DNA of 64,000 bases from Geoalkalibacter halelectricus. Lineage in GTDB: Bacteria > Desulfobacterota > Desulfuromonadia > Desulfuromonadales > Geoalkalibacteraceae. The DNA is taken from contig NZ_CP092109.1 of assembly GCF_025263685.1 (NCBI RefSeq), positions 3,163,001 through 3,227,000 of the forward strand, written 5' to 3'. Below the pieces are notes generated by a model, which was not told the origin of the DNA, searched no databases, and was given only the letters and a program-made list of their open reading frames with translations. Positions 1 through 64,000 of this stretch are shown piece after piece. The stretch's first letter is position 1. Every line of letters begins with the position of its first letter. Position numbers and translations under genes: made by a program.

Positions 1-2
1 GC

Positions 3-2213
3 CGCAGGCGTCCGCACCTCGGCGGGCTGATGTTTTTCTGGCTGTTGGGCCTGCTGGTCCACCTGGGCATGCTGCTGTTGCTCTTCACCCTGCCGGGCAT
101 GAGCGCCGCTGAGGTTTTCGAACGCCTGGGCATGCCAGTGCTGATTCTTTATCCCATCGCCACCGCCCTGGTCTGCCAGATTTTCTTCAACCAGGAACGC
201 CAAATGGCGACGGAAGCCGCCTTGCAGGAGAGCGAATCACGCTACCGCAGCCTGTTCGAGAACAACCACGCCGTCATGCTCGTCATCGACCCCCGGGACG
301 GCGCCATCGTCGACGCCAACCCGGCGGCGGCCCGCTATTACGGCTGGTCCGTCGCCGAACTCAAATCTCTCAACATCAAGGACATCAACACCCTGAGCCC
401 CGCCGAGGTCGAGGCGGAGATGACCCGCGCCCGGCAAGCACAGCGCAACCACTTTCATTTCTCCCACCGCCTGGCCGACGGCGGCATTCGCCCGGTGGAG
501 GTGTTCAGCGGCCCCATCCAAATAAAGGGTCGCTCGCTGCTCTATTCCATCGTTCACGACATCACCGAGCGCCGCCGCGCCGAGGAACAACTACACGCCG
601 CCAACGCCCAACTGGCCGAGGCCACCCAGCGCGCCCGGCAATTGGCCGCCGAGGCTGAATCCGCCAATCAGGCGAAAAGCGAATTTCTCGCCAACATGAG
701 CCACGAAATCCGCACCCCCATGAACGGGGTGATCGGCATGACCCAACTACTGCTTGATTCTCCCCTCAACGAGGAGCAACGCGAATTCGCGCAGATCATT
801 CACGGCAGCGCCGCATCCCTGTTGAGCCTGCTCAACGGCATCCTCGACTTCTCCAAAATCGAGGCCGGCAAGCTCGAACTCGAGAACGTCGAGGTGCGCC
901 TGGAGGAGCTTCTCAAGGAAATCCGCGCCCTGGTGGGGGTGCGCGCCACGGCCAAGGGAGTTAAATTCACCTGCTCCCTCGACCCGCGCCTCCCCAAGTT
1001 GCTGCGCGGCGACCCGACCCGGCTGCGCCAGATCCTCATCAACCTTGCCGATAATGCCGTCAAGTTCACCGCCGAGGGCGAAATCGCCATCCATGCAACC
1101 CCAATGGACATGGTCCAGGATGAGGTTGTAGTCAAATTCAGCGTACGCGACACCGGCATCGGCATCGCCGCCGACGCCATGGAACGACTCTTTCAGAGCT
1201 TCAGCCAGGGCGACAGCTCCATCCCCCGCCGCTATGGCGGAAGCGGCCTGGGCCTGGCGATCTCAAGCCGACTGGCCCGCCTCATGGGCGGCGATATCGG
1301 CGTCCAGAGCAACCCCGGCCAGGGTGCGCTGTTCTGGTTCACCGCGCGCCTCGGTCGCGCGCAACCGGCTCAGGCGCCGCACCCGGATCGGGCACCAGCC
1401 GTCCGACCTGCCTCCATCGCGGCCGGGGGGCGCATCCTGCTGGCCGAGGACAACGCCATCAACCAGCGCTTCGCCGCCACGCTGCTGACCCGCATGGGCC
1501 TGGAGGTCGAGGCGGTGGACAATGGTTCAGTGGCGCTTGATGCCCTGGCTGCGCGGCCCTTCGATCTGGTTCTCATGGATGTGCAGATGCCCGGCATGGA
1601 CGGTCTGGAGGCGACTCGGCGGATCCGCGCCTCCTCCTCCCCGGTCGTAAATTCCCGCATTCCCATCATCGCCCTCACCGCCCATGCCCTGCCTGGCGAT
1701 CGCGAGCGCTGCCTGCAAGCAGGCATGAACGACTATCTGAGCAAGCCCCTGGATGGTGCGGAACTGCGCCTCGCCCTGGAGCGGTGGCTGCCCCAGACCC
1801 GGGCGGCGCTTACCCCTTCGGCCCCCGAGGAGCAGGTCGAGACCCCGCAACCTGGACCGGCCGAAACATCACCCGCCGGAATCTTCGACGCCAAGGAACT
1901 GGTCGAGCGCATGCTGGGAGACGCCGATCTCGCCGGCGCTTTGGTTGAGGTGTTTGTCGACGACTTTCCCAAGCAGATCGAACGGCTTGAATCCTATCTC
2001 GCCGCCAATGATCGCGGCAACCTGGAGCGCCAGATTCATTCCCTCAAGGGCGTGACCGCCAATCTCAATGCCACGGCCTTGTTTCACTTGGCCCAAGCCA
2101 TGGAAGAAGCCCTGGAGCGCGACGATCTGGAGCAGATCGGCCATTCCCTCGGCACCATGCGGGGGCACTTTGAGGATTTCCGGGCCGCGGCCCGGCAGTG
2201 GCTCGCCACCTGA
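3..2213 (+). CDS. Hybrid sensor histidine kinase, 5' end cut by window edge
   Basis: The reading frame is open to the left edge, so the N-terminus is missing. Counting from the first Met (base 30), residues 1-60 are hydrophobic and resemble the last helices of a 5TM-LytS-type sensor. A PAS domain follows (about 70-180), then a short coiled coil, HisKA with His225 in an SHEIRTP motif, and HATPase with GxGLGL boxes. A receiver domain has Asp517 in a VLMDVQMPG motif. A C-terminal Hpt domain has His670 in HSLKG. The order TM-PAS-HK-REC-Hpt is that of a full phosphorelay kinase. It would pass phosphate to a separate response regulator, which is not visible nearby. Signal unknown. It is followed by a dyad and the fdh1 promoter, but nothing shows that it controls fdh1. 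Confidence 0.9.
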
Positions 2214-2261
2214 GCACCCGTCCGCCGAAGCCACTCCACGGACATCCTTGCGCGCCTTCCC

Positions 2262-2300
2262 AGCGGGTCGAAATGACCCGGCGGGTCATTTCGACCCGCT
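2262..2300. repeat. Perfect 18-bp inverted repeat made of two GGGTC-N5-GACCC boxes
   Basis: Bases 2262-2279 and 2283-2300 are perfect reverse complements with a 3-nt spacer. Each arm is itself a dyad (GGGTC, 5 nt, GACCC) at 2265-2279 and 2283-2297. It lies about 100-140 bp upstream of the sigma-54 promoter at 2401, a usual distance for tandem enhancer sites of an NtrC-type activator. It could also be a terminator for the kinase gene, but no T-run follows it. Confidence 0.6.
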
Positions 2301-2400
2301 CCCAAAGCACTTCACGCACCATCTGCCCACCCTCCCCGCGCCAAGCTAACCAATTGATTTTACTCACCCTTACCTCTCCCCAGCCGTTACCGTAAACACC

Positions 2401-2416
2401 TGGCACAAGAGTTGCG
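2401..2416 (+). promoter_or_regulatory. Sigma-54 promoter of formate dehydrogenase operon 1
   Basis: TGGCAC, 5 nt, TTGCG matches the -24/-12 consensus (TGGCAC-N5-TTGCW) at all but the last base, with the required GG-N10-GC spacing. Transcription would start near 2428, about 50 nt before the fdh start codon. Confidence 0.85.
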
Positions 2417-2478
2417 CTATCCGCGGCAACCCCCAAGGCCACGTGCCTTATTTTTTTATGATGAAAGGAGAGAGAGGG

Positions 2479-5400
2479 ATGGGTATTTCCCGGAGGAATT
2501 TCTTGAAAGGGAGCGGCGCTGCCGTCGGGGCGGTGGCCCTGAGCCGCACCCCGGCCCAGGCCGGTCCGGACTCACCGGATCTGCGCACCAAGGGCCTGCA
2601 AACCACCACCACGGTCTGCCCCTACTGCGCGGTCGGCTGCGGCATGATTGTGCACACCAAGGGCGGGCGCATCGTCAACATCGAGGGCGATCCCGAACAC
2701 CCCATCAACCGCGGTTCGCTGTGCTCCAAGGGCAGCGCCATGTACCAGGTGGCCAACAACGAGCGGCGCCTGACCAAGGTCCAGTACCGCGCGCCGGGCA
2801 GCGACCGCTGGGAGGAAAAATCCTGGGACTGGGCCATGGATCGCATCGCCAAGCTCATGAAGGAATCGCGCGACCGCCACTTCGTCGCCGAGGAGACCAT
2901 CGACGGCAAAACCTACCGTGTCAACCGCAACGAAGGCATGGCCTTTCTCGGCGGTGCGGCCCTCGACAGCGAGGAGTGCTACCTGTGGAGCAAGTTCTCC
3001 CGCGCCATGGGCGTGGGCTACCTCGAACATCAGGCGCGAATATGACACTCCGCCACGGTCGCCGGTCTGGCGGCCTCTCTCGGTCGTGGTGCCATGACCA
3101 ACCACTGGAACGACATCCAGTTCGCCGACGTCATCCTCGCCATCGGCTCCAACCCCGCTGAGAACCATCCCATCTCCTTCAAATACGTGGAGATGGCCAT
3201 CGACAAGGGCGCCAAGCTCATCAGCGTCGATCCGCGCTACACCCGCACCTCGTCCAAGGCGCAGATCTACGCGCAGTTGCGCCCGGGCACCGATATCGCC
3301 TTCATGGGCGGGCTGATCAACTACGCCCTGGAGAACGATCTCATCCATAAAGACTACGTGCTGCACTACACCAACGCCTCCTTCATCGTCGACGACGACT
3401 ACGACTTCGACGAGGGCATCTTCTCGGGCTTTGCGCCTGAAACCTACAGCTACGACAAAAAAAGCTGGCGCTACAAGACCGACTCGAACGGCCAGCCCCT
3501 CAAGGACCCGAGCCTGCAAAATCCGCGCTGCATCTACCAGTTGCTCAAAGCGCATTTCGCCGACTACACGCCGGCCAAGGTGTGCGAGGTGACCGGCACC
3601 GCCATCCAGGACTACATGGCCGTGGCGCGCAGCTTCTGCGAGACGGGGCGTGCCGACAAGGCCGGCACCATCATGTACGCCATGGGCACCACCCAGCACA
3701 CCTACGGCACGCAGAACGTGCGCTCCTACGCCATCCTGCAGCTGCTGCTGGGCAACGTGGGCATCGCCGGCGGCGGCATCAACGCCCTGCGCGGCGAGTG
3801 CAACGTGCAGGGTTCCACCGACTACGCCCTGCTTTTTCACATCCTGCCCGGCTATCTCAAATCGCCGGAATACGATGATGTGAACCTGGCCACCTACCTG
3901 AAAAACGTCACGCCGTTGGCCACCGACGCCCAAAGCGCCAACTGGTGGAGCAACACGCCCAAGTACCTGGTCAGCCTGCTCAAGGCCTTCTGGGGTGAGC
4001 ACGCCACGGCGGCCAACGACTACGGTTTCGAATACCTGCCCAAGCGCAGCGGCAACTACTCCTACATCATGCTCATGGAGCGCCTGCAGGAGGGCGGCTT
4101 CGACGGAATGTTCTGCATGGGCACCAACCCCATCGTCGGCGGTCCCGACTCCCTGGGCATCGGCCGCGGGCTCGACAAGCTCAAGTGGCTGGTCTCGGCC
4201 GATCTGTGGGAAACCGACACCAGCGTGTTCTGGAAGCGTCCGGGCGTCAATCCTAGGGATATCCAGACCGAGGTGTTCAACCTGCCCGCGGCCAGCTCCG
4301 TGGAGAAGCAGGGCAGCATCTCCAACTCGGGACGCTGGGCGCAGTGGCGCTACAAGGCGGTGGAGCCGCCCGGACAGGCGGAAAGCGACGCCTTCATCAT
4401 CGATCAGCTCTACCAGCGCCTGAAAAAACTCTACTCCCAGGGCGGGGTGTTCCCCGAGCCCATCGTCAACCTGGCATGGAACTACGGCACCGGCCATGAG
4501 CCGGATATCGAAATGGTGGCCCGCGAGACCAACGGCTTCTTCACCCGCGACGTCACCATCGGCGGCAAGCTCTACAAAAAAGGCCAGCAGGTGCCGTCCT
4601 TCGGCCTGCTGCAGGACGACGGCTCGACCATCTCGGGCAACTGGATCTACTGCGGCTCCTACACCGAAGAAGGCAACATGATGAAGCGCCGCGGCCAGGA
4701 AGACCCCACCGGATTGGAGATGTATCCTAACTGGTCCTGGTGCTGGCCCCTCAACCGCCGAGTGCTTTACAACCGCGCTTCCGTCGATCCCGACGGCCGG
4801 CCCTGGAACCCGAAAAAAGTCGTCATCGCCTGGAATGAGACGGCCGGTCGCTGGGAGGGCGATGTGCCCGACGGACCCTGGCCGCCACTGAACAAGCCCG
4901 GCGGGCGCCTGCCCTTCATCATGACCGCCGAAGGCGTGAGCCGGCTGTTCTCGGCGGGCTTGGCCGATGGCCCCTTCCCGACCCACTACGAGCCCATGGA
5001 AAGCCCCATGGCCAACCTTTTCTGCAAGCAGCAGACGAATCCGGCGGTGCGTCCTCCGGCGGTGCTGAGCGATCCGGAGAAATTCCCCTACATCGGCACC
5101 TCCTACCGGGTGTCCGAACACTGGCAGGCCGGGGCCATGACCCGCAACCTGCCCTGGCTGGCGGAGCTGGTGCCCGATATGTTCGTGGAAATGAGCGAGG
5201 GGCTGGCCCGCTGGAAGGGCATCAAGAACGGCGATATGGTCACCATTTCCTCGGAACGCGGCGCCATCGAGGCACGCGCCCTGGTGACCGCGCGCATCAA
5301 GCCGCTGCGGGTCGGCGGACGGATGATCGAGCAGGTCGGCCTGCCCTGGCATTTCGGCTTTGCCGGATTGGCCAAGGGCGACAGCGCCAATGTTCTGACG

Positions 5401-5484
5401 GCGGCGGTGGGCTGTGCCAACACCACCATTCCCGAGTACAAGGCGTTTCTCTGCAACATCGAGAAAGGGGGTAAAAAGGCATGA
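2479..5484 (+). CDS. fdnG: Formate dehydrogenase catalytic subunit 1, selenocysteine- and Mo/W-pterin-containing, Tat-exported
   Basis: Oxidises formate to CO2 on the periplasmic side. The start at 2479 follows AGGAGAGAGAGG and gives a Tat signal with SRRNFLK. One [4Fe-4S] cluster is bound by a CPYCAVGC motif (C47, C50, C54) plus the Cys of RGSLCSKG. Codon 189 is TGA (3043-3045) in the context ARI-U-HSATVAGL, exactly where FdnG/FdhF carry selenocysteine. The frame continues without interruption to 5484, giving 1001 residues, close to the usual FdnG length. Without Sec readthrough the gene would look like two broken reading frames. The C-terminal part has the molybdopterin-dinucleotide-binding domain. 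It overlaps fdhB by ATGA. It is a paralog of the gene at 13040. Confidence 0.95.
3043..3089 (+). promoter_or_regulatory. Bacterial SECIS element of fdh1, starting at the UGA codon
   Basis: The UGA is followed by a hairpin with outer stem CCACG (3053-3057) / CGTGG (3085-3089) and apical stem GCC/GGC. The apical loop is GGTCT (3064-3068), the classical SelB-binding loop of fdhF. The loop begins 21 nt after the U of UGA. Confidence 0.85.
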
Positions 5485-6377
5485 GCACCGTCAACGATTT
5501 CGGCAAGAACAAGGCATTTCTCATCGATATGACCAAGTGCACCGGCTGCCGCGGCTGCCAGGTGGCGTGCAAGCAGTGGAATCAGCTTGAGGCGGAAAAC
5601 ACCGAATTCTTCTCCGGCGAGGGCTATGAGAATCCCCCTGCCATGAGCGAATTCACCTTCACGCGCATCAAGTTCCGCGACTACGAGCGCAACGGGCAGA
5701 GCGAATTCGCCTTTTACAAGGAAATGTGCATGCACTGCAACGACGCGGCCTGCGTCTCGGTGTGTCCCGTCGCGGCCTTCGTCAAGACCCCCGAGGGTCC
5801 GGTCATCTACAAGACCAAGACCTGCATCGGCTGCCGCTTCTGCATGATCGCCTGCCCCTTCGGCGTGCCCAAGTACGAATGGAGCAAGGCTTTTCCCCTG
5901 GTGCGTAAGTGCACCGGATGCTACAGCCGGGTCAAGGAAGGCCTCAAGCCGGCGTGCGTCACCACCTGTCCCACGGCCATCACCTACGGACCGCGCGAGG
6001 AGATGATCAAGGAGGCCGAACGCCGTCTCTCGGCCTATCCGGATCGCTACCTGCCCAAAGTCTACGGCAAGGACGAAGCCGGCGGCACCTGCGTCATCTA
6101 CCTGACCGCCCTGCCCTTTGACGAGCTGGGCTTCAAGCCGGTCACCATGCGCGCCCTGCCCTCCTACACCTGGCAGGCCCTGCGTCTGGTGCCCGGGATC
6201 TTCATCGGCGTCGGCGCCACTCTCTCGGCCATTTCCTGGTTCCAGCACCGCAAGGAGCGGGTGCAGAACGAGCAGGCAGGCATGCTCTCGGCCATGTTCC
6301 AGCATCCCCGCGAACAGGAAAGCCAGGCACAGGAGGATCAGACTTCCCAGGACGTCAAGGAGGACCAGCGCTCATGA
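5481..6377 (+). CDS. fdhB: Formate dehydrogenase iron-sulfur subunit 1
   Basis: Electron-transfer subunit of 298 residues that carries electrons from the catalytic subunit to the membrane subunit. Four ferredoxin-type Cys clusters are visible in order: CTGCRGCQVAC, CMHCNDAACVSVC, CIGCRFCMIAC and CTGCYS...CVTTC, which implies four [4Fe-4S] clusters as in FdnH. A hydrophobic stretch near residues 230-250 (LRLVPGIFIGVGATLSAI) probably anchors it in the membrane, and a Gln/Glu-rich tail follows. ATGA overlap with the upstream gene and overlap with the downstream membrane subunit indicate translational coupling. Confidence 0.93.
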   Translation: MSTVNDFGKNKAFLIDMTKCTGCRGCQVACKQWNQLEAENTEFFSGEGYENPPAMSEFTFTRIKFRDYERNGQSEFAFYKEMCMHCNDAACVSVCPVAAFVKTPEGPVIYKTKTCIGCRFCMIACPFGVPKYEWSKAFPLVRKCTGCYSRVKEGLKPACVTTCPTAITYGPREEMIKEAERRLSAYPDRYLPKVYGKDEAGGTCVIYLTALPFDELGFKPVTMRALPSYTWQALRLVPGIFIGVGATLSAISWFQHRKERVQNEQAGMLSAMFQHPREQESQAQEDQTSQDVKEDQRS

Positions 6378-7633
6378 CCGCAGCCAAAGCCATCATCAAT
6401 GAAATACAGGGTTATCACCGCTTCATCAAATTTCTGATTTTTCTCGTCGTTCTGGCGGCCCTGGGCGGCGCGATCCGCTTCATCTTCGGGTTGGGCGCCA
6501 CAACCAACCTCAACGACACCTATCCCTGGGGTTTGTGGATTTCCTTCGACGTGGTTACCGCCGTGCCCCTGGCCGCGGGCGCCTTCACCATCGGCGTGGT
6601 GGCCCACGTGTTTCGTATCGAAAAGCTCGAGCCCCTGGTGCGCCCGGCCATCGTCACCGGTTTTCTCGGCTACTCGCTGGTGTGCGTCGGCCTGCTCCTC
6701 GACCTGGGGCAGCCGCAGCGCGGCGTCTACGTTCTGTTCCCCTGGAACTGGAACGTTCATTCGCCCATGTTCGAAGTCTCCATGTGCGTCATGGCCTACA
6801 CCACGGTGCTGTTTCTCGAATTTCTGCACCCGGTGTCGGAGCGCTTCGGCTGGCACATCCCCCTGCGCCTGCTGCGCAACCTTCAGGTTCCCTTCGCCAT
6901 TCTCGCGGCGATGATCTCGACCCTGCACCAGTCGACCCTGGGCACCTTCTTTCTCATCGCCGTGGACAAACTGCACGCTCTCTGGTACACGCCGCTGCTG
7001 CCCCTGCAATTCTGGCTCTCGGCGATTTTCACGGGATTGTGCATCGTCATGCTCGAGGCCAGCCTCTGCCATCGCTACATGGGGCAGCCCGATGAGTCCA
7101 AGTTGCTGGCGACCCTGACGCGCATCGTGCCCTGGGTCATGGGCGCCTACATGATCTTCAAATTCGTGCCGCTGATTGCCGCGCCCCAGGGGCCGCTGTT
7201 CGACCGCCCGGTGCTCACCACCCTGTTCATCGCGGAGATCACCATCGGACTGTTTCTGCCTTTCTGGATGTTTCTGCAGAGCCGCATCCGCACCGACAAA
7301 TCCATGCAACTGCAGGCGGCGAGCCTGGTCATCTTCGGGCTGGTGCTCAATCGCTTCAACGTTTCCATGTTCGCCATGATTCAGCCGGGTCAGCAGATCT
7401 ACTATCCCAACATCCTTGAATCCGTCGTGACTCTCGGCATCATCGCGGCGCACATTCTCTTCTTCGTGCTCATCGCCAAGTACTTCCCGATCTTCGAGCA
7501 CCATCCGGAAGCCGTGGATTACTCCATTCCGGATCGCTTCCACAAGATCGAAAAAGCCGGAAGCGTCGAGGTGGTCGAGGCGCCGCCGCAACCGGCGGTG
7601 CCACGCGCGCAACCATCCCCCGTGGCGGATTAG
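6374..7633 (+). CDS. NrfD/HybB-type quinone-interacting membrane subunit of formate dehydrogenase 1
   Basis: A 419-residue integral membrane protein with about nine or ten hydrophobic helices, of the NrfD/PsrC/HybB family. These proteins carry no heme and exchange electrons and protons with the quinone pool. It overlaps fdhB by ATGA and ends the operon before a strong terminator. Using this subunit rather than the cytochrome b of operon 2 means the two formate dehydrogenases deliver electrons to quinone through different membrane modules. HybB-like is the closest description I can give. The soluble C-terminal tail (about 380-419) is Pro/Ala-rich and not conserved. Confidence 0.88.
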   Translation: MTAAKAIINEIQGYHRFIKFLIFLVVLAALGGAIRFIFGLGATTNLNDTYPWGLWISFDVVTAVPLAAGAFTIGVVAHVFRIEKLEPLVRPAIVTGFLGYSLVCVGLLLDLGQPQRGVYVLFPWNWNVHSPMFEVSMCVMAYTTVLFLEFLHPVSERFGWHIPLRLLRNLQVPFAILAAMISTLHQSTLGTFFLIAVDKLHALWYTPLLPLQFWLSAIFTGLCIVMLEASLCHRYMGQPDESKLLATLTRIVPWVMGAYMIFKFVPLIAAPQGPLFDRPVLTTLFIAEITIGLFLPFWMFLQSRIRTDKSMQLQAASLVIFGLVLNRFNVSMFAMIQPGQQIYYPNILESVVTLGIIAAHILFFVLIAKYFPIFEHHPEAVDYSIPDRFHKIEKAGSVEVVEAPPQPAVPRAQPSPVAD

Positions 7634-7670
7634 CCTTAAATCCGCTCTCCTGAAACTGTGATATGAATAA

Positions 7671-7706
7671 AGCCCGCGGCCATTGAGGTCGCGGGCTCTT
7701 TTTTTT
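7671..7706 (+). terminator. Rho-independent terminator of fdh operon 1
   Basis: Stem AGCCCGCGGCC / GGTCGCGGGCT (7671-7681 and 7687-7697) with loop ATTGA, followed by a T-run (7699-7706). Confidence 0.9.
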
Positions 7707-7761
7707 CCGACAGGGATCTGTGTCTGGTTTTTCCCGGCATGCCCGGGCGGGGAAATAAGCG

Positions 7762-10110
7762 CTAGTCAATCATTGGCACGGACACGGTGAAGGTCGCGCC
7801 TTTGCCGGGTTCGCTGTCCACTTCGAGGGTGCCGCCCAGGGACTGCACGATGCCGTAAGTTACGGCCAGGCCCAAGCCGGTTCCGGTTTTCTTGGTGGTG
7901 AAAAAGGGATTGAAAATCTTGGCGCGCACCTCGGGTGCAATTCCCGGCCCGGTGTCGCAGACGCAAACTTCGAGTCTCCCTGCGTGCCTGCGGGTGTCGA
8001 TACGCAAGGTTCCGCCGCCCTCCATGGCCTGCGCGGCGTTGACCATCAGGTTGGTGAACACCTGGCGCAGCTTTTCGCGATCGGCGCTCAGGATCGGTGC
8101 CGTCGCGGCAAAGCCCCGCTCCACCGCGATGCCCGCGAAGGAGACCTGATGGGAAGCCTGAGCGAGAATGTCGTCAAGCAGCGCATGAATATCCACGTCC
8201 TCGCTCGGCGCGGGGGGCAGGTTCTGCTCGCGGGCAAAGAGCAGCAAGCTCTGGGTGATGCGCGAGATGCGCTCGGTGTGCTTGAGAATTTCCAGCACCT
8301 CCTCGCGCCCGCTGTCGTCCTCTTTGAGGCGCCGGCGCAGAATCTCGACGTTGCCGCGGATGATGGCGGCGGGGTTGTTGATCTCGTGGGCGACGCCCGA
8401 GGCCAGGGAGCCGATGGCGGCGAGCTTTTCCTTGCGCACCAGCTCCTCTTGCGTATTGAGAAGCTCGAGGTTTTTCTCCTCCAGGGCGCGGGTGCGCTCA
8501 GCCACCTTGGCTTCCAGACTGCGGTTGAGTTCGTCGAGTTCGGCGAGGGTTTTCTGCAAGGCGGCTTCGGCCTGCTTGCGCGCGCTGATGTCGACGAAGG
8601 TGACCACCGCCCCCTCGATCTGGCCCTGCTCGTTGTGAATGGGGGTCGCGGTGTACTCGCCGGAAAAGCTGCTGCCGTCGGCGCGCCGGAACAGGTGATC
8701 GTCGTCATGCACCACCGCGCCTGTATCGAGCACCGGCGCCAGGGGACCGGGAGCCGCGCTGGAGAAGGACTGCCCTGCGGGCGGCAGGTGGAACAAGCGG
8801 CGATGATCGCCGCCGATGAGTTCCTCGGCGCTCATCCCGAGCAGGCGCGCCCCGGCGGGATTGATGAAGGAGGCGCGGCCGCCACGGTCAAGCCCGAGGA
8901 TGCCCTCGCCCGCCGAATTGAGAATCAGGTCGTTCTGGCGGCGCAGTTGCGCCATGATCTTGACCTGGTTTTCCACCCGACGGGAAATCAGCCAGCCCAA
9001 CCCGAGAAAACCGCTCATGACCAACACGCTGAGCAGCATCAGGTTGACCAGCCCGCGCATCAGGCTCTCCTCGGCCTGGCGGGCGATGGCGCGACTGCGT
9101 TGCCCGGCCAGATCGGCCATGACGGGATGGATTCTTTCAAGACGCGCGAACAGCGCCTGGGCCTGCTCCTGTAGGCGCTCGCGCTCCTGGCGCAACAGCA
9201 GCACATCGGTACTGAGGCGAAACAACCCGCCCTCGCCGAGCCGGATGGTCTGGTACTCGGGCACCACCTGATGGCCGCGCCCGAACAACTCCTCACGCAG
9301 ATCGAGAACCTGGCGCGGAGCCAGTCCCGCCGCATCCTCGGAATCCTGGTCGAGCCACAGAAGCTGCTGCTCGAGGCGATCGAGCACCGGCTTGAGCTGA
9401 TTGTCGCGCAGATCGGCCAGATAATCGAGCTGGTCCTCGCCGGCGAGGGTTTCCGCCAAGCGCGAGAGTTCGGCCAGCTCGGTGCGGATTTCGTTGAGAA
9501 TCCGCGAGCGTTGCCCGGCCTGGGTTTCGAGGAATTCCTGGGCCAGGGCCGGTGACCGCGCCGGCGCGGCCTGGCGCCAGCGCCGCAGGGCCACCGCTTC
9601 CTCGAGACGACGGCGCCCTTCGAGGGTTTCGGCGGCGGCGCGCATCTCCTCGAGCAGCGCCCTGACTTGTCCCAGGGTCAGCTTCTCCCGCTGGTCGAAG
9701 GCCACGGGCTGGTAACGCAGCATCCAGTCATGGGCCTGGCGGCGAACCTGGGCCAGTTCCTGCCCGGCAGCCTCGAGGTCATCCAGGGTCGCGGAGCCGG
9801 GGTGGTCGTCGAAATCCTTGCGCAGGGTACGGATGACACGGGCGAATTCGTCGGCATGTGCCGCTTGATCCGGCCCACCGTCGGCTTGCAGCAGCGCGTT
9901 GATGTCGCTGCGCGCGTCCTGCCCGATCCGTTGCAGGCGCCCGGCCTGGTGCACAAGCTGGCGGTCCTGTTCGAGCATCTGAATCCGCTCGCGGTTGAGG
10001 GTCATCAGGGTCCAACCAACCAGGCCGTTGGTGAGCGCGCCCGAGAGCAGGCCGATGGACACCAGGGTCCAGACCAGCAAAATCACGATGCGGCGATGAT
10101 CCCTGGCCAT
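7762..10110 (-). CDS. Membrane sensor histidine kinase of a three-component system
   Basis: 782 residues. TM1 is near residues 8-32. A large, helical, charged periplasmic region (about 35-345) follows, then TM2 near 345-372, a PAS domain (about 385-500), a coiled coil, HisKA with His575 in a GVAHEINNP motif, and HATPase ending in GTGLGL. There is no receiver domain. The start codon overlaps the stop of the periplasmic binding protein gene (TGATG), so the two are translationally coupled. The layout recalls TorT-TorS, where a binding protein feeds the sensor domain. The probable partner is the NtrC-type regulator at 11340. The signal may be formate, another carboxylate or an amino acid; the sequence does not decide this. 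Confidence 0.9.
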   Translation of the reverse strand: MARDHRRIVILLVWTLVSIGLLSGALTNGLVGWTLMTLNRERIQMLEQDRQLVHQAGRLQRIGQDARSDINALLQADGGPDQAAHADEFARVIRTLRKDFDDHPGSATLDDLEAAGQELAQVRRQAHDWMLRYQPVAFDQREKLTLGQVRALLEEMRAAAETLEGRRRLEEAVALRRWRQAAPARSPALAQEFLETQAGQRSRILNEIRTELAELSRLAETLAGEDQLDYLADLRDNQLKPVLDRLEQQLLWLDQDSEDAAGLAPRQVLDLREELFGRGHQVVPEYQTIRLGEGGLFRLSTDVLLLRQERERLQEQAQALFARLERIHPVMADLAGQRSRAIARQAEESLMRGLVNLMLLSVLVMSGFLGLGWLISRRVENQVKIMAQLRRQNDLILNSAGEGILGLDRGGRASFINPAGARLLGMSAEELIGGDHRRLFHLPPAGQSFSSAAPGPLAPVLDTGAVVHDDDHLFRRADGSSFSGEYTATPIHNEQGQIEGAVVTFVDISARKQAEAALQKTLAELDELNRSLEAKVAERTRALEEKNLELLNTQEELVRKEKLAAIGSLASGVAHEINNPAAIIRGNVEILRRRLKEDDSGREEVLEILKHTERISRITQSLLLFAREQNLPPAPSEDVDIHALLDDILAQASHQVSFAGIAVERGFAATAPILSADREKLRQVFTNLMVNAAQAMEGGGTLRIDTRRHAGRLEVCVCDTGPGIAPEVRAKIFNPFFTTKKTGTGLGLAVTYGIVQSLGGTLEVDSEPGKGATFTVSVPMID

Positions 10111-11294
10111 CAGGGGCGCTCCGGAACCAGTTCGGCGATGTGCCGCCAGTCAAAGGAAATCAACCGACCCTGCCGCAGGAGAGTGGGCCAGACCTGGTCG
10201 CTGGCCTGGTGGCGCTGCGGCCCCAGGTACAGAGGCGTACCCAGACCGAGGTCGATGGAACCCAGGGACTCCATAGCCGCAACCAGACTCTCGCGGGTCG
10301 GCGCGCCCTGGATTCGCCCCAGGCCGAGTCCGAGCAGACGTGCGGCCACGTAGCCTTCAAGGGACACGAAGTTGGGCGCGGCCGCCGGATCCAGGCGTTC
10401 CAGATCACCGAGATACTCGGCCACGATGGGCAGACGGCGCTCCTGGGGATGAGGCACCACCTGGGTGACGATCACGCCGTCGATGTCCGGCCCCAGGGCG
10501 CGGGCCAGGAAATCGCCGCCCACGAAGGAAACGCTCAAAAACAGGGATTCCAGCCCAGCCGCGCGGGCCAGGCGCACGAACTTGGCGCAGGGGTCGTAGG
10601 CGCCGACCATGATGACGGCACGCGGCGTCGGTTCGGCGAGCAGCACATCGGCGAGGGCGTTTTCCACCGCCAGAGTATTGCGCGGATAGCGCACGTGCAG
10701 AACCTGCCGCTCGTCCTTCAGGCCGTGGCGGCGCAATGCGCCGTAGCCGGCCACATAGCCGGAATCACCGTAGCCGTCGCGTTGGGTGAAAAAGGCGATT
10801 TCCTCGGCGGCCAGACCGCCATGGTCGACCAGGGCATCGACCATGGCGCCGATTTCCTGGGCATAGCTGGCGCGCAGGTTGATGACGTAGCGCTCCGGCG
10901 GGGTTTGTCGCAGCACCCCGGCGCCGGTGAAGGGCGCAAAAAACAACAACCCATGCTCGCGCACCAGCGGCAAGGAGGCGATGGCGGTCGGTGTGCCGAC
11001 GTTGCCGATCACCGCCAGCACCTGCTCTTCCTCGATCAGGCGGCGCATATTGGGCGCGGTGCGCGCCGGCTCATAGCCGTCGTCGAGCACCACCAGATCC
11101 AGGGTGCGCCCGTTGACGCCGCCTTCGCGGTTGATGCGCTCCAGCCCCAGCAGCACCCCGTCGCGCATGGCGGTGCCGAGTTCACCGGTCGGGCCGCTCA
11201 GGGCGGTGGACATGCCGAGCCGAATTTTCTCGGCGCACCAACCCCCGCTCGGCAGCAGCAAGATGAACAGGGACACAACGAGGGTGCGAAACAT
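10110..11294 (-). CDS. Periplasmic ligand-binding protein (Peripla_BP_6 / branched-chain amino acid receptor type)
   Basis: 394 residues with a cleavable signal peptide (MFRTLVVSLFILLLPSGGWCA) and the fold signature of LivJ/Peripla_BP_6 proteins: KIRLGMSTALSGPTGELG at the N-terminus and VIGNVGTPTA further on. No ABC permease or ATPase is beside it. It sits between an NtrC-type regulator and a histidine kinase and overlaps the kinase start. It is therefore more likely a sensory receptor presenting a ligand to the kinase than a transport protein. Ligand unknown. Confidence 0.88.
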   Translation of the reverse strand: MFRTLVVSLFILLLPSGGWCAEKIRLGMSTALSGPTGELGTAMRDGVLLGLERINREGGVNGRTLDLVVLDDGYEPARTAPNMRRLIEEEQVLAVIGNVGTPTAIASLPLVREHGLLFFAPFTGAGVLRQTPPERYVINLRASYAQEIGAMVDALVDHGGLAAEEIAFFTQRDGYGDSGYVAGYGALRRHGLKDERQVLHVRYPRNTLAVENALADVLLAEPTPRAVIMVGAYDPCAKFVRLARAAGLESLFLSVSFVGGDFLARALGPDIDGVIVTQVVPHPQERRLPIVAEYLGDLERLDPAAAPNFVSLEGYVAARLLGLGLGRIQGAPTRESLVAAMESLGSIDLGLGTPLYLGPQRHQASDQVWPTLLRQGRLISFDWRHIAELVPERP

Positions 11295-11339
11295 GATGGC
11301 TCCAGGGACGCCAGACAGAGGTAAACACTCCCGCGTCGG

Positions 11340-12710
11340 TCAGGATTTCTCGGGCTCCAGATCGTAATCCTGGATCTTGCGGTCGAGGGTACGGCGGGTG
11401 ATGTCGAGCATGCGCGCCGCGCGGCTCTTGTTCCAGTTGGTGCGATGCAGAATCTTGGCGACCTGCAGCCGCTCGGCGTCGCGCAGCGTCACCGGTTCGG
11501 GGCCGGCGCTCTCGAAGGTCTCGGTGGCGCGGGGGCGACTCAACTGCAAGGGCAGATCCTCGCTGGTGAGAACGGTGCCGCGGGCGAGGATGGTGCCGCG
11601 CTCGATGACATTCTGTAATTCGCGCACGTTGCCCGGCCAGGAATAATTGCGCAGCGCCTCGAGCGCGTCCGGAGCGATGCCCTCGAATGAGCGCCCCAGG
11701 CGCAGCGCGGCCCGTTCGAGAAAGTGGTGGGCGAGAATCTCCACGTCCTCGGGACGTTCGCGCAGGGGCGGCAGTTGCAGGGTTAAGACGTTGAGGCGGT
11801 AATAAAGATCCTCGCGAAAAGTTCCCGCGGCGACCATGTCCTCAAGATCCTTATTGGTCGCGGCGACAAAGCGCACATCGACGCGCTTGGCGCGGGTCGC
11901 ACCTACGGGAATGAATTCCCCCTGCTGAAGCACGCGCAGCAGTTTGGCTTGCAACCCTGGGCTCAATTCGCCGACCTCGTCGAGGAACAGCGTGCCGCCG
12001 TCGGCTTCCTCCAGCAAGCCCTTCTGGTTCTGCGCCGCGCCGGTGAAGGCCCCGCGCAGGTGACCGAACAGTTGGCTTTCGAGCAGGGTTTCGGTGAGCG
12101 CCGCGCAGTTGAGGGCGAGAAAACGGCGCTCGGCGCGCGGGCTGGCATAGTGGACGGCGGCGGCGACCAATTCCTTGCCGGTGCCGCTCTCGCCGAGCAG
12201 CAGCACGCTTACGTCGCTTTCGGCGACGCGCAAGGCCATGTCATGCACCTCCCCGAAGCGGCGGCTGCGATAGATGATCTCACCGGGCGCCAGACGGCGC
12301 TGCAGGTCTTTTTTCAGGGCGCGGTTTTCGGCCAGCAGTTGCAGGCGCTCGAAACAGCGGGCGAGAACCGTCTCCAGGCGCTCTTCGGGAAAAGGCTTGG
12401 TCAGATAGTCGAAGGCGCCCAGCTTGATGGCCTCGACCGCCGAGTCGATGGTCCCATAGCCGGTCATCATGACCACGCCGAGGTCGGGATATTTTTCCCG
12501 AACCCGCCCCAGCACCTCCAGACCGTCCATTTCGGGCATGCGGATGTCGAGCAGCAGCACACCGCCCTGATCTTCCTCTTTTTCCAAGGTTGCCAGCATT
12601 TTCGTCGCCGCGGTGAAGGTGTGGACGTCGAACCCCCAATCCGCCACCGTTTTACGCAGATAGCGCAGCATGCCCTCTTCATCGTCGCAGATATAGACTT
12701 TGCGCGTCAT
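11340..12710 (-). CDS. NtrC-family sigma-54-dependent response regulator
   Basis: 456 residues from the start at 12710 ([11 protein letters not shown]), preceded by GGAGAGG; longer upstream starts are less likely. The receiver domain has Asp55 in [12 protein letters not shown]. The AAA+ domain has Walker A GESGTGKE, an intact GAFTGA loop for sigma-54 contact, and Walker B. A C-terminal Fis-type HTH ends in [20 protein letters not shown]. It is transcribed away from fdh operon 2, whose sigma-54 promoter lies about 210 bp upstream of this start. It is the first gene of the regulator / binding protein / kinase operon and the best candidate to activate fdh2, and possibly fdh1. Confidence 0.93.
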
Positions 12711-12781
12711 CGCCTCTCCAGATTTCGAGAAAATAAACCCCTCCACATGAACAAAAAAACATTGTTTACTCATGGACGCTT

Positions 12782-12844
12782 CGGCGACCTGGATAAAATG
12801 TATACACTGTATGAAAAAAATATACAACCCGTCCTAGGTCGCCG
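12782..12844. promoter_or_regulatory. Inverted repeat, possible enhancer (activator) site for fdh2
   Basis: CGGCGACCT (12782-12790) and AGGTCGCCG (12836-12844) are perfect 9-bp inverted arms 45 bp apart, enclosing TGTATAC and ATATAC stretches. They lie 75-135 bp upstream of the fdh2 sigma-54 promoter, a usual place for NtrC-type activator binding. Confidence 0.45.
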
Positions 12845-12916
12845 TATACCCTAGAGCATTTCAAACCACCTCCTAACATTCCGTAAACGCTTGGCATTTC
12901 ACAAAAAATAGAACGT

Positions 12917-12932
12917 TGGTATGGGCCTTGCT
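12917..12932 (+). promoter_or_regulatory. Sigma-54 promoter of formate dehydrogenase operon 2
   Basis: TGGTAT, 5 nt, TTGCT: the GG-N10-GC core and the -12 element match the consensus, and the -24 element deviates at two positions. The start codon is about 108 bp downstream. Confidence 0.7.
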
Positions 12933-13039
12933 CAAAGGGCGTCAACGCTTTATGTCCATGGTCGGCGCAAGAGCGGCGGATGACACACCAAACCTGTCTT
13001 GACGCCGACCTATTTTTTTTCTCTGGAAAGGAGTCGAGG

Positions 13040-16000
13040 ATGAACCTGAGCAGACGCGGTTTCCTCAAGGTTTCAGGGGGCGCGGTCGGCGCCTCGGTGC
13101 TGGGCATCGGCCTGAAACCCGTCGAAGCCTACGCCCAGCCCCTGGCGATTCAGTACGCCCGGGAAACGACCACCATCTGCCCCTATTGCTCGGTGGGCTG
13201 CGGCATCATCGTGCACAGCCAGGGCGGAACCATCATCAACACCGAGGGCGATCCGGACCACCCCATCAACCGCGGGTCGCTGTGCCCCAAGGGCGCCTCG
13301 GTCTACCAACTGCACCACAATTCCGCGCGGGTGAGAGAGCCCATGTACCGTGGCAAGGGCGAGCGTGAATGGCGCAAGGTGTCCTGGGACTGGGCCTTCG
13401 ACCAAATCGCGCGGCGCGTCAAGGAAACCCGCGACGCCAGCTTCATGGAGAAAAACGCCCTCGGCCAGACGGTCAACCGCACCGACGCCATCGCCTCGGT
13501 GGGCAGCGCCGCCCTCGATAACGAGGAATGCTACCTCTACCAGAAATTCCTGCGCGGCCTGGGCCTGGTGTATATCGAACATCAGGCGCGAATATGACAC
13601 TCCGCAACGGTTGCCAGTTTGGCAGCCACCTTCGGCCGCGGCGCCATGACCAACCACTGGATCGATCTGCGCAACGCGGACGTGATCCTGATGATGGGCG
13701 CCAACCCCGCTGAGAACCACCCCATCTCCTTCAAATACGTTCTTGAAGCCAAGGACCGCGGCGCCACCCTGATCAGCGTCGACCCGCGCTTCACCCGCAC
13801 CTCGTCCAAATCCGACATCTATGCCCCCCTGCGCTCGGGCACCGACATTCCCTTCCTGGGCGGGATGATTCACTACATCCTCGAAAACAACCTGTATTTC
13901 GACGAGTATGTGCAACTCTACACCAATGCCTCGTTCCTGGTGCGCGAGGATTTCAAGATGCCCGGCGAACTCGACGGGCTGTTCTCGGGCTACAATGCCG
14001 AAAACCGCAGTTACGACCGCGCGGCCTGGGCCTTTCAGCGCAATCTCGACGGAACCCCCAAGACCGATCCGAGCCTGCAGGATCCCAATTGCGTATTTCA
14101 GCTGATGCGCAAGCACTACGCACGCTACACCCCCGAGGTGGTTTCGGAGATCACCGGCACGCCCCAGGATCAGCTGCTCAAGGTCTATGAGGCCTACGCC
14201 TCCACGGGCAAGCGCGACAAGGTGGCGACCATCATGTACGCCATGGGCTGGACCCAGCACACCGTGGGCACCCAGAACATCCGCGCCATGGCCATGATCC
14301 AGTTGCTGCTCGGCAACATCGGCATGGCCGGCGGCGGCGTCAACGCCCTGCGCGGCGAATCCAACGTGCAGGGCTCCACGGATTACGGTCTGCTCTTCCA
14401 CATCCTGCCCGGCTACCTGCCGACGCCGACGGCCAATCAGGCCGATCTGGAGAGCTATATCAAGACCCACACGCCCATGACCAACGACCCCAAGAGCGCC
14501 AACTGGTGGGGCAACCGCGGCAAGTACATCACCTCGCTGATGCGCGCCTACTACGATCACGACCTGGGCGCCGACCAGGGTTTCGGCTACGACTACCTGC
14601 CCAAGCTCGACGCGGGCCAGAACGGCTCCTGGCTGATGCTCTTCGACCGGATGTTCGAAGGCGGCATCAAGGGCTTCTTCGCCTGGGGTCAGAACCCCGC
14701 CTGCTCGGGCGCCGACTCCAACAAGGTGCGCAAGGCGCTGGGCAACCTCGACTGGATGGTGGCGGTCAACCTGTTCGACAATGAAACCGCGTCCTTCTGG
14801 AAAGGCCCGGGGGTCGACCCCGCGCAAATCGACACCGAGGTGTTCTTCCTGCCGGCGGCGGCATTCTTCGAGAAGGAAGGCTCGGTCACCAATTCGGGCC
14901 GCATGGCGCAGTGGCGCTACCAGGCCGCCAAGCCCGTGGGCAATTCCAAGCCCGACGGCGACATGATCAACGAGCTGTATTTCCGCATCCGCAAGCTCTA
15001 CGAAACCCAGGGCGGCGCCTTCCCCGAGCCGATCCTCAAGCTCTCCTGGAACTACGGGTTCAAACTGCCCAACGGCTACATTCCGCACATCGATTCCCAT
15101 GCCGTCGCCAAGGAGATCAATGGTTATTTCACCGCGGACAGGGAGATCGGCGGGCGGCTCTACAAAAAAGGCGAACTGGTGCCGGCCTTCGCCCTGTTGC
15201 AGGACGACGGCTCGACCTCCTCGGGCAACTGGCTCTACTGCAACAGCTATACCGAGCAGGGCAACATGATGGCGCGCCGCGGCCAGAAAGATCCCAGCGG
15301 CATCGGTCTCTATCCTGAATGGGCCTGGTGCTGGCCGGTCAACCGCCGCATCATCTACAACCGCGCCTCCGTGGACGGCCAGGGTCGCCCCTGGGATCCC
15401 AAGCGCGCGGTCATCTGGTGGACGGGCAATTCCTGGGCGGGCGATGTGCCCGACGGCGGCTGGCGCCCCATGGACGACCCCGCGGGCAAAAAGCCCTTCA
15501 TCATGACGGCCGACGGAGTGGCCAACCTCTACGCCATCGGGCTCAACGACGGGCCTTTCCCCGAGCACTACGAGGCCCTGGAGTGCCCCCTGGAGAAGAA
15601 TCCGCTGCACGGCCAGCGCATCAATCCGACCATCCGCCTGTTTCCCAAGGATGAATACTTCAGCTGCGACACCCGCTACCCCTACGTGGCCAGCACCTAC
15701 CGCGTCACCGAACACTGGCAAAGCGGCGTCATGACCCGCAACACGCCCTGGCTGATGGAGTTGCAGCCACAGAACTTCGTCGAGATGAGCGTTGAACTCG
15801 GCCGCGAAAAGGGCATCAAGAACGGCGACTGGTGCGTGGTGGCCTCGGGTCGCGGTCAGGTCGAAGCCGTGGCCATCGTCACTCCCCGCTTCAAGCCCTT
15901 CAGGGTGCAGGGCATGACCGTTCATCAGGTCGGCCTGCCTTGGCATTACGGCTGGCATTCACCCAAGGCGGGGGACAGCTCGAATCTGCTGACGCCCACC

Positions 16001-16072
16001 ATCGGCGATGCCAACACCATGATTCCTGAATCCAAGGCCTTCATGGTCAATGTCGAGAAGAAAAGGGGGTAA
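13040..16072 (+). CDS. fdnG: Formate dehydrogenase catalytic subunit 2, selenocysteine- and Mo/W-pterin-containing, Tat-exported
   Basis: 1010 residues. Start at 13040 after AAAGGAGTCGAGG. The Tat motif is SRRGFLK and the [4Fe-4S] motif is CPYCSVGC with a later Cys in GSLCPKG. Codon 186 is TGA (13595-13597) in ARI-U-HSATVAS, the FdnG selenocysteine site, and the frame runs on to 16072. It is closely related to the fdh1 catalytic gene along the whole length. A 31-nt block around the Sec codon (13575-13605) is identical to 3023-3053. It differs from fdh1 in its partners: the next genes encode an Fe-S subunit and a cytochrome b, the classical FdnGHI arrangement. Confidence 0.95.
13595..13641 (+). 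promoter_or_regulatory. Bacterial SECIS element of fdh2
   Basis: After the UGA, the apical stem TGCC/GGCA carries loop AGTTT (13616-13620), which keeps the critical GU. The loop starts 21 nt after the U of UGA, the same spacing as in fdh1. Confidence 0.75.
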
Positions 16073-16078
16073 TGAACC

Positions 16079-16852
16079 ATGGCGAGAAAAGCATTTCTGA
16101 TCGACATGAGCCGCTGCATCGCCTGCCGGGCCTGCCAGGTCGGCTGCAAGCAGTGGAATAAACTCGACCCGGAGGCTACGGTCAATCGCGGCTGCTACGA
16201 AAACCCGCCGCAGCTCACGCCGCAGCTCTACAACCAGATGCAGTTCATCGAGCAGGACAACGGCGATCAGCTTCGCTGGCTCTACCTCAACAAGCGCTGC
16301 ATGCACTGCGCCGACGCCGGCTGCATCAAGGTCTGCCCCTCGGCGGGCGCTCTCTACCACACGCCCGAGGGCCTGGTGGGTTTCAACCAGGACAAATGCA
16401 TTGAGTGCAACTACTGCGTCAACGGCTGCCCCTTCGACGTGCCGCGCTACGACGCGCGCAAGAAGGTCACCAAATGCCACGCCTGCATCGACCGCATTGC
16501 CAACGGCATGCTTCCGGCCTGCGTCAAGGCCTGCCCGACGCAAACCCTGCGCTTCGGTGACCGTGACAGCCTCATCGCCGAGGCCAAGGCCGCGGGGAAA
16601 AAGGTCTACGGTGAAAACGACCTCAAGGGACTGGGCGCCGTCTACATCCTCGAGGATTCCCCCGAGACCTACAAGCTGCCGGCCAAGCCGGCCATTCCGG
16701 CTTCCATCTTCCTGTGGAAGGACGTCGTCAAGCCCTTCGGCATTCTGGGCTTCTGGGGCGCGGTCGGCGCGGCGCTGTTGCACTACGTGACCTTCGGCCC
16801 GAAGAAGCTTGAGAACGGCGAGGATCACGACACTCCGGAGAAAGGGGCATAA
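16079..16852 (+). CDS. fdnH: Formate dehydrogenase iron-sulfur subunit 2
   Basis: 257 residues. Four ferredoxin-type Cys clusters are visible: CIACRACQVGC, CMHCADAGCIKVC, CIECNYCVNGC and CHACID...CVKAC. A C-terminal hydrophobic helix near residues 220-242 (PFGILGFWGAVGAALLHYVTF) anchors it in the membrane as in FdnH. It starts 6 bp after the catalytic gene behind an AAAAGGGGG ribosome site and ends 3 bp before the cytochrome b gene. It transfers electrons from the catalytic subunit to heme b. Confidence 0.93.
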   Translation: MARKAFLIDMSRCIACRACQVGCKQWNKLDPEATVNRGCYENPPQLTPQLYNQMQFIEQDNGDQLRWLYLNKRCMHCADAGCIKVCPSAGALYHTPEGLVGFNQDKCIECNYCVNGCPFDVPRYDARKKVTKCHACIDRIANGMLPACVKACPTQTLRFGDRDSLIAEAKAAGKKVYGENDLKGLGAVYILEDSPETYKLPAKPAIPASIFLWKDVVKPFGILGFWGAVGAALLHYVTFGPKKLENGEDHDTPEKGA

Positions 16853-16855
16853 CCC

Positions 16856-17467
16856 ATGAGCAAATATGTTGAACGCTTCAATGTCGTCGAGCGGGTCCTG
16901 CACTGGTTCATGGTCGTGGCCTTCTTTCTGCTGGTATTCACCGGCCTGGGCCTGTTCGCCCATACCTTCTACGGCTACTTCAACTTCTTCGGCGGCCCCC
17001 ATCAGGCCATGCTGATCCACAAGTGGGCGGGGCTGATGTTCTTCACCTCATCGCTGCTGCTCGCCTTCAGCCATTTGAAGGATCTCTTCACCTTCGACGC
17101 CGACGATGTGCTGTGGATCAAGAAGTGCGGCGGCTACCTGTCCAAAGGCCATGAGGATATTCCCCAGGGCAAGTTCAACTGCGGCCAGAAACTCTTCGGC
17201 ATCTTCTCCCTGGCCGCCACCTTCATCATGGGCATCACCGGTTTCATCCTGTGGTTCGCCGAGGGCTTCGCGCGCGGCGCCGTGCAGGCCTCCCTGCTGC
17301 TGCACAGCCTGTTTTTCGTGCTGTTCGTGCTGGCCGCCATCGTCCATATCTACCTGACAACCCTGGGCAATCCTGGTACCATCTCCAGCATGCTCTACGG
17401 CAACGTCACCAAGGGCTGGGCGAAAATGCACGCCATCAAATGGTACCGCAAGGTCGAAAAAGGTTAG
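16856..17467 (+). CDS. fdnI: Formate dehydrogenase cytochrome b subunit
   Basis: 203 residues with four predicted transmembrane helices and several His residues in or near them (VLHWFM, LLAFSHLK, LLLHSLF, IVHIYL), matching the Ni-hydrogenase/formate dehydrogenase b-type cytochrome family. It would hold heme b and reduce menaquinone. It is the last gene of the fdh2 operon. A short hairpin (17466-17485) overlaps its stop codon. Confidence 0.93.
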   Translation: MSKYVERFNVVERVLHWFMVVAFFLLVFTGLGLFAHTFYGYFNFFGGPHQAMLIHKWAGLMFFTSSLLLAFSHLKDLFTFDADDVLWIKKCGGYLSKGHEDIPQGKFNCGQKLFGIFSLAATFIMGITGFILWFAEGFARGAVQASLLLHSLFFVLFVLAAIVHIYLTTLGNPGTISSMLYGNVTKGWAKMHAIKWYRKVEKG

Positions 17468-17485
17468 CCCGAAATAATCCGGGCT
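17466..17485 (+). repeat. Short hairpin at the end of fdh operon 2
   Basis: AGCCCG / CGGGCT with an 8-nt loop, overlapping the fdnI stop. No T-run follows, so it may be an mRNA 3' stabiliser or weak attenuator rather than a terminator. Confidence 0.4.
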
Positions 17486-17607
17486 AGAAATCTACCGGAC
17501 TATGTAGACGCGGTGGACAAAGTGGACGGGGGTGAATCGGTTGCAATCAAGTGGTATGATTGAACCGGTTCATTCCCGTCCATTCTTTCGTTCCGGAGGT
17601 CCCCCCC

Positions 17608-18198
17608 ATGCTTGGAAAAAAATTCTGCCTCGTTTTACTGTTCTTGCTTTGGGCGACGACAGCGGCGGCGGTCGATATTCCACTCGACCGGGCGCCGGTG
17701 CGCGGTCCCGCCGACGCGCCGGTGACCATCATTGAATTCGTCGACTTCCAGTGAGCCTTCTGCCAGGCGGTCGGTCCGACCGTCCATCGCATTCTGGAGG
17801 AATACGGCGATCAAGTGCGGCTGGCGATTATCCACCATCCCTATCGCTACCGCGACTATGCTCATCTCTCCGCCCAGGCCGCCGAGGCGGCGCGCGCCCA
17901 GGGTAAATTCTGGGAAATGCACGACCTGATGCTCGAGCGTCGGCGCCTCGACCGTGACAGCCTCATCGGCTATGCACGCGAACTCGGCCTCGACGTCCCA
18001 CGCTTCACCCGTGAACTCGACGAGCAAAAATACCTGGCGCGGGTCAACCAGGACGTCGAACTGGCCCAGAGCCTCGACATCTACCAGACACCCACTTTTT
18101 TCATCAACGGACGCAAAATCGTGGGTGAGCGCCCCTTCGAGGATTTCCGGAAAATCATCGATGAGGAATTGGCGCAGGCCCAGGCCACGGAGAACTGA
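17608..18198 (+). CDS. DsbA-like thiol:disulfide oxidoreductase with predicted selenocysteine active site (UxxC)
   Basis: 196 residues if the in-frame TGA at 17752-17754 is read as Sec. Start 17608 follows GGAGG. A signal peptide (MLGKKFCLVLLFLLWATTAAA) sends it to the periplasm. The active site reads EFVDFQ-U-AFCQ, so Sec49 takes the place of the first Cys of the usual FxDFQCxxC motif and Cys52 remains. The rest is a complete thioredoxin-fold DsbA: the helical insert, then YQTPTFFINGRKI with its cis-Pro and the C-terminal helix. A hairpin of SECIS type follows the TGA. Two formate dehydrogenase selenoproteins nearby show the cell can insert Sec. The alternative, a nonsense mutation, is unlikely because the downstream frame is intact and the TGA sits exactly at the catalytic Cys. 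Confidence 0.85.
17752..17795 (+). promoter_or_regulatory. Predicted SECIS element of the DsbA-like selenoprotein
   Basis: Stem CGGTC (17768-17772) / GACCG (17778-17782), extended by two pairs including a G-U, with apical loop GGTCC. The loop starts 21 nt after the U of UGA, exactly as in both formate dehydrogenase genes. Confidence 0.75.
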
Positions 18199-18202
18199 AA
18201 GG

Positions 18203-19255
18203 ATGTTGACCCGATCGATCTCCCTGGCCCTGCTGCTGTGGGGAATCATTCTCTGCGGACCAATCCAGGCCGCGGGACTTGAGCTTCCCGAGCCGCTGCC
18301 GCTCCTGCAGCCACCGCCCGCCGAGCGGGTGGAACTCGGCCGGATGCTGTTCTTCGATCGACGCCTCTCGGGCGACGGCACCATGAGCTGTGCGGTGTGC
18401 CACGATCCGCAGCGCGGCTACGCCGACGGGCGCGCGCTCTCGGGCGCCTACCCCACCACCAGGCACTGGCGCCACACTCAGAGCCTCATCAACGTCGCCT
18501 ACCTCGATGTTTTTCTCTGGGACGGGCGCAGCACCAGCCTTGAGGAGCAGGCCGAAGGGCCGATTCATTCCTCCTTCGAAATGAATCTCCATCTGGACTT
18601 TCTGGTGGAAAAACTGCGCGAAACCCCGGGCTATCCGGAACTCTTCCACGCGGCTTACCAAAGCGAGACCACGCGCCAGACCATCAGCGCGGCGCTGGCG
18701 GATTTTCAGCGCAGCCTCATCGTACGCGATACGCCCTTCGATGCGTTTCTCGCAGGCGATTCCGACGCTCTGAGTTCCGATGCCCGACGGGGCTTGGAGC
18801 TGTTTTACGGCAAGGCCGCCTGCAGTCGCTGTCACAGCGGGCCGCTGCTGTCCGATCAGAAATTCCACAACACGGGAGTCGGCGAGACGGAGGAACTGCT
18901 CAGCGATCCGCAACGCCGCGCCGCCCGTAATTTTTTCCTGGTGCAGGTGGGCCTGGAACGCGGCGAGCGCGACCCGGGCCGCTATGCCGTCACGCGCGAT
19001 CCGGCCGACCAGGGTGCCTTTCGCACGCCGCCCCTGCGCCAGGTGGCCGAGACGGCTCCCTATATGCACAACGGCAGCCTCGCCACCCTGGAAGAGGTCA
19101 TCGCCTTCTACAATCGCGGCGGCGGCTCCGATCCCGATAAATCGCCGCTGCTGCGGCCCCTGGAGTTAACCGCGGAGGAGAAAAGCGCCCTGCTGGCCTT
19201 TTTGCACAGTCTCACGGGCACGGTGCCGGTGGTGCGTCCCCCGGCGCTGCCCTGA
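18203..19255 (+). CDS. Diheme cytochrome c peroxidase / MauG family protein
   Basis: 350 residues with an N-terminal signal peptide (LTRSISLALLLWGIILCGPIQA) and two c-type heme motifs, CAVCH and CSRCH, about 150 residues apart as in CcpA/MauG. The motif FRTPPLRQVAETAPYMHNGSL is typical of the family. It would reduce peroxide or oxidise a partner in the periplasm. It starts 4 bp after the Sec-DsbA gene with AAAGG as ribosome site, so the two are probably co-transcribed. A role of the DsbA-like protein in its maturation, or shared peroxide defence, is conjecture. Confidence 0.88.
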   Translation: MLTRSISLALLLWGIILCGPIQAAGLELPEPLPLLQPPPAERVELGRMLFFDRRLSGDGTMSCAVCHDPQRGYADGRALSGAYPTTRHWRHTQSLINVAYLDVFLWDGRSTSLEEQAEGPIHSSFEMNLHLDFLVEKLRETPGYPELFHAAYQSETTRQTISAALADFQRSLIVRDTPFDAFLAGDSDALSSDARRGLELFYGKAACSRCHSGPLLSDQKFHNTGVGETEELLSDPQRRAARNFFLVQVGLERGERDPGRYAVTRDPADQGAFRTPPLRQVAETAPYMHNGSLATLEEVIAFYNRGGGSDPDKSPLLRPLELTAEEKSALLAFLHSLTGTVPVVRPPALP

Positions 19256-19260
19256 CCTAG

Positions 19261-19328
19261 GAGGCTGTCGGACTATCCATGAGCCGGCTGCAAATCCGGC
19301 TGTTTGGCCCGGATAGTCCGACAGTCTC
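19261..19328. repeat. Inverted repeat downstream of the diheme peroxidase gene
   Basis: 18-bp arms at 19261-19278 and 19311-19328 (core GTCGGACTATCC / GGATAGTCCGAC) with one mismatch and a 32-nt middle containing GCCGGCT/ATCCGGCT. It may act as a terminator or be a dispersed palindromic element. Confidence 0.6.
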
Positions 19329-19358
19329 CCAGCGAATCAAGCATCAATTTATCCGGTA

Positions 19359-19463
19359 TGGGGTCGCAGTCCCCATGGCAAGGGTGTCTGGCGCCAGGGA
19401 TGGCGCCAGTCAAGCGGCCAGGGATGGCGAAAAGCGCCCCTTGCCCTGGGGGCTGCGACCCCA
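19359..19463. repeat. Complex palindromic repeat element before fdhE
   Basis: 26-bp arms (19359-19384 and 19438-19463) pair with two mismatches. The interior has further palindromes around GGCGCC. Part of it (about 19418-19452) is closely similar to 47962-48000, and its outer arm resembles 42386-42411, so this is a dispersed repeat family. It ends 38 bp before the fdhE start. Confidence 0.6.
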
Positions 19464-19501
19464 AGCCGAACATTCGTCGAACTCGTAAAGGAGAGCCAAT
19501 C

Positions 19502-20380
19502 GTGGAATTTATCGAACAGCGCCGCCAACGTCTGACGCAACTGCGCCGCCTGCGCCCGCAGTTTTCCGAGATTTTCGATTTTTATGACGGTCTCTACGCC
19601 TTTCTCGGCCGGCACAAGGAAGCCTTCGTCAGCATTGCGCCCCAGGCGGCGGCCTCCCACTTCGCCCAGGGCTTTCCGCTGCTGACGGCGGAGAGTTTCA
19701 CCGTCGACGCGGAAAAACTGCGCGCCTTTCTGCGCGGCCTGATCGCGGTGCTGCGACAGCACGGCCGTCAGGGGCAGGAAGACCTGGAGCGCATCGATGC
19801 CGCCCTCGCCCAGGGCAGCCTTGAGCACGTGCCCCTGATCGGCGCCTACGCCGCGCGCGACCGCGCCCGGTTCGCCACCGCCGCCGAAACCTTGACCTGC
19901 GAGGCGGCGGTGCTCGAGTACATCATCGGGCTGGCCTGCTCCTTCGCCCTGCACCAGGCCCGCGAAGCCGGCCTCAGCGCCCCGTCGGGCGAATGGCACC
20001 ACGGCTACTGTCCCTTGTGCGGCAGCGTGCCGGTGATGGGCGAGATTCAGGGCGACGAGGGCCGTCTTAATCTGCATTGCGGCACCTGCGGCCAGAGCTG
20101 GCCCGGCGTGCGGCGCGGCTGCTCCAGTTGCGGCAACCGCGACGAAAAAACCCTGGAATACTTCACCGCCGGCGAGGAGAAGGCCTATCGGGTCAATGTC
20201 TGCCGCAAGTGCGACAGCTACCTCAAGGTGGTCGACAGCCGCGAAGCCGGTCTGAATCTGCCCATGGACCTGGAAGACGTCGCCACCCTGCACCTTGATC
20301 TGCTCGCCCAGCGTGAAGGCTTCACCCGGGGCAAGCGTGACTATCAAAGCGGCGGCGCGCCTCCGGCCGACAGCCATTGA
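19502..20380 (+). CDS. fdhE: Formate dehydrogenase accessory protein FdhE
   Basis: 292 residues from a GTG start at 19502 (VEFIEQRRQRL) behind AAAGGAG; longer upstream starts would lie in the repeat element. Four CxxC-type pairs (CPLCG, CGTCG, CSSCG, CRKC) in the second half form the rubredoxin-like metal sites of FdhE. The family is cytoplasmic and needed to assemble Tat-exported formate dehydrogenases. Its presence fits the two exported selenoenzymes in this window. Confidence 0.92.
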   Translation: MEFIEQRRQRLTQLRRLRPQFSEIFDFYDGLYAFLGRHKEAFVSIAPQAAASHFAQGFPLLTAESFTVDAEKLRAFLRGLIAVLRQHGRQGQEDLERIDAALAQGSLEHVPLIGAYAARDRARFATAAETLTCEAAVLEYIIGLACSFALHQAREAGLSAPSGEWHHGYCPLCGSVPVMGEIQGDEGRLNLHCGTCGQSWPGVRRGCSSCGNRDEKTLEYFTAGEEKAYRVNVCRKCDSYLKVVDSREAGLNLPMDLEDVATLHLDLLAQREGFTRGKRDYQSGGAPPADSH

Positions 20381-20398
20381 GAAGCACCTGTATACCTT

Positions 20399-20435
20399 TG
20401 ACCGGGGGTGGTTCATTTTTACCCGCCCCCGGTCA
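20399..20435. repeat. GC-rich hairpin between fdhE and fdhD-mobA
   Basis: TGACCGGGGG (20399-20408) pairs with CCCCCGGTCA (20426-20435). The arms extend by three more bases with one mismatch. It may be the fdhE terminator, although only a short CTGTTT follows, or an activator site for the promoter-like sequence at 20481. Confidence 0.5.
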
Positions 20436-20480
20436 CTGTTTCCCAAGGCTAAGTCACTGAATTTCAACGATTAATGAAAC

Positions 20481-20496
20481 AGGCACGGTTTCTGCT
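20481..20496 (+). promoter_or_regulatory. Sigma-54-like promoter before fdhD-mobA
   Basis: AGGCAC, 5 nt, CTGCT keeps the GG-N10-GC spacing, with one mismatch in each element. It lies 53 bp upstream of the start codon. Weaker than the other sigma-54 sites here. Confidence 0.45.
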
Positions 20497-20548
20497 TTCC
20501 GTTTACGCCATACCCTGATCGACACGTACCTCCGGCAGGAGTCGCCCC

Positions 20549-21982
20549 ATGGATAACAGCCAGAAACACTCCATCGTTCGCTTTGAGCGCGATCAGTTCA
20601 AGAGCTTAGAGCGGTCCCTGGTCCAGGAATATCCCCTGGAACTCATCGTCAACGACCGCCCCCTGGCCACCCTGGTCGCCTCACCGCACCGACTCAACTT
20701 TTTGGTCATGGGATTCTTGCGGCTGCAGGGGTTCATCGATAGCCGCGACGACATCCTCAGCCTCGGCGTCTGCGCCGACTTCGGCAGCGCCCGGGTTCAG
20801 GTGCGCGGAGCTATTCCCGAGCGCCTGAAACCGACTCTGACCTCGGGCTGCGGCACGGGCATTTCCTTCAATCTGCCGCTGCCTGTCGATCCTGACGAAA
20901 CCTGCGGGTCACCGCAACGGGCCGCCCAGCGGGTCGCCCCTGCGGCGGTCTTTCAGCTGATGAAGGATCTGGCGCGCCGCGCCGAGCAGTATGCCAGCCA
21001 CGGCGGGATGCATTCCGCGGCGGTGGGCGACGGCGAAAAGCTGCTGCTGTTCGCCGAGGATCTCGGCCGCCACAACACCCTGGACCGCATCGCCGGCGAA
21101 GCGCTGTTTCGCGACATCGATCTGCGCGGCCGCATGCTCGTGACTTCGGGGCGCATTTCCACGGAAATGGTGGGCAAGGCGGCACGACTGGGCATCGCCC
21201 TGATCGCCTCGCGTACCTCGCCCACGGACAAGGCCGTCGAATTAGCCGAGCAGGCCGGCATCACCCTGGTCGGTTATGTGCGCGGCGAGACCTTCGAGGT
21301 CTACAGCCACGCCGAGCGCCTGGCGCCGACCCTGCCCCAAACCAAAATCGCCGGCATCACCGGCGTCATTCTCGCCGGCGGTGAAAGCCGGCGCATGGGG
21401 TGCGACAAATCCCTGCTGCCCGTGGAGGGTGCGCGCTTCATCGACCACATCTATCGGCGCCTCGCCGCCCTGTTCGACGAGGTGATCATCGTCACCAACT
21501 CACCAAGCCTCTACCAGGACCTCCCCTGCCGCAAGGTTCCGGACATCTACTACGCCAAGGGCGCCCTGGCAGGCATCCACTCGGGCCTGTGCCATGCCCG
21601 CCACGAGCGGATCTTCGCCGTGGCCTGCGACATGCCCTTTCTCAACGCCGAGGTTATCCAGGGCCTTTGCCTGCAAGCCGACCAGGGCGCGGTGGTCGTA
21701 CCCCAGAGCCCGCGCGGCCCAGAACCCCTGCACGCCCTCTACCACAAAAGCTGCCTGCCGGCCATCGAGGCGGTACTCGACGCCGGTCGGCGGCGCATCG
21801 TCGCCTTCTTCCCGGAAGTGCAGGTGCACGAGGTGCCTTTGGCTGAACTCACCCTGCACGACCCCGATGGGCGCAGCTTCCGCAACATCAACACGCCCGA
21901 GGAATACTTCCAGTGCCGCACCGGTCAGCAAGGCGAAGCCGGCGCGGAAAGGGGCCAGGCCAGGCAACACCAGCAGAACTGA
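20549..21982 (+). CDS. fdhD-mobA: FdhD-MobA fusion: formate dehydrogenase sulfurtransferase plus Mo-cofactor guanylyltransferase
   Basis: 477 residues in two parts. Residues about 1-262 are FdhD, which passes sulfur from a desulfurase to the Mo/W cofactor of formate dehydrogenase. The family loop reads TSGCGTG: Cys101 is present, but the second Cys of the E. coli CxxC is Gly104. Residues about 266-460 are MobA, with the nucleotide-binding motif VILAGGESRRMGCDKSLLP and CDMPFL. MobA turns molybdopterin into the guanine dinucleotide form. The fusion joins two steps of maturation of the same cofactor. Start 20549 follows a GGAG site. Its stop abuts the stop of the convergent radical SAM gene with no gap. 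Confidence 0.93.
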   Translation: MDNSQKHSIVRFERDQFKSLERSLVQEYPLELIVNDRPLATLVASPHRLNFLVMGFLRLQGFIDSRDDILSLGVCADFGSARVQVRGAIPERLKPTLTSGCGTGISFNLPLPVDPDETCGSPQRAAQRVAPAAVFQLMKDLARRAEQYASHGGMHSAAVGDGEKLLLFAEDLGRHNTLDRIAGEALFRDIDLRGRMLVTSGRISTEMVGKAARLGIALIASRTSPTDKAVELAEQAGITLVGYVRGETFEVYSHAERLAPTLPQTKIAGITGVILAGGESRRMGCDKSLLPVEGARFIDHIYRRLAALFDEVIIVTNSPSLYQDLPCRKVPDIYYAKGALAGIHSGLCHARHERIFAVACDMPFLNAEVIQGLCLQADQGAVVVPQSPRGPEPLHALYHKSCLPAIEAVLDAGRRRIVAFFPEVQVHEVPLAELTLHDPDGRSFRNINTPEEYFQCRTGQQGEAGAERGQARQHQQN

Positions 21983-23329
21983 TCACCGCAGGCACTGGAA
22001 CAGCCCCATGCACCACAGGCAGCTGCCGCAGGGTTCGCTTTGGGCGTGGCAGTCGTGCTCGAAGTTCTCGGCCTGCACCAGGTCGCAGGGCGCCACGGCG
22101 CAGTTGGAGCAGAAGGGGTAGTCGTAGCGAATCACCTTGGCGCGAAACTCGCGGAAGGCCGGGGCGTTCCAGATGTCGAGCAGGGGCGTCGCGGCCAGGT
22201 CGCCGAAGACTTTGGGCTGCACCTTCTGCTCCCAACCCATGGCGTAGCAGTTGAAGCGGTGCCAGAGAAAATAGCAGGGATAGATCTTGCCGTCCCACGC
22301 GACGAAGGCGCCTCCCTCCTCGACGAATTCACAATTGCGCTGATGCTTGGGCAGAATTTCCGGCAGGCGCAGATCCACCCCGCACTCCTCGGCCACGCGC
22401 CGGCTTTCGGCAAAAACCGCTCCCACCTCGTCAAGCAGCCCCTCGTCCACCGCCATCAGACTGCGCAGATCAACCACCACCCCTTGGGCCAGGGCTTCGG
22501 CCTTCATCTGCTCCACCAGCCGGTAGAGGCGCTTTTCGTCCTCAGTGCGGGTGGTGGCGTAGCGAATCAGGCTCTTGAAATAACGCCGGATGTCGAGCCC
22601 CTGATCACGGGCAATGTCGCGCCATTTGTGAAAGAGCTGCAAGGCTTCGGCGGTTACCGTGGGATAGGCGGCCTGCACCGCGTGCTCCTCGTCGTAGGGC
22701 AGCATGTGGGTGATCAGGGCGAAACTCGCGCCCCGCTCGGCCGCCCAGCGGATGGCGCGCGGCAACTCGCCCAGATTGTCGCGCATGGCGACGAATTCCA
22801 TGCCGATTTCCAAGCGGCTTTCCGGCCGATTGCGTCTGGCGTTTTCCAACGCGGTCAAGGCCCGATCCACGGCATGAATGTCGCCGCCCTCGCGCACCTT
22901 GCGAAACAGCTCCGGCGAGGCCGCGTCCACCGACAAACAGATGCGGTCGAGGCCTGCATCGACCAGGCTTTGGGCGCGCTGCTCGGTGAGCAGCAGGCCG
23001 TTACTCTGAAAGCCCACCCAGGCGTTCGGCGTCATCTCGGCCTTGGCCGCGGCGATCATCTCTTCGAGGCGCGGGTGCAGCAACGGCTCGCCGACGCCGT
23101 TGAGGATCAGGGCGTCGAGGTGGGCGAAGGCGGGCTTGAGGGCGGCAAAGGTCGCCTCGCTCAGATCACCCTCGCAGATGCCGCTCTCCGGCGTCTGCTT
23201 CATGCACATGAAGCATTCCATGTTGCAGCGGGTGGTCACCTCGACGAACAGCTTGGCCGGAAATTGCGCCAGGGCCGGGTGGTTTTCGCCTGCCGGCCGT
23301 TGCTGCGCACAGGAATCGTTCGAAGTCAT
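21983..23329 (-). CDS. Radical SAM/SPASM protein, possible metalloenzyme maturase
   Basis: 448 residues if started at 23329 (MTSNDSC), which has GGGAGAA upstream; an ATG at 23368 is possible. The SAM cluster motif is CNMECFMC (Cx3Cx2C). Later Cys residues (CYFLWHRFNC, CSNCAVAPC, CHAQSEPCGSCLWC) fit a SPASM-like auxiliary-cluster region. The sequence resembles radical SAM proteins in Geobacter relatives annotated as putative metalloenzyme maturases. It lies tail to tail with fdhD-mobA, within the formate dehydrogenase accessory gene group. Function unproven. Confidence 0.8.
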   Translation of the reverse strand: MTSNDSCAQQRPAGENHPALAQFPAKLFVEVTTRCNMECFMCMKQTPESGICEGDLSEATFAALKPAFAHLDALILNGVGEPLLHPRLEEMIAAAKAEMTPNAWVGFQSNGLLLTEQRAQSLVDAGLDRICLSVDAASPELFRKVREGGDIHAVDRALTALENARRNRPESRLEIGMEFVAMRDNLGELPRAIRWAAERGASFALITHMLPYDEEHAVQAAYPTVTAEALQLFHKWRDIARDQGLDIRRYFKSLIRYATTRTEDEKRLYRLVEQMKAEALAQGVVVDLRSLMAVDEGLLDEVGAVFAESRRVAEECGVDLRLPEILPKHQRNCEFVEEGGAFVAWDGKIYPCYFLWHRFNCYAMGWEQKVQPKVFGDLAATPLLDIWNAPAFREFRAKVIRYDYPFCSNCAVAPCDLVQAENFEHDCHAQSEPCGSCLWCMGLFQCLR

Positions 23330-23457
23330 GAAAAAAATTCTCCCGGAATCAGGTTTGGCCATCCGCACTGGAGGCCCTCGATGCGATTAAACCCGAGAAG
23401 CGGTCTCTGTGTCCTTGATGCAGGTCAAGCCAAGTGTAACAGATGGGGGCGTGCCCC

Positions 23458-23489
23458 AAAAAAATTGGGGGAAGACACGGCTTCCCCCA
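23458..23489 (-). terminator. Rho-independent terminator on the minus strand
   Basis: Stem TGGGGGAAG / CTTCCCCCA (23466-23474, 23481-23489). Read on the minus strand, it is followed by AA and a run of seven T (23464-23458). It would end the porin / AmiS operon. Confidence 0.8.
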
Positions 23490-23544
23490 TTGCAACAGGT
23501 GGAGAGAGAGGAGGCACTCGCTCGCCAGCTTTAGTTTTCCCCTT

Positions 23545-23707
23545 AGTGCCCCGTGCGGCTAGTCCTATCTTCTAATTCCGGCTATTTTTGGCGCTGCCTG
23601 CGTTGCGCCAACTTGACTTAGCGCACGGCTAGGCCTGCGTTGGCGACGCCTTGGCAACACCAAAAATATCTCAGAATTATTTGACATGACTAACCACACG
23701 GGACACT
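23545..23707. repeat. 163-bp imperfect palindromic element
   Basis: The outer 20-bp arms 23545-23564 and 23688-23707 pair with three mismatches. Pairing continues inward around TTTTTGGCGCTGCC and GGCAACACCAAAAA, with gaps. No coding capacity. It looks like a MITE- or REP-like element, or a decayed one. Confidence 0.55.
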
Positions 23708-23729
23708 GCCACGCCGAGGGAGGTTCGCT

Positions 23730-24257
23730 TTAAAAAGGCAGGCGTCCCGTGGAAAGCAGCATGAATGCTGGGATCCACAGACCGATCGGCACCCAGATGA
23801 TCAACGACCAGGCCAGGGTGCTGGCCTTGACCTTGCCGTAGGCATTAAGCCATACCTGCAGGGTCAAAATGGTGTAACCCAGGCAGGCAAACGCAAAGTA
23901 GTTGCTCTTGCCGACCAGCACGCTGCCGTCCGCGCCGGTTCCGCCGGTAAAGAATATGATCATGTAGATGAAGGAAATCAGCGCCACAGCCAGGCTCACA
24001 TTGCCTACCGAGCGCAGATCCTCCAGACCCGCCAATAGCGCATAGGCCACGGTGCAGTACAGCAGGCCATGGGCAAAAAGCAGCCCGCCGGTGAAGGGAT
24101 CCTTGAACAGCGCCGTCTGCAGAAACGCCCCCAGAACCACCACCAGGCCGACAAAGGCGGTGATGGCGCCCGTCCCCTTGGCTTCCCCCTTCCCAAGAAA
24201 CAGAATGGCAACCGAAATCCACATAAGACTGATGGCGATCAGAATTGCTAAGGTCAT
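23730..24257 (-). CDS. AmiS/UreI-family membrane channel or transporter for urea or short amides
   Basis: 175 residues from ATG 24257 (MTLAILIAISLMW). Six hydrophobic helices fill almost the whole protein, as in AmiS/UreI, which pass urea or short-chain amides across the inner membrane. The conserved feature FAHGLLYCTVAYALLAG lies in the middle. It is the last gene of a minus-strand operon that also encodes an outer-membrane porin. No urease or amidase gene is in the window, so the substrate is unknown. A longer start would run through the intergenic gap and is unlikely. Confidence 0.8.
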   Translation of the reverse strand: MTLAILIAISLMWISVAILFLGKGEAKGTGAITAFVGLVVVLGAFLQTALFKDPFTGGLLFAHGLLYCTVAYALLAGLEDLRSVGNVSLAVALISFIYMIIFFTGGTGADGSVLVGKSNYFAFACLGYTILTLQVWLNAYGKVKASTLAWSLIIWVPIGLWIPAFMLLSTGRLPF

Positions 24258-24325
24258 TGAGGTTCTCCCTATTCCTTGATCTTCCCCCTGCCCCGCACCT
24301 CCTCGCGCGGAGCAGGGGGAGGGGT

Positions 24326-24598
24326 TTATTCCGCCGTGGTCGGGTCGATGACGGTCACGACCTGGGATACGCTGTCGGCCGGAAAGCCGCCCTGGCGGGC
24401 GTGCTCCCGCACCAGGTCGGCATTGGGCGCGATGTAGACGCAGTAGATCTTGTCGTTGGTGACAAAGCTCTGCACCCACTGGATCTTGGGGCCCAACTGA
24501 TTGAGCACGCCGCAGGATTTCTGGGAGATTCCCTGGAGCTGCTCGGCGGAGAGATCCCCCGCGCCGGGGATGCTGCGCTCGATGAGGTACTTAGGCAT
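24326..24598 (-). CDS. DUF4242-family small protein
   Basis: 90 residues, MPKYLIERSIPGAGDLS at the N-terminus, ending VVTVIDPTTAE, matching the DUF4242 family (compact ferredoxin-like fold; at least one relative binds nickel). No signal peptide. The ribosome site TAAGGAG includes the stop codon of the upstream lipoprotein gene, so the genes are closely coupled. One Cys (SCGVL). Function unknown; it is part of the porin-AmiS operon. Confidence 0.8.
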   Translation of the reverse strand: MPKYLIERSIPGAGDLSAEQLQGISQKSCGVLNQLGPKIQWVQSFVTNDKIYCVYIAPNADLVREHARQGGFPADSVSQVVTVIDPTTAE

Positions 24599-24609
24599 GG
24601 CGGCGCTCC

Positions 24610-24753
24610 TTAGGGTTGGTAGATGTAGTCGAGGCCTTCATAGCCGCAGGCCGGGCATTTGATGGGCACCTTGGCTTGCTCGGTCTTGACGGCGCAGGCG
24701 CTCAGGGACAAAGCCAGCATGGCCGCGATCATCAGCAAAATCAGTTTTTTCAT
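24610..24753 (-). CDS. Small predicted lipoprotein with a CxxC motif
   Basis: 47 residues: a hydrophobic signal (KKLILLMIAAMLALSLSAC) with lipobox LSAC, then a short tail containing CPACGY, which looks like half a zinc knuckle. AGGAA precedes the ATG at 24753, and the stop lies 12 bp before the DUF4242 gene. The pair of Cys in so short an exported protein suggests metal or thiol binding. I do not recognise a family. Confidence 0.7.
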   Translation of the reverse strand: MKKLILLMIAAMLALSLSACAVKTEQAKVPIKCPACGYEGLDYIYQP

Positions 24754-24772
24754 GACGAGGTTCCTTTCCAGG

Positions 24773-25951
24773 CTAGAAATTGAGGATCGCGCCCAGGGCG
24801 ATGGTTTTGGTTTTTTCCCGAGCCCTGTCGATGGAGATTTCGTTCACGTTATACTCGGCAACGAGCTTGAAATAGTCGTTGACGGAGTAGAACACGGCGC
24901 CCGTCGCGGTTTGGTTTTCCCATTTGGCTACGTCCACGCCGCCGTCGAATTCATTTTCGCCGTAGGAGAGTACCAGGCGTGCCGGCCCGTAGGTGTAGGA
25001 CCCCTGCAGCAGGAAGCCGTCGCTGTCGATTTCATTACCCGCTGCGTCAGCAAGGAAAAAGCCCAGGGTGGTATCGGCACCAGGCCCGAGGAGAAAGCCT
25101 AATCCCTCGGCGGTAAATCCGGAGGCGTGCAGACTGAAGTTGGCGTAGCGCGCCCGCACCCCATAAGAAACACCCTTGGTGGTGATATCAGTACCGTTGA
25201 CGGCCAAGCTCTCCGATTTATTGTAGAGAAAACCACCCCAAGCAGTGATGTCGCCGCCGTCAAAGGCAAGGTTGTAGGTCAGTTCGCCTTCAAAACGCGG
25301 GGTCTTTTCCTGGCCCTGTTCCGTGGTCCGCGACGGATCGATCACCCCGAGCGCCAACCGAAATCCATGGAGTTGCGGGGTGCGGTAGGTGATCTGAGCC
25401 GAGGGGAAGGGATAGGTATAGCCGGTACCTATATTGCCGAAGGATACGCCGCCGCCGTCGATCAACCCGAGGGTGTCGCTCACGTTGCCGTAGCCCAGCA
25501 GAATTTCATCGAGAAAGATGTTGGAGCGGTTGAAGAGGGTGAAGTCCTTGCCGAACAGCACCTGGCCCCAATCGCCATCCACAGTGCCGTAGAACTGACG
25601 AACGTCGATGCCGGTTTCGGTGAGATTGTTGTCGCTGTCGTTGATGGTGACCCAGAAGGAGGAGCGGCCGCCAAGCTTCAGATCGCCGACTTGCCGGCTG
25701 AAGTTAAATCCGATCCAGTTGGGCAAAAAGCCCATCTTGACGCGCGACTGGTCGCGGTCCGGACCGGCGATTTCCTCCATCTCCGTGTTTTTATCGCTGC
25801 TGCTGAACACGTAGAAGGTATTGAAGGACCCATCGACGCTGAAAGTTGTTTCGTTGGCATCGTAAAGGGTAATGGCTGCCAGGGCGGCCTGGGGAAAAAC
25901 AAACCAGACTATCAAGGCGCTGAGGATAAAACCGGAAATCTTACCTGACAT
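24773..25951 (-). CDS. Outer-membrane porin
   Basis: 392 residues with a signal peptide ending at PQAALA. The mature part alternates polar and hydrophobic residues, is rich in aromatic girdle patterns, and ends in AILNF, the C-terminal Phe signature of outer-membrane beta-barrels. Length and the N-terminal strand pattern fit the general 16-stranded porin type. First gene of the operon with the lipoprotein, DUF4242 and AmiS/UreI genes. It would let the substrate of the inner-membrane channel cross the outer membrane. A sigma-54 promoter lies about 190 bp upstream. Confidence 0.85.
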   Translation of the reverse strand: MSGKISGFILSALIVWFVFPQAALAAITLYDANETTFSVDGSFNTFYVFSSSDKNTEMEEIAGPDRDQSRVKMGFLPNWIGFNFSRQVGDLKLGGRSSFWVTINDSDNNLTETGIDVRQFYGTVDGDWGQVLFGKDFTLFNRSNIFLDEILLGYGNVSDTLGLIDGGGVSFGNIGTGYTYPFPSAQITYRTPQLHGFRLALGVIDPSRTTEQGQEKTPRFEGELTYNLAFDGGDITAWGGFLYNKSESLAVNGTDITTKGVSYGVRARYANFSLHASGFTAEGLGFLLGPGADTTLGFFLADAAGNEIDSDGFLLQGSYTYGPARLVLSYGENEFDGGVDVAKWENQTATGAVFYSVNDYFKLVAEYNVNEISIDRAREKTKTIALGAILNF

Positions 25952-26142
25952 TGGAACCTCCTGAGGGTTGGAAGGGGTGAAGCTGCTTCTCCGAGGATCG
26001 CCAGCGACCGGCGGGAACGTTTTTCCATTCAGGAGCCCCGCGTCCCGATTTCCCTGTCCTCCTTTGGCGCCTGTTTTGCCGCACCCGAGTCCCGGAAAAG
26101 CGCTTCACATTCTGCATTCAACAAGTTGCCTTGGCCTGCAAC

Positions 26143-26158
26143 TGCAACGGAGGTGCCA
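26143..26158 (-). promoter_or_regulatory. Sigma-54 promoter of the porin operon
   Basis: On the minus strand TGGCAC, 5 nt, TTGCA: perfect consensus. The predicted start is near 26131. Confidence 0.85.
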
Positions 26159-26288
26159 ACGAATAGAACGGTGGTTTTTTGATGAAAGCAGGCGAAAAAT
26201 GGGCTTGTTTTGAGGGGGGAGGTCGATGCTAAAATAACAATCGAGATGACGTTCTGGAAATTTGAAACACTTTCAGGCTTTTGCGACT

Positions 26289-26319
26289 GAAGAATTTCAC
26301 CACAGCGGGGAAATTCTTC
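26289..26319. promoter_or_regulatory. Dyad between two divergent sigma-54 promoters, possible shared activator site
   Basis: GAAGAATTTC (26289-26298) and GAAATTCTTC (26310-26319) are perfect 10-bp inverted arms with an 11-bp spacer. The dyad is about 131 bp from the minus-strand promoter and 71 bp from the plus-strand one. Confidence 0.55.
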
Positions 26320-26389
26320 CCAGCTTTCTTGAGCGGGATAGTCCTAACATAAAATTATATTTTTCTAAAAATAACGCTGTTTCCATTTA

Positions 26390-26405
26390 AGGTATACCTA
26401 TTGCT
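26390..26405 (+). promoter_or_regulatory. Sigma-54 promoter of alcohol dehydrogenase 1
   Basis: AGGTAT, 5 nt, TTGCT: GG-N10-GC core and a perfect -12 element. It closely resembles the fdh2 promoter (TGGTAT...TTGCT). The start codon is 60 bp downstream. Confidence 0.65.
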
Positions 26406-26465
26406 TATCCCATTAACAGGTTATTGATCACCCAACTCGGGTACCCACCCCGAACAAAGGACCAT

Positions 26466-27665
26466 ATGACCAGGCAAGGACAACCGACCATGGGGCACGA
26501 GGCAAGCAATAAAAACTCTGCACTTCACCACTGCAAATTCGAAGTGCCGGAGATTATTTTCGGCCGTGGCCTGCTCAACCAGATCGGTTCCTGCGCGCGG
26601 CGCCTGGGAGGAAACAAGGTATTTCTGGTCAGCGATCAGGGTTTGTTCAACGCCGGCTGGGTGGACCGCGCCATGCACAGCCTGCTGGAAGCCGGACTCA
26701 ATTTCGTCTATTTCGACCAGATCACCTCCAACCCCAAGGACCATGAGGTCGAAGCCGGGGCGCGCGAGTACATTCGCCAGGGCGCCGACGTCATCGTCGG
26801 GCTGGGCGGCGGCAGCGCCATGGACGCCGCCAAGGGCATCGCCATCCTGGTGTCCAACGGCGGCAACATTCGCGACTTTGAGGGCTCGGACAAGATCAGC
26901 CGCCCCCTGCCGCCGCTGGTGCTCTGTCCCACCACCTGCGGTACCGGATCGGACGTCTCGCAGTTCGCCATCGTCAACGACACCCAGCGCCATTGCAAAA
27001 TGACCATCATGAGCCGCTGCGTGGCGCCCGACATCAGCCTCACCGACCCCGAAACCCTCACCACCCTGCCCGAGGAGTACATCTGCACCACCGCGACCGA
27101 TGCCTTGAGCCACGCCCTGGAGGCCTATTTTTCCGTGGCCTCCTCGACCCTGACCGACGTCAACGCCATCCGCGCCCTGAGCCTGCTCTCCGACGGACTG
27201 GTTCAGGCGGTGCGCGAACAGCTGGTCGACGACCTGGAAAAAATGGCGCGCGCCAGTCTGCACGCCGGCATGGCTTTTTCCAACTCCCTGCTCGGCATCG
27301 TTCACGCCCTGGCCCACCCCATCGGCGGCCTCTACGACATCAATCACGGCAGCGTCAACGCGGTACTGCTGCCCGAGGTGGTGCGCTATGACCTGCCGGT
27401 GGTGACGGAAAAGCTTCCCGAGCTGGCCTGGACGCTGGGCGTACGCAAGGAGCTGACGGAGCGGGACGCGGCCGAGGTGGTGGAGGAGAAGATCGAGCAC
27501 ATGCTCGATGCAGCCGGCGCGCCGCGCACCCTGAGCAGCCTCGGCGTCAAGCGCGAGGACCTGCCGCAATTGGCGCGCCAGGCCTTGAGCGATGTGTGCA
27601 TTCTGACCTCGCCGCGCGCGGCCGATGAAGGCGATTTGCTCAGGATTCTGGAAAGAGCGTTTTGA
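26466..27665 (+). CDS. Iron-containing alcohol dehydrogenase 1
   Basis: 399 residues from ATG 26466, which has AAAGGA upstream. Group III (Fe-ADH) family: the NAD(P)-binding motif GGGSAMDAAKG is near residue 120, then the metal site Asp212, His216 (TDALSHALEAY), His280 (HALAH) and His294 (NHGSVNA), with the spacing of FucO. It oxidises an alcohol to an aldehyde or the reverse. The stop overlaps the next kinase start (TGATG), so enzyme and regulators form one operon. A sigma-54 promoter precedes it. Related, but not identical, to the enzymes at 31818 and 63666. Substrate not readable from sequence. Confidence 0.93.
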   Translation: MTRQGQPTMGHEASNKNSALHHCKFEVPEIIFGRGLLNQIGSCARRLGGNKVFLVSDQGLFNAGWVDRAMHSLLEAGLNFVYFDQITSNPKDHEVEAGAREYIRQGADVIVGLGGGSAMDAAKGIAILVSNGGNIRDFEGSDKISRPLPPLVLCPTTCGTGSDVSQFAIVNDTQRHCKMTIMSRCVAPDISLTDPETLTTLPEEYICTTATDALSHALEAYFSVASSTLTDVNAIRALSLLSDGLVQAVREQLVDDLEKMARASLHAGMAFSNSLLGIVHALAHPIGGLYDINHGSVNAVLLPEVVRYDLPVVTEKLPELAWTLGVRKELTERDAAEVVEEKIEHMLDAAGAPRTLSSLGVKREDLPQLARQALSDVCILTSPRAADEGDLLRILERAF

Positions 27666-28873
27666 TGGACGAGATCAAGCCGACCCGCATCGACGAAGCG
27701 AGCCTCGACCGCCTGCTCGGCATCGAGAGTTCCAAGATCGGCTATTACGCGGAAGTTAAGCAGAAGATCCGCGAACTCGAAGTGGCCAACGCCAACCTGC
27801 GCGCCAAGCAAAGCGAGCTGCAGGCGGTGTTCGATTCCATCAGCGACGGGGTACTGGTGTACAACGGCAGCGGCAGCATCCAGCACCGCAACCACATCTG
27901 CCCGCGCCTGTTTCCCGAGCAGACCCTGCCGGGCAAAACCTGCCGCGAGCTGTTTCATCCCGAAACCCAGCTGGCACCCAAGCTGTGCCCGGTGGAAAAA
28001 GCCCTGGCGGGTGAAAGCAACCAGATATCCTTCACCAACACCAGCGCCGGCGGCGAGAATCGCTATTTCGACGTCACCGCCTCGCCCATCTTCGATCCGC
28101 AGGGGCAGACCCGCGCCCTGGTGTTTCTGCGTGATGTGACCGTGCGCCGCGTTCAGGAGCTGCACCTGGTCCAGGCGGAAAAAATGTCGAGCATCGGCAT
28201 GCTCGCCGCCGGCGTGGCCCACGAAATCAACAACCCCCTGACCTCCGTGGCCGGTTACGCAGAGGCGCTGCTGCGGCGTTTTCGCGAGGATCCGGAGTTG
28301 GAGAACAACCAGATCCTGGCGGTGTTTCCCGAATACCTCCAGGTGATCATGCGTGAATCCTACCGCTGCAAGAACATCATCGACAGCCTGCTGACCTTCA
28401 GCCGCCGTTCCGACGGCTCGGTGGGCCTGGTGGACATCAACGAGGTCATCGACGAGGTGCTCGACCTGGTGCGCAATAAGGCGCGCCAGGAAGCGGTGAG
28501 CATCGAGGAGGATCGCCGCCGCGACATTGCGCGCGTCAAGGCCGACGCCGCAGCCCTGCGCCAGGTGTTCATGAACCTGACCATGAACGCCATCCAGGCC
28601 ATCAAGGGCGCGGGCCGCATCAGCATCCGCACTTTCAGCGTCGACGATCAGGTGGTCGCGGAGATCCGCGACACCGGGTGCGGCATCCCCCCGGAGCACC
28701 TCGATCAGATCTGGGATCCGTTTTTCACCACCAAATCCGTCGGCAACGGCCTGGGACTGGGCTTGGCCATAACCTACAACATCATCGAACGCCACCAGGG
28801 TCATATCGAGGTGGTCAGTCAGGTGAACCAGGGCTGCACTTTCAGGGTGAGATTACCGATATGTCAAACGTGA
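27665..28873 (+). CDS. Soluble PAS histidine kinase linked to alcohol dehydrogenase 1
   Basis: 402 residues, no membrane segment. A short N-terminal helix (ESSKIGYYAEVKQKI) is followed by a coiled coil and a PAS domain (about 55-165) with two notable Cys in KTCRELF and KLCPVEKAL. HisKA has His186 in GVAHEINNP, and HATPase ends in GLGLGL. The same N-terminal and Cys-containing PAS features recur in the kinases at 36920 and 61981. It starts within the ADH stop and overlaps the regulator gene by 13 bp. It probably phosphorylates the NtrC-type regulator at 28861 in response to a cytoplasmic metabolite or redox state. Confidence 0.92.
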   Translation: MDEIKPTRIDEASLDRLLGIESSKIGYYAEVKQKIRELEVANANLRAKQSELQAVFDSISDGVLVYNGSGSIQHRNHICPRLFPEQTLPGKTCRELFHPETQLAPKLCPVEKALAGESNQISFTNTSAGGENRYFDVTASPIFDPQGQTRALVFLRDVTVRRVQELHLVQAEKMSSIGMLAAGVAHEINNPLTSVAGYAEALLRRFREDPELENNQILAVFPEYLQVIMRESYRCKNIIDSLLTFSRRSDGSVGLVDINEVIDEVLDLVRNKARQEAVSIEEDRRRDIARVKADAAALRQVFMNLTMNAIQAIKGAGRISIRTFSVDDQVVAEIRDTGCGIPPEHLDQIWDPFFTTKSVGNGLGLGLAITYNIIERHQGHIEVVSQVNQGCTFRVRLPICQT

Positions 28874-30240
28874 AGCATGCCGATGCCGCGAAGATACTGA
28901 TCGTGGAGGACGAGAAGCCCCTGCGCGAGCTGCTGCGCGACGAATTGCGCCGCGGCGGCCACCGGGTCCAGATCGCCGCCAACGGCGAAGAGGGTCTGGC
29001 CCGTTACCGCGAGGAAATCTACAACGTGGTGCTTCTCGACATCCGCATGCCCGGCAGCGACGGCGTCGAAATGCTCAAGCAGATGAAGATCGAATCGAGC
29101 GTGCCGGAAATCATCATGTTCACCGGGCACGGCACCATCGAAACCGCCGTGGAATGCATCAAGCACGGCGCCTACGACTACCTGACCAAACCGGTGAAGC
29201 TCGACGAACTCGATCTGGTGATCACCAAGGCGGTGGAAAAAAATCGCCTGCGGCTGGAAAACATCAATCTCAAACTCGAGATGCAGCGCCTCGACAACCA
29301 TCAGATCGTCGGCAGCAGCCCCGGAATCCTTCGCGTTCTCGACACGGTGAAGCGCTGGGGGGCGGTCGACGAGCATGTGCTGATTTTCGGCGAGAGCGGC
29401 ACGGGCAAGGAACTGGTGGCGCGCGCGGTCCACGAGGCCAGCCCGCGCAAGGAAAAACCCTTCGTGACCATCAACTGCGGACGCCTCGACGTGCATACCG
29501 CCGAGAGCGAGCTGTTCGGGCACATGCAGGGCGCCTTCACCAGCGCCGTCAAGGGCCGCGCGGGCCTCTTCGAATTGGCGCACCAGGGCACGTTGTTCAT
29601 GGATGAAATTTCGGAGATGACCCTCGACGTGCAGGTCAAGCTGCTGCGCATCCTCGAAACCGGCACCTTCCGGCGCCTCGGGGGCAACCGCGACATCAGC
29701 GTCGACGTGCGCTTTGTGTTCGCTACCAACAAGAAACTCGAGGATCGGGTCGAAGCGGGGGAATTTCGCGAGGATCTCTTCCACCGCATCAACATGCTGC
29801 CCATTCACATCCCGCCTTTGCGTGAACGCAGCGAGGACATCCTGCCCCTGACCTGGTATTTCCTCAAGACCAACACCTCGGGCGGTCAGGGACCCTGGGA
29901 GATCGCACCCGAAGCCATGGCGGCCCTGCGCGCCTATCACTGGCCGGGCAACGTGCGCGAACTACGCAACACCATCAGGCGCGCCTCCATTCTGGCCCGG
30001 GAGCGGGTGATTAGCGCCGATCTGCTGCCCTTCGCCCCTCCCAGGCTGTTTCCCGCCGAGGTGCAGGCGGGCACGGCGACGCCCGAAATCCCGCCCCTGC
30101 CCCTGTGGGTCATCGAGCGCGAGCATATCCGCAACGTGCTCGACAGGGTCGCGGGCAACAAAAGCAAGGCGGCGAAAATCCTCGAAATCGACCGCAAGAC
30201 TCTCTACACCAAGTTGGAACGCTACGGTCTGCCGGCCTGA
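28861..30240 (+). CDS. NtrC-family sigma-54-dependent response regulator of the alcohol dehydrogenase region
   Basis: 459 residues from ATG 28861. Receiver domain with Asp60 (VLLDIRMPGSDG). AAA+ domain with Walker A GESGTGKE. The sigma-54 loop reads GAFTSA instead of GAFTGA, a variant seen in working activators. Fis-type HTH at the end (NKSKAAKILEIDRKTLYTKL). Overlaps the kinase gene. Probable targets are the sigma-54 promoters of ADH1, the porin operon and ADH2 close by; this is inferred from position. Confidence 0.92.
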   Translation: MSNVKHADAAKILIVEDEKPLRELLRDELRRGGHRVQIAANGEEGLARYREEIYNVVLLDIRMPGSDGVEMLKQMKIESSVPEIIMFTGHGTIETAVECIKHGAYDYLTKPVKLDELDLVITKAVEKNRLRLENINLKLEMQRLDNHQIVGSSPGILRVLDTVKRWGAVDEHVLIFGESGTGKELVARAVHEASPRKEKPFVTINCGRLDVHTAESELFGHMQGAFTSAVKGRAGLFELAHQGTLFMDEISEMTLDVQVKLLRILETGTFRRLGGNRDISVDVRFVFATNKKLEDRVEAGEFREDLFHRINMLPIHIPPLRERSEDILPLTWYFLKTNTSGGQGPWEIAPEAMAALRAYHWPGNVRELRNTIRRASILARERVISADLLPFAPPRLFPAEVQAGTATPEIPPLPLWVIEREHIRNVLDRVAGNKSKAAKILEIDRKTLYTKLERYGLPA

Positions 30241-30350
30241 GCTAAGACGCATGGTTAGTGCGGCGTTTCTCCCCACCCCCGCCTCCTTGCGGCGTGGCGT
30301 TTCTCCCCGCTGGGGATTTTTTCCCCGGCAATAACGAGAGGGGAAGAATC

Positions 30351-31472
30351 ATGGAAGCCCGCTCCATCCCCGCCGCCGATGTCGTGCAACGGCTGCGCGA
30401 CGCCGGTCTGCGCCCCCCGCGCACCCTGACCTTCGCCATCACCGGCGCGTGCAACCTGCACTGCCGCCATTGCTGGGTCGAAGGCGGCGTTACGGCGGCG
30501 GCCGGGCACGTGCCCCTGCCCCAGGTGCTCCGCGTGCTGCGGGAATTTGCCGAACTGGACGGCCTGGGCCTGCGCCTCACGGGCGGCGAACCCCTCTGCC
30601 ACCCGGACTGGGCGGCTGTCCTGCGCTGCGCCCGCGAGCTTGACTTTGCCCACCTTTATCTTCAGACCAATGCCGATCTGATCGGGGATGCGGAGGCAGC
30701 GACCCTGCGCGACCTTGATTTTCCCGGCCTGACGATCCAAATCAGCATCGACGGCGCCCAGGCCGCAAGCCATGACCTGGTACGCGGTTCGGGCGCCTTT
30801 GCCGGCGCCCTGACGGGCATCCGACGCCTGATCGCCAAAGGCCTGGCGCCGCGCCTGAGCCTGTTTCTCACCGAAATGCGCCACAACCTGGAGGAAATCC
30901 CCGCCCTTCTCGAACTGGCCGAAGAACTCGGCATTCCCGCCGTGACCAGCGGGGGTTTGGTGCGCTGCGGGCGCGCGACGGATGACGACCTCGTCGCTCC
31001 CGCAACAATCGAGCAGTACCTGAGCCTGCTGGATCGCTACGACAGCGATGGGGAATTTCGCCGGCGCTACCTTAAGCTCGGCAAAATCGCCGCCCTGGAA
31101 TGGCGCAGCACGGATCGCGCGGACCTGGGCGGCTGCGCTTTCGTCGAAAATCCCTACCTCACCGCCGACGGCAGACTCTACCCCTGCCTGCTGTGCCACG
31201 CCGACTCCCACGCCGTGCACGTCCTGCTCGACCACTCCCTGGCCGCGGCTTTTGTTCAAGGCGCGCACCTGTGGGCGACGCTGCTGCGCATCAGCCGCGC
31301 GCGCCCGTCGCGCATCCCCGCCTGCCGGACCTGCGCCGACCGAGCCGCCTGTGGGGCGGGCTGCCTGGGGCGCGCCTGGGCCGGCAGCGGGGATTTTTTT
31401 GCCGCCGAGGACCGCTGCGCCCTGCGCCGCGCCGTCTACGCGCGGCAAAAAAAATCCCCGGGCACGCCCTGA
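30351..31472 (+). CDS. Radical SAM/SPASM protein
   Basis: 373 residues from ATG 30351, preceded by GAGAGGGGAAG. SAM cluster motif CNLHCRHC at about residues 32-39, then the GGEPL motif. A C-terminal SPASM-type region has Cys in GGCAF, YPCLLC, CRTCADRAACGAGC and a final DRC, enough for two auxiliary [4Fe-4S] clusters. Such enzymes modify peptides or activate enzymes post-translationally. No small peptide gene lies beside it. It sits between the ADH regulator and ADH2, so a role in maturing a protein of alcohol metabolism is possible but unproven. Confidence 0.85.
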   Translation: MEARSIPAADVVQRLRDAGLRPPRTLTFAITGACNLHCRHCWVEGGVTAAAGHVPLPQVLRVLREFAELDGLGLRLTGGEPLCHPDWAAVLRCARELDFAHLYLQTNADLIGDAEAATLRDLDFPGLTIQISIDGAQAASHDLVRGSGAFAGALTGIRRLIAKGLAPRLSLFLTEMRHNLEEIPALLELAEELGIPAVTSGGLVRCGRATDDDLVAPATIEQYLSLLDRYDSDGEFRRRYLKLGKIAALEWRSTDRADLGGCAFVENPYLTADGRLYPCLLCHADSHAVHVLLDHSLAAAFVQGAHLWATLLRISRARPSRIPACRTCADRAACGAGCLGRAWAGSGDFFAAEDRCALRRAVYARQKKSPGTP

Positions 31473-31515
31473 GCGGGGCGAAACTCCCCAGTGTGGACAA
31501 ACTCCCTAGACCAGG

Positions 31516-31536
31516 GCCGCCATTTTCCATGGCGGC
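31516..31536. promoter_or_regulatory. 8-5-8 dyad upstream of the ADH2 promoter
   Basis: GCCGCCAT, 5 nt, ATGGCGGC, perfect, 90 bp before the -24 element. It has the same 8-5-8 shape as the dyad at 48576 before mftA. It could be a terminator for the radical SAM gene, but no T-run follows. Confidence 0.45.
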
Positions 31537-31625
31537 TGTTTCGGAATTCCCCGAACGCCTCGCCCTTCTCCACCCCGGCGACGGAAAAGCCTGAAAAATC
31601 CATGTTTTAAAACATTATTTCCATT

Positions 31626-31641
31626 TGGCACCCTCCTTGCT
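31626..31641 (+). promoter_or_regulatory. Sigma-54 promoter of alcohol dehydrogenase 2
   Basis: TGGCAC, 5 nt, TTGCT: perfect consensus. Predicted start near 31653; leader about 165 nt. Confidence 0.87.
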
Positions 31642-31653
31642 CTATTAGCCATC

Positions 31654-31707
31654 ACCTGAACGGATTGCGGGCCATCGGTCACTTGCGGCGCGCAGAATCG
31701 TTCAGGT
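31654..31707 (+). other. Inverted repeat at the 5' end of the ADH2 transcript
   Basis: ACCTGAACG (31654-31662) pairs with CGTTCAGGT (31699-31707). The predicted transcript would begin almost exactly at this stem, a known way to stabilise an abundant mRNA. Confidence 0.45.
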
Positions 31708-31817
31708 CCTGGCCTTGGTTAAAACAAAGTTATGAGGAGGTGGCGGAACGTCTTGACGACCGCCGCCAAGGAAGCGGCAGCACGCCATTTTCATTACCCC
31801 AACAGGAGGAAGAAGCA

Positions 31818-33023
31818 ATGCCCCACTTCAGAGATGTCAAGCGCACCCTCAAGAGCGAACGTCAGGAATACCCCATCAGGATGCAGCACGCCTATCCTTC
31901 GGTAAACATCGGCTGGGGCGCGCACACAATGGTGGGCAACGACGCCAAGGCCTTGGGCATGACCAACGCCCTGATCGTCACCACCGGCCTCAAGGGGACC
32001 GGCATCATCGAGACCATTCAGGGCGTGCTCAAGCATGCCGGCGTCTCCTCGGAGGTCTTCGACAAGGCGACCCCCAATCCGAAGGATTACGAGGTCATGG
32101 AAGGCGCCAAGGTGCTGGCCTCGGGCAAGTTCGACGGCATCGTGAGCATCGGCGGCGGCTCCACCACCGACTGCGCCAAGGCCATCAAGCTGGTTTTCAG
32201 CCATGACGGCCAGGACGTGCGCAGCTTCGAAGGCGCCTTCAAGGCGACCAAGAAGAACAAGATTCCCCAGCTTGCCATCAACACCACCTCGGGCACCGGC
32301 TCGGAAGTCTCCTGCTTCTCGATCATCAACCACACCGAGAAGATGTACAAAATGGCCCTGTTCGATCCCGCCTGCACCCCGAGCAAGTCGGTCAACGACC
32401 CCTTGCTGCACCAGTGCATGCCCGGCGATCTGGCCGCCTACACCGGCATGGACGCCCTGACCCACGCCGTCGAAGCCATCGCCTCGCGCCTGTGCGTGCA
32501 GTCTGCTTACGGTCCGGGCCTCTGGGCGATCACCGAGATCTTCGGCAACCTGCGTCAGTCGGCCGCCAACCGCAACAACGACAAGGCCATCGAGCAGATG
32601 GTGTGGGCCGAGATGGCCGCCGCCTACAGCTTCAACAGCGCCGGTCTCGGCATCGTCCACAGCATGGCTCACGCCATGGGCGGGCTCTATGACTCCCCAC
32701 ACGGCCTGTGCAACGCCATCGCCCTGGTCGACGTGTGCCGCCTCAACCTGCCCGCCTGCCCCGAGCGCTTCGCCATGATGGCACGCGCCGCCGGCATCGA
32801 CACCAACGGCCTGAGCGACATCAAGGCCGGCGAGAAGTTCATCGACATGATCCAGGAGCTCAAGGACGACCTGGGCATCACCACCAAGTTCGGCGATCTC
32901 GGCCTCAAGGAAAAAGACCTCGACGGCCTGGCCAAGTTCGCCGCCGCGGACATCTGCTCCGAGGGCAACCCCATCGACATCGGCTTCGACAACATGCGCG
33001 CCGTGTTCAAAGGCTGCATGTAA
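31818..33023 (+). CDS. Iron-containing alcohol dehydrogenase 2
   Basis: 401 residues, start 31818 behind AGGAGGA. Fe-ADH family with GGGSTTDCAKA for NAD(P) and metal ligands Asp212, His216 (MDALTHAVEAI), His281 (HSMAH) and His295 (PHGLCNA). A perfect sigma-54 promoter, a 5' stem and a strong terminator mark a single highly expressed gene. Fe-ADHs of this general type include enzymes with tightly bound NAD that need an external oxidant; some actinobacterial ones use mycofactocin. That this one does so is an inference from the mft operon 17 kb away. It also resembles ordinary NAD-dependent Fe-ADHs. Confidence 0.93.
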   Translation: MPHFRDVKRTLKSERQEYPIRMQHAYPSVNIGWGAHTMVGNDAKALGMTNALIVTTGLKGTGIIETIQGVLKHAGVSSEVFDKATPNPKDYEVMEGAKVLASGKFDGIVSIGGGSTTDCAKAIKLVFSHDGQDVRSFEGAFKATKKNKIPQLAINTTSGTGSEVSCFSIINHTEKMYKMALFDPACTPSKSVNDPLLHQCMPGDLAAYTGMDALTHAVEAIASRLCVQSAYGPGLWAITEIFGNLRQSAANRNNDKAIEQMVWAEMAAAYSFNSAGLGIVHSMAHAMGGLYDSPHGLCNAIALVDVCRLNLPACPERFAMMARAAGIDTNGLSDIKAGEKFIDMIQELKDDLGITTKFGDLGLKEKDLDGLAKFAAADICSEGNPIDIGFDNMRAVFKGCM

Positions 33024-33058
33024 ATTGCAGAAGCCACAAGTAGGCCGATAGAATGATT

Positions 33059-33112
33059 GCCGCTGGGCCGGGAGATCCGTTTTCTCCCGGTCCAGCGGCG
33101 CTCTTATTTTTC
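33059..33112 (+). terminator. Rho-independent terminator of ADH2
   Basis: Long GC-rich hairpin (33059-33099), outer arms GCCGCTGG / CCAGCGGC and inner arms CCGGGAGA / TCTCCCGG, followed by the T-rich tract CTCTTATTTTTC. Confidence 0.88.
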
Positions 33113-33135
33113 TTCCTTGAACCGAGGCATTGACG

Positions 33136-34035
33136 ATGACTGAACGAGAGGTAAAGGACGCGCTGCGCCAGGGTGGCTACATCGCCGATGAAGCCATCGC
33201 CACCGCTGTTTTCCTCGCCCTGCGCATGGAAAAGCCGATCCTCATCGAGGGGCCGCCCGGCGTCGGCAAGACGGGCCTGGCGAAAACCCTCTCCCGTGTT
33301 CTTGATTTTCCCCTGGTGCGTCTGCAATGCTACGAGGGCATCGACGAGGGCAAGGCGCTTTACGACTGGGAGTATGGCAAGCAGTTGCTCTACACCCAGA
33401 TGCTGCGCACCCAGCTCGACAACCGCCTGGCCGAGGCCACCGACCTGCGCGACGCCATCGAGCAGTTGGCCAGCGAGGAGAGTCTGTTTTTTTCCCGCAA
33501 CTTCCTGGTGCAGCGCCCGGTGCTACGCAGCTTTCTCTCCGAGAAGCGCTCGGTGCTGCTCATCGATGAAATCGACCGCTCCGACGATGAATTCGAGGCC
33601 CTGCTCCTAGAGTGCCTGAGCGATTTTCAGGTCTCCGTTCCGGAACTCGGCGTCATCGAGGCGCGCCAGAAGCCCCTGGCGATTCTTACCAGCAACGGCA
33701 CGCGCATGATTTCCGACGCCCTGCGGCGGCGCTGCCTCTATCTCTACATCGATTATCCCGAACTCGAGCGCGAGGTGCAGATCGTGCGCGCCCGTTTTCC
33801 CGAGATCTGCGAGGAACTGGCCCAGCAGATGGTGGGTTTTCTGCGCAAGGCACGCGAACTCAACCTGCGCAAGCCGCCGAGCGTTTCGGAAACCCTCGAC
33901 TGGGCCGAGGTGCTCTCCATCCTGCATGTCACCAAACTCACCCCGGAAGTGGTCGCCAACACCGTAGGCGTCATTTCCAAGCACCAGGCCGACCTGCCGA
34001 AAGTCGCCGAACTGGCCGCCGCGGAACTGGACTGA
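33136..34035 (+). CDS. MoxR-family AAA+ ATPase
   Basis: 299 residues. Walker A EGPPGVGKTGLAKTL at about 38-52 and Walker B VLLIDEID near 140, with sensor-1 ILTSNGTR. MoxR ATPases work with VWA-domain partners to insert metals or cofactors into enzymes or to remodel complexes; examples are CoxD/CoxE for CO dehydrogenase and MoxR for methanol dehydrogenase. The VWA partner gene follows after 2 bp. The neighbours are metal-dependent dehydrogenases, so activation of one of these enzymes is plausible. Confidence 0.92.
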   Translation: MTEREVKDALRQGGYIADEAIATAVFLALRMEKPILIEGPPGVGKTGLAKTLSRVLDFPLVRLQCYEGIDEGKALYDWEYGKQLLYTQMLRTQLDNRLAEATDLRDAIEQLASEESLFFSRNFLVQRPVLRSFLSEKRSVLLIDEIDRSDDEFEALLLECLSDFQVSVPELGVIEARQKPLAILTSNGTRMISDALRRRCLYLYIDYPELEREVQIVRARFPEICEELAQQMVGFLRKARELNLRKPPSVSETLDWAEVLSILHVTKLTPEVVANTVGVISKHQADLPKVAELAAAELD

Positions 34036-34037
34036 GC

Positions 34038-35429
34038 ATGGAAACCATCATCGCCCGCTTCGTCGCTGAATTGCGCCGCGAGGGCCTGCGGGTCTCGCCG
34101 GGCGAGAGTCTCGACGCGGTGTGCGCCCTGGCTCACGGCGGGCTGGAGGGGCGCGGATCGGTGCGTAGCCTGCTGCGCCTGACTCTGGTGAAGAACATTC
34201 ATGACCAGGCCATCTTCGACCGCGTTTTCGAGCGGTTCTTCAGCAGCGGTCCCGACGGCGCGGGCGTCGACCCCGCCGATCTGCTTCAGGAAGCGCTTCT
34301 GAGCATGGAAGGCGAGGAGATGCTCGGCACTCCGCCTGAGATGGTCAACGAAAACATGACCCTGGCCGGGGTCGACGCGGGCTTGAGCCCCGAGGATCTC
34401 AAGGATCTCCTCGGCCTCAAGGAAATCAGTCTCGATCAACTCGATGGATCGGAGATGGAGATCCGCCTGCAGGAATTCCGAGGCGCGATGCAGGCGCCGC
34501 GGCCTTCCGCGCGCATGCCGCAGAACCCCGTCACCATGGCGTTCAAGCACCCCGAGGGGCAAAAGCGCGCCCTCACCTTCAGCCAGGAAGAACTCGACGC
34601 CATGCAGGATGCCGTCTCGCGCATGCTGCTGCGCCTAAAAAAAGACATCCGCCGCATCCAGAACATGGAGAATCGCGGCCGGATCCACGTCATTCGCACC
34701 ATCCAGAAGAACTACCGCCACGGCATGGTACCCTTTCACCTGGTGCTGCGCCGCCGGCGCAAGCAGAAGCCGCGCCTGGTGGTGCTGTGCGACGTGAGTT
34801 TTTCGGTGAGTCACGCCTCGCAGTTCATGCTGCTGCTGTTGCACAGCCTGCACAATCGCCTCATGGAGGTACGCAGCTTCGTGTTCAACGCGGAACTGGC
34901 CGAAGTCACCGACATGCTGGCCAACGCGCCCATCAATGCCATGATGGAGGCCATCGACAGCGGCCAGATCGTCAACCTCGACGACAACAGCGATTACGGC
35001 AAGGTGTTCGCGACCTTCAAGGACAAATTCCTCGAAAACCTGCGCGGCCGGCCGGCGGTGATCTTTCTCGGCGATGCCCGCAACAACTACAACAAGCCCA
35101 ACGAGTGGGTGCTGGAGCTGCTGCGCGAAAAGGCCAGCTACATGATGTGGCTCACCCCCGAGGAACGCGAGCTGTGGCAGCGCGGCGATTGCATCATCGA
35201 CACCTACGGCGCCTATTGCGACCGCGTCGAGGTCGTGAAAAACGTCGAGGAGTTGAACCAGGTGGTCGAGGATCTGCTGCGTAACATCTACCTGGAGGAC
35301 GAGCACCGCGCCATGCGCGTCGTCAAAAAGGCCGAGGAAGAAGAGGATTACGATTACCGTAGCTACTACACCCGCGGCCGCGGCGCGACGACGCCGCGCC
35401 TGGATCCCGAGGGGCGAAGTCACTGGTGA
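34038..35429 (+). CDS. CoxE-like VWA-domain protein, partner of the MoxR ATPase
   Basis: 463 residues from ATG 34038. The N-terminal half is helical (residues 1-220). The C-terminal half is a von Willebrand A-like domain with a MIDAS motif DVSFSVS in VVLCDVSFSVSHAS. The tail is acidic then Arg-rich (EEEEDYDYRSYYTRGRG). This matches the CoxE family. No signal peptide. It starts 2 bp after the MoxR stop, so the two work as a unit. Client enzyme unknown. Confidence 0.88.
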   Translation: METIIARFVAELRREGLRVSPGESLDAVCALAHGGLEGRGSVRSLLRLTLVKNIHDQAIFDRVFERFFSSGPDGAGVDPADLLQEALLSMEGEEMLGTPPEMVNENMTLAGVDAGLSPEDLKDLLGLKEISLDQLDGSEMEIRLQEFRGAMQAPRPSARMPQNPVTMAFKHPEGQKRALTFSQEELDAMQDAVSRMLLRLKKDIRRIQNMENRGRIHVIRTIQKNYRHGMVPFHLVLRRRRKQKPRLVVLCDVSFSVSHASQFMLLLLHSLHNRLMEVRSFVFNAELAEVTDMLANAPINAMMEAIDSGQIVNLDDNSDYGKVFATFKDKFLENLRGRPAVIFLGDARNNYNKPNEWVLELLREKASYMMWLTPEERELWQRGDCIIDTYGAYCDRVEVVKNVEELNQVVEDLLRNIYLEDEHRAMRVVKKAEEEEDYDYRSYYTRGRGATTPRLDPEGRSHW

Positions 35430-35466
35430 TTACGGTCTTTTAAGTATCCAATAGTAGGAGGAATCG

Positions 35467-35778
35467 ATGCGTTGCGACAGTAAGGACCACTCCAAACACA
35501 TGTGCGCGCTCAAGACCCATGGAATGGATGACTGCATCAAGGAACTCTCCGACAAGCCCATTGTTGAGTGCAAGTATTGCGGCGCCAAGGCCAACAGCTT
35601 CAAAAACATCTGCGCCGCCCACCTTGCGGATACGGCGCCCAGCGTGGAGGGCGGGCATGGTTCGGTCAGCCTCGAGGACGTCGGCAAGCCCCATGCGGGA
35701 GAAAAGAAATCGGACGGGCCCGGGCGCGACATTGAAGCGAAAGAGATCGGCAAGGACGGTTTCCGCGGAGGATATTGA
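35467..35778 (+). CDS. Small Cys/His-rich protein of unknown function beside a radical SAM gene
   Basis: 103 residues behind GGAGGAATCG. The first half has five Cys and several His: MRCDSKDHSKHMC, DDC, CKYCGAKAN and NICAAH. These look like one or two metal-binding knuckles. The second half is Gly/Lys/Asp-rich and likely disordered. No signal peptide. The stop lies 5 bp before the radical SAM start at 35784. I do not recognise the family. It may be a substrate, a metal chaperone or an unrelated zinc protein. Confidence 0.75.
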   Translation: MRCDSKDHSKHMCALKTHGMDDCIKELSDKPIVECKYCGAKANSFKNICAAHLADTAPSVEGGHGSVSLEDVGKPHAGEKKSDGPGRDIEAKEIGKDGFRGGY

Positions 35779-35783
35779 CCCGC

Positions 35784-36905
35784 ATGCTCGCCAAACTCTT
35801 CTGCAACGGTGTGCGCTTTCGTCAACTGCGACGCAGCGGCAAGCCCTACCGGCTCCAATCCCTGAGCCTGGAAGTGACCCACCGCTGCATCTGCCGCTGC
35901 GACATGTGCAACATCTGGAAAATCCCCGCCGAGGTTGCCGACCTGGAACTCGCCGACTGGCTCGCCGTGCTACGCTCGCCGGCGCTGCGGCATCTGCGCG
36001 AACTCGACATCACCGGCGGCGAACCTTTTTTACGCGCCGACCTGGGAGAACTGCTTCAGCAGATCGTCGCACTCAAACCTGACTCCTTTCCCGCCCTGCG
36101 CACCCTGTCAATCACCACCAACGCCCTGCTCACCGAGCGGATTCTCAACCTCGTCCGCGCAAGCGTCGGCCCTTTGCGTGAATGCGGAATCGACCTGGTT
36201 CTCGCCTGCGGCGTGGATGCGGCAGGCAAGCTCCATGACCGCATCCGCAATTTCCCCGGGGCCTGGGAGCGCTTTCAACAAACCCTTCGCGGCCTGCAGG
36301 AGATCAGGACAGAGCATGCCAACCTGATTCTCGGTCTGAAGACCACCATCGTTCCCCTCAATGTCCACGAACTCTCGCGCCTTGCCGATTTCGCCGATGA
36401 AAACGGTCTCTTCACCATAATTTCGCCGTGTATCCTGACGCCGAATCGCTTTGCCAACCTGGACAAGGTCAAGGATCTGCGTTTCAGCCCCGCCGACATC
36501 GGGAAACTGATCGATTTCTACGCGAGTCCCCGCTTCGCCTGGAGCGGCCATCGTGAAGCCCTGCTCGGCTACCTGAAAACAGGGAAAATGCACAAGCCCT
36601 GCTCGGCCGGCTATAATACTTTGTTCGTGCGGCACAACGGCGAGGTCTTTGCTTGTCCCGTGCTGGCCGAATCCCTTGGCAATGTCCGAACCCTGTCGTT
36701 GGATAGCCTCTACCGGAGCGAGGCGGCCAACCACTTTCGCAAACAGGTCGGGGCCTTCCCCGAATGCGGCCAGTGCACCGAGCCGGGCATGGAGCGCATC
36801 GCATGGCCTCTCGAAGGCTTTGCCCTGCTGGGTTTTTGGGCCGAGCGGGGCCGCGAGGATTTTGACCGCCTGGTCCGCCACATGGGGCTGGACAAGTACA
36901 TTTAG
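35784..36905 (+). CDS. Radical SAM/SPASM protein next to the Cys/His-rich protein
   Basis: About 373 residues from ATG 35784; a TTG at 35775 overlapping the previous stop is an alternative, but it is too close to the GGAGG. The SAM cluster motif is CICRCDMC (Cx3Cx2C), followed by ITGGEPFL. Near the C-terminus are CSAGYN, VFACPV and CGQC, a shortened SPASM-like cluster site. Such enzymes often modify a small protein encoded next door, and here that would be the protein at 35467. The next gene is a histidine kinase 14 bp later. Confidence 0.85.
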   Translation: MLAKLFCNGVRFRQLRRSGKPYRLQSLSLEVTHRCICRCDMCNIWKIPAEVADLELADWLAVLRSPALRHLRELDITGGEPFLRADLGELLQQIVALKPDSFPALRTLSITTNALLTERILNLVRASVGPLRECGIDLVLACGVDAAGKLHDRIRNFPGAWERFQQTLRGLQEIRTEHANLILGLKTTIVPLNVHELSRLADFADENGLFTIISPCILTPNRFANLDKVKDLRFSPADIGKLIDFYASPRFAWSGHREALLGYLKTGKMHKPCSAGYNTLFVRHNGEVFACPVLAESLGNVRTLSLDSLYRSEAANHFRKQVGAFPECGQCTEPGMERIAWPLEGFALLGFWAERGREDFDRLVRHMGLDKYI

Positions 36906-36919
36906 ACAGGGATGTCCCC

Positions 36920-38836
36920 ATGAACCATCAGCAAAAAATCGGCACCCAGCCATCCGCATCTTCGGACGGAATACAGAAACTCCGTCGCCGACTGGCGGAC
37001 CTCGAGGCGGAACGCGACAGCTACGCCCAACTGTTCGCCCACGCGCCGGTGGGGTATTTCATCCTCAGCCGGGAGGGTCGTATCCGCGCGGTGAACCTCA
37101 TGGGTGCAGGCATGTTGGGAGAGCCTGTGGACGCCTTGCCCGGCCGCGATTTCGCCCATTTCGTCGCCGCGGACGCCGAGCCGGGATTCGCCGATTTTCT
37201 GCGCCGGGTGTTTGCCGAGCCGCTCAAGCAAACCTACCGGCTGCGCCTGGCCCGTCCGCGATCCGCTCCCCGCCATGTGCGCATCGAGGCCCTGGCGGAT
37301 TTGGGCAACGATCAGTGTCGCGCGGTGCTGGTCGACATCAGCGAAAAGCAACGCGCCGAGCAGGCCCTGGCCGAAAGCGAGTACAACCTGGCCAAGGCCC
37401 AGGCCATGACCCACGTGGGCTCCTGGAGCTTCGACCCCGCTACTGGGGAAGTCCAGGCCTCCGCCGAACTGCTGCGCATTCTGCGGCTGCGCCCGGAGGA
37501 AACGACCCAGGAAGCCTTCGCCCGGGTGGTGCATCCCGAGGATTACGACAACGTCCTGGCGCACCTGCGCATGGGCGTCGAGCAGGGCAAGAGCTATGAA
37601 ATCGAACATCGGCTGCTGTTCGATGACGGCAGGGTGCACTGGGTCTATTCCATTGTCGAGCCCTCCCTCAACATCGCCGGCCAGGTGATCAAACTCTACG
37701 GCACCACCCAGGACATCACCCAACGCAAGCAGGCCGAGGTCGACCTGCGCAACAAGACCAACGAACTGCAGACCATTTTCGACTCCATCGGCGACGGCAT
37801 CATGGTCTACGACTCCGATGGCCGCGTTCAGCACCACAACCTCATCAGTCCCAGACTTTTTCCCCATCAAAGCCTGCCGGGCAAGTCCTGCCGCGAGATC
37901 TTTCATCCCGAGGCCGTCCGGGAGCCCGAGCAATGCCCGGTGGAAAAAGCCCTCAAGGGCGAGCGGGTCGACACCTCCCTGGTGCACGCGGCAGAGGGCC
38001 TCAGGCCCCGCTACCTGGAGATTACCGCCACCCCCATCCGCGATGCCCTGGGCGAGGAAAACCGCGCCCTGGTGTTTTTGCGCGACGTCTCGGAAAAACG
38101 CCTGCAGGAGATGCACCTCATCCAGACCGAAAAAATGTCGAGCATCGGCGTGCTGGCCACCGGCATCGCCCATGAAATCAACAATCCGCTTACCTCCGTG
38201 GCCGGATGCGCGGAGGCGCTGCTGCGCCGCTTCCGCGATGAACCCACCCTCAAGGAGCATGACCATCTCGATGTCTTTCCCCATTACCTCGAGGTGATCG
38301 TGCGCGAATCCTACCGCTGCAAGGACATCATCAACCATCTGCTCAGCTTCGGCCGCAAATCCGACGGCAGCGCCGTGCTCGTCGACGTCAACCTGGTGCT
38401 GCTGGAGATTCTCGAATTGCTTCGCTACCAGTCGACTTTCCGTAAAATCCGCATTCTCACCGACCTCGGCACCGACCTGCCGCGCGTCAGCGGCGACCCT
38501 TCGGGGCTGCGCCAGGTGTTCATGAACCTGCTGGTTAATGCCTGCCAGGCCATTGAAGATCAGGGGGTGGTGGACGTGCGCAGCGCCAGGGCCGATGACG
38601 ACCGTATCCGCGTGGTCATCCGCGACACGGGCAGCGGCATGGCGCAGCAGATCCGCGACCGCATCTGGGAGCCCTTCTTCACCACCAAGGACGTCGGCCA
38701 GGGCGTCGGCCTGGGGCTGGCCCTGAGCTACAACATCGTCAAGCGCCACGGCGGTGAAATCCAGTTGGACAGCCGCATCGGCGAGGGTTCGCAATTCACC
38801 GTGCTGCTGCCTATCAAGCCGGAGGGGCGCTCATGA
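36920..38836 (+). CDS. Soluble multi-PAS histidine kinase without a neighbouring regulator
   Basis: 638 residues without membrane segments. Three PAS-like domains: about 45-140, 155-275 and 285-395. The third carries KSCREIFHPE and EQCPVEKALKGE, nearly the same Cys pattern as in the kinase at 27665. Then HisKA with His418 (GIAHEINNP) and HATPase (GVGLGL). From the third PAS onward it is strongly similar to the kinase at 27665. No response regulator is adjacent, so it may cross-talk with the regulator at 28861. Overlaps the DUF2750 gene by ATGA. Confidence 0.9.
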   Translation: MNHQQKIGTQPSASSDGIQKLRRRLADLEAERDSYAQLFAHAPVGYFILSREGRIRAVNLMGAGMLGEPVDALPGRDFAHFVAADAEPGFADFLRRVFAEPLKQTYRLRLARPRSAPRHVRIEALADLGNDQCRAVLVDISEKQRAEQALAESEYNLAKAQAMTHVGSWSFDPATGEVQASAELLRILRLRPEETTQEAFARVVHPEDYDNVLAHLRMGVEQGKSYEIEHRLLFDDGRVHWVYSIVEPSLNIAGQVIKLYGTTQDITQRKQAEVDLRNKTNELQTIFDSIGDGIMVYDSDGRVQHHNLISPRLFPHQSLPGKSCREIFHPEAVREPEQCPVEKALKGERVDTSLVHAAEGLRPRYLEITATPIRDALGEENRALVFLRDVSEKRLQEMHLIQTEKMSSIGVLATGIAHEINNPLTSVAGCAEALLRRFRDEPTLKEHDHLDVFPHYLEVIVRESYRCKDIINHLLSFGRKSDGSAVLVDVNLVLLEILELLRYQSTFRKIRILTDLGTDLPRVSGDPSGLRQVFMNLLVNACQAIEDQGVVDVRSARADDDRIRVVIRDTGSGMAQQIRDRIWEPFFTTKDVGQGVGLGLALSYNIVKRHGGEIQLDSRIGEGSQFTVLLPIKPEGRS

Positions 38837-39186
38837 GCATCGATTATCTGGGAGAGAAAATTTTTCAGGAGGAAATTCAGGCCGCTGGGCAGCTCTGGAT
38901 TCTGCGCGGCGCCCACAAAAACATCTACGCCGTGGAGGTCGAGGAGGGAGGCTGGTCGCTGCCGGTCTGGTCCAGCAGGGAGAAAGCGGCTGAATTTCTG
39001 CAAAACGCCCGGCTCATCGGCCAGAAATATGTGCCCGAGGCCATTGCATTAAATCTTTTCACCCAGGCCTGGCTTTCGGATAAGATGATGGCGATCGTCG
39101 AACTGCAGATCAACCCGCACGGGAAATCATCCCGGGTTCTGGTGCTCACCAGCGAGGAGTTCCGGGCCGGGCAACCACCCCCCTGA
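38833..39186 (+). CDS. DUF2750-family protein
   Basis: 117 residues. The pattern WILRG...WSLPVWSSREKAAEF, with a later FTQAWL, fits DUF2750. These are small soluble proteins of unknown role, often found singly. The ATGA overlap with the histidine kinase indicates coupled translation, so it may tune the kinase. No catalytic motif seen. Confidence 0.75.
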   Translation: MSIDYLGEKIFQEEIQAAGQLWILRGAHKNIYAVEVEEGGWSLPVWSSREKAAEFLQNARLIGQKYVPEAIALNLFTQAWLSDKMMAIVELQINPHGKSSRVLVLTSEEFRAGQPPP

Positions 39187-39208
39187 CCCCCGGGGCAAAA
39201 GGGCCGCC

Positions 39209-40069
39209 ATGCCGGAATGGTACCTGTTCAGCGTCGCCGCCCTTGTGCTTCTGGGAACCCAGCGTTTTCTCTACAAGGTCGCGGCCGAGCGTGATTGCAG
39301 CGCAACCTTGACCACCGCCGTGTTCATGGCCACCGTCACCCTGCTGAGCGGCCTGGCCTTTTTCATCACCGCCGAGCCCACCGGCAACCTTCACGCCCTG
39401 GCCCTTCTGGCCCTGATCAACAGCCTCGCCTTCACCCTGGCCACGGTCGCCAACCTGCAGGCTCTCAAGCACCTGCCCGCCGCCATCACCTTTCCTCTCA
39501 CCCGGCTGAGCCTGCTGGTGGTGATCGTCTTTTCCATGATCTATTTCGGTGAGCGCCCGGGGCTTTTTCAGTGGCTGGGCATTGCGCTGGGGTTTGCCGT
39601 CGTCGCGCTGCTCGCCAGGGAAGCGGGAAGCGCCACCAGGCCACACGGCAAAACGGCAACCGGGATGCTGCTCATCGCGGTTTGCGTGCTGTGCGGCGCC
39701 GCCGCCGCCATCACCAGCAAATTCGCGGCGGTTTCCACCAGCAAGGCCGGATTCATGGCCCTGTCCTATTTTCTGGCGACGCTGTTCGCCCTGGGCATGG
39801 GGAAAAAATGGCCCTCGGTAACCACCGCGGCACGCACCAAGGATGCCGTCAAGATCGGTGTGCTCATGGGCCTGCTCAATTTCTTCGGGTTTTACGCCTT
39901 TCTCATCGCCCTGGAAAGCGGGCCGCTGTCCATCATCGCCCTCATCACCGGCATGCATTTCGTCATCGCCATCGCCCTCTCGGCCCTCATCTACCGGGAA
40001 CAGCTCACGCCACCGCGCCTGCTGGCTATCGCCCTGACCCTGCTGGCGGTGTTTTTCATTCAACTCTGA
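39209..40069 (+). CDS. EamA/DMT-family membrane transporter
   Basis: 286 residues with ten predicted helices in two EamA-like halves (breaks near residues 140-150), as in the drug/metabolite transporter superfamily. It begins 22 bp after the DUF2750 gene. Substrate unknown; the family exports amino acids, nucleotides and other metabolites. Confidence 0.85.
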   Translation: MPEWYLFSVAALVLLGTQRFLYKVAAERDCSATLTTAVFMATVTLLSGLAFFITAEPTGNLHALALLALINSLAFTLATVANLQALKHLPAAITFPLTRLSLLVVIVFSMIYFGERPGLFQWLGIALGFAVVALLAREAGSATRPHGKTATGMLLIAVCVLCGAAAAITSKFAAVSTSKAGFMALSYFLATLFALGMGKKWPSVTTAARTKDAVKIGVLMGLLNFFGFYAFLIALESGPLSIIALITGMHFVIAIALSALIYREQLTPPRLLAIALTLLAVFFIQL

Positions 40070-40135
40070 ACACCGAGGGGATACCCGGCCGATACTGAGA
40101 ATCGCCATGCTTCACGACCAGTTTCAATCGAGTCA

Positions 40136-40504
40136 TCAGTAGCTTGCGAGCCATTTGATCGCCGCATCCTCATCCGTGAAAGACTTCACGATGTAGCCCG
40201 CATTCTTGAAGGCCAACTCGATGAATTCGTGCGAACTGTCGCCCTCGTCGATCACGAAGGCGGAAATCGACGCGCGCGGAAATTCGAACTGCGGCAACTC
40301 CTGGTAGGCGAAAACATAATTCTGGGCGACGGATTGGATATTCGGCGCCCCCCTGACATCGAACAGAAATTTTCTCAGGCCGTGCTCTTCCGCCAGCCGG
40401 CCCGCCTGCCGAGCGCAGCGCTCCCCGATCAGGTTGTTCATGGGAACGAAGACTTTGATCCGGACAAAATTCTCGCCTTCCGCAACCCATACTTCAATGT
40501 CCAT
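40136..40504 (-). CDS. STAS/SpoIIAA-like small protein
   Basis: 122 residues from ATG 40504 (MDIEVWVAEGENFVRI) behind GAGGAGC. The pattern of alternating strands and helices, with KFLFDVRGA in the middle and a C-terminal FTDEDAAIKWL, resembles the SpoIIAA-like/STAS fold. It is a single gene on the minus strand between plus-strand genes. Function unknown. The longer frame upstream has no ribosome site and is unlikely. Confidence 0.7.
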   Translation of the reverse strand: MDIEVWVAEGENFVRIKVFVPMNNLIGERCARQAGRLAEEHGLRKFLFDVRGAPNIQSVAQNYVFAYQELPQFEFPRASISAFVIDEGDSSHEFIELAFKNAGYIVKSFTDEDAAIKWLASY

Positions 40505-40718
40505 GTCTGCTCCTCGCTTGTGCCCGGCAACCGGTTTTGACCACCTGCGGGGGATTGATGACGAGACGGTCCATCTTTCCCACCCAAGCACCCATGGAGG
40601 CAACGCGGCGCGGACCAGCACCTCCGGGGAGACTGGAGATAGGTGGACACCAATGATAAGTCCCTAGTATGATAACCGATAATCCGGATTTTTGTTAAAC
40701 GCCCATGCGGGAGCCGGC

Positions 40719-42359
40719 ATGAAACTGAGTCTCAGCGTCAAACTGGTGGCGGGCTGCAGCCTGATTCTGCTGGGCGCCCTCAGCCTGACATTTTACATCA
40801 TCAACGAGCGCCAGGAACGTCTCATCCTGCGCCAGGCGGAAAATGAGGCGCGCGCGGTTTTCCAGCAGATCGTGATCATGCGCCGCTGGATTGCCGATCA
40901 CGGCGGCGTTTTCGTCGAAAAGGTCCCGTGGGCGCAATCCAGTCCTTTTCTGACCGATCCGGAAATCGTCGACAGCCAGAGCCGCCATTACGCCCGGAAA
41001 ACCCCAGCCATGGTGACCAAGGAACTCGCCGACTATGCGCGCGACGAAGGGCTCTACTGGTTTCACATCACCAGCCTCAAGCTGACCAACCCGGAGAACC
41101 TGCCCGATGCCTTCGAGCGAGAGGCGCTCTTGAAATTTGAGCAAGAATCCCTTGGCGAAATCATCGCCAAGGAAACCCTGGCGGGAAACACCTTCTTGCG
41201 CTACATCTCGCCCCTGTACGTCGAAGAAGCCTGCTTGGGCTGCCACGGCGGGCAGGGCTACGAAATCGGCGACGTGCGCGGGGCCATCAGCGTCACCCTG
41301 CCACTGAGCAAGGTTTTCGCCGAAGCCGCCGCCAACAAGCGCACCATGTTCGTCGCCATGCTCCTGGTGGTGGCGACCCTGAGCGGGGCCCTGATTTATC
41401 TGTTGCGCCGCCTGGTGCTCAGCCCCATGAAGCAGCTTTCGACTTCCATTCAGGGCTTCTCCGAGAGCCGCTACGAGACCGGCCCGATTCTGCGCACCGG
41501 CGATGAATTCGAGGATCTCTCACGCTCCTTCGAAGCCATGGCCGGCCGCCTCATCCAGCACCACGAAGGGCTTGAGGAAAAAATTCGCGCCGCCACCGAG
41601 GAACTGGCCGCCGCCAACCGGGAACTGAGCCTCGCCAGCGAACGCAAATCCGACTTTCTCATGCGCGCCGCCCATGAACTGCGCACCCCCCTGACTTCCA
41701 TCAACGGCGCCATGGAATACCTGAGCACCAGGCTGAGCGGCTCCCAACCCGCGCCGGCCGCTCCGGCGCTCGCCGCCGACCAGGACGAGTTGCGGGATTT
41801 CTTTCAGATCATTCAGAAAAACACCGACCGCCTCATCCGCATGGTCCGCACCATGCTCGACATCGAGCACATCGAAATGGGCGCGGAGACCGCGCTCAAA
41901 CGCGCCCCGGTCGATCTTGCCCAAGTCATCCAGGAGTGCATCACCGGCTTTGCCTTCGATGCCGCCTCGCGCAAGGTGCGGCTCTGCACGCTGCCCGCGC
42001 AACTGCCGCAGGTTTGGGCGGATGAGGATCGCATTCGTCAAGTGCTCATCAACCTGCTCGCCAACGCCGTCAAGTTCGCGCCCGAGAATTCCACCATTCA
42101 GGTCTGCGCCGCACCAACGGGCAGCCTGGTCCGCGTCGAGGTCTGCGATGAAGGTCCGGGCATCCCTCCGGAACACCGGCAAAAAGTCTTTGAGACCTTC
42201 TTTCGCAGCGGCGGCAAGGAAGGCAGCGGCCTGGGCCTGGCCATCTGCCGCGTCATCGTTCGAGCGCACGGCGGCGAAATCGGTGTCGCCGACGCGAAAA
42301 AAGGGATGGGAACCTGCATGTATTTCACCTTGCCGACGACCTCCGCGCACCCGCAGTGA
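40719..42359 (+). CDS. Sensor histidine kinase with a periplasmic c-type heme domain
   Basis: 546 residues from ATG 40719. TM1 (about 9-29), then a periplasmic domain of the DUF3365/Tll0287 type ending in a heme c motif CLGCH (Cys172-His176), TM2 (about 209-228), HAMP, a coiled coil, HisKA with His319 (RAAHELRTP), and HATPase (GSGLGL). The covalent heme suggests direct sensing of redox state, NO, nitrite or another small ligand in the periplasm. The OmpR-type regulator at 42453 follows on the same strand, and nrfA-nrfH lie just beyond it. Control of nitrite respiration is therefore the simplest hypothesis. Confidence 0.92.
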   Translation: MKLSLSVKLVAGCSLILLGALSLTFYIINERQERLILRQAENEARAVFQQIVIMRRWIADHGGVFVEKVPWAQSSPFLTDPEIVDSQSRHYARKTPAMVTKELADYARDEGLYWFHITSLKLTNPENLPDAFEREALLKFEQESLGEIIAKETLAGNTFLRYISPLYVEEACLGCHGGQGYEIGDVRGAISVTLPLSKVFAEAAANKRTMFVAMLLVVATLSGALIYLLRRLVLSPMKQLSTSIQGFSESRYETGPILRTGDEFEDLSRSFEAMAGRLIQHHEGLEEKIRAATEELAAANRELSLASERKSDFLMRAAHELRTPLTSINGAMEYLSTRLSGSQPAPAAPALAADQDELRDFFQIIQKNTDRLIRMVRTMLDIEHIEMGAETALKRAPVDLAQVIQECITGFAFDAASRKVRLCTLPAQLPQVWADEDRIRQVLINLLANAVKFAPENSTIQVCAAPTGSLVRVEVCDEGPGIPPEHRQKVFETFFRSGGKEGSGLGLAICRVIVRAHGGEIGVADAKKGMGTCMYFTLPTTSAHPQ

Positions 42360-42385
42360 CGCTGCGCAGGCCGCTGTAAGTGTTC

Positions 42386-42411
42386 ATGCATGGGGTCGCG
42401 GCCCCACAGCG
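42386..42411. repeat. Partial copy of the palindromic repeat family
   Basis: The sequence around TGGGGTCGCGGCCCCA is a palindrome and matches the outer arm of the element at 19359-19384. It lies in the gap between the kinase and regulator genes. Confidence 0.4.
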
Positions 42412-42452
42412 GGCAAATAAGATATTGACCTTCTATATCAGGGCAAAAAACC

Positions 42453-43154
42453 ATGACCACGGCGCCACCCGATGCAACCCAAATACTCGCCATCGACGAT
42501 GATCCCGATATCCTTCGGGTACTCAAAGCCAACCTCGGCCTGCACGGCTTCACCATTCTTACCGCGGAAACTCTCTGGAGCGCGCGCAAAATACTTGAGG
42601 TGCAGCGACCGGGCCTGGTTCTGCTCGACCTGATGCTGCCCGACGGCGACGGTCTGGAGTTCTGCCGGGAACTCAAGGAGCGGCATCCCCTGCTGCCCGT
42701 CATCATGCTGACCGCCAAGGATCAGGTCGCCGACAAGGTCACCGGCCTGGAGATCGGGGCCGATGACTACATGGTCAAGCCCTTTGAAACCAGCGAACTG
42801 CTGGCGCGCATCCGCGCGCGGCTGCGCCAGCCGCCGACCCTGCCGCCGTCCGAGGTGATCCACGCGGGCGATCTGGAAATCGACCTGCCCAATCACCAGG
42901 TCAAGCTGCGCGGTGAAGCCGTCTCCCTGACCCCCAAGGAATTTCAATTGCTGAGTTGTTTGCTGGCCAAGCGCAACCAGTTGGTAACGCGCGAGGAGAT
43001 CAGGCGCTGGCTGTGGAAGGATTCACGGCTCTATTCCTGGAGCCGCGTCATCGACGTGCATATCCAGCATTTGCGCCAGAAAATCGAGGACAACGCAGCC
43101 GAACCCCGCTACATCCAGACCGTGGTGGGCCAGGGATATCGCTTCGAGGGATAA
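42453..43154 (+). CDS. OmpR/PhoB-family response regulator
   Basis: 233 residues. Receiver domain with Asp59 (VLLDLMLPDGDG) and conserved Lys in MVKPF; C-terminal winged helix typical of OmpR (LTPKEFQLLSCLL ... VIDVHIQHLRQKI ... VVGQGYRF). Partner of the heme-sensing kinase just upstream. Such regulators bind direct repeats; a tandem GATGTAAA repeat with an 11-bp period lies upstream of nrfA (45410-45428). It is followed by a bidirectional terminator shared with nrfH. Confidence 0.93.
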   Translation: MTTAPPDATQILAIDDDPDILRVLKANLGLHGFTILTAETLWSARKILEVQRPGLVLLDLMLPDGDGLEFCRELKERHPLLPVIMLTAKDQVADKVTGLEIGADDYMVKPFETSELLARIRARLRQPPTLPPSEVIHAGDLEIDLPNHQVKLRGEAVSLTPKEFQLLSCLLAKRNQLVTREEIRRWLWKDSRLYSWSRVIDVHIQHLRQKIEDNAAEPRYIQTVVGQGYRFEG

Positions 43155-43195
43155 AAAAACGCCCATGCCGGCCTCCAGACCGACATGGGCGTTTA
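43155..43195. terminator. Bidirectional terminator between the regulator gene and nrfH
   Basis: AAAAAAACGCCCATG ... CATGGGCGTTTATC forms a stem with an A-run on one side and a T-rich tract on the other, serving the convergent genes. Confidence 0.8.
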
Positions 43196-43211
43196 TCTTT
43201 CGACGGGCGGG

Positions 43212-43685
43212 TTAGATTTTCAGGCGAACACCCGTCTGCCGTAATTCCCTGAGCTTGATGACATGGCCAGCCTCATGGCAGCCCATGCAGGTCGCCGAAT
43301 GCTTGCGATACTCGTCATGACGCTCTTTGAAGATGGGCATCAGGGCCAGCCGCTCTTCGGTGAAATGGCAGGCCACGCAGTTGTCGTTGATCTTGTCCTT
43401 GTAGCTGGGCAGATTGTCGCGGTGCGGGTCGACCCGATCCGTCAAGGTCAGCATGACCTTGCGCATGCCGGCGGTCTTGTCGCGCACCACGCCCTTGGTG
43501 TGGCAGGCGATGCAGCCGACCTCGGGGTGTTTGCCGTAGTCCCAGGAGACCTTCTCGTAGGCATGGCAGGTCACGCAGAAGCTATCCTTCGAGGTCTGCC
43601 GCGCCATCCCCATGGCGGCGATCACCAGGACGACGACCAACGCCGTGCCGCCGATCAACCAGAGTTTGGTACTTAGTTTTTCCAT
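43212..43685 (-). CDS. nrfH: Cytochrome c nitrite reductase quinol-oxidising subunit NrfH
   Basis: 157 residues. An N-terminal membrane anchor (about 7-28) is followed by four CxxCH heme motifs: CVTCH, CIACH, CVACH and CMGCH, as in NapC/NirT-family NrfH. It takes electrons from menaquinol and passes them to NrfA. Start behind AAGGGAG. It lies 76 bp downstream of nrfA in the same direction, so the order is nrfA-nrfH rather than the nrfHA order of several other bacteria. Confidence 0.93.
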   Translation of the reverse strand: MEKLSTKLWLIGGTALVVVLVIAAMGMARQTSKDSFCVTCHAYEKVSWDYGKHPEVGCIACHTKGVVRDKTAGMRKVMLTLTDRVDPHRDNLPSYKDKINDNCVACHFTEERLALMPIFKERHDEYRKHSATCMGCHEAGHVIKLRELRQTGVRLKI

Positions 43686-43761
43686 AATCGCTCCCTTTGC
43701 GGGGGATCACCTGACGCCTCCCCCTTAAAGACCTGAATCCATTCAGCCAACGGCCGCGTCA

Positions 43762-45255
43762 TCAACGCACCCGCCCGTAACCATCCCAGATCAATTCAGC
43801 CTCGGGCAGCTTGGGCAGATATTGCAGCCACAGGTGGCTGTCGAGATGCTCCTGGCTCTGCTGCAGCTTGCGGCTGTGCTCCATGATGGGGGGCACCAGC
43901 TCCTTGATGGGCTTGTCGAGGGTCGCGGCGATGGCGTAATCGGTCGAACGGATCGCCAGGCGCACCGCCTCATCGCTGTACTGCTGGGAAAGAGCAAGCG
44001 TATCGAGAGCCTTGGTCGGATTGTGGAAGCCGGCGCTGTTTTCGGCCGAAACGTAATCCCAGAACCACTGTCCCTTGCGCACCATCTCACGCGCCTCGGC
44101 GAGAACCTCCTTGTCCACGCCCTCGAACTCCATGGCCTGACGCACCGCCTCGTGGGCACGCACGGATTTTTCCTGAGCGACCAGCAACTGATTCCAGGTT
44201 CGCTCCTGATGGTAGACCACACGGCTCTTGAGAAATTCGGGCGTTTTGTCGCCGTGGCAACCCATGCACGATGAGCGGATCATCTCATCGGTTTTAAGCG
44301 GTGACGTCCAGTGGTGCGAGGAGATGGTGGCCGGGCCGACCTTGACGCGCGGCATGTGGCAATCGGCGCAGGACACGCCGGCGGCACCGTGCACGCTGTC
44401 GTACCACATTTCATACTCGGGGTGCTGAACCTTGATCATGGGCGTTTTGGACACGGCATGGGTCCAGTCGACGAATTGGCCCTTGAAACCGTCGCGTTCG
44501 GGCTGGCCGTCGCCCAGAAGTTTGTACATTTCGGCCGGGCCCATGCCGTAATCCCAGGGGAAATGGGGCTTGGCCGCCACGCCGTGATCCTTGGTCTCGA
44601 AGTAGTACTCGACATGGCACTGGGCGCACACCAGGGAGCGCATCTCCTGACGCGAAGCTTCTCGCCAGTCCTTGCCCTGGCGCTTCAAGGCCTCGTCCAG
44701 GGGCACGCTGGTGATGGTCAGGCGCATGGCCTGATCCGGGTCATGACAATTGGTGCAGCCGATGCTGTGCTTCTTGCCCTCATGATTGAGGCGGTACTGG
44801 TGAAATTCCGAAGCCCAGAAATCATCCCCGTAGGCATCGAGCAAATCGGGAATCGTGTTGGTTTTGCAGTTCAGACAGGTAGCCGGTAGCCCAGCCTGCT
44901 CGCTGTAGCGATTGATGCGGTCGATTTTGAACAGATCATCGAGGGCGTAGGTATGGCCGCGGGCACGGTCGTACTGATAGCTGAAGGGATAACCGAGCCA
45001 CAGGTTCTTGAGATAAGGCTGCGCGTGCTTATAGCCCTTGGGCAGGGGATTGACGCCGTCGTGCTTGCGATGGGGCACCGAGCCGCCGTATTCGGTCATC
45101 TGGGAGTCATCGTTGTTTTTCAGATAAGATTGATACTGCGGCAGGTTCTTAAAGCGCAGATTACCCTCCCCCAGATCCAGTTCGGTGGCCTTGAGCAGGC
45201 TCACCGAGCCCGAAGCCAGCAGCAATGCGACGCTTAGAGCAATGATCTTTTTCAT
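43762..45255 (-). CDS. nrfA: Ammonia-forming cytochrome c nitrite reductase NrfA
   Basis: 497 residues with a signal peptide (KKIIALSVALLLASGSVSLLKA). The catalytic heme motif is CLNCK, the Lys-ligated form specific to NrfA; four CxxCH motifs follow (CTNCH, CAQCH, CADCH, CMGCH), giving a pentaheme enzyme. It reduces nitrite to ammonium with six electrons in the periplasm. The downstream His-rich HHWTSP region holds distal heme ligands. Forms an operon with nrfH and is probably controlled by the heme-kinase / OmpR pair. Confidence 0.96.
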   Translation of the reverse strand: MKKIIALSVALLLASGSVSLLKATELDLGEGNLRFKNLPQYQSYLKNNDDSQMTEYGGSVPHRKHDGVNPLPKGYKHAQPYLKNLWLGYPFSYQYDRARGHTYALDDLFKIDRINRYSEQAGLPATCLNCKTNTIPDLLDAYGDDFWASEFHQYRLNHEGKKHSIGCTNCHDPDQAMRLTITSVPLDEALKRQGKDWREASRQEMRSLVCAQCHVEYYFETKDHGVAAKPHFPWDYGMGPAEMYKLLGDGQPERDGFKGQFVDWTHAVSKTPMIKVQHPEYEMWYDSVHGAAGVSCADCHMPRVKVGPATISSHHWTSPLKTDEMIRSSCMGCHGDKTPEFLKSRVVYHQERTWNQLLVAQEKSVRAHEAVRQAMEFEGVDKEVLAEAREMVRKGQWFWDYVSAENSAGFHNPTKALDTLALSQQYSDEAVRLAIRSTDYAIAATLDKPIKELVPPIMEHSRKLQQSQEHLDSHLWLQYLPKLPEAELIWDGYGRVR

Positions 45256-45409
45256 AATCTCCTCTTTTCTCCTGTTGAGTCAGCGCGACAGTGGCAGAAA
45301 CCTAACCGAGAGCCGACACATGCCATAAACCGAGTCATCACCTCCTTTCCCGCAAGAATGTGTCGGCGGTCCATAGATGGAATACCCTGTCTGTCTTTTA
45401 CCTTGAGGA

Positions 45410-45428
45410 GATGTAAAGGCGATGTAAA
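45410..45428. promoter_or_regulatory. Tandem GATGTAAA direct repeat upstream of nrfA
   Basis: GATGTAAA at 45410-45417 and 45421-45428, an 11-bp period of the kind OmpR-family dimers bind. It lies about 155-170 bp upstream of the nrfA start. Confidence 0.5.
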
Positions 45429-45433
45429 TGTTC

Positions 45434-45462
45434 AAAAAAAACGGGGGACGCTGTTTCCCCGT
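45434..45462 (-). terminator. Rho-independent terminator of tex
   Basis: On the minus strand, ACGGGG pairs with CCCCGT around a 10-nt loop, followed by a T-run (plus-strand A-run 45434-45441). Confidence 0.75.
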
Positions 45463-45586
45463 CAACTAAAATACATCTTTAAAGAGGTTGGGATTTGAAA
45501 GGCCGGTGGTGAGCAAACTGATGAGTGGCAAATCGACAGGATTAAGCAACTAATCAACAACGTCCCCTGCAAGCTGGTGTCGCAGT

Positions 45587-47887
45587 TTACCGCTTCACTC
45601 GAAAGCCTGATTTTTCCAGGGCCGCGGCCAAGTCGGTCGTGGGGTTCGAGGCAGAGGTTTTTTGTTTTTTGCCCGACGCTTCTCGCGGCACCGGAGATCC
45701 TTCCGTCTTCCCCTCCGCCTTGATCTCGCCCTTGCGCATGGTCAGGGCAATGCGCTTGCGTTGGGCATCGACCTCCAACACCCGCACCTGGACCTGCTGA
45801 CCGACCCTGACCACCTCGTTGGGATCCTTGACGAAGCGATCGGCCAACTGGCTGACGTGCACCAGTCCGTCCTGGTGGACGCCGATGTCGACGAAGGCGC
45901 CGAAGGCGGCGACATTGGTGACGATGCCGTTGAGGCTCATGCCCACCTTGAGATCACCGATCTCCATGACGTCCTCGCGAAACCCGGCGGCGACGAAACT
46001 CTCGCGGGGGTCGCGCCCCGGCTTTTTCAGCTCGGCCAGAATGTCGCGCAGGGTCGGCAGGCCCACATCGCCGGCCACATAGCGGTTGATGTCGATTTGT
46101 TCGAGCAGCCCCGGTTGGGCGATGAGCGCCGCGACATTGACACCGGCGTCCCGGGCCATGCGCTCCACCAACGTGTAGCGCTCGGGATGCACGGCGGTGT
46201 TGTCGAGGAGCTGGGCGCCGCCACGGATACGCAGGAACCCGGCCGCCTGCTCGAAGGCTTTCTTGCCGAAGCGCGGCACCTTGAGCAGTTGCTTGCGCTC
46301 GCTGAAGGCGCCCTGCGCGTCGCGATACTCGACGATGGCCTTGGCCAGGGCGGGGCCGATGCCCGAGACAACGCCGAGCAGCGCCCAGCTGGCGGTATTG
46401 AGATCGACGCCGACGTAGTTGACGCAGGATTCCACCACCTGATCCAGGGCTTTTTTCAGGGCACCCTGGCCGACGTCGTGCTGATACTGGCCGACGCCGA
46501 TGCTCTTGGGGTCGACCTTGACCAACTCCGCCAGGGGATCCTGCAGGCGCCGGGCGATGGAAATGGCGCCGCGCACGGTGAGATCCAGTTCGGGAAATTC
46601 CTCGCGGGCGATGTCGGAGGCCGAATAGACGCTGGCGCCCGCCTCGCTCACCATCACCACCGGCAATTTCAGGCCGCGCTCCTTGAGGCAGGCGCGCGCG
46701 AACTGCTCCATCTCCCGGCCGGCGGTGCCGTTGCCGATGGCCAGCATCTCGATGCGGTGCTGCTCCACCAGGCGCAGCAATTCCTGCTTGGCCGTATCCA
46801 CCCGCCCGCCGCCGGTATGGGGATAGATGGTGAGGTGTTCGAGGAAGCGTCCGGTTTCATCCACCGCCGCCAGCTTGGAGCCGGTGCGCAGGCCGGGGTC
46901 GACGCCCAGCACCCGGCGGCTGCCCGCCGGCGCGGCGAGCAGGAGGTGGCGCAGGTTTTCGGAGAAGATGCGAATCGCCTCCTCATCGGCCTGGTCCTTG
47001 GCCTGGCGCCGCAGTTCCACCTCGATGGAAGGAGCGATGAGACGGCCGTAGGCATCGGCAATGATTTCCTGCAGCCATTCCCGGCAGGGGCTGGCCTTGG
47101 GCAGCAGCAGTTGCGCGAGGCGACCGAGAATCTCCGCCTCGGGCGCTTCGATTGCCAGGCGCAGGATCTCTTCCTTCTCGCCACGCAGCATGGCCAGCAA
47201 ACGATGCGAGGGGATGGTTTTGAGCGCCTCGCTGAAAACGTAGTACATCTCGTACTTGCTGACCGCCCCCTCCTTGCCACGCTGCGGCTGGGAACGCAGC
47301 ACGCCCTGCTCCCAGGTAAGCCGGCGCACCAGGGCGCGCGCTTCGGCGGCTTCGGCGAAGCGCTCGGCGAGGATAAAACCCGCGCCCGCCAGGGCGGCCG
47401 TCTGGTCGGCGACGCCCCGCTCCGGGTCGACATAGGCCACCGCCAACTGGTTGAGATCAATCCCCGCGCCCAGAGCCTGAAAAATCGCGTCGGCCAACGG
47501 CTCCAGGCCCTGCTCCCGGGCGATGGTCGCCTTGGTACGGCGCTTGGGCTTGAAGGGCAGATAGAGATCCTCCAGCTCGGTCTTCTGCCGACAGCCGAGG
47601 ATACGCGCCTGCAGCTCGGCGGTGAGCTTGCCCTGCTCTTCGATGGATTTGAGCACCGCGCGGCGCCGCTCGTCGAGCTCCTTGAAATAACCCAGACGCT
47701 CCTCGATGAGGCGGATTTGCACCTCGTCGAGTTCTCCGGTGGCTTCCTTGCGGTACCGGGCGATGAAAGGCACCGTGGCCCCGCCTTCGAGCAGGGCGAC
47801 GGTCGGCTCGATCTGCCGGGGCCGCAGGCCGGTGTCCTGCTGCAGGAGGGAAATAAAATCTGTTGCCGATGGTTGATTCATGGACAT
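45587..47887 (-). CDS. tex: Tex family RNA-binding transcription accessory protein
   Basis: About 766 residues from ATG 47887 (MSMNQPSATDF); TTG 47896 and ATG 47881 are alternatives. Domains in order: N-terminal helical Tex domain, YqgF-like RNase H fold (RVLGVDPGLRTGSKLAAVD at about 330-345), helix-hairpin-helix region (VVSGIGPALAKAIVEYRD), and an S1 RNA-binding domain (GIVTNVAAFGAFVDIGVHQDGLVHVSQL) near 645-715. The last residues are basic and rich in Ser/Lys. A widely conserved nucleic-acid-binding factor. Single-gene unit; no functional link to the neighbours. Confidence 0.95.
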   Translation of the reverse strand: MSMNQPSATDFISLLQQDTGLRPRQIEPTVALLEGGATVPFIARYRKEATGELDEVQIRLIEERLGYFKELDERRRAVLKSIEEQGKLTAELQARILGCRQKTELEDLYLPFKPKRRTKATIAREQGLEPLADAIFQALGAGIDLNQLAVAYVDPERGVADQTAALAGAGFILAERFAEAAEARALVRRLTWEQGVLRSQPQRGKEGAVSKYEMYYVFSEALKTIPSHRLLAMLRGEKEEILRLAIEAPEAEILGRLAQLLLPKASPCREWLQEIIADAYGRLIAPSIEVELRRQAKDQADEEAIRIFSENLRHLLLAAPAGSRRVLGVDPGLRTGSKLAAVDETGRFLEHLTIYPHTGGGRVDTAKQELLRLVEQHRIEMLAIGNGTAGREMEQFARACLKERGLKLPVVMVSEAGASVYSASDIAREEFPELDLTVRGAISIARRLQDPLAELVKVDPKSIGVGQYQHDVGQGALKKALDQVVESCVNYVGVDLNTASWALLGVVSGIGPALAKAIVEYRDAQGAFSERKQLLKVPRFGKKAFEQAAGFLRIRGGAQLLDNTAVHPERYTLVERMARDAGVNVAALIAQPGLLEQIDINRYVAGDVGLPTLRDILAELKKPGRDPRESFVAAGFREDVMEIGDLKVGMSLNGIVTNVAAFGAFVDIGVHQDGLVHVSQLADRFVKDPNEVVRVGQQVQVRVLEVDAQRKRIALTMRKGEIKAEGKTEGSPVPREASGKKQKTSASNPTTDLAAALEKSGFRVKR

Positions 47888-47961
47888 TCTTGCCAAACCC
47901 TTAGGATTGATTGGGTGGTTTCCTTATCTGACACCAGGCACGTTCAGCAAAAGGCCGACCC

Positions 47962-48000
47962 GGCCAGGGGCGGCGAAAATCGCCCCTTGTCATGGGCCGG
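47962..48000. repeat. Second copy of the palindromic repeat family
   Basis: About 35 bp closely similar to 19418-19452, centred on GGCGAAAATCGCC. It lies between the NUDIX and tex genes. Confidence 0.5.
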
Positions 48001-48498
48001 CTAACCCCCCTTCCCCCGCTCGGCGAAAAATCGCGCGGCGATCTCGGTGTGCATGATAAACCCCAACTCGGTGGGTTTTTCAATGATAACAACTTCCTCG
48101 GTTTCCTCCGAGGAAAAAGGTTTGAAACAGTCGCTGGGACGCGGCGCGGCCAGGCCGAAGACCACCAGGGTGCCGTCGAGACCGTTCATCACGTCGTAGA
48201 GGCGCAGCTCTGCGCTGGAGACTTCGATGCCGGTCTCCTCGAAGGCCTCGCGGCTGGCGGCCTGCTGCCAGGTTTCGCCGTAATCGATGTAGCCCCCGGG
48301 CAGGGTGAGGGTGCCCTTGCGCGGCTCGGTGTTGCGACGGATCACCACCAGCCCGGCGCCGACAGGCAGCAGCACCACCGCCACGGGCAGGGGATTGAGA
48401 TAACTGGTGTGGCCGCAGGCGCGGCACAGGCGCGGCCAGGGCTGGTCGGGAAAAAAACGACTGCCGCACCAGGAGCAATGGGAATGAAGTTCGCTCAT
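48001..48498 (-). CDS. NUDIX hydrolase with an N-terminal zinc ribbon
   Basis: 165 residues. A zinc ribbon (CSWCG ... CRACG, residues 8-28) precedes a NUDIX domain with the full box GGYIDYGETWQQAASREAFEETG. Resembles NudC/ADP-ribose pyrophosphatase-type enzymes that cleave nucleoside diphosphate-linked compounds. Exact substrate unknown. It is divergent from the mft operon. Confidence 0.88.
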   Translation of the reverse strand: MSELHSHCSWCGSRFFPDQPWPRLCRACGHTSYLNPLPVAVVLLPVGAGLVVIRRNTEPRKGTLTLPGGYIDYGETWQQAASREAFEETGIEVSSAELRLYDVMNGLDGTLVVFGLAAPRPSDCFKPFSSEETEEVVIIEKPTELGFIMHTEIAARFFAERGKGG

Positions 48499-48575
48499 GA
48501 AGTTTCCCTTCCGCTATCGAGAGCCTCACCGAATTCTGCAAAACATCGGTTTATGCTTTTGTAGACAATCGCCAT

Positions 48576-48596
48576 GGTGTAGATTTTTTCTACACC
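48576..48596. promoter_or_regulatory. 8-5-8 dyad upstream of the mft promoter
   Basis: GGTGTAGA, TTTTT, TCTACACC: perfect dyad 126 bp before the -24 element, in a usual position for a sigma-54 activator site. Confidence 0.5.
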
Positions 48597-48722
48597 GCTT
48601 TCCTTCAAACCCTTATCCAGACCCTCCCCCGCTGCCCTTTTTCTCCACAGTCCCTGAAAAGTTCCGCATCGCAAGCCGCGCACCGCAGCCCTAAGTGCAA
48701 TATATACCATCGTTTTATTCAT

Positions 48723-48738
48723 TGGCATCTGCGTTGCA
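48723..48738 (+). promoter_or_regulatory. Sigma-54 promoter of the mycofactocin operon
   Basis: TGGCAT, 5 nt, TTGCA: one mismatch to the consensus. Predicted start near 48750, 56 bp before mftA. Confidence 0.82.
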
Positions 48739-48805
48739 ATAACTGTGGCAACACAGACGATGCATTGCGCATTGATCCACAAACCGCAGCAAAGGAGAGA
48801 TAACA

Positions 48806-48913
48806 ATGGAAGTTGAACAGATCAATACCGAGGCATGCACGGAAGAACCGGAGATCCTTGAGGAGATCCAGGTCGAGGAACTCGCCATCGACGGCATCTG
48901 CGGAGTCTACTGA
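48806..48913 (+). CDS. mftA: Mycofactocin precursor peptide MftA
   Basis: 35-residue peptide, Glu-rich, ending IDGICGVY. The C-terminal IDGxCGVY is the signature of MftA, whose last Val-Tyr is decarboxylated and cross-linked by MftC to become the redox-active core. Start behind AAAGGAGAGATAAC. A second Cys (Cys11) is present in the leader, besides the core Cys32. The gene ends 1 bp before mftB, with MftC coming next, the standard mftABC order. The family is best known from Actinobacteria. Confidence 0.93.
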   Translation: MEVEQINTEACTEEPEILEEIQVEELAIDGICGVY

Positions 48914-48914
48914 G

Positions 48915-49172
48915 ATGGCGGCGGCAGGCATTCAGCTGCATCCCGCCTGCCGCGTGAGGCAAGAGGGGTTCGGCCTCCTGTTTTACGATTCCAGGGGGCC
49001 GCGCCTTCTCTTCGCCGCGACCGGCGGCCTGCTGCCCGCCGACTTCTTCAGCGAAGTCCGCGGGCGCGCGGAACTGCCGGCGGATCTTTCGCGCGGCCAG
49101 CACCAAGCCCTGGGCAAACTCGTCCAGCAACTTCTCGACAAAGGATTTCTGCGTGAGCAACCGATTTGTTGA
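48915..49172 (+). CDS. mftB: MftB, peptide-binding chaperone of mycofactocin synthesis
   Basis: 85 residues. Small PqqD-like (RRE) protein that binds MftA and hands it to the radical SAM enzyme. The start RVRQEGFGLLFYDSRGPRLLFA is typical of the beta-sheet part. Its position between mftA and mftC, with a 20-bp overlap into mftC, supports the call. Confidence 0.87.
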   Translation: MAAAGIQLHPACRVRQEGFGLLFYDSRGPRLLFAATGGLLPADFFSEVRGRAELPADLSRGQHQALGKLVQQLLDKGFLREQPIC

Positions 49173-50196
49173 AATGGGACTGCGCGCCCCGGTCAACCTG
49201 ACCTGGGAAGTGACCTACGCGTGCAACCTGCGCTGCACCCATTGCCTGTCCGCCTCGGGCGAACCGGCGGCGGACGAGCTGACCACCGCCGAGGCCCTCG
49301 ACCTGGTGGAGCAGATGCACCAGGCCCGCGTCTTCCAGATCAATTTCGGCGGCGGCGAGCCCTTCATGCGCCCCGATTTCGAGGAAATTCTCGATGCCTG
49401 CCACGCGCGCGGCATCATGACCTGCATTTCCACCAACGGCACCCTGCTCGACGCCGAGTTGGTGGAGCGCCTCTCGCGCACCCGGCTGGTGGCCATTCAG
49501 GTGAGCCTCGACGGAGCCGAAAAGAGCACCTGCGAGGCGATCCGTGGCACAGGCACCTACGATGATGCCCTCAAGGCTCTGCGCCTGCTGGCGAAAAGCC
49601 CCATCCCGACCAGCATCAACACGGTGCTCACCCGGCAGAATGCGCAGGAAATCCCCGCCATGTACGATCTTGCCGAGCAACTGGGCGTAACCCTGCGCGT
49701 CAGCCGCTTTCGCCCGTCGGGGCGCGGCAGCGACAACTGGGAATCCCTGCGCCCCTCGCCCCAGCAACTGATTGATTTTTCCGCCTGGCTGGAGAGCCGC
49801 GGCGACGTGCGCACCGGCGACAGTTTCTTCTCCCTGACCGCCCAGGAGCGCCAGGGACTGGGCCTCAACCTGTGCGGCGCGGCCAAGCTGACCTGCTGCG
49901 TCGGCCCCACGGGCAAGGTCTACCCCTGCGCCTTCATGCAGCTCGACGCCTTCGAGGCCGGGTCGCTGCGCAGCGAGAGGTTCCAGTACATCTGGGAGAG
50001 CGCGGAGATTTTCGCCTCCCTGCGCGGCCTGCGCATCCATTCCTGCGAGGACTGCAAGCGCTTCGACCAGTGCCACGGCGGCTGCCCGGCGGTGGCCTAT
50101 CACCTCAAGAACGACATCGAGGGCGGCGACCCCGAATGTCTGGAGCGCTGCGTGACCTCGATTGCCGAGGAAAACCAGAAGGCGTCGGCGGCTTAA
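49153..50196 (+). CDS. mftC: MftC, radical SAM/SPASM maturase of mycofactocin
   Basis: 347 residues from a GTG start overlapping mftB. SAM cluster CNLRCTHC, then NFGGGEPF. C-terminal SPASM Cys: CCVGPTGKVYPC, CEDCKRFDQCHGGC and a final ECLERC, enough for two auxiliary clusters. MftC decarboxylates the C-terminal Tyr of MftA and forms the Val-Tyr carbon-carbon link. The direct context of MftA and MftB makes this assignment strong. Confidence 0.93.
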   Translation: MSNRFVEMGLRAPVNLTWEVTYACNLRCTHCLSASGEPAADELTTAEALDLVEQMHQARVFQINFGGGEPFMRPDFEEILDACHARGIMTCISTNGTLLDAELVERLSRTRLVAIQVSLDGAEKSTCEAIRGTGTYDDALKALRLLAKSPIPTSINTVLTRQNAQEIPAMYDLAEQLGVTLRVSRFRPSGRGSDNWESLRPSPQQLIDFSAWLESRGDVRTGDSFFSLTAQERQGLGLNLCGAAKLTCCVGPTGKVYPCAFMQLDAFEAGSLRSERFQYIWESAEIFASLRGLRIHSCEDCKRFDQCHGGCPAVAYHLKNDIEGGDPECLERCVTSIAEENQKASAA

Positions 50197-50210
50197 AAAA
50201 TCTTTTTTAC

Positions 50211-50324
50211 CGCCCGTTCGCCTCGCTCACTGGAGATCGCGAAGAACACTGAGAAATTCAGAGAAAAAATTCTATTTGTTTTCTCAGCGAACTCAGCGCC
50301 CTCTGCGGTGAAACGAATTTAAAA
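50211..50324. repeat. Dispersed palindromic repeat between mftC and the OYE gene
   Basis: The type with CTGCGGTGAAACG at one end and CTGAGAAA/TTTCTCAG in the centre. A related copy is at 60325-60437. Such elements are common between genes in many genomes. Confidence 0.55.
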
Positions 50325-50340
50325 GCCAGGAGCCTAAACC

Positions 50341-52302
50341 ATGATGTTCGAATACCTGTTCTCGCCCATCAAACTCGGCCAGGTGGAGCTGAAAAACCGC
50401 ATCTCCTTTCAGCCGCATCTGACCAATTTCGCCGAGCACTGCATGCCCAGCGAGCGTCACATGTATTACTGGGGCGAGCGGGCCAAGGGCGGCGCGGGCC
50501 TGATCATCACCGAAGAGATGAGCGTGCACCCCACGGACACCGCCTACGAAAAGCTGGTGGAGGCCTTCCATCCCGAGGTCATTCCCGGCTTCCGCAAGAT
50601 CACCGACTACGTGCACCAGTACGACGCCAAGATCTTCTGCCAGCTCAACCACAACGGCCAGCAGTGCGACGGCAGCATCTCGCGCCTGCCGGTGTGGGCT
50701 CCGAGCCCCATGCCCGACGTCCTGTTCCGCGAGACGCCCAAGGAGATGGAACCCGAGGACATCGAGGAGGTCTGCCGCTACTTCGCCAAGAGCGCGGTGC
50801 ATGTGCGCGAGGGCGGCTTCGACGGCGTGGAGCTGCAGTTCGGCCATTCGAGCCTGGCGCGCCAGTTCCTCTCGCCTCTGACCAACTTCCGCTCCGATGA
50901 ATTCGGCGGCAGCCTGGAAAACCGCATGCGCGCGCCCCTCATGTTCATCGAGGCGGTGCGCAAGGCGGTGGGCAAGGATTTCACCCTCGGCATCCGCCTG
51001 TGCGCCGACGAGATGATCCCCGGCGGCCTCGATCTCGGTCAGATTCAGGAAATCGGCGCCAAATTCGAGGCCTCGGGCCTCATCGACTTCATGGACCTCT
51101 CCATCGCCACTTTCTACAACCTCTATCTGGTGGAAGGTTCCATGCATACGCCCCTAGGCTACACCATACCCCTGGCGGCGGGGATGCGCGAAAAGCTCAA
51201 GCTGCCGGTGTTCTGCACCGGACGCATCAACGATCCGGTCATGGCCGAAAAGGTGCTGGCCAACGGCCAATCCGACATGATCGGCATGTGCCGCGCCCTG
51301 ATCTGCGATCCTTTTTTACCGAAAAAGGCCTTCGAAGGCCGCCTCGAGGACATCCGCTACTGCGTCGGCGACAATCAGGGCTGCATCGGCCGCATGGGCA
51401 TCAACCGCACCCTGGGCTGCATCCAGAACCCCGCCGTGGGCCTGGAGAAGGAATGGGGCGAAGGCACCCTCAAGCCCGCGCCGGTGAAGAAAAAGGTGAT
51501 GGTGGTGGGCGGCGGTCCCGCCGGCCTGTGGGCGGCGAAGATGGCCGGGCGACGCGGCCATCAGGTCGATCTCCATGATCGCAATGAAAACCTCGGCGGC
51601 CAGGTGCTCACCGCCATGAAGGGCGCCGGCCGCGACGAGTTCGGCGTCATCATTCGCAATGAAAAGGACCAGGTCGACAAAGCCGGAGTCAAAGTCCACC
51701 TACAAAGCCAATTGACCCCCGAGGAGATTCTCAAGGCCAACCCCGACGTGGTGGTGGTGGCCACCGGCAGCCAGCCCAAGAGCCATCCGGTGGGCGGCGC
51801 CGACGGTCCGGCGGTGTTCAACGTCTGGCAGGTCCTCGACGGCAAGCCGGAGTTGGGCGACAAGGTGTGCCTCATCGACTACGATGGCCACCACCGTGCC
51901 TCCGCCACCGCCGAGCGCCTCGCCGACCTGGGCAAGACGGTGCACATCATCACCTCAAGCCTGTTCGTCGGCGCCGAACTCGGTCCCACCCAGGATCTCT
52001 ACCTGACCCGCCAGCGCCTGCTGCAAAAGGGCGTGACCTTCACCCCCGACATCGCCGTGATGGAAGTCGGCGGGGAAGCGGGGCAAAAGGAAATCAAGGG
52101 TTTCAACGTCTATTCCAATCAATGGCAGACCTGGGGGCCCTTCGATTCCATCGTCCTGGCCATGGGCCAGCAGGTGGACGCCGACCTGTATTTCGCCCTC
52201 AAGGGCAAGGTCAAGGAGCTCTACCGCATCGGCGACTGCGTGGCGCCGCGCAAGGTCGACATGGCCATCTGGGAAGGCCACAAGACCGGGAGGTCAATCT
52301 GA
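50341..52302 (+). CDS. Mycofactocin-system OYE/FadH-type flavoprotein oxidoreductase
   Basis: 653 residues. An N-terminal FMN-binding TIM barrel of the old yellow enzyme type (about 1-370), an iron-sulfur site, and C-terminal FAD and NAD(P) Rossmann domains (VMVVGGGPAGLWAAK at about 385). This is the FadH/2,4-dienoyl-CoA reductase layout, and a subfamily is known to go with mycofactocin genes. The Fe-S motif keeps FadH spacing (C341-x2-D344-x3-C348-x11-C360), but the second ligand is Asp. It starts after a repeat and overlaps the ETF gene (TGATG). Possibly it exchanges electrons between mycofactocin, or a substrate, and the ETF. Confidence 0.88.
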   Translation: MMFEYLFSPIKLGQVELKNRISFQPHLTNFAEHCMPSERHMYYWGERAKGGAGLIITEEMSVHPTDTAYEKLVEAFHPEVIPGFRKITDYVHQYDAKIFCQLNHNGQQCDGSISRLPVWAPSPMPDVLFRETPKEMEPEDIEEVCRYFAKSAVHVREGGFDGVELQFGHSSLARQFLSPLTNFRSDEFGGSLENRMRAPLMFIEAVRKAVGKDFTLGIRLCADEMIPGGLDLGQIQEIGAKFEASGLIDFMDLSIATFYNLYLVEGSMHTPLGYTIPLAAGMREKLKLPVFCTGRINDPVMAEKVLANGQSDMIGMCRALICDPFLPKKAFEGRLEDIRYCVGDNQGCIGRMGINRTLGCIQNPAVGLEKEWGEGTLKPAPVKKKVMVVGGGPAGLWAAKMAGRRGHQVDLHDRNENLGGQVLTAMKGAGRDEFGVIIRNEKDQVDKAGVKVHLQSQLTPEEILKANPDVVVVATGSQPKSHPVGGADGPAVFNVWQVLDGKPELGDKVCLIDYDGHHRASATAERLADLGKTVHIITSSLFVGAELGPTQDLYLTRQRLLQKGVTFTPDIAVMEVGGEAGQKEIKGFNVYSNQWQTWGPFDSIVLAMGQQVDADLYFALKGKVKELYRIGDCVAPRKVDMAIWEGHKTGRSI

Positions 52303-53330
52303 TGGCGGTGGGCAAATCTCCCCAACCCTTCGCGCCGGGGCCGGTGCTGGCGGTGCTGGACCTGCCCGGCGGCGAACTGGAGGAAATCGGCAAGGGCCTG
52401 CTCAGCGAGGCCTCGCGCCTGGCGAAAAAACTCGACGTGCCCTGGGCGGCCCTGTGCCTGGCCGGCTTCGCCCCCCAGGTTCCCGAGCAGTGCGGCGCCT
52501 ACGGCACCCCCCGCCTGCTGATTCTGCCCGCCGCCGCGGCGGTGGTCGACTCTCCGGATCTTCTGGCGGCGCACATCGCCGAGGCGGCACGCGCCCAGGG
52601 CGCGGGGGTGGTGCTGCTGCCCCACAACGACCTGGGACACAGCCTGGCACCGCTGCTCGCCGCCGCCCTGGCCGGTCCCCTGTTCACCGAGGCCCTGGCC
52701 TGCACCCGTGAAGCCCAGGGCCTGAAACTCACGCGCCACGCCCTGGGCCGCCGGGTACAGGAAGCCTGGTTCTGGGACGGCCAAGGCACCCTGGTACTCA
52801 CCGCGCATCCACGCATTCTGAGCGCGGCGGTGCTGCCCTCCATGCCCCGCACCACGCCCGAGCAGGTGGAATTGAGCGCCCCGCCGAGCACCGCGCCGGG
52901 CAAAACCCGCATCCTCGAGCGCATTCCGCCCGATCCGCAGACCGTCGACGTCTCCGAGGCCGAGGTGATCTTCAGCGCCGGACTCGGCTGCGACCAGGCC
53001 TGCTTCGAGCAGTTGCTCGAACTGTGCAAGCTGCTCAACGTCTCCCTCGGCGTCACCCGCCCGGTCTACGACCTGGGCTGGACGGGTTTCGAGCGCATGG
53101 TCGGGCAGACCGGCAAAACCGTGGCACCGCGCTTCTACCTGGCCCTAGGCATCTCGGGCTCCATGCACCACTTCGGCGGCATCAAGGATTCGCGCCGCAT
53201 CATCAGCCTCAACATCGATCCCAAAGTGCCCATGTTTCCCAATTCGGACGAGGGCTTCGTCGCCGACCTCAATGCGGTCATGCCACTGCTGCTGGAACGG
53301 GTTCGGTCCGCCACCGGAGGTACCGCATGA
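52302..53330 (+). CDS. etfA: Electron transfer flavoprotein alpha-type subunit
   Basis: 342 residues. The C-terminal third has the FAD-binding signature of EtfA/FixB (ALGISGSMHHFGGIKDSRRIISLNIDPKVP ... FPNSDEGFVADL, here cited in parts). The N-terminal half is more divergent. Starts in the stop of the OYE gene and overlaps fixC by ATGA. It pairs with the beta subunit at 54918 and would pass electrons to FixC/FixX. Confidence 0.9.
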   Translation: MAVGKSPQPFAPGPVLAVLDLPGGELEEIGKGLLSEASRLAKKLDVPWAALCLAGFAPQVPEQCGAYGTPRLLILPAAAAVVDSPDLLAAHIAEAARAQGAGVVLLPHNDLGHSLAPLLAAALAGPLFTEALACTREAQGLKLTRHALGRRVQEAWFWDGQGTLVLTAHPRILSAAVLPSMPRTTPEQVELSAPPSTAPGKTRILERIPPDPQTVDVSEAEVIFSAGLGCDQACFEQLLELCKLLNVSLGVTRPVYDLGWTGFERMVGQTGKTVAPRFYLALGISGSMHHFGGIKDSRRIISLNIDPKVPMFPNSDEGFVADLNAVMPLLLERVRSATGGTA

Positions 53331-54625
53331 AACGCTCTTTCGATGCCATCGTCATCGGCGCCGGGCCGGCCGGCTCCTCGGCGGCCCTCACCCTGGCCAA
53401 GGCCGGCCTGGATGTGGCGCTGCTCGAACGCGGCAGCTATCCCGGCGAGAAGAACATGTTCGGCGGCGTGCTCCATCGCCTCACCGCCCTGGAGGAGCAT
53501 TTTCCCGAGTTCTGGAACCAGGCGCCGCTGGAGCGTCACATCGTCAAGAAATCCCTGACCTTCCTGACCGAGGAATCCTCCTTCAACGTCAACTTCGACA
53601 CCCAGGCCTCGGACCGCACCCCCTACAACGGCTACACCGTGTACCGGCCGCGCTTTGACCGCTGGCTGGCCGATGAAGCGGTCAAGGCCGGCGCCAAGCT
53701 CTACTGCGGTTGCACGGTGGAGGATCTGCTGCGCGAGGACGGGCGGATTACCGGCGTCAAGGTGATGCGCGACGGCGGCGAGATCAAGGCGCCGGTGGTG
53801 ATCGCCGCCGACGGCGTGCTTTCCTTCGCCGCCAAGAAGGCCGGCCTGCGCCGCCCGGCCTTCGATCCGGCGCAGATGGCGGTTGGCGTCAAGGCCCTCA
53901 TCGACCTGCCCAAGGAGGTCATCGACGACCGCTTCGGCCTGGTGCGCGACCAGGGCGCCTCCAATGAGTTGGTCGGCTGCACCCAGGGCGTGCGCGGCGG
54001 CGGATTTCTCTACACCAACTACGATTCTCTCTCCATCGGCCTGGTCATGCACCTGGGCAGCCTGAGCGAGAGCGGCAAGACGCCCTACGACCTGCTCAAC
54101 AGCTTCATGGAACAGCCGCAGATGGCCAAGCTGCTCAAGGGCGGGCGGCTGCTGGAATACTCGGCGCACCTGGTGCCCGAGGGCGGCTACGACATGGTGC
54201 CGGAAACCTACGGCGACGGCATCCTGGTGGCGGGCGACGCGGCGGCGCTGTGCATCGTCACCGGCCTCAACCTCGAAGGCATCAACCTGGCCACGCACTC
54301 GGGCACCCTCGCCGGCCAGGCCGCCATCGAGGCGCACGGGCGCAAGGATTTCTCCAAGCGCAGCCTCTCCTGCTACCAGCGCATGCTGGAGAACAGCTAC
54401 GTCATGCAGGATCTCAAGCTCTACCGCCGCACCCCCCACATGCTGCACAACGACCGCATCTACACCCAGTATCCGGAGCTGCTGTGCGGCATCATGGATG
54501 AAATCTACCGCATCGACGGCACGCCCAAGGACACCATGACCAAGCTGCTGATGCGCACCGTCAAGGACAAAATCGGCCTCAAGAACCTGCTTGCCGATGT
54601 CTATTCAGGATGGAGAGCCCTATGA
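53327..54625 (+). CDS. fixC: FixC-like ETF:quinone oxidoreductase flavoprotein
   Basis: 432 residues from ATG 53327. FAD-binding GAGPAGSSAA near the N-terminus and the GDAAAL motif near residue 305, matching the FixC/ETF-QO family. It accepts electrons from the ETF and, with FixX, delivers them to quinone at the membrane. Overlapping starts and stops with its neighbours show a tight operon. Confidence 0.92.
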   Translation: MKRSFDAIVIGAGPAGSSAALTLAKAGLDVALLERGSYPGEKNMFGGVLHRLTALEEHFPEFWNQAPLERHIVKKSLTFLTEESSFNVNFDTQASDRTPYNGYTVYRPRFDRWLADEAVKAGAKLYCGCTVEDLLREDGRITGVKVMRDGGEIKAPVVIAADGVLSFAAKKAGLRRPAFDPAQMAVGVKALIDLPKEVIDDRFGLVRDQGASNELVGCTQGVRGGGFLYTNYDSLSIGLVMHLGSLSESGKTPYDLLNSFMEQPQMAKLLKGGRLLEYSAHLVPEGGYDMVPETYGDGILVAGDAAALCIVTGLNLEGINLATHSGTLAGQAAIEAHGRKDFSKRSLSCYQRMLENSYVMQDLKLYRRTPHMLHNDRIYTQYPELLCGIMDEIYRIDGTPKDTMTKLLMRTVKDKIGLKNLLADVYSGWRAL

Positions 54626-54906
54626 AAATCAACGTCGACGAAATCTTCGACGTCACCAGCTTCAACATCGACCGCGAGCCGCACATCGTGCTCGATCCCC
54701 AGGTGTGCGTCGGCTGCGACCAGCGCGGCTGCACCAACTCCTGCCCGGCGCGCTGCTACACCTGGTCGGAAGAGGATCAGAAGATGACCTTCGTCCATGA
54801 CGGCTGCCTGGAGTGCGGCACCTGCTACGTGGTCTGCCACCGCAACGCCTTCACCCGCTGGACCTATCCCCGGGGCGGCTTCGGGGTGTCCTTTCGCATG
54901 ACCTGA
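54622..54906 (+). CDS. fixX: FixX-like ferredoxin
   Basis: 94 residues from ATG 54622, overlapping fixC. Cys residues in CVGCDQRGCTNSC and CLECGTCYVVC match the FixX ferredoxin family. It partners FixC, replacing the C-terminal ferredoxin domain of eukaryotic ETF-QO. Confidence 0.92.
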   Translation: MKINVDEIFDVTSFNIDREPHIVLDPQVCVGCDQRGCTNSCPARCYTWSEEDQKMTFVHDGCLECGTCYVVCHRNAFTRWTYPRGGFGVSFRMT

Positions 54907-54917
54907 GGAGACGCGCC

Positions 54918-55814
54918 ATGTCTGAAAATAAGCTCGAAATTCTGGTGGTGCTGCGGGAATGCAGCGACCCCCGCCCCCCCGTGGGGCTCATGACCCGCGG
55001 TGCCGGCCTGCGCGAGCGGGGCCTGCGGCGCCTGACCAACCTCGCCGACCTCGAGGCCCTGGAGCACGCCCTGGCTCTTCAGGACGCGGGCGTGGCCCAG
55101 GTGAGCGTCGTCGCGGCCGGGCCCGCGCGGATCGAGGACAGCCTGCGCCTGGCTTTGGCCCTGGGCGCCCGGCGGGCCATTCGCGTCTGGGATGCCGGCT
55201 TCGAAGGCGGCGATGCCCTGGCCGACGCGCATCTCTGGCAACGGGTCTATACCGTGTTACGCCCCAAACTGATCCTGACCGGCAACCGCCTGCTGGATGC
55301 CGGTTGCGACCCCGCGCCGGGTCTTGCGGCCGCGCGCATGGGCATGGGCTGCGTCAGCGCCGCTCTGTCGCTGGTGCTCAACGACAATCAAGCGACGGTG
55401 CTGCGCAAGGGCGATTGCGGCGCGCGGCAGAAAATTCAGGTTCAACTTCCCTGTGCCATCCTCTGTGAGGCGGGCGCCAGGCAGGTCCGCTACCCTGGTC
55501 TTGAGGCCGTCGTCAATGCCACGACCCAACCGGTGGAGTTCTGGAGTCTGGCGGACCTGGGCCTGCCGGTGTGGGAGGTCGGTGCCCTGGGCGCAACCCT
55601 TGAACAGGGCGAAGTCAGCTTTCCCCGCCCCGATCCCCTGCGCGCGACCACGCCCGATCCCAGCCTGCCGGCCTTCGAGCGCATTCTTGCCCTACTCTCC
55701 GGCGGCATTCAGCCGCGCGAAGGCAAGATGCACTTTCTGCCCCCCGATCAGGTGGTGGAAAGCCTGATGGAGATTTTCCAAAGCGAAGGGCTGCTGCCCG
55801 AGGCCGAAGCATGA
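54918..55814 (+). CDS. etfB: Electron transfer flavoprotein beta-type subunit
   Basis: 298 residues from ATG 54918 behind GAGGAG. The EtfB/FixA signature regions NLADLEALEHAL and GCDPAPGLAAARMGM are visible. It completes the ETF with the alpha gene at 52302; the two are separated by fixC and fixX, an unusual order. The stop overlaps the mftF start by ATGA, tying the electron-transfer genes to the mycofactocin genes in one operon. Confidence 0.88.
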   Translation: MSENKLEILVVLRECSDPRPPVGLMTRGAGLRERGLRRLTNLADLEALEHALALQDAGVAQVSVVAAGPARIEDSLRLALALGARRAIRVWDAGFEGGDALADAHLWQRVYTVLRPKLILTGNRLLDAGCDPAPGLAAARMGMGCVSAALSLVLNDNQATVLRKGDCGARQKIQVQLPCAILCEAGARQVRYPGLEAVVNATTQPVEFWSLADLGLPVWEVGALGATLEQGEVSFPRPDPLRATTPDPSLPAFERILALLSGGIQPREGKMHFLPPDQVVESLMEIFQSEGLLPEAEA

Positions 55815-57223
55815 CTTACCGACTGCTTTCATCGGTTCGCATCGAGGAATCACCCGCGGGCATTTTCCTGGTGGCCGAGCGACCCTACCGGGTGCTGCGC
55901 ATCAACCAGAAGCTCGCGGATCTGGCCCGCCGGGGCCGCGAGGCGGGCGTCGCCGCGACCACGCCCGGCGAACACAAAATCTGGGAAACCCTCGTCACCC
56001 AGGGGCTGGCCCTGCGCGAGGAGCCGGCCGAGGCTCCCGACTTCCAGCCCCGGGTCAGCGTCGTCATCCCGGTACTCGACCGCGCCGAGGATCTGCGCAA
56101 GTGTCTCGAATCCCTGCGCCGCCTCGATTATCCCCAACAACTCCTGGAGATCATCGTGGTCGATGACGGCAGCCGCGACGCCTCGCCCCAGGTGGCCGAG
56201 GAATTCGGCGCGCGCCTGCTGGCCAGCGGCGGGCGCGGCACGGGACCGGCGGCGGCGCGCAATCGTGGCGCGGCGGCCGCCGGCGGCGACATCCTCGCTT
56301 TTATCGATTCCGACTGCACCGCCTCGCCCCAATGGCTCGGCGAACTGCTGCCGAGCTTCGCCGATGGCGAGGTCGCCGCGGTGGGCGGCTGGGTCGACGG
56401 CATGAACAGCCGCCGCGGCCTGGATCGCTACGAAACGGTCATGTCGAGTCTCAACCTGGGCGGGCGCGAACGCAACGGCAAGGAAGGCAACGACACCTTC
56501 TACCTGCCGAGCTGCAACCTGCTGGTGCGGCGCACCGCCTTCGCCATCGTCGGCGGGTTTCGCGAGGATCTCCACGTCGGCGAGGACGTGGACCTCACCT
56601 GGCGCCTGCGCGACTGCGCCTACCGCATCGTCTACCTGCCCAAGGGCAAGGTGTGCCACAACCACCGCAGCAGCCTGATGCCCTTCATGCGGCGGCGCTT
56701 CGACTACGGAACCTCCGAGGGCATGTTGCAGACCCTGCATCCCCAGCGGCGCAAGAAACTGCTCCTGCCGCCCGGCTTGTGCGTGGCCTTGCTGTTGCTC
56801 ATGCTCGGCCTGACCACCCTGCAGGCCGCGGTGTTCGGCACCTGCGCCGCCGTGCTGCTCATCGATGCCGGCGTCACCCACGCCAAGCTCAACCGGCGCG
56901 GGTTGCGTCAGGGATTCCTCGCGGTTTTTCAGGCGCGCCTGCGCGCCTTGGCGAGCCTGGCCTATTATCTGGGCTATCATCTGCTACGCTATTACCTGTT
57001 GCCGATCATCCTGCTCGGGATTGTCCTGCCGCAGGCGGGGTTGGTGCTTGCCTTGCTTGGACTCTGGGTGGTGGGGGTCGATTACCGGCTGCGCCGCCCC
57101 GAGCTCTCGCTCCCGGCCTTCGCCCTGTTCTACCTGCTGGAACAGATCTCCTACGGCCTGGGTGTGTTCGTCGGCTGCTGGCGACAAAGAAATTTCTCCA
57201 GTTACGTATTTGAATTTTCGTAG
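55811..57223 (+). CDS. mftF: MftF, membrane glycosyltransferase of mycofactocin
   Basis: 470 residues. An N-terminal segment of about 75 residues, then a family 2 glycosyltransferase domain (VSVVIPVLDRAEDLRKCL; VVDDGS; FIDSDC with the metal-binding DxD) and C-terminal membrane helices (about 320-450). MftF adds glucose units to the mycofactocin core. It ends the operon, and its stop codon lies inside a palindromic repeat. Confidence 0.9.
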   Translation: MTYRLLSSVRIEESPAGIFLVAERPYRVLRINQKLADLARRGREAGVAATTPGEHKIWETLVTQGLALREEPAEAPDFQPRVSVVIPVLDRAEDLRKCLESLRRLDYPQQLLEIIVVDDGSRDASPQVAEEFGARLLASGGRGTGPAAARNRGAAAAGGDILAFIDSDCTASPQWLGELLPSFADGEVAAVGGWVDGMNSRRGLDRYETVMSSLNLGGRERNGKEGNDTFYLPSCNLLVRRTAFAIVGGFREDLHVGEDVDLTWRLRDCAYRIVYLPKGKVCHNHRSSLMPFMRRRFDYGTSEGMLQTLHPQRRKKLLLPPGLCVALLLLMLGLTTLQAAVFGTCAAVLLIDAGVTHAKLNRRGLRQGFLAVFQARLRALASLAYYLGYHLLRYYLLPIILLGIVLPQAGLVLALLGLWVVGVDYRLRRPELSLPAFALFYLLEQISYGLGVFVGCWRQRNFSSYVFEFS

Positions 57224-57267
57224 GGGCGCACCGACGTGCGCCCAGGGCGGATGCAATCCGCCCCTAC
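57220..57267. repeat. Palindromic repeat overlapping the mftF stop codon
   Basis: GTAGGGGCG (57220-57228) pairs with CGCCCCTAC (57259-57267), enclosing GCAC/GTGC and GCGGAT/ATCCGC sub-stems. A type dispersed in many genomes. Confidence 0.6.
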
Positions 57268-57290
57268 CCAAATTCCCGTTCCTCCGAGCC

Positions 57291-57380
57291 GGACGACCTA
57301 AAGGGGAAGGCCCCCAGGGTTGCCGGCCGATGGGTTGCGCTGGAAACGGCGTAGCCTCCCTTTCGGAAAGGAGATCGTCC
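57291..57380 (+). ncRNA. Moco/Tuco-type riboswitch before the aldehyde oxidoreductase
   Basis: A structured leader: P1 GGACGA (57291-57296) / TCGTCC (57375-57380), an inner CCTTT-CGG-AAAGG hairpin (57359-57371), and the conserved GCCTCCC (57354-57360) of the Moco RNA motif. Compact members of this class occur upstream of tungsten enzyme genes and are thought to sense the tungsten cofactor. The next gene is such an enzyme, 41 bp downstream. Assigned by eye; a covariance-model search would decide. Confidence 0.65.
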
Positions 57381-57421
57381 CTCATGGAAAACCCGTATCA
57401 ATGAGAAAGGGAGAAGCGCAC

Positions 57422-59152
57422 ATGAACAAGATCTACCGCGTCAACATGACCGACCTGACCACCTCCGTGGAAGACTGCCCGGCCGAATGGGCGGGTCTGG
57501 GCGGCCGCGGCCTGACCTCGGCCATCGTCGCCGCCGAAGTGCCCCCCGCCTGTCATCCCCTGGGGCCCAACAACAAGCTGGTGTTCGCTCCGGGCCTTCT
57601 GACCGGCACCCCGGCGGCCAACTCGGGACGGCTCTCGGCGGGCGCCAAAAGCCCCCTGACCGGCACCATCAAGGAGAGTAATGCCGGCGGCAGCGCGGCG
57701 CAGCTCTTCGCGCGCCTCGACATCAAGGCGCTCATCATCGAGGGCCAGCCCAAGGAGGATGCCTGGTACAAGCTGGCGCTCTCCAAGGACGGCGTGAAGA
57801 TCGAGAAGGAAACCGCGCTGGTCGGCAAGGGCAATTTCGCCGTGGTCGAGGCGGTGCAGGCGCAAAAGGGCAAGAAGACCGGCGTGATCAGCATCGGCCC
57901 GGCGGGCGAGTGGCGCATGAAGGCGGCCAACATCTCGGTGATGGATCCCGACGGCAAGCTGCGCAGCCACGGCCGCGGCGGCCTGGGCGCGGTGATGGGC
58001 GCGAAGAAGATCAAGTACATCACCGTCGACGGCGAGGGCGCACCGGCGGTCAAGATCGCCGATCCGGAGAAGTTCAAGACCGCGGCGCGCACCTTCGCCA
58101 AGGCGCTGCTCGATCATCCGGTCTCGGGCGAGGGTCTGCCCACCTACGGCACCAACATCCTGATCAACGTGCTCAACGAGGCGGGCGGCTTGCCGACCAA
58201 GAACTTTCGCTACGGCCAGTTCGAGGGCCATGACAAGATCTCGGGCGAAACCATGCACGACATCATCACCGCGCGCGGCGGCAAGACCAAGCACGGCTGC
58301 CATGCCGGCTGCATCATCCAGTGCTCCCAGGAGTACGTGGATACCTCGGGCGTCTATGTGACCTCGGGCTTTGAGTACGAGACCATCTGGGGCTTTGGCG
58401 CCAACTGCTGCATCGACAACCTCGACCACATCGCCGAGGCCGATCATCTCATGGACGATATCGGCATCGACTCCATCGAGTCGGCGGTGATCATGGGTGT
58501 GGCCATGGAGGCGGGCATCCTGCCCTGGGGCGATGGGCCCGGCGTCAATCGCCTGCTGCGCGAGGAGATCGGCAAGGGCACGCCGCTGGGACGTATTCTC
58601 GGCAACGGCGCGGCGGAGGTGGGTGTGGCCTATGGGCTCACGCGCGTGCCGGTGGTCAAGGGCCAGGGCATTCCGGCCTACGATCCGCGCTCGGTCAAGG
58701 GCATCGGCATCACCTACGCCACAAGCACCATGGGGGCGGATCACACCGCGGGCTATTCGGTGGCGACCAACATCCTCAAAGTCGGCGGCGATGTGGATCC
58801 GCTCAAGAAAGAGGGGCAGGTGGAGCTCTCGCGCAACCTGCAGATCGCCACCGCGGCGGTTGATTCCACCGGCCTGTGCCTGTTCGTCGCCTTCCCGGTG
58901 CTCGACATCCCCGAGGCGCTCACCGCCATCGTCGAGATGCTCAACGCGCGCTTCGGCCTGAGCCTCACCGGCGATGACGTCACGGCCCTGGGCACCTCGA
59001 TCCTCAAGACCGAGCATGCCTTCAACCAGGCCGCGGGCTTCACCAACGCCCACGACCGGCTGCCCGAGTTCTTCGCCACCGAGCCGGTGCCGCCGCACAA
59101 CGTGGTGTGGGATTTCACCGACGCCGAAATTGACGAATTCTGGAATTTCTAG
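57422..59152 (+). CDS. aor: Tungsten-containing aldehyde:ferredoxin oxidoreductase
   Basis: 576 residues from ATG 57422 behind AAAGGGAG. AOR family: N-terminal NMTDLTT and WAGLGGRGLTSAI, the cofactor-binding region NSGRLSAGAKSPLTG, and [4Fe-4S] ligands in CHAGCIIQC plus the late Cys of STGLCLF. Oxidises aldehydes to carboxylic acids (or the reverse) with ferredoxin-like acceptors and a W-bis-pterin cofactor. MoaD- and MoeB-like cofactor genes follow, and a Moco/Tuco-type leader precedes it. No AorA-type ferredoxin subunit is adjacent. A role in aromatic metabolism (BamB-like) is less likely, as no bam genes are near. Confidence 0.93.
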   Translation: MNKIYRVNMTDLTTSVEDCPAEWAGLGGRGLTSAIVAAEVPPACHPLGPNNKLVFAPGLLTGTPAANSGRLSAGAKSPLTGTIKESNAGGSAAQLFARLDIKALIIEGQPKEDAWYKLALSKDGVKIEKETALVGKGNFAVVEAVQAQKGKKTGVISIGPAGEWRMKAANISVMDPDGKLRSHGRGGLGAVMGAKKIKYITVDGEGAPAVKIADPEKFKTAARTFAKALLDHPVSGEGLPTYGTNILINVLNEAGGLPTKNFRYGQFEGHDKISGETMHDIITARGGKTKHGCHAGCIIQCSQEYVDTSGVYVTSGFEYETIWGFGANCCIDNLDHIAEADHLMDDIGIDSIESAVIMGVAMEAGILPWGDGPGVNRLLREEIGKGTPLGRILGNGAAEVGVAYGLTRVPVVKGQGIPAYDPRSVKGIGITYATSTMGADHTAGYSVATNILKVGGDVDPLKKEGQVELSRNLQIATAAVDSTGLCLFVAFPVLDIPEALTAIVEMLNARFGLSLTGDDVTALGTSILKTEHAFNQAAGFTNAHDRLPEFFATEPVPPHNVVWDFTDAEIDEFWNF

Positions 59153-59277
59153 GATGATAGGACAAACGCCGGGGTGAGCCCGTCTTGCCTCGGCTTTGAT
59201 CCGCCTCATGCGCCCGCCGGTCTATTTTCCTGGACGGCGGGCGTTTCTTTTCACCTGGAATTTCGAGGAGCCACGCC

Positions 59278-59502
59278 ATGAAGGTTCTGATCAAACTCTT
59301 CGCCACCTTCCGCAACGAGCGCTTCAAGCAGGAGGAAAAGGATCTGCCGCCCGGCACGACCATCCGCCAGGTCGTGGCACAACTGGAAATCGCCGAGGAA
59401 GCCCTGGGCATGGTCATGCTCAACGGCCGCCACACGCCTCTGGATCAGGAGTTGAGCGAGGGAGACACCCTCTCGCTGTTCCCCCTCGTGGGAGGCGGCT
59501 GA
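59278..59502 (+). CDS. moaD: MoaD/ThiS-family sulfur carrier for the pterin cofactor
   Basis: 74 residues, beta-grasp ubiquitin-like pattern, ending LFPLVGGG with the C-terminal Gly-Gly needed for adenylation and thiocarboxylate formation. It would supply sulfur to molybdopterin synthase. Placed after the tungsten enzyme and 1 bp before the MoeB-like gene, it is probably the copy used for the tungsten cofactor. Confidence 0.9.
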   Translation: MKVLIKLFATFRNERFKQEEKDLPPGTTIRQVVAQLEIAEEALGMVMLNGRHTPLDQELSEGDTLSLFPLVGGG

Positions 59503-59503
59503 G

Positions 59504-60322
59504 ATGAGCGATCTGCACGAATATATTCGCGCCCACATCACGGGCGATCTGGTGCCCTGGGATATCCAGCAGGAGGCGGCCGCCCGCTTCGGCCTCTCCC
59601 TGGCCGAGGTGGAGGGCCAGCTGCTGGAGGCGCAACTGCTGCCCGCCCGCTACCAGCGCAATCGCAAGGGCATCAGCACCGCCCAACAGCTTAAGCTGCA
59701 CCGGGCACGCGTCGCGGTCATCGGCTGCGGCGGTCTGGGCGGCTACATTCTTGAGGAACTGGCGCGCCTGGGGGTGGGCACCATTGTCGCCATCGACCCC
59801 GACGTTTTCGAGGAACACAACCTCAACCGCCAATTGCTCAGCGCCCCCGAGCGACTCGGGCAGGACAAAACGCAAGCGGCCCAGGCACGCATCGCCGAAA
59901 TCAACCCGGCGGTGACCCTGGTGGCGATCAAGCAGGCCCTGGGCCGCGACAATGGCGCCGAACTGCTGCAAAACTGCGACCTGGCGGTGGATGCCCTGGA
60001 CAGCATCCGCGTGCGCCTGGAGCTGGCCGAGGTGTGCGACCAGCTCGGCATCCCCATGGTGCATGGCGCCATCGCCGGCTGGTACGGTCAGGTCTTCACC
60101 CAGTTCCCCGGCGAGGATCACCTGCAGCGCATCTACGCCCATGGCGTCGACGGCAAGGGCGCGGAAAAGGCCCTCGGCAATCCCTCCTTCACCCCAGCCC
60201 TGGTGGCCAGCCTTGAAGTCGCCGAGGCCTGCAAGCTGCTCATCGGCGTCGGCGAACCCCTGCGCGGCCGCAAGCTGATTATCGACCTGCTCGACATGGA
60301 TTTGCACGTCGTGCCGTTGTAA
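59504..60322 (+). CDS. moeB: MoeB/ThiF-family adenylyltransferase
   Basis: 272 residues. An N-terminal extension of about 60 residues, then the ThiF/E1-like nucleotide-binding domain (VAVIGCGGLGGYILEELARLGVG) and the DPDVFEEHNLNRQ motif. It activates the C-terminal Gly of the MoaD-like partner just upstream. The typical zinc Cys pairs of E. coli MoeB are not evident. Closest to the HesA/ThiF subgroup that goes with AOR genes. Confidence 0.88.
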   Translation: MSDLHEYIRAHITGDLVPWDIQQEAAARFGLSLAEVEGQLLEAQLLPARYQRNRKGISTAQQLKLHRARVAVIGCGGLGGYILEELARLGVGTIVAIDPDVFEEHNLNRQLLSAPERLGQDKTQAAQARIAEINPAVTLVAIKQALGRDNGAELLQNCDLAVDALDSIRVRLELAEVCDQLGIPMVHGAIAGWYGQVFTQFPGEDHLQRIYAHGVDGKGAEKALGNPSFTPALVASLEVAEACKLLIGVGEPLRGRKLIIDLLDMDLHVVPL

Positions 60323-60324
60323 AC

Positions 60325-60437
60325 CATTTCACCGCGGAGAGCGCAGAGGACGCAGAGAAATCCTTAAAGAATCGAATCCTTACCTTTAACTCCTCGGGGT
60401 CTCCTCGGCGATCTTCGCGTCTCTGCGGTAAAGCGCT
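60325..60437. repeat. Dispersed palindromic repeat, second copy
   Basis: TTTCACCGCGGAGAGCGCAG at one end and GTCTCTGCGGTAAAGCG at the other form long inverted arms. Related to 50211-50324. Confidence 0.6.
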
Positions 60438-60451
60438 CTTGATCCGGAATA

Positions 60452-61957
60452 TCAGCGCAGACCGTACTTGTTGATTTTGCGGTGCAGGGTGTTGCGGCCG
60501 ATGCCGAGCTGGCGGGCCGCGGCGGAGATGTTCCAGTGGTTGCGTTCCAGGGCGGCGCGCACGGCCTCCCTTTCGTTGGCGTGCAAATCAAGCGGAGCGT
60601 TCGGCGACGCCGAAGAGCGGCCGGTGAGTTGGTACAGAATTCCGGCCAGATCCTCCACCTGCCCCAGCAACTGCTCCAGATCCTGTCGCGAGCGGCGGCC
60701 GAGTCCTTCCGCGCCGCCGAGCCACGCGAGGATATTCGCTCCCGATGTCGGAAGCGGGTCGGGGTGCGCGGCGCCCTCGCCAGGGTCGGCCGCGGCCAGG
60801 AAGTGTCCAAGGTGCTTGGGCAGAATGGTTGGGCCGCTGCACAGCGCGGCCGCGCGGCGCAGCACATTGACCAGTTCGCGGATATTGCCGGGCCAGGAAT
60901 GTTCCTGCAACAGACTCACAACCGCCGGGGCCAGGGTCAGATCGGGATTGTTCTGGCGAACGAAATACTCGGCCAGGGCGGGAATGTCCTCGCGCCGCTC
61001 GGCCAGGCTGGGCAGTTCCAGGCGCACCACGTTGAGCCGGTAGTAAAGATCCTCGCGGAAGGTTTTCTTGCCCACCGCTTCCCACAAATCGACATTGCTC
61101 GCCGAAATCAGCCGCACGTTGCCGCGGATCGGCTTCTCGCCGCCCACCCGCATGAATTCGCCCGTTTCCAGCACCCGCAGCAGCTTGACCTGAATGGCCG
61201 GACCGGCATCGCCGATTTCATCGAGAAACAGGGTGCCGCGATGGGCCAGTTCGAAGATGCCCCGGCGCAGACTGCCGGCGCCGGTAAACGAGCCGCGTTC
61301 GTGGCCGAACAGCTCGCTCTCGAGCATGTTCTCGGGCAGCGCCGCGCAGTTGATGGGAAAAAAGGCCTGGTCGGCGCGGCTCGAGGCGGCGTGAATGAAG
61401 CGGGCCAATACTTCCTTGCCGCTGCCGGTCTTGCCCTGGATCAGCACATTGATGTTCTTGTTGGCGATTTTGTAGGCCAGGGACACCAGGCGCCGCATGG
61501 CTTGCGAACGCCCCACCTGCAGACCGACGGCCCGGGCCACACCCGCCCACTCCTCATCGCCGCCCGCGCCCGCCCCCAGGCTGCCGTGCCGGGCGGCCTT
61601 GTGAATCAGAACCTCGATCTCGGCGATGTCGTCAAAGGGTTTTTCCACATACTCATAGGCGCCCATCTGCATGGCGCTCACCGCCGTCTTGATAGTGCTG
61701 AAGCCGGTCATGATGATGACTTCGCAGGCCGGGTGGTGGGCCTTGATCTGACGCAGCAGGGTCAGCCCGTCCGTATCGGGCAGCTTGAGATCGACCATCG
61801 CCACCTGGTAGGCGGCGCCGTGCAGGGCCGCCAGGGTTTCCGCCTCATTGGTGGCGGTGGTCACCGCATAGCCCTTGCGACTGAGCAGGCGCCGCAGAAA
61901 ATTGCAGACATCCGCCTCATCGTCGACGATCAGCACCCGTGTTACTTCCGTCACCAC
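60452..61957 (-). CDS. NtrC-family sigma-54-dependent response regulator 3
   Basis: 501 residues from a GTG start behind GGGGGAGAT. Receiver domain with Asp56 (VAMVDLKLPDTDG). AAA+ domain with Walker A QGKTGSGKEV; the sigma-54 loop reads GSFTGA rather than GAFTGA. A C-terminal Fis-type HTH ends LGIGRNTLHRKINKYGLR. A poorly conserved linker (about 385-450) lies before the HTH. It follows its kinase by 23 bp and lies in one direction with the iron alcohol dehydrogenase at the right edge, a plan much like that of the ADH1 operon. Confidence 0.92.
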   Translation of the reverse strand: MVTEVTRVLIVDDEADVCNFLRRLLSRKGYAVTTATNEAETLAALHGAAYQVAMVDLKLPDTDGLTLLRQIKAHHPACEVIIMTGFSTIKTAVSAMQMGAYEYVEKPFDDIAEIEVLIHKAARHGSLGAGAGGDEEWAGVARAVGLQVGRSQAMRRLVSLAYKIANKNINVLIQGKTGSGKEVLARFIHAASSRADQAFFPINCAALPENMLESELFGHERGSFTGAGSLRRGIFELAHRGTLFLDEIGDAGPAIQVKLLRVLETGEFMRVGGEKPIRGNVRLISASNVDLWEAVGKKTFREDLYYRLNVVRLELPSLAERREDIPALAEYFVRQNNPDLTLAPAVVSLLQEHSWPGNIRELVNVLRRAAALCSGPTILPKHLGHFLAAADPGEGAAHPDPLPTSGANILAWLGGAEGLGRRSRQDLEQLLGQVEDLAGILYQLTGRSSASPNAPLDLHANEREAVRAALERNHWNISAAARQLGIGRNTLHRKINKYGLR

Positions 61958-61980
61958 CAGATCTCCCCCGAAACGCCCGG

Positions 61981-63627
61981 TTAATCGGCCGGCAGCAGCA
62001 GGGTAAAGGTGCTGCCCTCGCCGGGCAGGCTCTCGACCTCGATGCGCCCATGATGGGTCTCGGCGATGCCGAGGCTCACCGACAGCCCCAGGCCCGTGCC
62101 CTTGGTCGCTTCCTTGCTGGTGTAGAAGGGTGTGAAAATCCTCTGCAGATTCTCCGGCGCGATGCCCACGCCGTTGTCCCGCACGCTGAGCGCGGCCCAG
62201 GGGCGCTGGTCCTTCTCGACCAATCGCGATGCGACAACAATGGTTTTATCGCCCTCGGGCCTGGCCGTCAAGGCGTCACGGGCGTTGACCAGAAAGTTGG
62301 TCACCACCTGCTGGATCTGCTGGCCGTTGGCCATAACCGACGGCAGGGCGGGATCGAGATCCTCGACGATGTGGATCTGGCTGCGGTTGATCTGGTATTT
62401 GATGAGGCTGAGCACCCGGCGCACCTCGGCATTGAGATCCGTTTCCGCCATGGGCACCTGCTCCTGACGGGAAAAGGTCAGCAGATTCTGGATGATGCGC
62501 TTGCAGCGCAGGCCGCATTGAATGATGTCGGCAAGCGCCTCGCCTTCCACCGGCCGCCCCTCGAGGTCGCGCGCCAGCATCTGCGCGGTGCCGATGATCA
62601 CCGTCATGGGGCTGTTGAGTTCATGGGCGACGCCCGCGGCCATCTCGCCGATGGCGGCAAGCTTGGCGGACTGCACCAGGCGCGCCTCCATCTTGGTTTT
62701 TTCGGTGACGTCCTTCATGAACACGGTGATGGCCACCACCTGACCTTCCTCGTTGCAGACCGGGTAGTAGGAGATGTCGAAGATGTTGCCGGCAGTGGTC
62801 TGAGTGCGGTGGTGGAAAGGCCGGGCATGGCGCTTGACGTCCTCCACCGGACATTCACGGCACGGCTCGGGAAGTCCGTGGAGGCGCTCATGGCATTTGC
62901 CGCCGAGGCCGCGCAGCCAGTTGGCCATCATTTCCTCGGGCAGCCGATCGTTGTGCAGAAGCACGTTGTAGTCGGCATCGATAAGCACGATGGGATCGGT
63001 CACGGCGCGAAAGGTTTGCTCCCACTCTTTCTTGGCGCGAAAGACCTGCTTGTAGAGGTGAGCGTTCTTGATGCTGATGGCGAGTTGATCGGCCAGGTGC
63101 TGAACGAAACGCAGCTCCGCATCGCTGTAAGCATCCGGGTCGATGCTGCCGACCAGCAGCACGCCGATGACCTCGGTGCGCTCGATGACCGGTGCCGCCG
63201 CCAGGGACCGCAGGGGCGAGGGATAGGAGGCGTTGTGGCGCAGATGCGATTGGTAGCTGGGCTGGGGATCGAAAATTCCCGCCTGGCGGGTGCGGATGAC
63301 CTGCCAGGAAAGGGCATGATCGGGGAGGATTCCGGCCTCCATGAAATCCTTGGGCACCATGGATTTGAGTACCAGCTGGTCCTTGACCAGGGTCGCCAGG
63401 CCGAGAAAATCGCAGGGCAGCGCCTGGGGCAGCTTGGCGAAGGCGCGCTCCAGGATATCCTCCAGGGACATGTCGATGTTCATGTCGCGGGTGAGCTGCT
63501 GCAGGATCTCCAGGCGGCTGTTCTGCTTGAGGATCTCGGCGTTGCGCTGCTTAAGTTCGAGGTAATAGTTGAGCTTGGAGGAGTTCACCCCCGTGAGCTG
63601 CTCGATCAGCGTATTCTTGTCGCCCAT
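61981..63627 (-). CDS. Soluble GAF-PAS histidine kinase
   Basis: 548 residues from ATG 63627 (MGDKNTLIEQL), preceded by CAGGAGGGC. The N-terminal NSSKLNYYLELKQRN is like that of the kinase at 27665. Then a GAF domain (about 45-195), a PAS domain (about 205-310) containing KCHERLHG and PCRECPVEDV, HisKA with His335 (GVAHELNSP), and HATPase (GTGLGL). No membrane segment. The Cys pattern in the PAS recalls the kinases at 27665 and 36920. Partner is the regulator at 60452. Confidence 0.92.
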   Translation of the reverse strand: MGDKNTLIEQLTGVNSSKLNYYLELKQRNAEILKQNSRLEILQQLTRDMNIDMSLEDILERAFAKLPQALPCDFLGLATLVKDQLVLKSMVPKDFMEAGILPDHALSWQVIRTRQAGIFDPQPSYQSHLRHNASYPSPLRSLAAAPVIERTEVIGVLLVGSIDPDAYSDAELRFVQHLADQLAISIKNAHLYKQVFRAKKEWEQTFRAVTDPIVLIDADYNVLLHNDRLPEEMMANWLRGLGGKCHERLHGLPEPCRECPVEDVKRHARPFHHRTQTTAGNIFDISYYPVCNEEGQVVAITVFMKDVTEKTKMEARLVQSAKLAAIGEMAAGVAHELNSPMTVIIGTAQMLARDLEGRPVEGEALADIIQCGLRCKRIIQNLLTFSRQEQVPMAETDLNAEVRRVLSLIKYQINRSQIHIVEDLDPALPSVMANGQQIQQVVTNFLVNARDALTARPEGDKTIVVASRLVEKDQRPWAALSVRDNGVGIAPENLQRIFTPFYTSKEATKGTGLGLSVSLGIAETHHGRIEVESLPGEGSTFTLLLPAD

Positions 63628-63665
63628 GCCCTCCTGCCCCCTCCCGGTCGTCATCAGGGTCCGTC

Positions 63666-64000
63666 TCACAGCGCCCGGCGGAAAAGGTCTTCGAGGTCCG
63701 TGCGCGACGCTTCGCGGGGATTGGTCACCAGGCAGGCATCGCGCAAGGCGTTGCGGCTCAATTCGGGGATTACCGCCTCGTTCAGGCCCAGGGCAGCGAG
63801 CCCTTGATCGAGTCCGACATCGGCCAGCAGTTCGCGCACCGCCGTAATGGCGAGGACGGCGGCCCGCTCGGGCGCCAGACCGCGCACGTCCTTGCCGAAG
63901 GCGGAGGCTATCTTCTGGAAGCGCTCGGGGCAGGCCGGCAGGTTGAACTCCATGACATGGGGCAGCAGGGCGGCATTGCTCTCGCCATGGTGCTGGTCGA
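63666..64000 (-). CDS. Iron-containing alcohol dehydrogenase 3, N-terminal part beyond the window
   Basis: About 111 C-terminal residues are in view. The frame is open to the right edge (reading DQHHGESNAALLPHVMEFN), which contains the last metal-binding His of Fe-ADH enzymes, so an internal Met at 63953 is not the start. The end, ELSRNALRDACLVTNPREAS, is the typical C-terminus of the family. First known gene of an operon with the kinase at 61981 and the regulator at 60452, as for ADH1. Confidence 0.9.
   Translation of the reverse strand, partial: DQHHGESNAALLPHVMEFNLPACPERFQKIASAFGKDVRGLAPERAAVLAITAVRELLADVGLDQGLAALGLNEAVIPELSRNALRDACLVTNPREASRTDLEDLFRRAL

Follow-up and report, generated by a model that had tools for sequence, protein, structure and literature searches.

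In known mycofactocin chemistry, the precursor peptide MftA is bound by MftB, and MftC decarboxylates and cyclises its Val-Tyr end. Deletion of mftD in M. smegmatis is reported to leave no mycofactocins, whereas deletion of mftE merely reduces them (PMC7491314), and the MftD step has been described as aerobic (PMC8406134). The curated family descriptions call MftD (TIGR03966, pre-mycofactocin synthase) common but not universal in mycofactocin loci, and the MftE peptidase (TIGR03964) not universal. Herein lies a puzzle: mycobacterial mycofactocin needs MftD, whose reaction is described as aerobic, but the remaining pathway is encoded in members of anaerobic groups. Mycofactocin clusters are reported in Geobacter uraniireducens and Geobacter sp. 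M18, together with six and five iron-dependent dehydrogenases, respectively (PMC3023750), and in G. pickeringii, in which methanol-oxidation genes adjoin the cluster (PMC4358379). The view of mycofactocin as mainly actinobacterial, taken in the initial annotation of the locus described here, is to be tempered by the publication of mycofactocin in Geobacter in 2011; the OYE_2 family and mycofactocin-associated electron transfer flavoproteins (ETFs) are likewise already known.

Gene content of the locus

The stretch analysed here, 64,000 nucleotides of Geoalkalibacter halelectricus DNA (the window), carries at positions 48806–57223 of the + strand the operon mftA-mftB-mftC-OYE_2-etfA-fixC-fixX-etfB-mftF. 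Open reading frames and profile searches recovered all nine genes in the order and on the strand initially annotated, albeit with the first gene at 48806 rather than 48723. The mftA gene (48806–48913) encodes a 35-residue precursor peptide with the annotated end IDGICGVY, above cut-off for both NF040489 (44.5 bits) and TIGR03969 (43.9 bits, cut-off 25). Following it are the peptide chaperone gene mftB (48915–49172; TIGR03967, 62.8 bits, cut-off 33) and mftC (49153–50196; TIGR03962, 359.1 bits, cut-off 265), which encodes a radical SAM/SPASM maturase, starts with GTG and overlaps mftB by 20 bases. At the end of the operon is the mycofactocin glycosyltransferase gene mftF (55811–57223; TIGR03965, 371.4 bits, cut-off 280).

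Inserted between mftC and mftF are the five genes OYE_2, etfA, fixC, fixX and etfB, referred to here as the module (OYE_2-EtfAB-FixCX). OYE_2 (50341–52302) is a flavoenzyme of the FMN/4Fe-4S/FAD type (TIGR03997, 952.7 bits, cut-off 793). For the ETF subunits, EtfA (52302–53330; PF00766, PF01012) and EtfB (54918–55814), the best models are mft_etfA (NF038209, 147.6 bits) and mft_etfB (TIGR04503, 69 bits), yet both scores lie under the cut-offs of 240 and 200; these model names denote association, not function. FixC (53327–54625) resembles ETF-quinone oxidoreductase: it matches FixC-type models under cut-off, contains the quinone-binding domain of that enzyme (PF21162, E 1.9e-6), and its family profile finds FixC 7koe_C as the closest solved structure. 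FixX (54622–54906; NF011993, 64.7 bits, under the cut-off of 166) is its 4Fe-4S ferredoxin-like partner. A complete EtfABCX-type set, with EtfA, EtfB, FixC and FixX genes adjoining, is thus present in one operon.

With an MftA C terminus of the form (I)DGxCGVY and MftA, MftB, MftC, MftF and OYE_2 all above their NCBIfam cut-offs, as the initial annotation had led us to expect, the locus is confirmed at the level of sequence as a genuine mycofactocin biosynthesis locus with its own ETF/FixCX genes. Its description as a tight operon holds for intergenic distances of −20 to +11 bases from mftA to mftF, the sole exception being the 144 bases between mftC and OYE_2. Neither mftD nor mftE is found in the window's cluster.

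Overlooked at first were three genes downstream of mftF that extend the cluster to 60322, all on the + strand: an aldehyde:ferredoxin oxidoreductase-like gene (AOR, 57422–59152; NF007354, 116.7 bits, under cut-off), a MoaD/ThiS-like gene (59278–59502; PF02597, E 3.2e-13) and a ThiF/MoeB-like adenylyltransferase gene (59504–60322; PF00899, E 2.1e-51). AOR is likely to catalyse the next step after alcohol oxidation, and the MoaD/ThiS-like protein perhaps serves its cofactor. Upstream lies a divergent gene (48001–48498, − strand), NUDIX-like by eye, of a family found upstream in 28 of 57 loci. Two iron-type alcohol dehydrogenases (PF00465) are encoded elsewhere on the + strand. One is ErcA-like (26424–27665; NF041833, 431.8 bits, under the cut-off of 550) and is followed by a histidine kinase and then a sigma-54 regulator. 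The other (31665–33023), a candidate mycofactocin client, has NDMA-dependent methanol dehydrogenase (TIGR04266, 305.2 bits, under the cut-off of 625) and ErcA (NF041833, 304.1 bits) as its nearest models.

Distribution of the module, MftD and MftG

MftC above cut-off occurs in 57 of the 277 genomes of the class, so the operon is not a chance arrangement. The initial annotation proposed a search for the same operon in related genomes; the gene set from mftC through the module to mftF is complete in 41 of the 56 other loci fetched, and 33 of these 41 also have AOR. The set is incomplete but includes OYE_2 in a further 12, and OYE_2 was not seen in three (L039, L075 and L063), the genome of the last, G200, having it on another contig. 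An MftA-like peptide, recognised by similarity to that of the window, is present in 52 of the 56. Six class genomes have OYE_2 but no MftC call, and in all six an MftC fragment lies at the contig edge just upstream; within the class, OYE_2 above cut-off is tied to MftC.

At a threshold of E 1e-20, the complete genome to which the window belongs gave no hit to the MftD family, and MftD exceeds its cut-off in only three of the 277 class genomes. None of the 277 has MftE (TIGR03964) above cut-off, the best MftE-type match in the window's own genome being a paralogue (117.6 bits, cut-off 172); nor does that genome contain a match to the GMC-family protein MftG (TIGR03970) at E 1e-60.

Of 105 genomes with MftC, the module alone is present in 75, MftD alone in 29 and both in one, and none is without either, so that the two are mutually exclusive in 104; counting on the module side only genomes in which FixC itself was seen (n = 96), the numbers are 66, 29 and one. 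For seven phylogenetically independent contrasts, drawn on an MftC tree built with a quick method, almost all pairings show both traits switching together, with a median p of 0.016 (range 0.016–0.031). The sole genome with both (G124) has the module and two MftD genes, at 7% contamination. G083 and G087, the two genomes of the class in which module OYE_2 is missing, both have MftD and no MftG, and G086, a congener of G087, has the module. Also counting against the exclusion, six of 23 MftD-less genomes (G294, G295, G296, G298, G301 and G313) have MftD-family homologues of 246–306 bits (cut-off 471), which are presumed to be lactate-dehydrogenase-type paralogues because MftD genomes carry such genes too. 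All seven genomes with mft_etfA above cut-off, among 52 searched, are without MftD above cut-off.

The module sits between mftC and mftF or mftE, and in L133, L190 and L212 this place is occupied by mftD. It retains its internal order on two haloarchaeal mft plasmids, the Halolamina copy having one extra gene; on both, mftD is neither annotated nor found by tblastn with two MftD queries. The module is also found in Pseudonocardiaceae. Haloarchaea and Pseudonocardiaceae are largely aerobic groups, and the first description of the system as an anaerobic counterpart of the actinobacterial route proves too narrow.

OYE_2 alone is distributed more widely. It exceeds its cut-off in four of 27 MftD genomes (G299, G300, G306 and G317), OYE_1-OYE_2 occurs without ETF/FixCX in 19 of 60 Pseudonocardiaceae loci, and, as the chief caveat to the reading favoured below, some Actinomycetota have OYE_2 without ETF/FixCX and an unlinked MftD in the same genome. 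The strict complement of MftD is therefore the ETF/FixCX part, and OYE_2 may have another role. Given the near-total exclusion, the module probably takes over the function of MftD; this exclusion, together with the position at the mftD site, points to a biosynthetic role. Our literature search found no paper on this exchange, which gives the OYE_2, mft_etfA and mft_etfB families a candidate function and makes the puzzle directly testable.

The initial annotation had instead proposed that reduced mycofactocin passes electrons to the OYE enzyme or the ETF and then to menaquinone. Its electron route agrees with the ETF/FixCX genes in the operon and is fair as far as quinone is concerned, but it overlooked the absence of MftD and the exclusion. 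Developed fully, the module would re-oxidise reduced mycofactocin in the manner of mycobacterial MftG, leaving the MftD step to an unrecognised transaminase or lactate-dehydrogenase-type paralogue. This is possible, if unlikely. Nine of 27 MftD genomes score above cut-off for MftG and no MftD-less genome among 23 does so, a published midpoint potential of −255 mV permits downhill transfer to quinone, catabolic flux would justify a dedicated ETF/FixCX, and a 2025 eLife paper leaves open what serves the ~25% of MftC genomes without MftG, for which the module is a candidate answer. A stand-in for MftG should, however, be distributed as its complement, but both the module and MftG above the TIGR03970 cut-off are missing from 18 of the 27 MftD genomes, and likewise from G083 and G087; the absence of MftD from all module genomes but one is explained less well than by replacement of MftD.

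OYE_2 and a predicted route without MftD

OYE_2 has an FMN barrel, a 4Fe-4S domain and a FAD/ADP domain over its full length, and its predicted fold matches trimethylamine dehydrogenase throughout (Z 51.9, r.m.s.d. 1.9 over 641 residues), as well as the HisD amine oxidase (Z 50.1) and histamine dehydrogenase (Z 50.0); identity to trimethylamine and histamine dehydrogenases is 27–29%. H169 aligns with the active-site histidine of trimethylamine dehydrogenase (His172) and is present in all 64 module copies examined versus three of nine OYE_2 copies from the loci of genera that are of MftD type. In place of the GCGG motif at the NADPH site of dienoyl-CoA reductase is an Asp-type sequence, likewise in both amine dehydrogenases. 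Leu27 occupies the column of Cys30, through which trimethylamine dehydrogenase holds its FMN covalently (structure 1djq is the C30A mutant), and ligand 2 of the 4Fe-4S cluster is Asp in the window. Owing to the missing FMN-binding cysteine, OYE_2 is not filed with these dehydrogenases and is only likened to them in its working. The closest solved chain to EtfB is 1o94_C, from a structure entry in which trimethylamine dehydrogenase is present as well.

The fold match to 2-naphthoyl-CoA reductase, also full-length, ties with that to trimethylamine dehydrogenase, and by sequence this reductase is the best match among solved structures (317 versus 242 bits). OYE_2 could on this basis act in catabolism, reducing or dehydrogenating some other substrate in the manner of its acyl-CoA and bile acid relatives, with ETF/FixCX serving that pathway, and the co-occurrence of OYE_1/OYE_2 with MftD in some Actinomycetota fits such a role. 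We consider it very improbable, given the loss of the NADPH-site glycine motif, the place of the module within a biosynthetic operon and the link to MftC across the class, to which the six exceptions are only apparent.

The best reading of the gene content, conservation, MftD searches, exclusion, OYE_2 residues and predicted fold is that, on balance, OYE_2-EtfAB-FixCX probably replaces MftD in converting AHDP to pre-mycofactocin, with electrons passing to quinone. MftB would bind MftA and MftC would decarboxylate and cyclise its Val-Tyr end, after which a general peptidase may free AHDP, MftE being dispensable in M. smegmatis. As a putative O2-independent AHDP dehydrogenase, OYE_2 would then oxidise the amine carbon of AHDP, either free or already glycosylated by MftF, and hydrolysis would yield ammonia and pre-mycofactocin. 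Electrons would leave through the dedicated EtfAB and FixCX for the quinone pool rather than O2, a destination that may fairly be inferred. The finished mycofactocin would serve iron-type alcohol dehydrogenases, and AOR would oxidise the resulting aldehyde.

Five dedicated genes seem much for a low-flux biosynthetic step. OYE_2 might instead both make pre-mycofactocin from AHDP and re-oxidise pre-mycofactocinol, one quinone-linked chain serving synthesis and turnover, which would account for the size of the chain and cover the absence from module genomes of both MftD and above-cut-off MftG. The two substrates share the same ring, but one active site would have to handle an amine and an alcohol; we regard this as doubtful. 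More speculatively for replacement of MftD, the module may be a second, non-homologous pre-mycofactocin synthase of Bacteria and Archaea, O2-independent and quinone-linked; mycofactocin may in that case have started as an anaerobic cofactor, the aerobic MftD having come later as a substitute, and turnover of the finished cofactor may run through this chain too.

Comparison with described systems

The Geobacter clusters share the mycofactocin locus, and the available parts of their descriptions (PMC3023750, PMC4358379) do not mention ETF/FixCX or loss of MftD. Mycofactocin-like clusters of Saccharopolyspora are without mftD and have a TIGR03997 oxidoreductase, the family (mycofact_OYE_2) of which OYE_2 of the window is a member; ETF/FixCX is not mentioned in the part of the BGCFlow paper available to us (PMC11162802), according to which S. 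erythraea produces methylated mycofactocin. Cluster finders that require mftD are predicted to miss MftD-less clusters, and the same paper reports such a misclassification.

In Pelotomaculum thermopropionicum, 'Fix complex II' (PTH_0597-0600) has fixB, fixC, fixX and fixA ordered as in the module; it is treated as a bifurcating Fix complex and is up 2.3–3.0 log2 in coculture (PMC6046458). A nearby mycofactocin-type SDR, PTH_0592, leads us to infer a link to mycofactocin, and in a Pelotomaculum relative (L151) the module lies just upstream of mftC.

OYE_2 shares with trimethylamine dehydrogenase, which works with an ETF, and with histamine dehydrogenase the full-length fold, the histidine, the lost NADPH-site motif and the ETF partner, but differs in the absent flavin-binding cysteine, the Asp at 4Fe-4S ligand 2 and the coupling to FixCX. 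Like the canonical mycobacterial mftABCDEF(G) cluster, that of the window has MftA, MftB, MftC and MftF above curated cut-offs; in contrast to it, no MftD, MftE above cut-off or MftG was found, and the module fills the place of mftD and mftE.

The mycofactocin operon and its relatives

Occupying positions 48806–57223 on the plus strand of the window, part of a complete 4.13-Mb chromosome, is the mycofactocin (mft) operon. All nine genes of the initial annotation were found, in the order it described: mftA, mftB, mftC, a flavoenzyme of the OYE family, ETF alpha, fixC, fixX, ETF beta and mftF. Its assignments held in a profile check against the mycofactocin families, with MftA, MftB, MftC, MftF and the flavoenzyme (OYE_2, TIGR03997) all exceeding the curated NCBIfam cut-offs; the best matches of both ETF subunits are two mycofactocin-associated ETF models, at scores below cut-off. 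The genes overlap or almost touch, apart from a single 144-base gap 3′ of mftC, and 3′ of mftF are genes for an AOR-type aldehyde oxidoreductase and for MoaD/ThiS-like and ThiF/MoeB-like proteins. Elsewhere in this genome (G000:C1:2831528–2832514) is a second radical SAM/SPASM gene, which scores 186 bits with the MftC model, short of the cut-off, and has one in-match stop codon.

Across 277 genomes of the class Desulfuromonadia, MftC exceeds its cut-off in 57 and OYE_2 in 58; the six OYE_2 genomes lacking an MftC call all have a contig-edge MftC fragment directly upstream of OYE_2. The same operon was sought in these relatives, and the set mftC-OYE_2-etfA-fixC-fixX-etfB-mftF is complete in 41 of 56 other fetched loci, with AOR in 33 of the 41 (two of the other eight have fewer than 300 bases past mftF). 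Order differences in two loci (L042 and L073) probably arise from sorting stop-to-stop frames by their starts and were not counted as rearrangements. A further 12 of the 56 have an incomplete set with OYE_2 present, and at three (L039, L063 and L075) OYE_2 was not found at the locus; the genome of L063, G200, has it on a separate contig. Upstream of mftA in 14–18 Desulfuromonadales loci, 6–7 kb from mftC, are a MoxR-type ATPase, a VWA protein and an iron-type alcohol dehydrogenase (by eye).

Occurrence of MftD and of the OYE_2–ETF–FixCX module

MftD, which turns the MftC-derived intermediate AHDP into redox-active pre-mycofactocin, exceeds its cut-off in only three of the 277 class genomes (G083, G087 and G124), and no match to its family at E 1e-20 or better was found in the genome of the window. 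The OYE_2, EtfA, FixC, FixX and EtfB genes, referred to here as the module, are missing from the mft locus of two genomes, G083 and G087, and neither of these has OYE_2 over cut-off elsewhere; G086, a congener of G087, carries the module. The peptidase MftE exceeds its cut-off in none of the 277. In 161 of them, creatininase-family proteins score up to 130.7 bits against a cut-off of 172; these were rejected as a hidden MftE and taken to be unspecific, since genomes that lack MftC, such as G044, have them too. Deletion of mftD is reported to abolish mycofactocins in M. smegmatis, and deletion of mftE only to lower them (PMC7491314); a lineage may thus lose mftE but should need a replacement for mftD. 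The MftD step is described as aerobic in PMC8406134.

A profile scan with the MftC alignment returned at least 80 named loci in several phyla, and genome-wide searches covered 50 of them. MftD was counted in 27 of these 50 genomes: 25 over cut-off, one partial and one split, G307 and G316 being taken as MftD genomes on such matches (463 bits; 350 + 320 bits). The module FixC is whole in 20 and split across two contigs in one more (G290), scoring at least 580 bits against at most 486 for paralogues, a line set at the score gap after the scores were known; one such paralogue, of 472 bits and with an adjoining EtfA match, is in the MftD genome G286. Two genomes in which neither MftD nor FixC was found at first, both with cut contigs at this point, were entered as module genomes, G281 for OYE_2 and EtfA next to a contig end and G298 for OYE_2 and mft_etfA over cut-off. 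None of the 50 was counted as having both traits.

Within the class, 55 of the 57 MftC genomes were entered as module genomes, on FixC in 48 (window included), on OYE_2 and EtfA in two (L054, L055), on OYE_2 alone on a cut contig in four (L047, L068, L070, L093) and on OYE_2 on another contig in one (L063, G200); in G150, G207 and G211 OYE_2 is under cut-off, interrupted by N runs or a contig end. Merging both sets, with L135 and L139 removed as class duplicates and four records of plasmid sequence only excluded, gave 105 MftC genomes: 75 with the module only, 29 with MftD only, one with both and none with neither. The sole genome with both, G124, is 7% contaminated. Restricting the table to genomes in which FixC was seen, with weak rows removed, leaves 66 module only, 29 MftD only and one both. 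The MftC tree has at least seven changes of module; in 200 random pairings all seven independent contrasts agree in 188, and the other 12 have six agreeing and one without difference (median p 0.016). Fisher's test, which ignores kinship, gives p = 5e-25.

Of 297 Pseudonocardiaceae genomes searched, 139 have MftC. For 60 of these the analysis covered the fetched mft locus alone: 21 have the module, 19 have OYE_1–OYE_2 without ETF/FixC, one has OYE_1 only, 12 have MftD and seven have neither. MftD was found together with OYE or FixC at none of the 60, and one MftD locus (L285) has an EtfB match.

Outside the bacteria, plasmids of Haloterrigena turkmenica and Halolamina carry mftA-B2-C-F plus the module, the Halolamina mftF being annotated merely as a glycosyltransferase. 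EtfA, FixC, FixX, EtfB and an OYE_2-like protein (about 620 bits, below cut-off) are encoded there in the same internal order as in the window, on the opposite strand; Halolamina has an additional SDR gene within the set. The two plasmid stretches have no annotated mftD, and tblastn with two MftD queries gave none either. In the records of Thermomicrobium and Tsukamurella, mftD is present and the module absent. Adjoining the haloarchaeal module is a VWA-domain gene (L130:19305–20918, L132:16895–16939).

In the window, as in L149, L152, L156, L162, L163 and L165, the module is flanked by mftC on one side and by mftF or mftE on the other; in L151 it is upstream of mftC. The order mftC-mftD-mftE-mftF is seen in L133, L190 and L212, and at many other MftD loci mftD is divergent or elsewhere. 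In the MAG JACRMM01 (L145, in G279, and L146) there are two mftA-B-C copies on separate contigs, only one of them followed by the module.

OYE_2 and the role of the module

As a candidate stand-in for MftD, the module would take electrons from AHDP through OYE_2, EtfAB and FixCX to quinone. The predicted model of OYE_2 (mean pLDDT 92.2) matches trimethylamine dehydrogenase (Z 51.9), 2-naphthoyl-CoA reductase (51.2), HisD amine oxidase (50.1), histamine dehydrogenase (50.0) and dienoyl-CoA reductase (49.8) over its full length. The fold alone is undecisive owing to the tie between the first two and the near-equal scores of the other three, within about 3 Z units, and was set aside as a discriminator. 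By sequence, 2-naphthoyl-CoA reductase (317 bits) ranks above trimethylamine dehydrogenase (242 bits). Trimethylamine dehydrogenase passes electrons to ETF, and histamine dehydrogenase deaminates a primary amine.

Three sequence features fit an ETF-feeding amine dehydrogenase. H169 of OYE_2 aligns with the trimethylamine dehydrogenase histidine; the NADPH-site motif IIGCGG of dienoyl-CoA reductase is replaced by an Asp-containing sequence in OYE_2 and both amine dehydrogenases; and among solved structures EtfB is closest to the ETF beta chain in 1o94, an entry that also contains trimethylamine dehydrogenase. FixC groups with the ETF-quinone oxidoreductase FixC of 7koe. Two features speak against it: OYE_2 of the window lacks the FMN-binding Cys, and the second ligand of its 4Fe-4S motif (residues 341–360) is Asp, as in 16 of 50 class copies, the other 34 having Cys.

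His169 is kept in 64 of 64 module copies examined (50 class and 14 others, best copy per locus), a count that excludes cut copies (L149 and L157, both His, and L154) and seven module loci (L155, L157, L160, L166, L180, L197 and L213) whose best locus copy is OYE_1-like, with Gln or Pro, and whose OYE_2 is elsewhere or cut. Among nine OYE_2 copies at mft loci in genera of the MftD type, six have Gln at this position, five of the nine being from MftD-tested genomes (four Gln, one His) and four from congeners outside the MftD search (two Gln, two His). Among 16 second OYE copies the active-site His is present in one only (L199, not clearly OYE_1), and the 4Fe-4S motif is often broken in OYE_1-like copies (L156, L157, L165, L168, L170). 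OYE_1 may be a non-catalytic partner of OYE_2; the class loci examined show a single OYE gene.

Other observations count against the proposed role. OYE_2 is over cut-off, without module FixC, in four of the 27 MftD genomes, and the idea that OYE_2 by itself complements MftD was rejected on this ground; the 19 Pseudonocardiaceae loci with OYE_1–OYE_2 but no ETF/FixC point the same way. Five genomes (G299, G300, G302, G315 and G317) have OYE-type genes at the mft locus with no adjoining ETF/FixC match, and MftD over cut-off elsewhere in all five; in G306, which has MftD, OYE_2 lies away from the fetched locus. On one reading OYE_2 has lost its original role in MftD genomes, as the change of the His would suggest; on another it has some other function. 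A further point against the proposal is that weaker MftD homologues, of 246–306 bits, are present in six MftD-less genomes.

The initial annotation had suggested that reduced mycofactocin gives electrons to the OYE enzyme or ETF, and from there to menaquinone. Re-oxidation of mycofactocinol is kept here as a rival, in the form of a shared role of the module; it would answer the objection that an entire ETF/FixCX chain is a high cost for one step of biosynthesis. Replacement of the re-oxidation enzyme MftG as the main role is judged less likely than replacement of MftD: 18 of the 27 MftD genomes have neither the module nor MftG over cut-off, in a search that used TIGR03970 alone among the MftG models (TIGR03970, TIGR04542 and NF038210). 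GMC proteins fall slightly or far under the MftG cut-off in several genomes (G315, 381 of 387 bits), and the share of MftC genomes with MftG given in an eLife paper, about 75%, is higher than here.

Alcohol dehydrogenases and known mycofactocin clusters

The genome has five iron-type alcohol dehydrogenases matching PF00465 at E 1e-30 or better, all of them in a region of about 57 kb that surrounds the operon. Given this clustering, the cofactor probably serves alcohol oxidation, with AOR taking the aldehyde. The window contains two of the five: an ErcA-like one accompanied by a histidine kinase and a sigma-54 regulator, and one whose nearest models are those of NDMA-dependent methanol dehydrogenase and ErcA. 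A sigma-54-type regulator and histidine kinase (by eye) on the minus strand at 60452–63669, convergent to the operon, follow an iron-type alcohol dehydrogenase that lies immediately beyond the window (L222:1667–2884, minus strand). A dehydrogenase–kinase–regulator trio is also present at 26424–30240 and, judged by eye, close to the mftD of G087 (L221); such trios look like an ErcA/ErcS-like alcohol-sensing set. Between the two alcohol dehydrogenases of the window is a radical SAM/SPASM protein (30258–31472) that may belong to another modification system.

Mycofactocin clusters of Geobacter were published in 2011 and 2015 (PMC3023750, PMC4358379), and the OYE_2 and mycofactocin-ETF families are already in NCBIfam. 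Saccharopolyspora clusters are described as lacking mftD and having an OYE_2 gene, and S. erythraea is said to produce mycofactocin (PMC11162802); Fix complex II of Pelotomaculum is reported to be expressed (PMC6046458). In the openly accessible literature we found no paper that brings these pieces together, that connects ETF/FixCX with the step of MftD, or that proposes the module as an MftD substitute.
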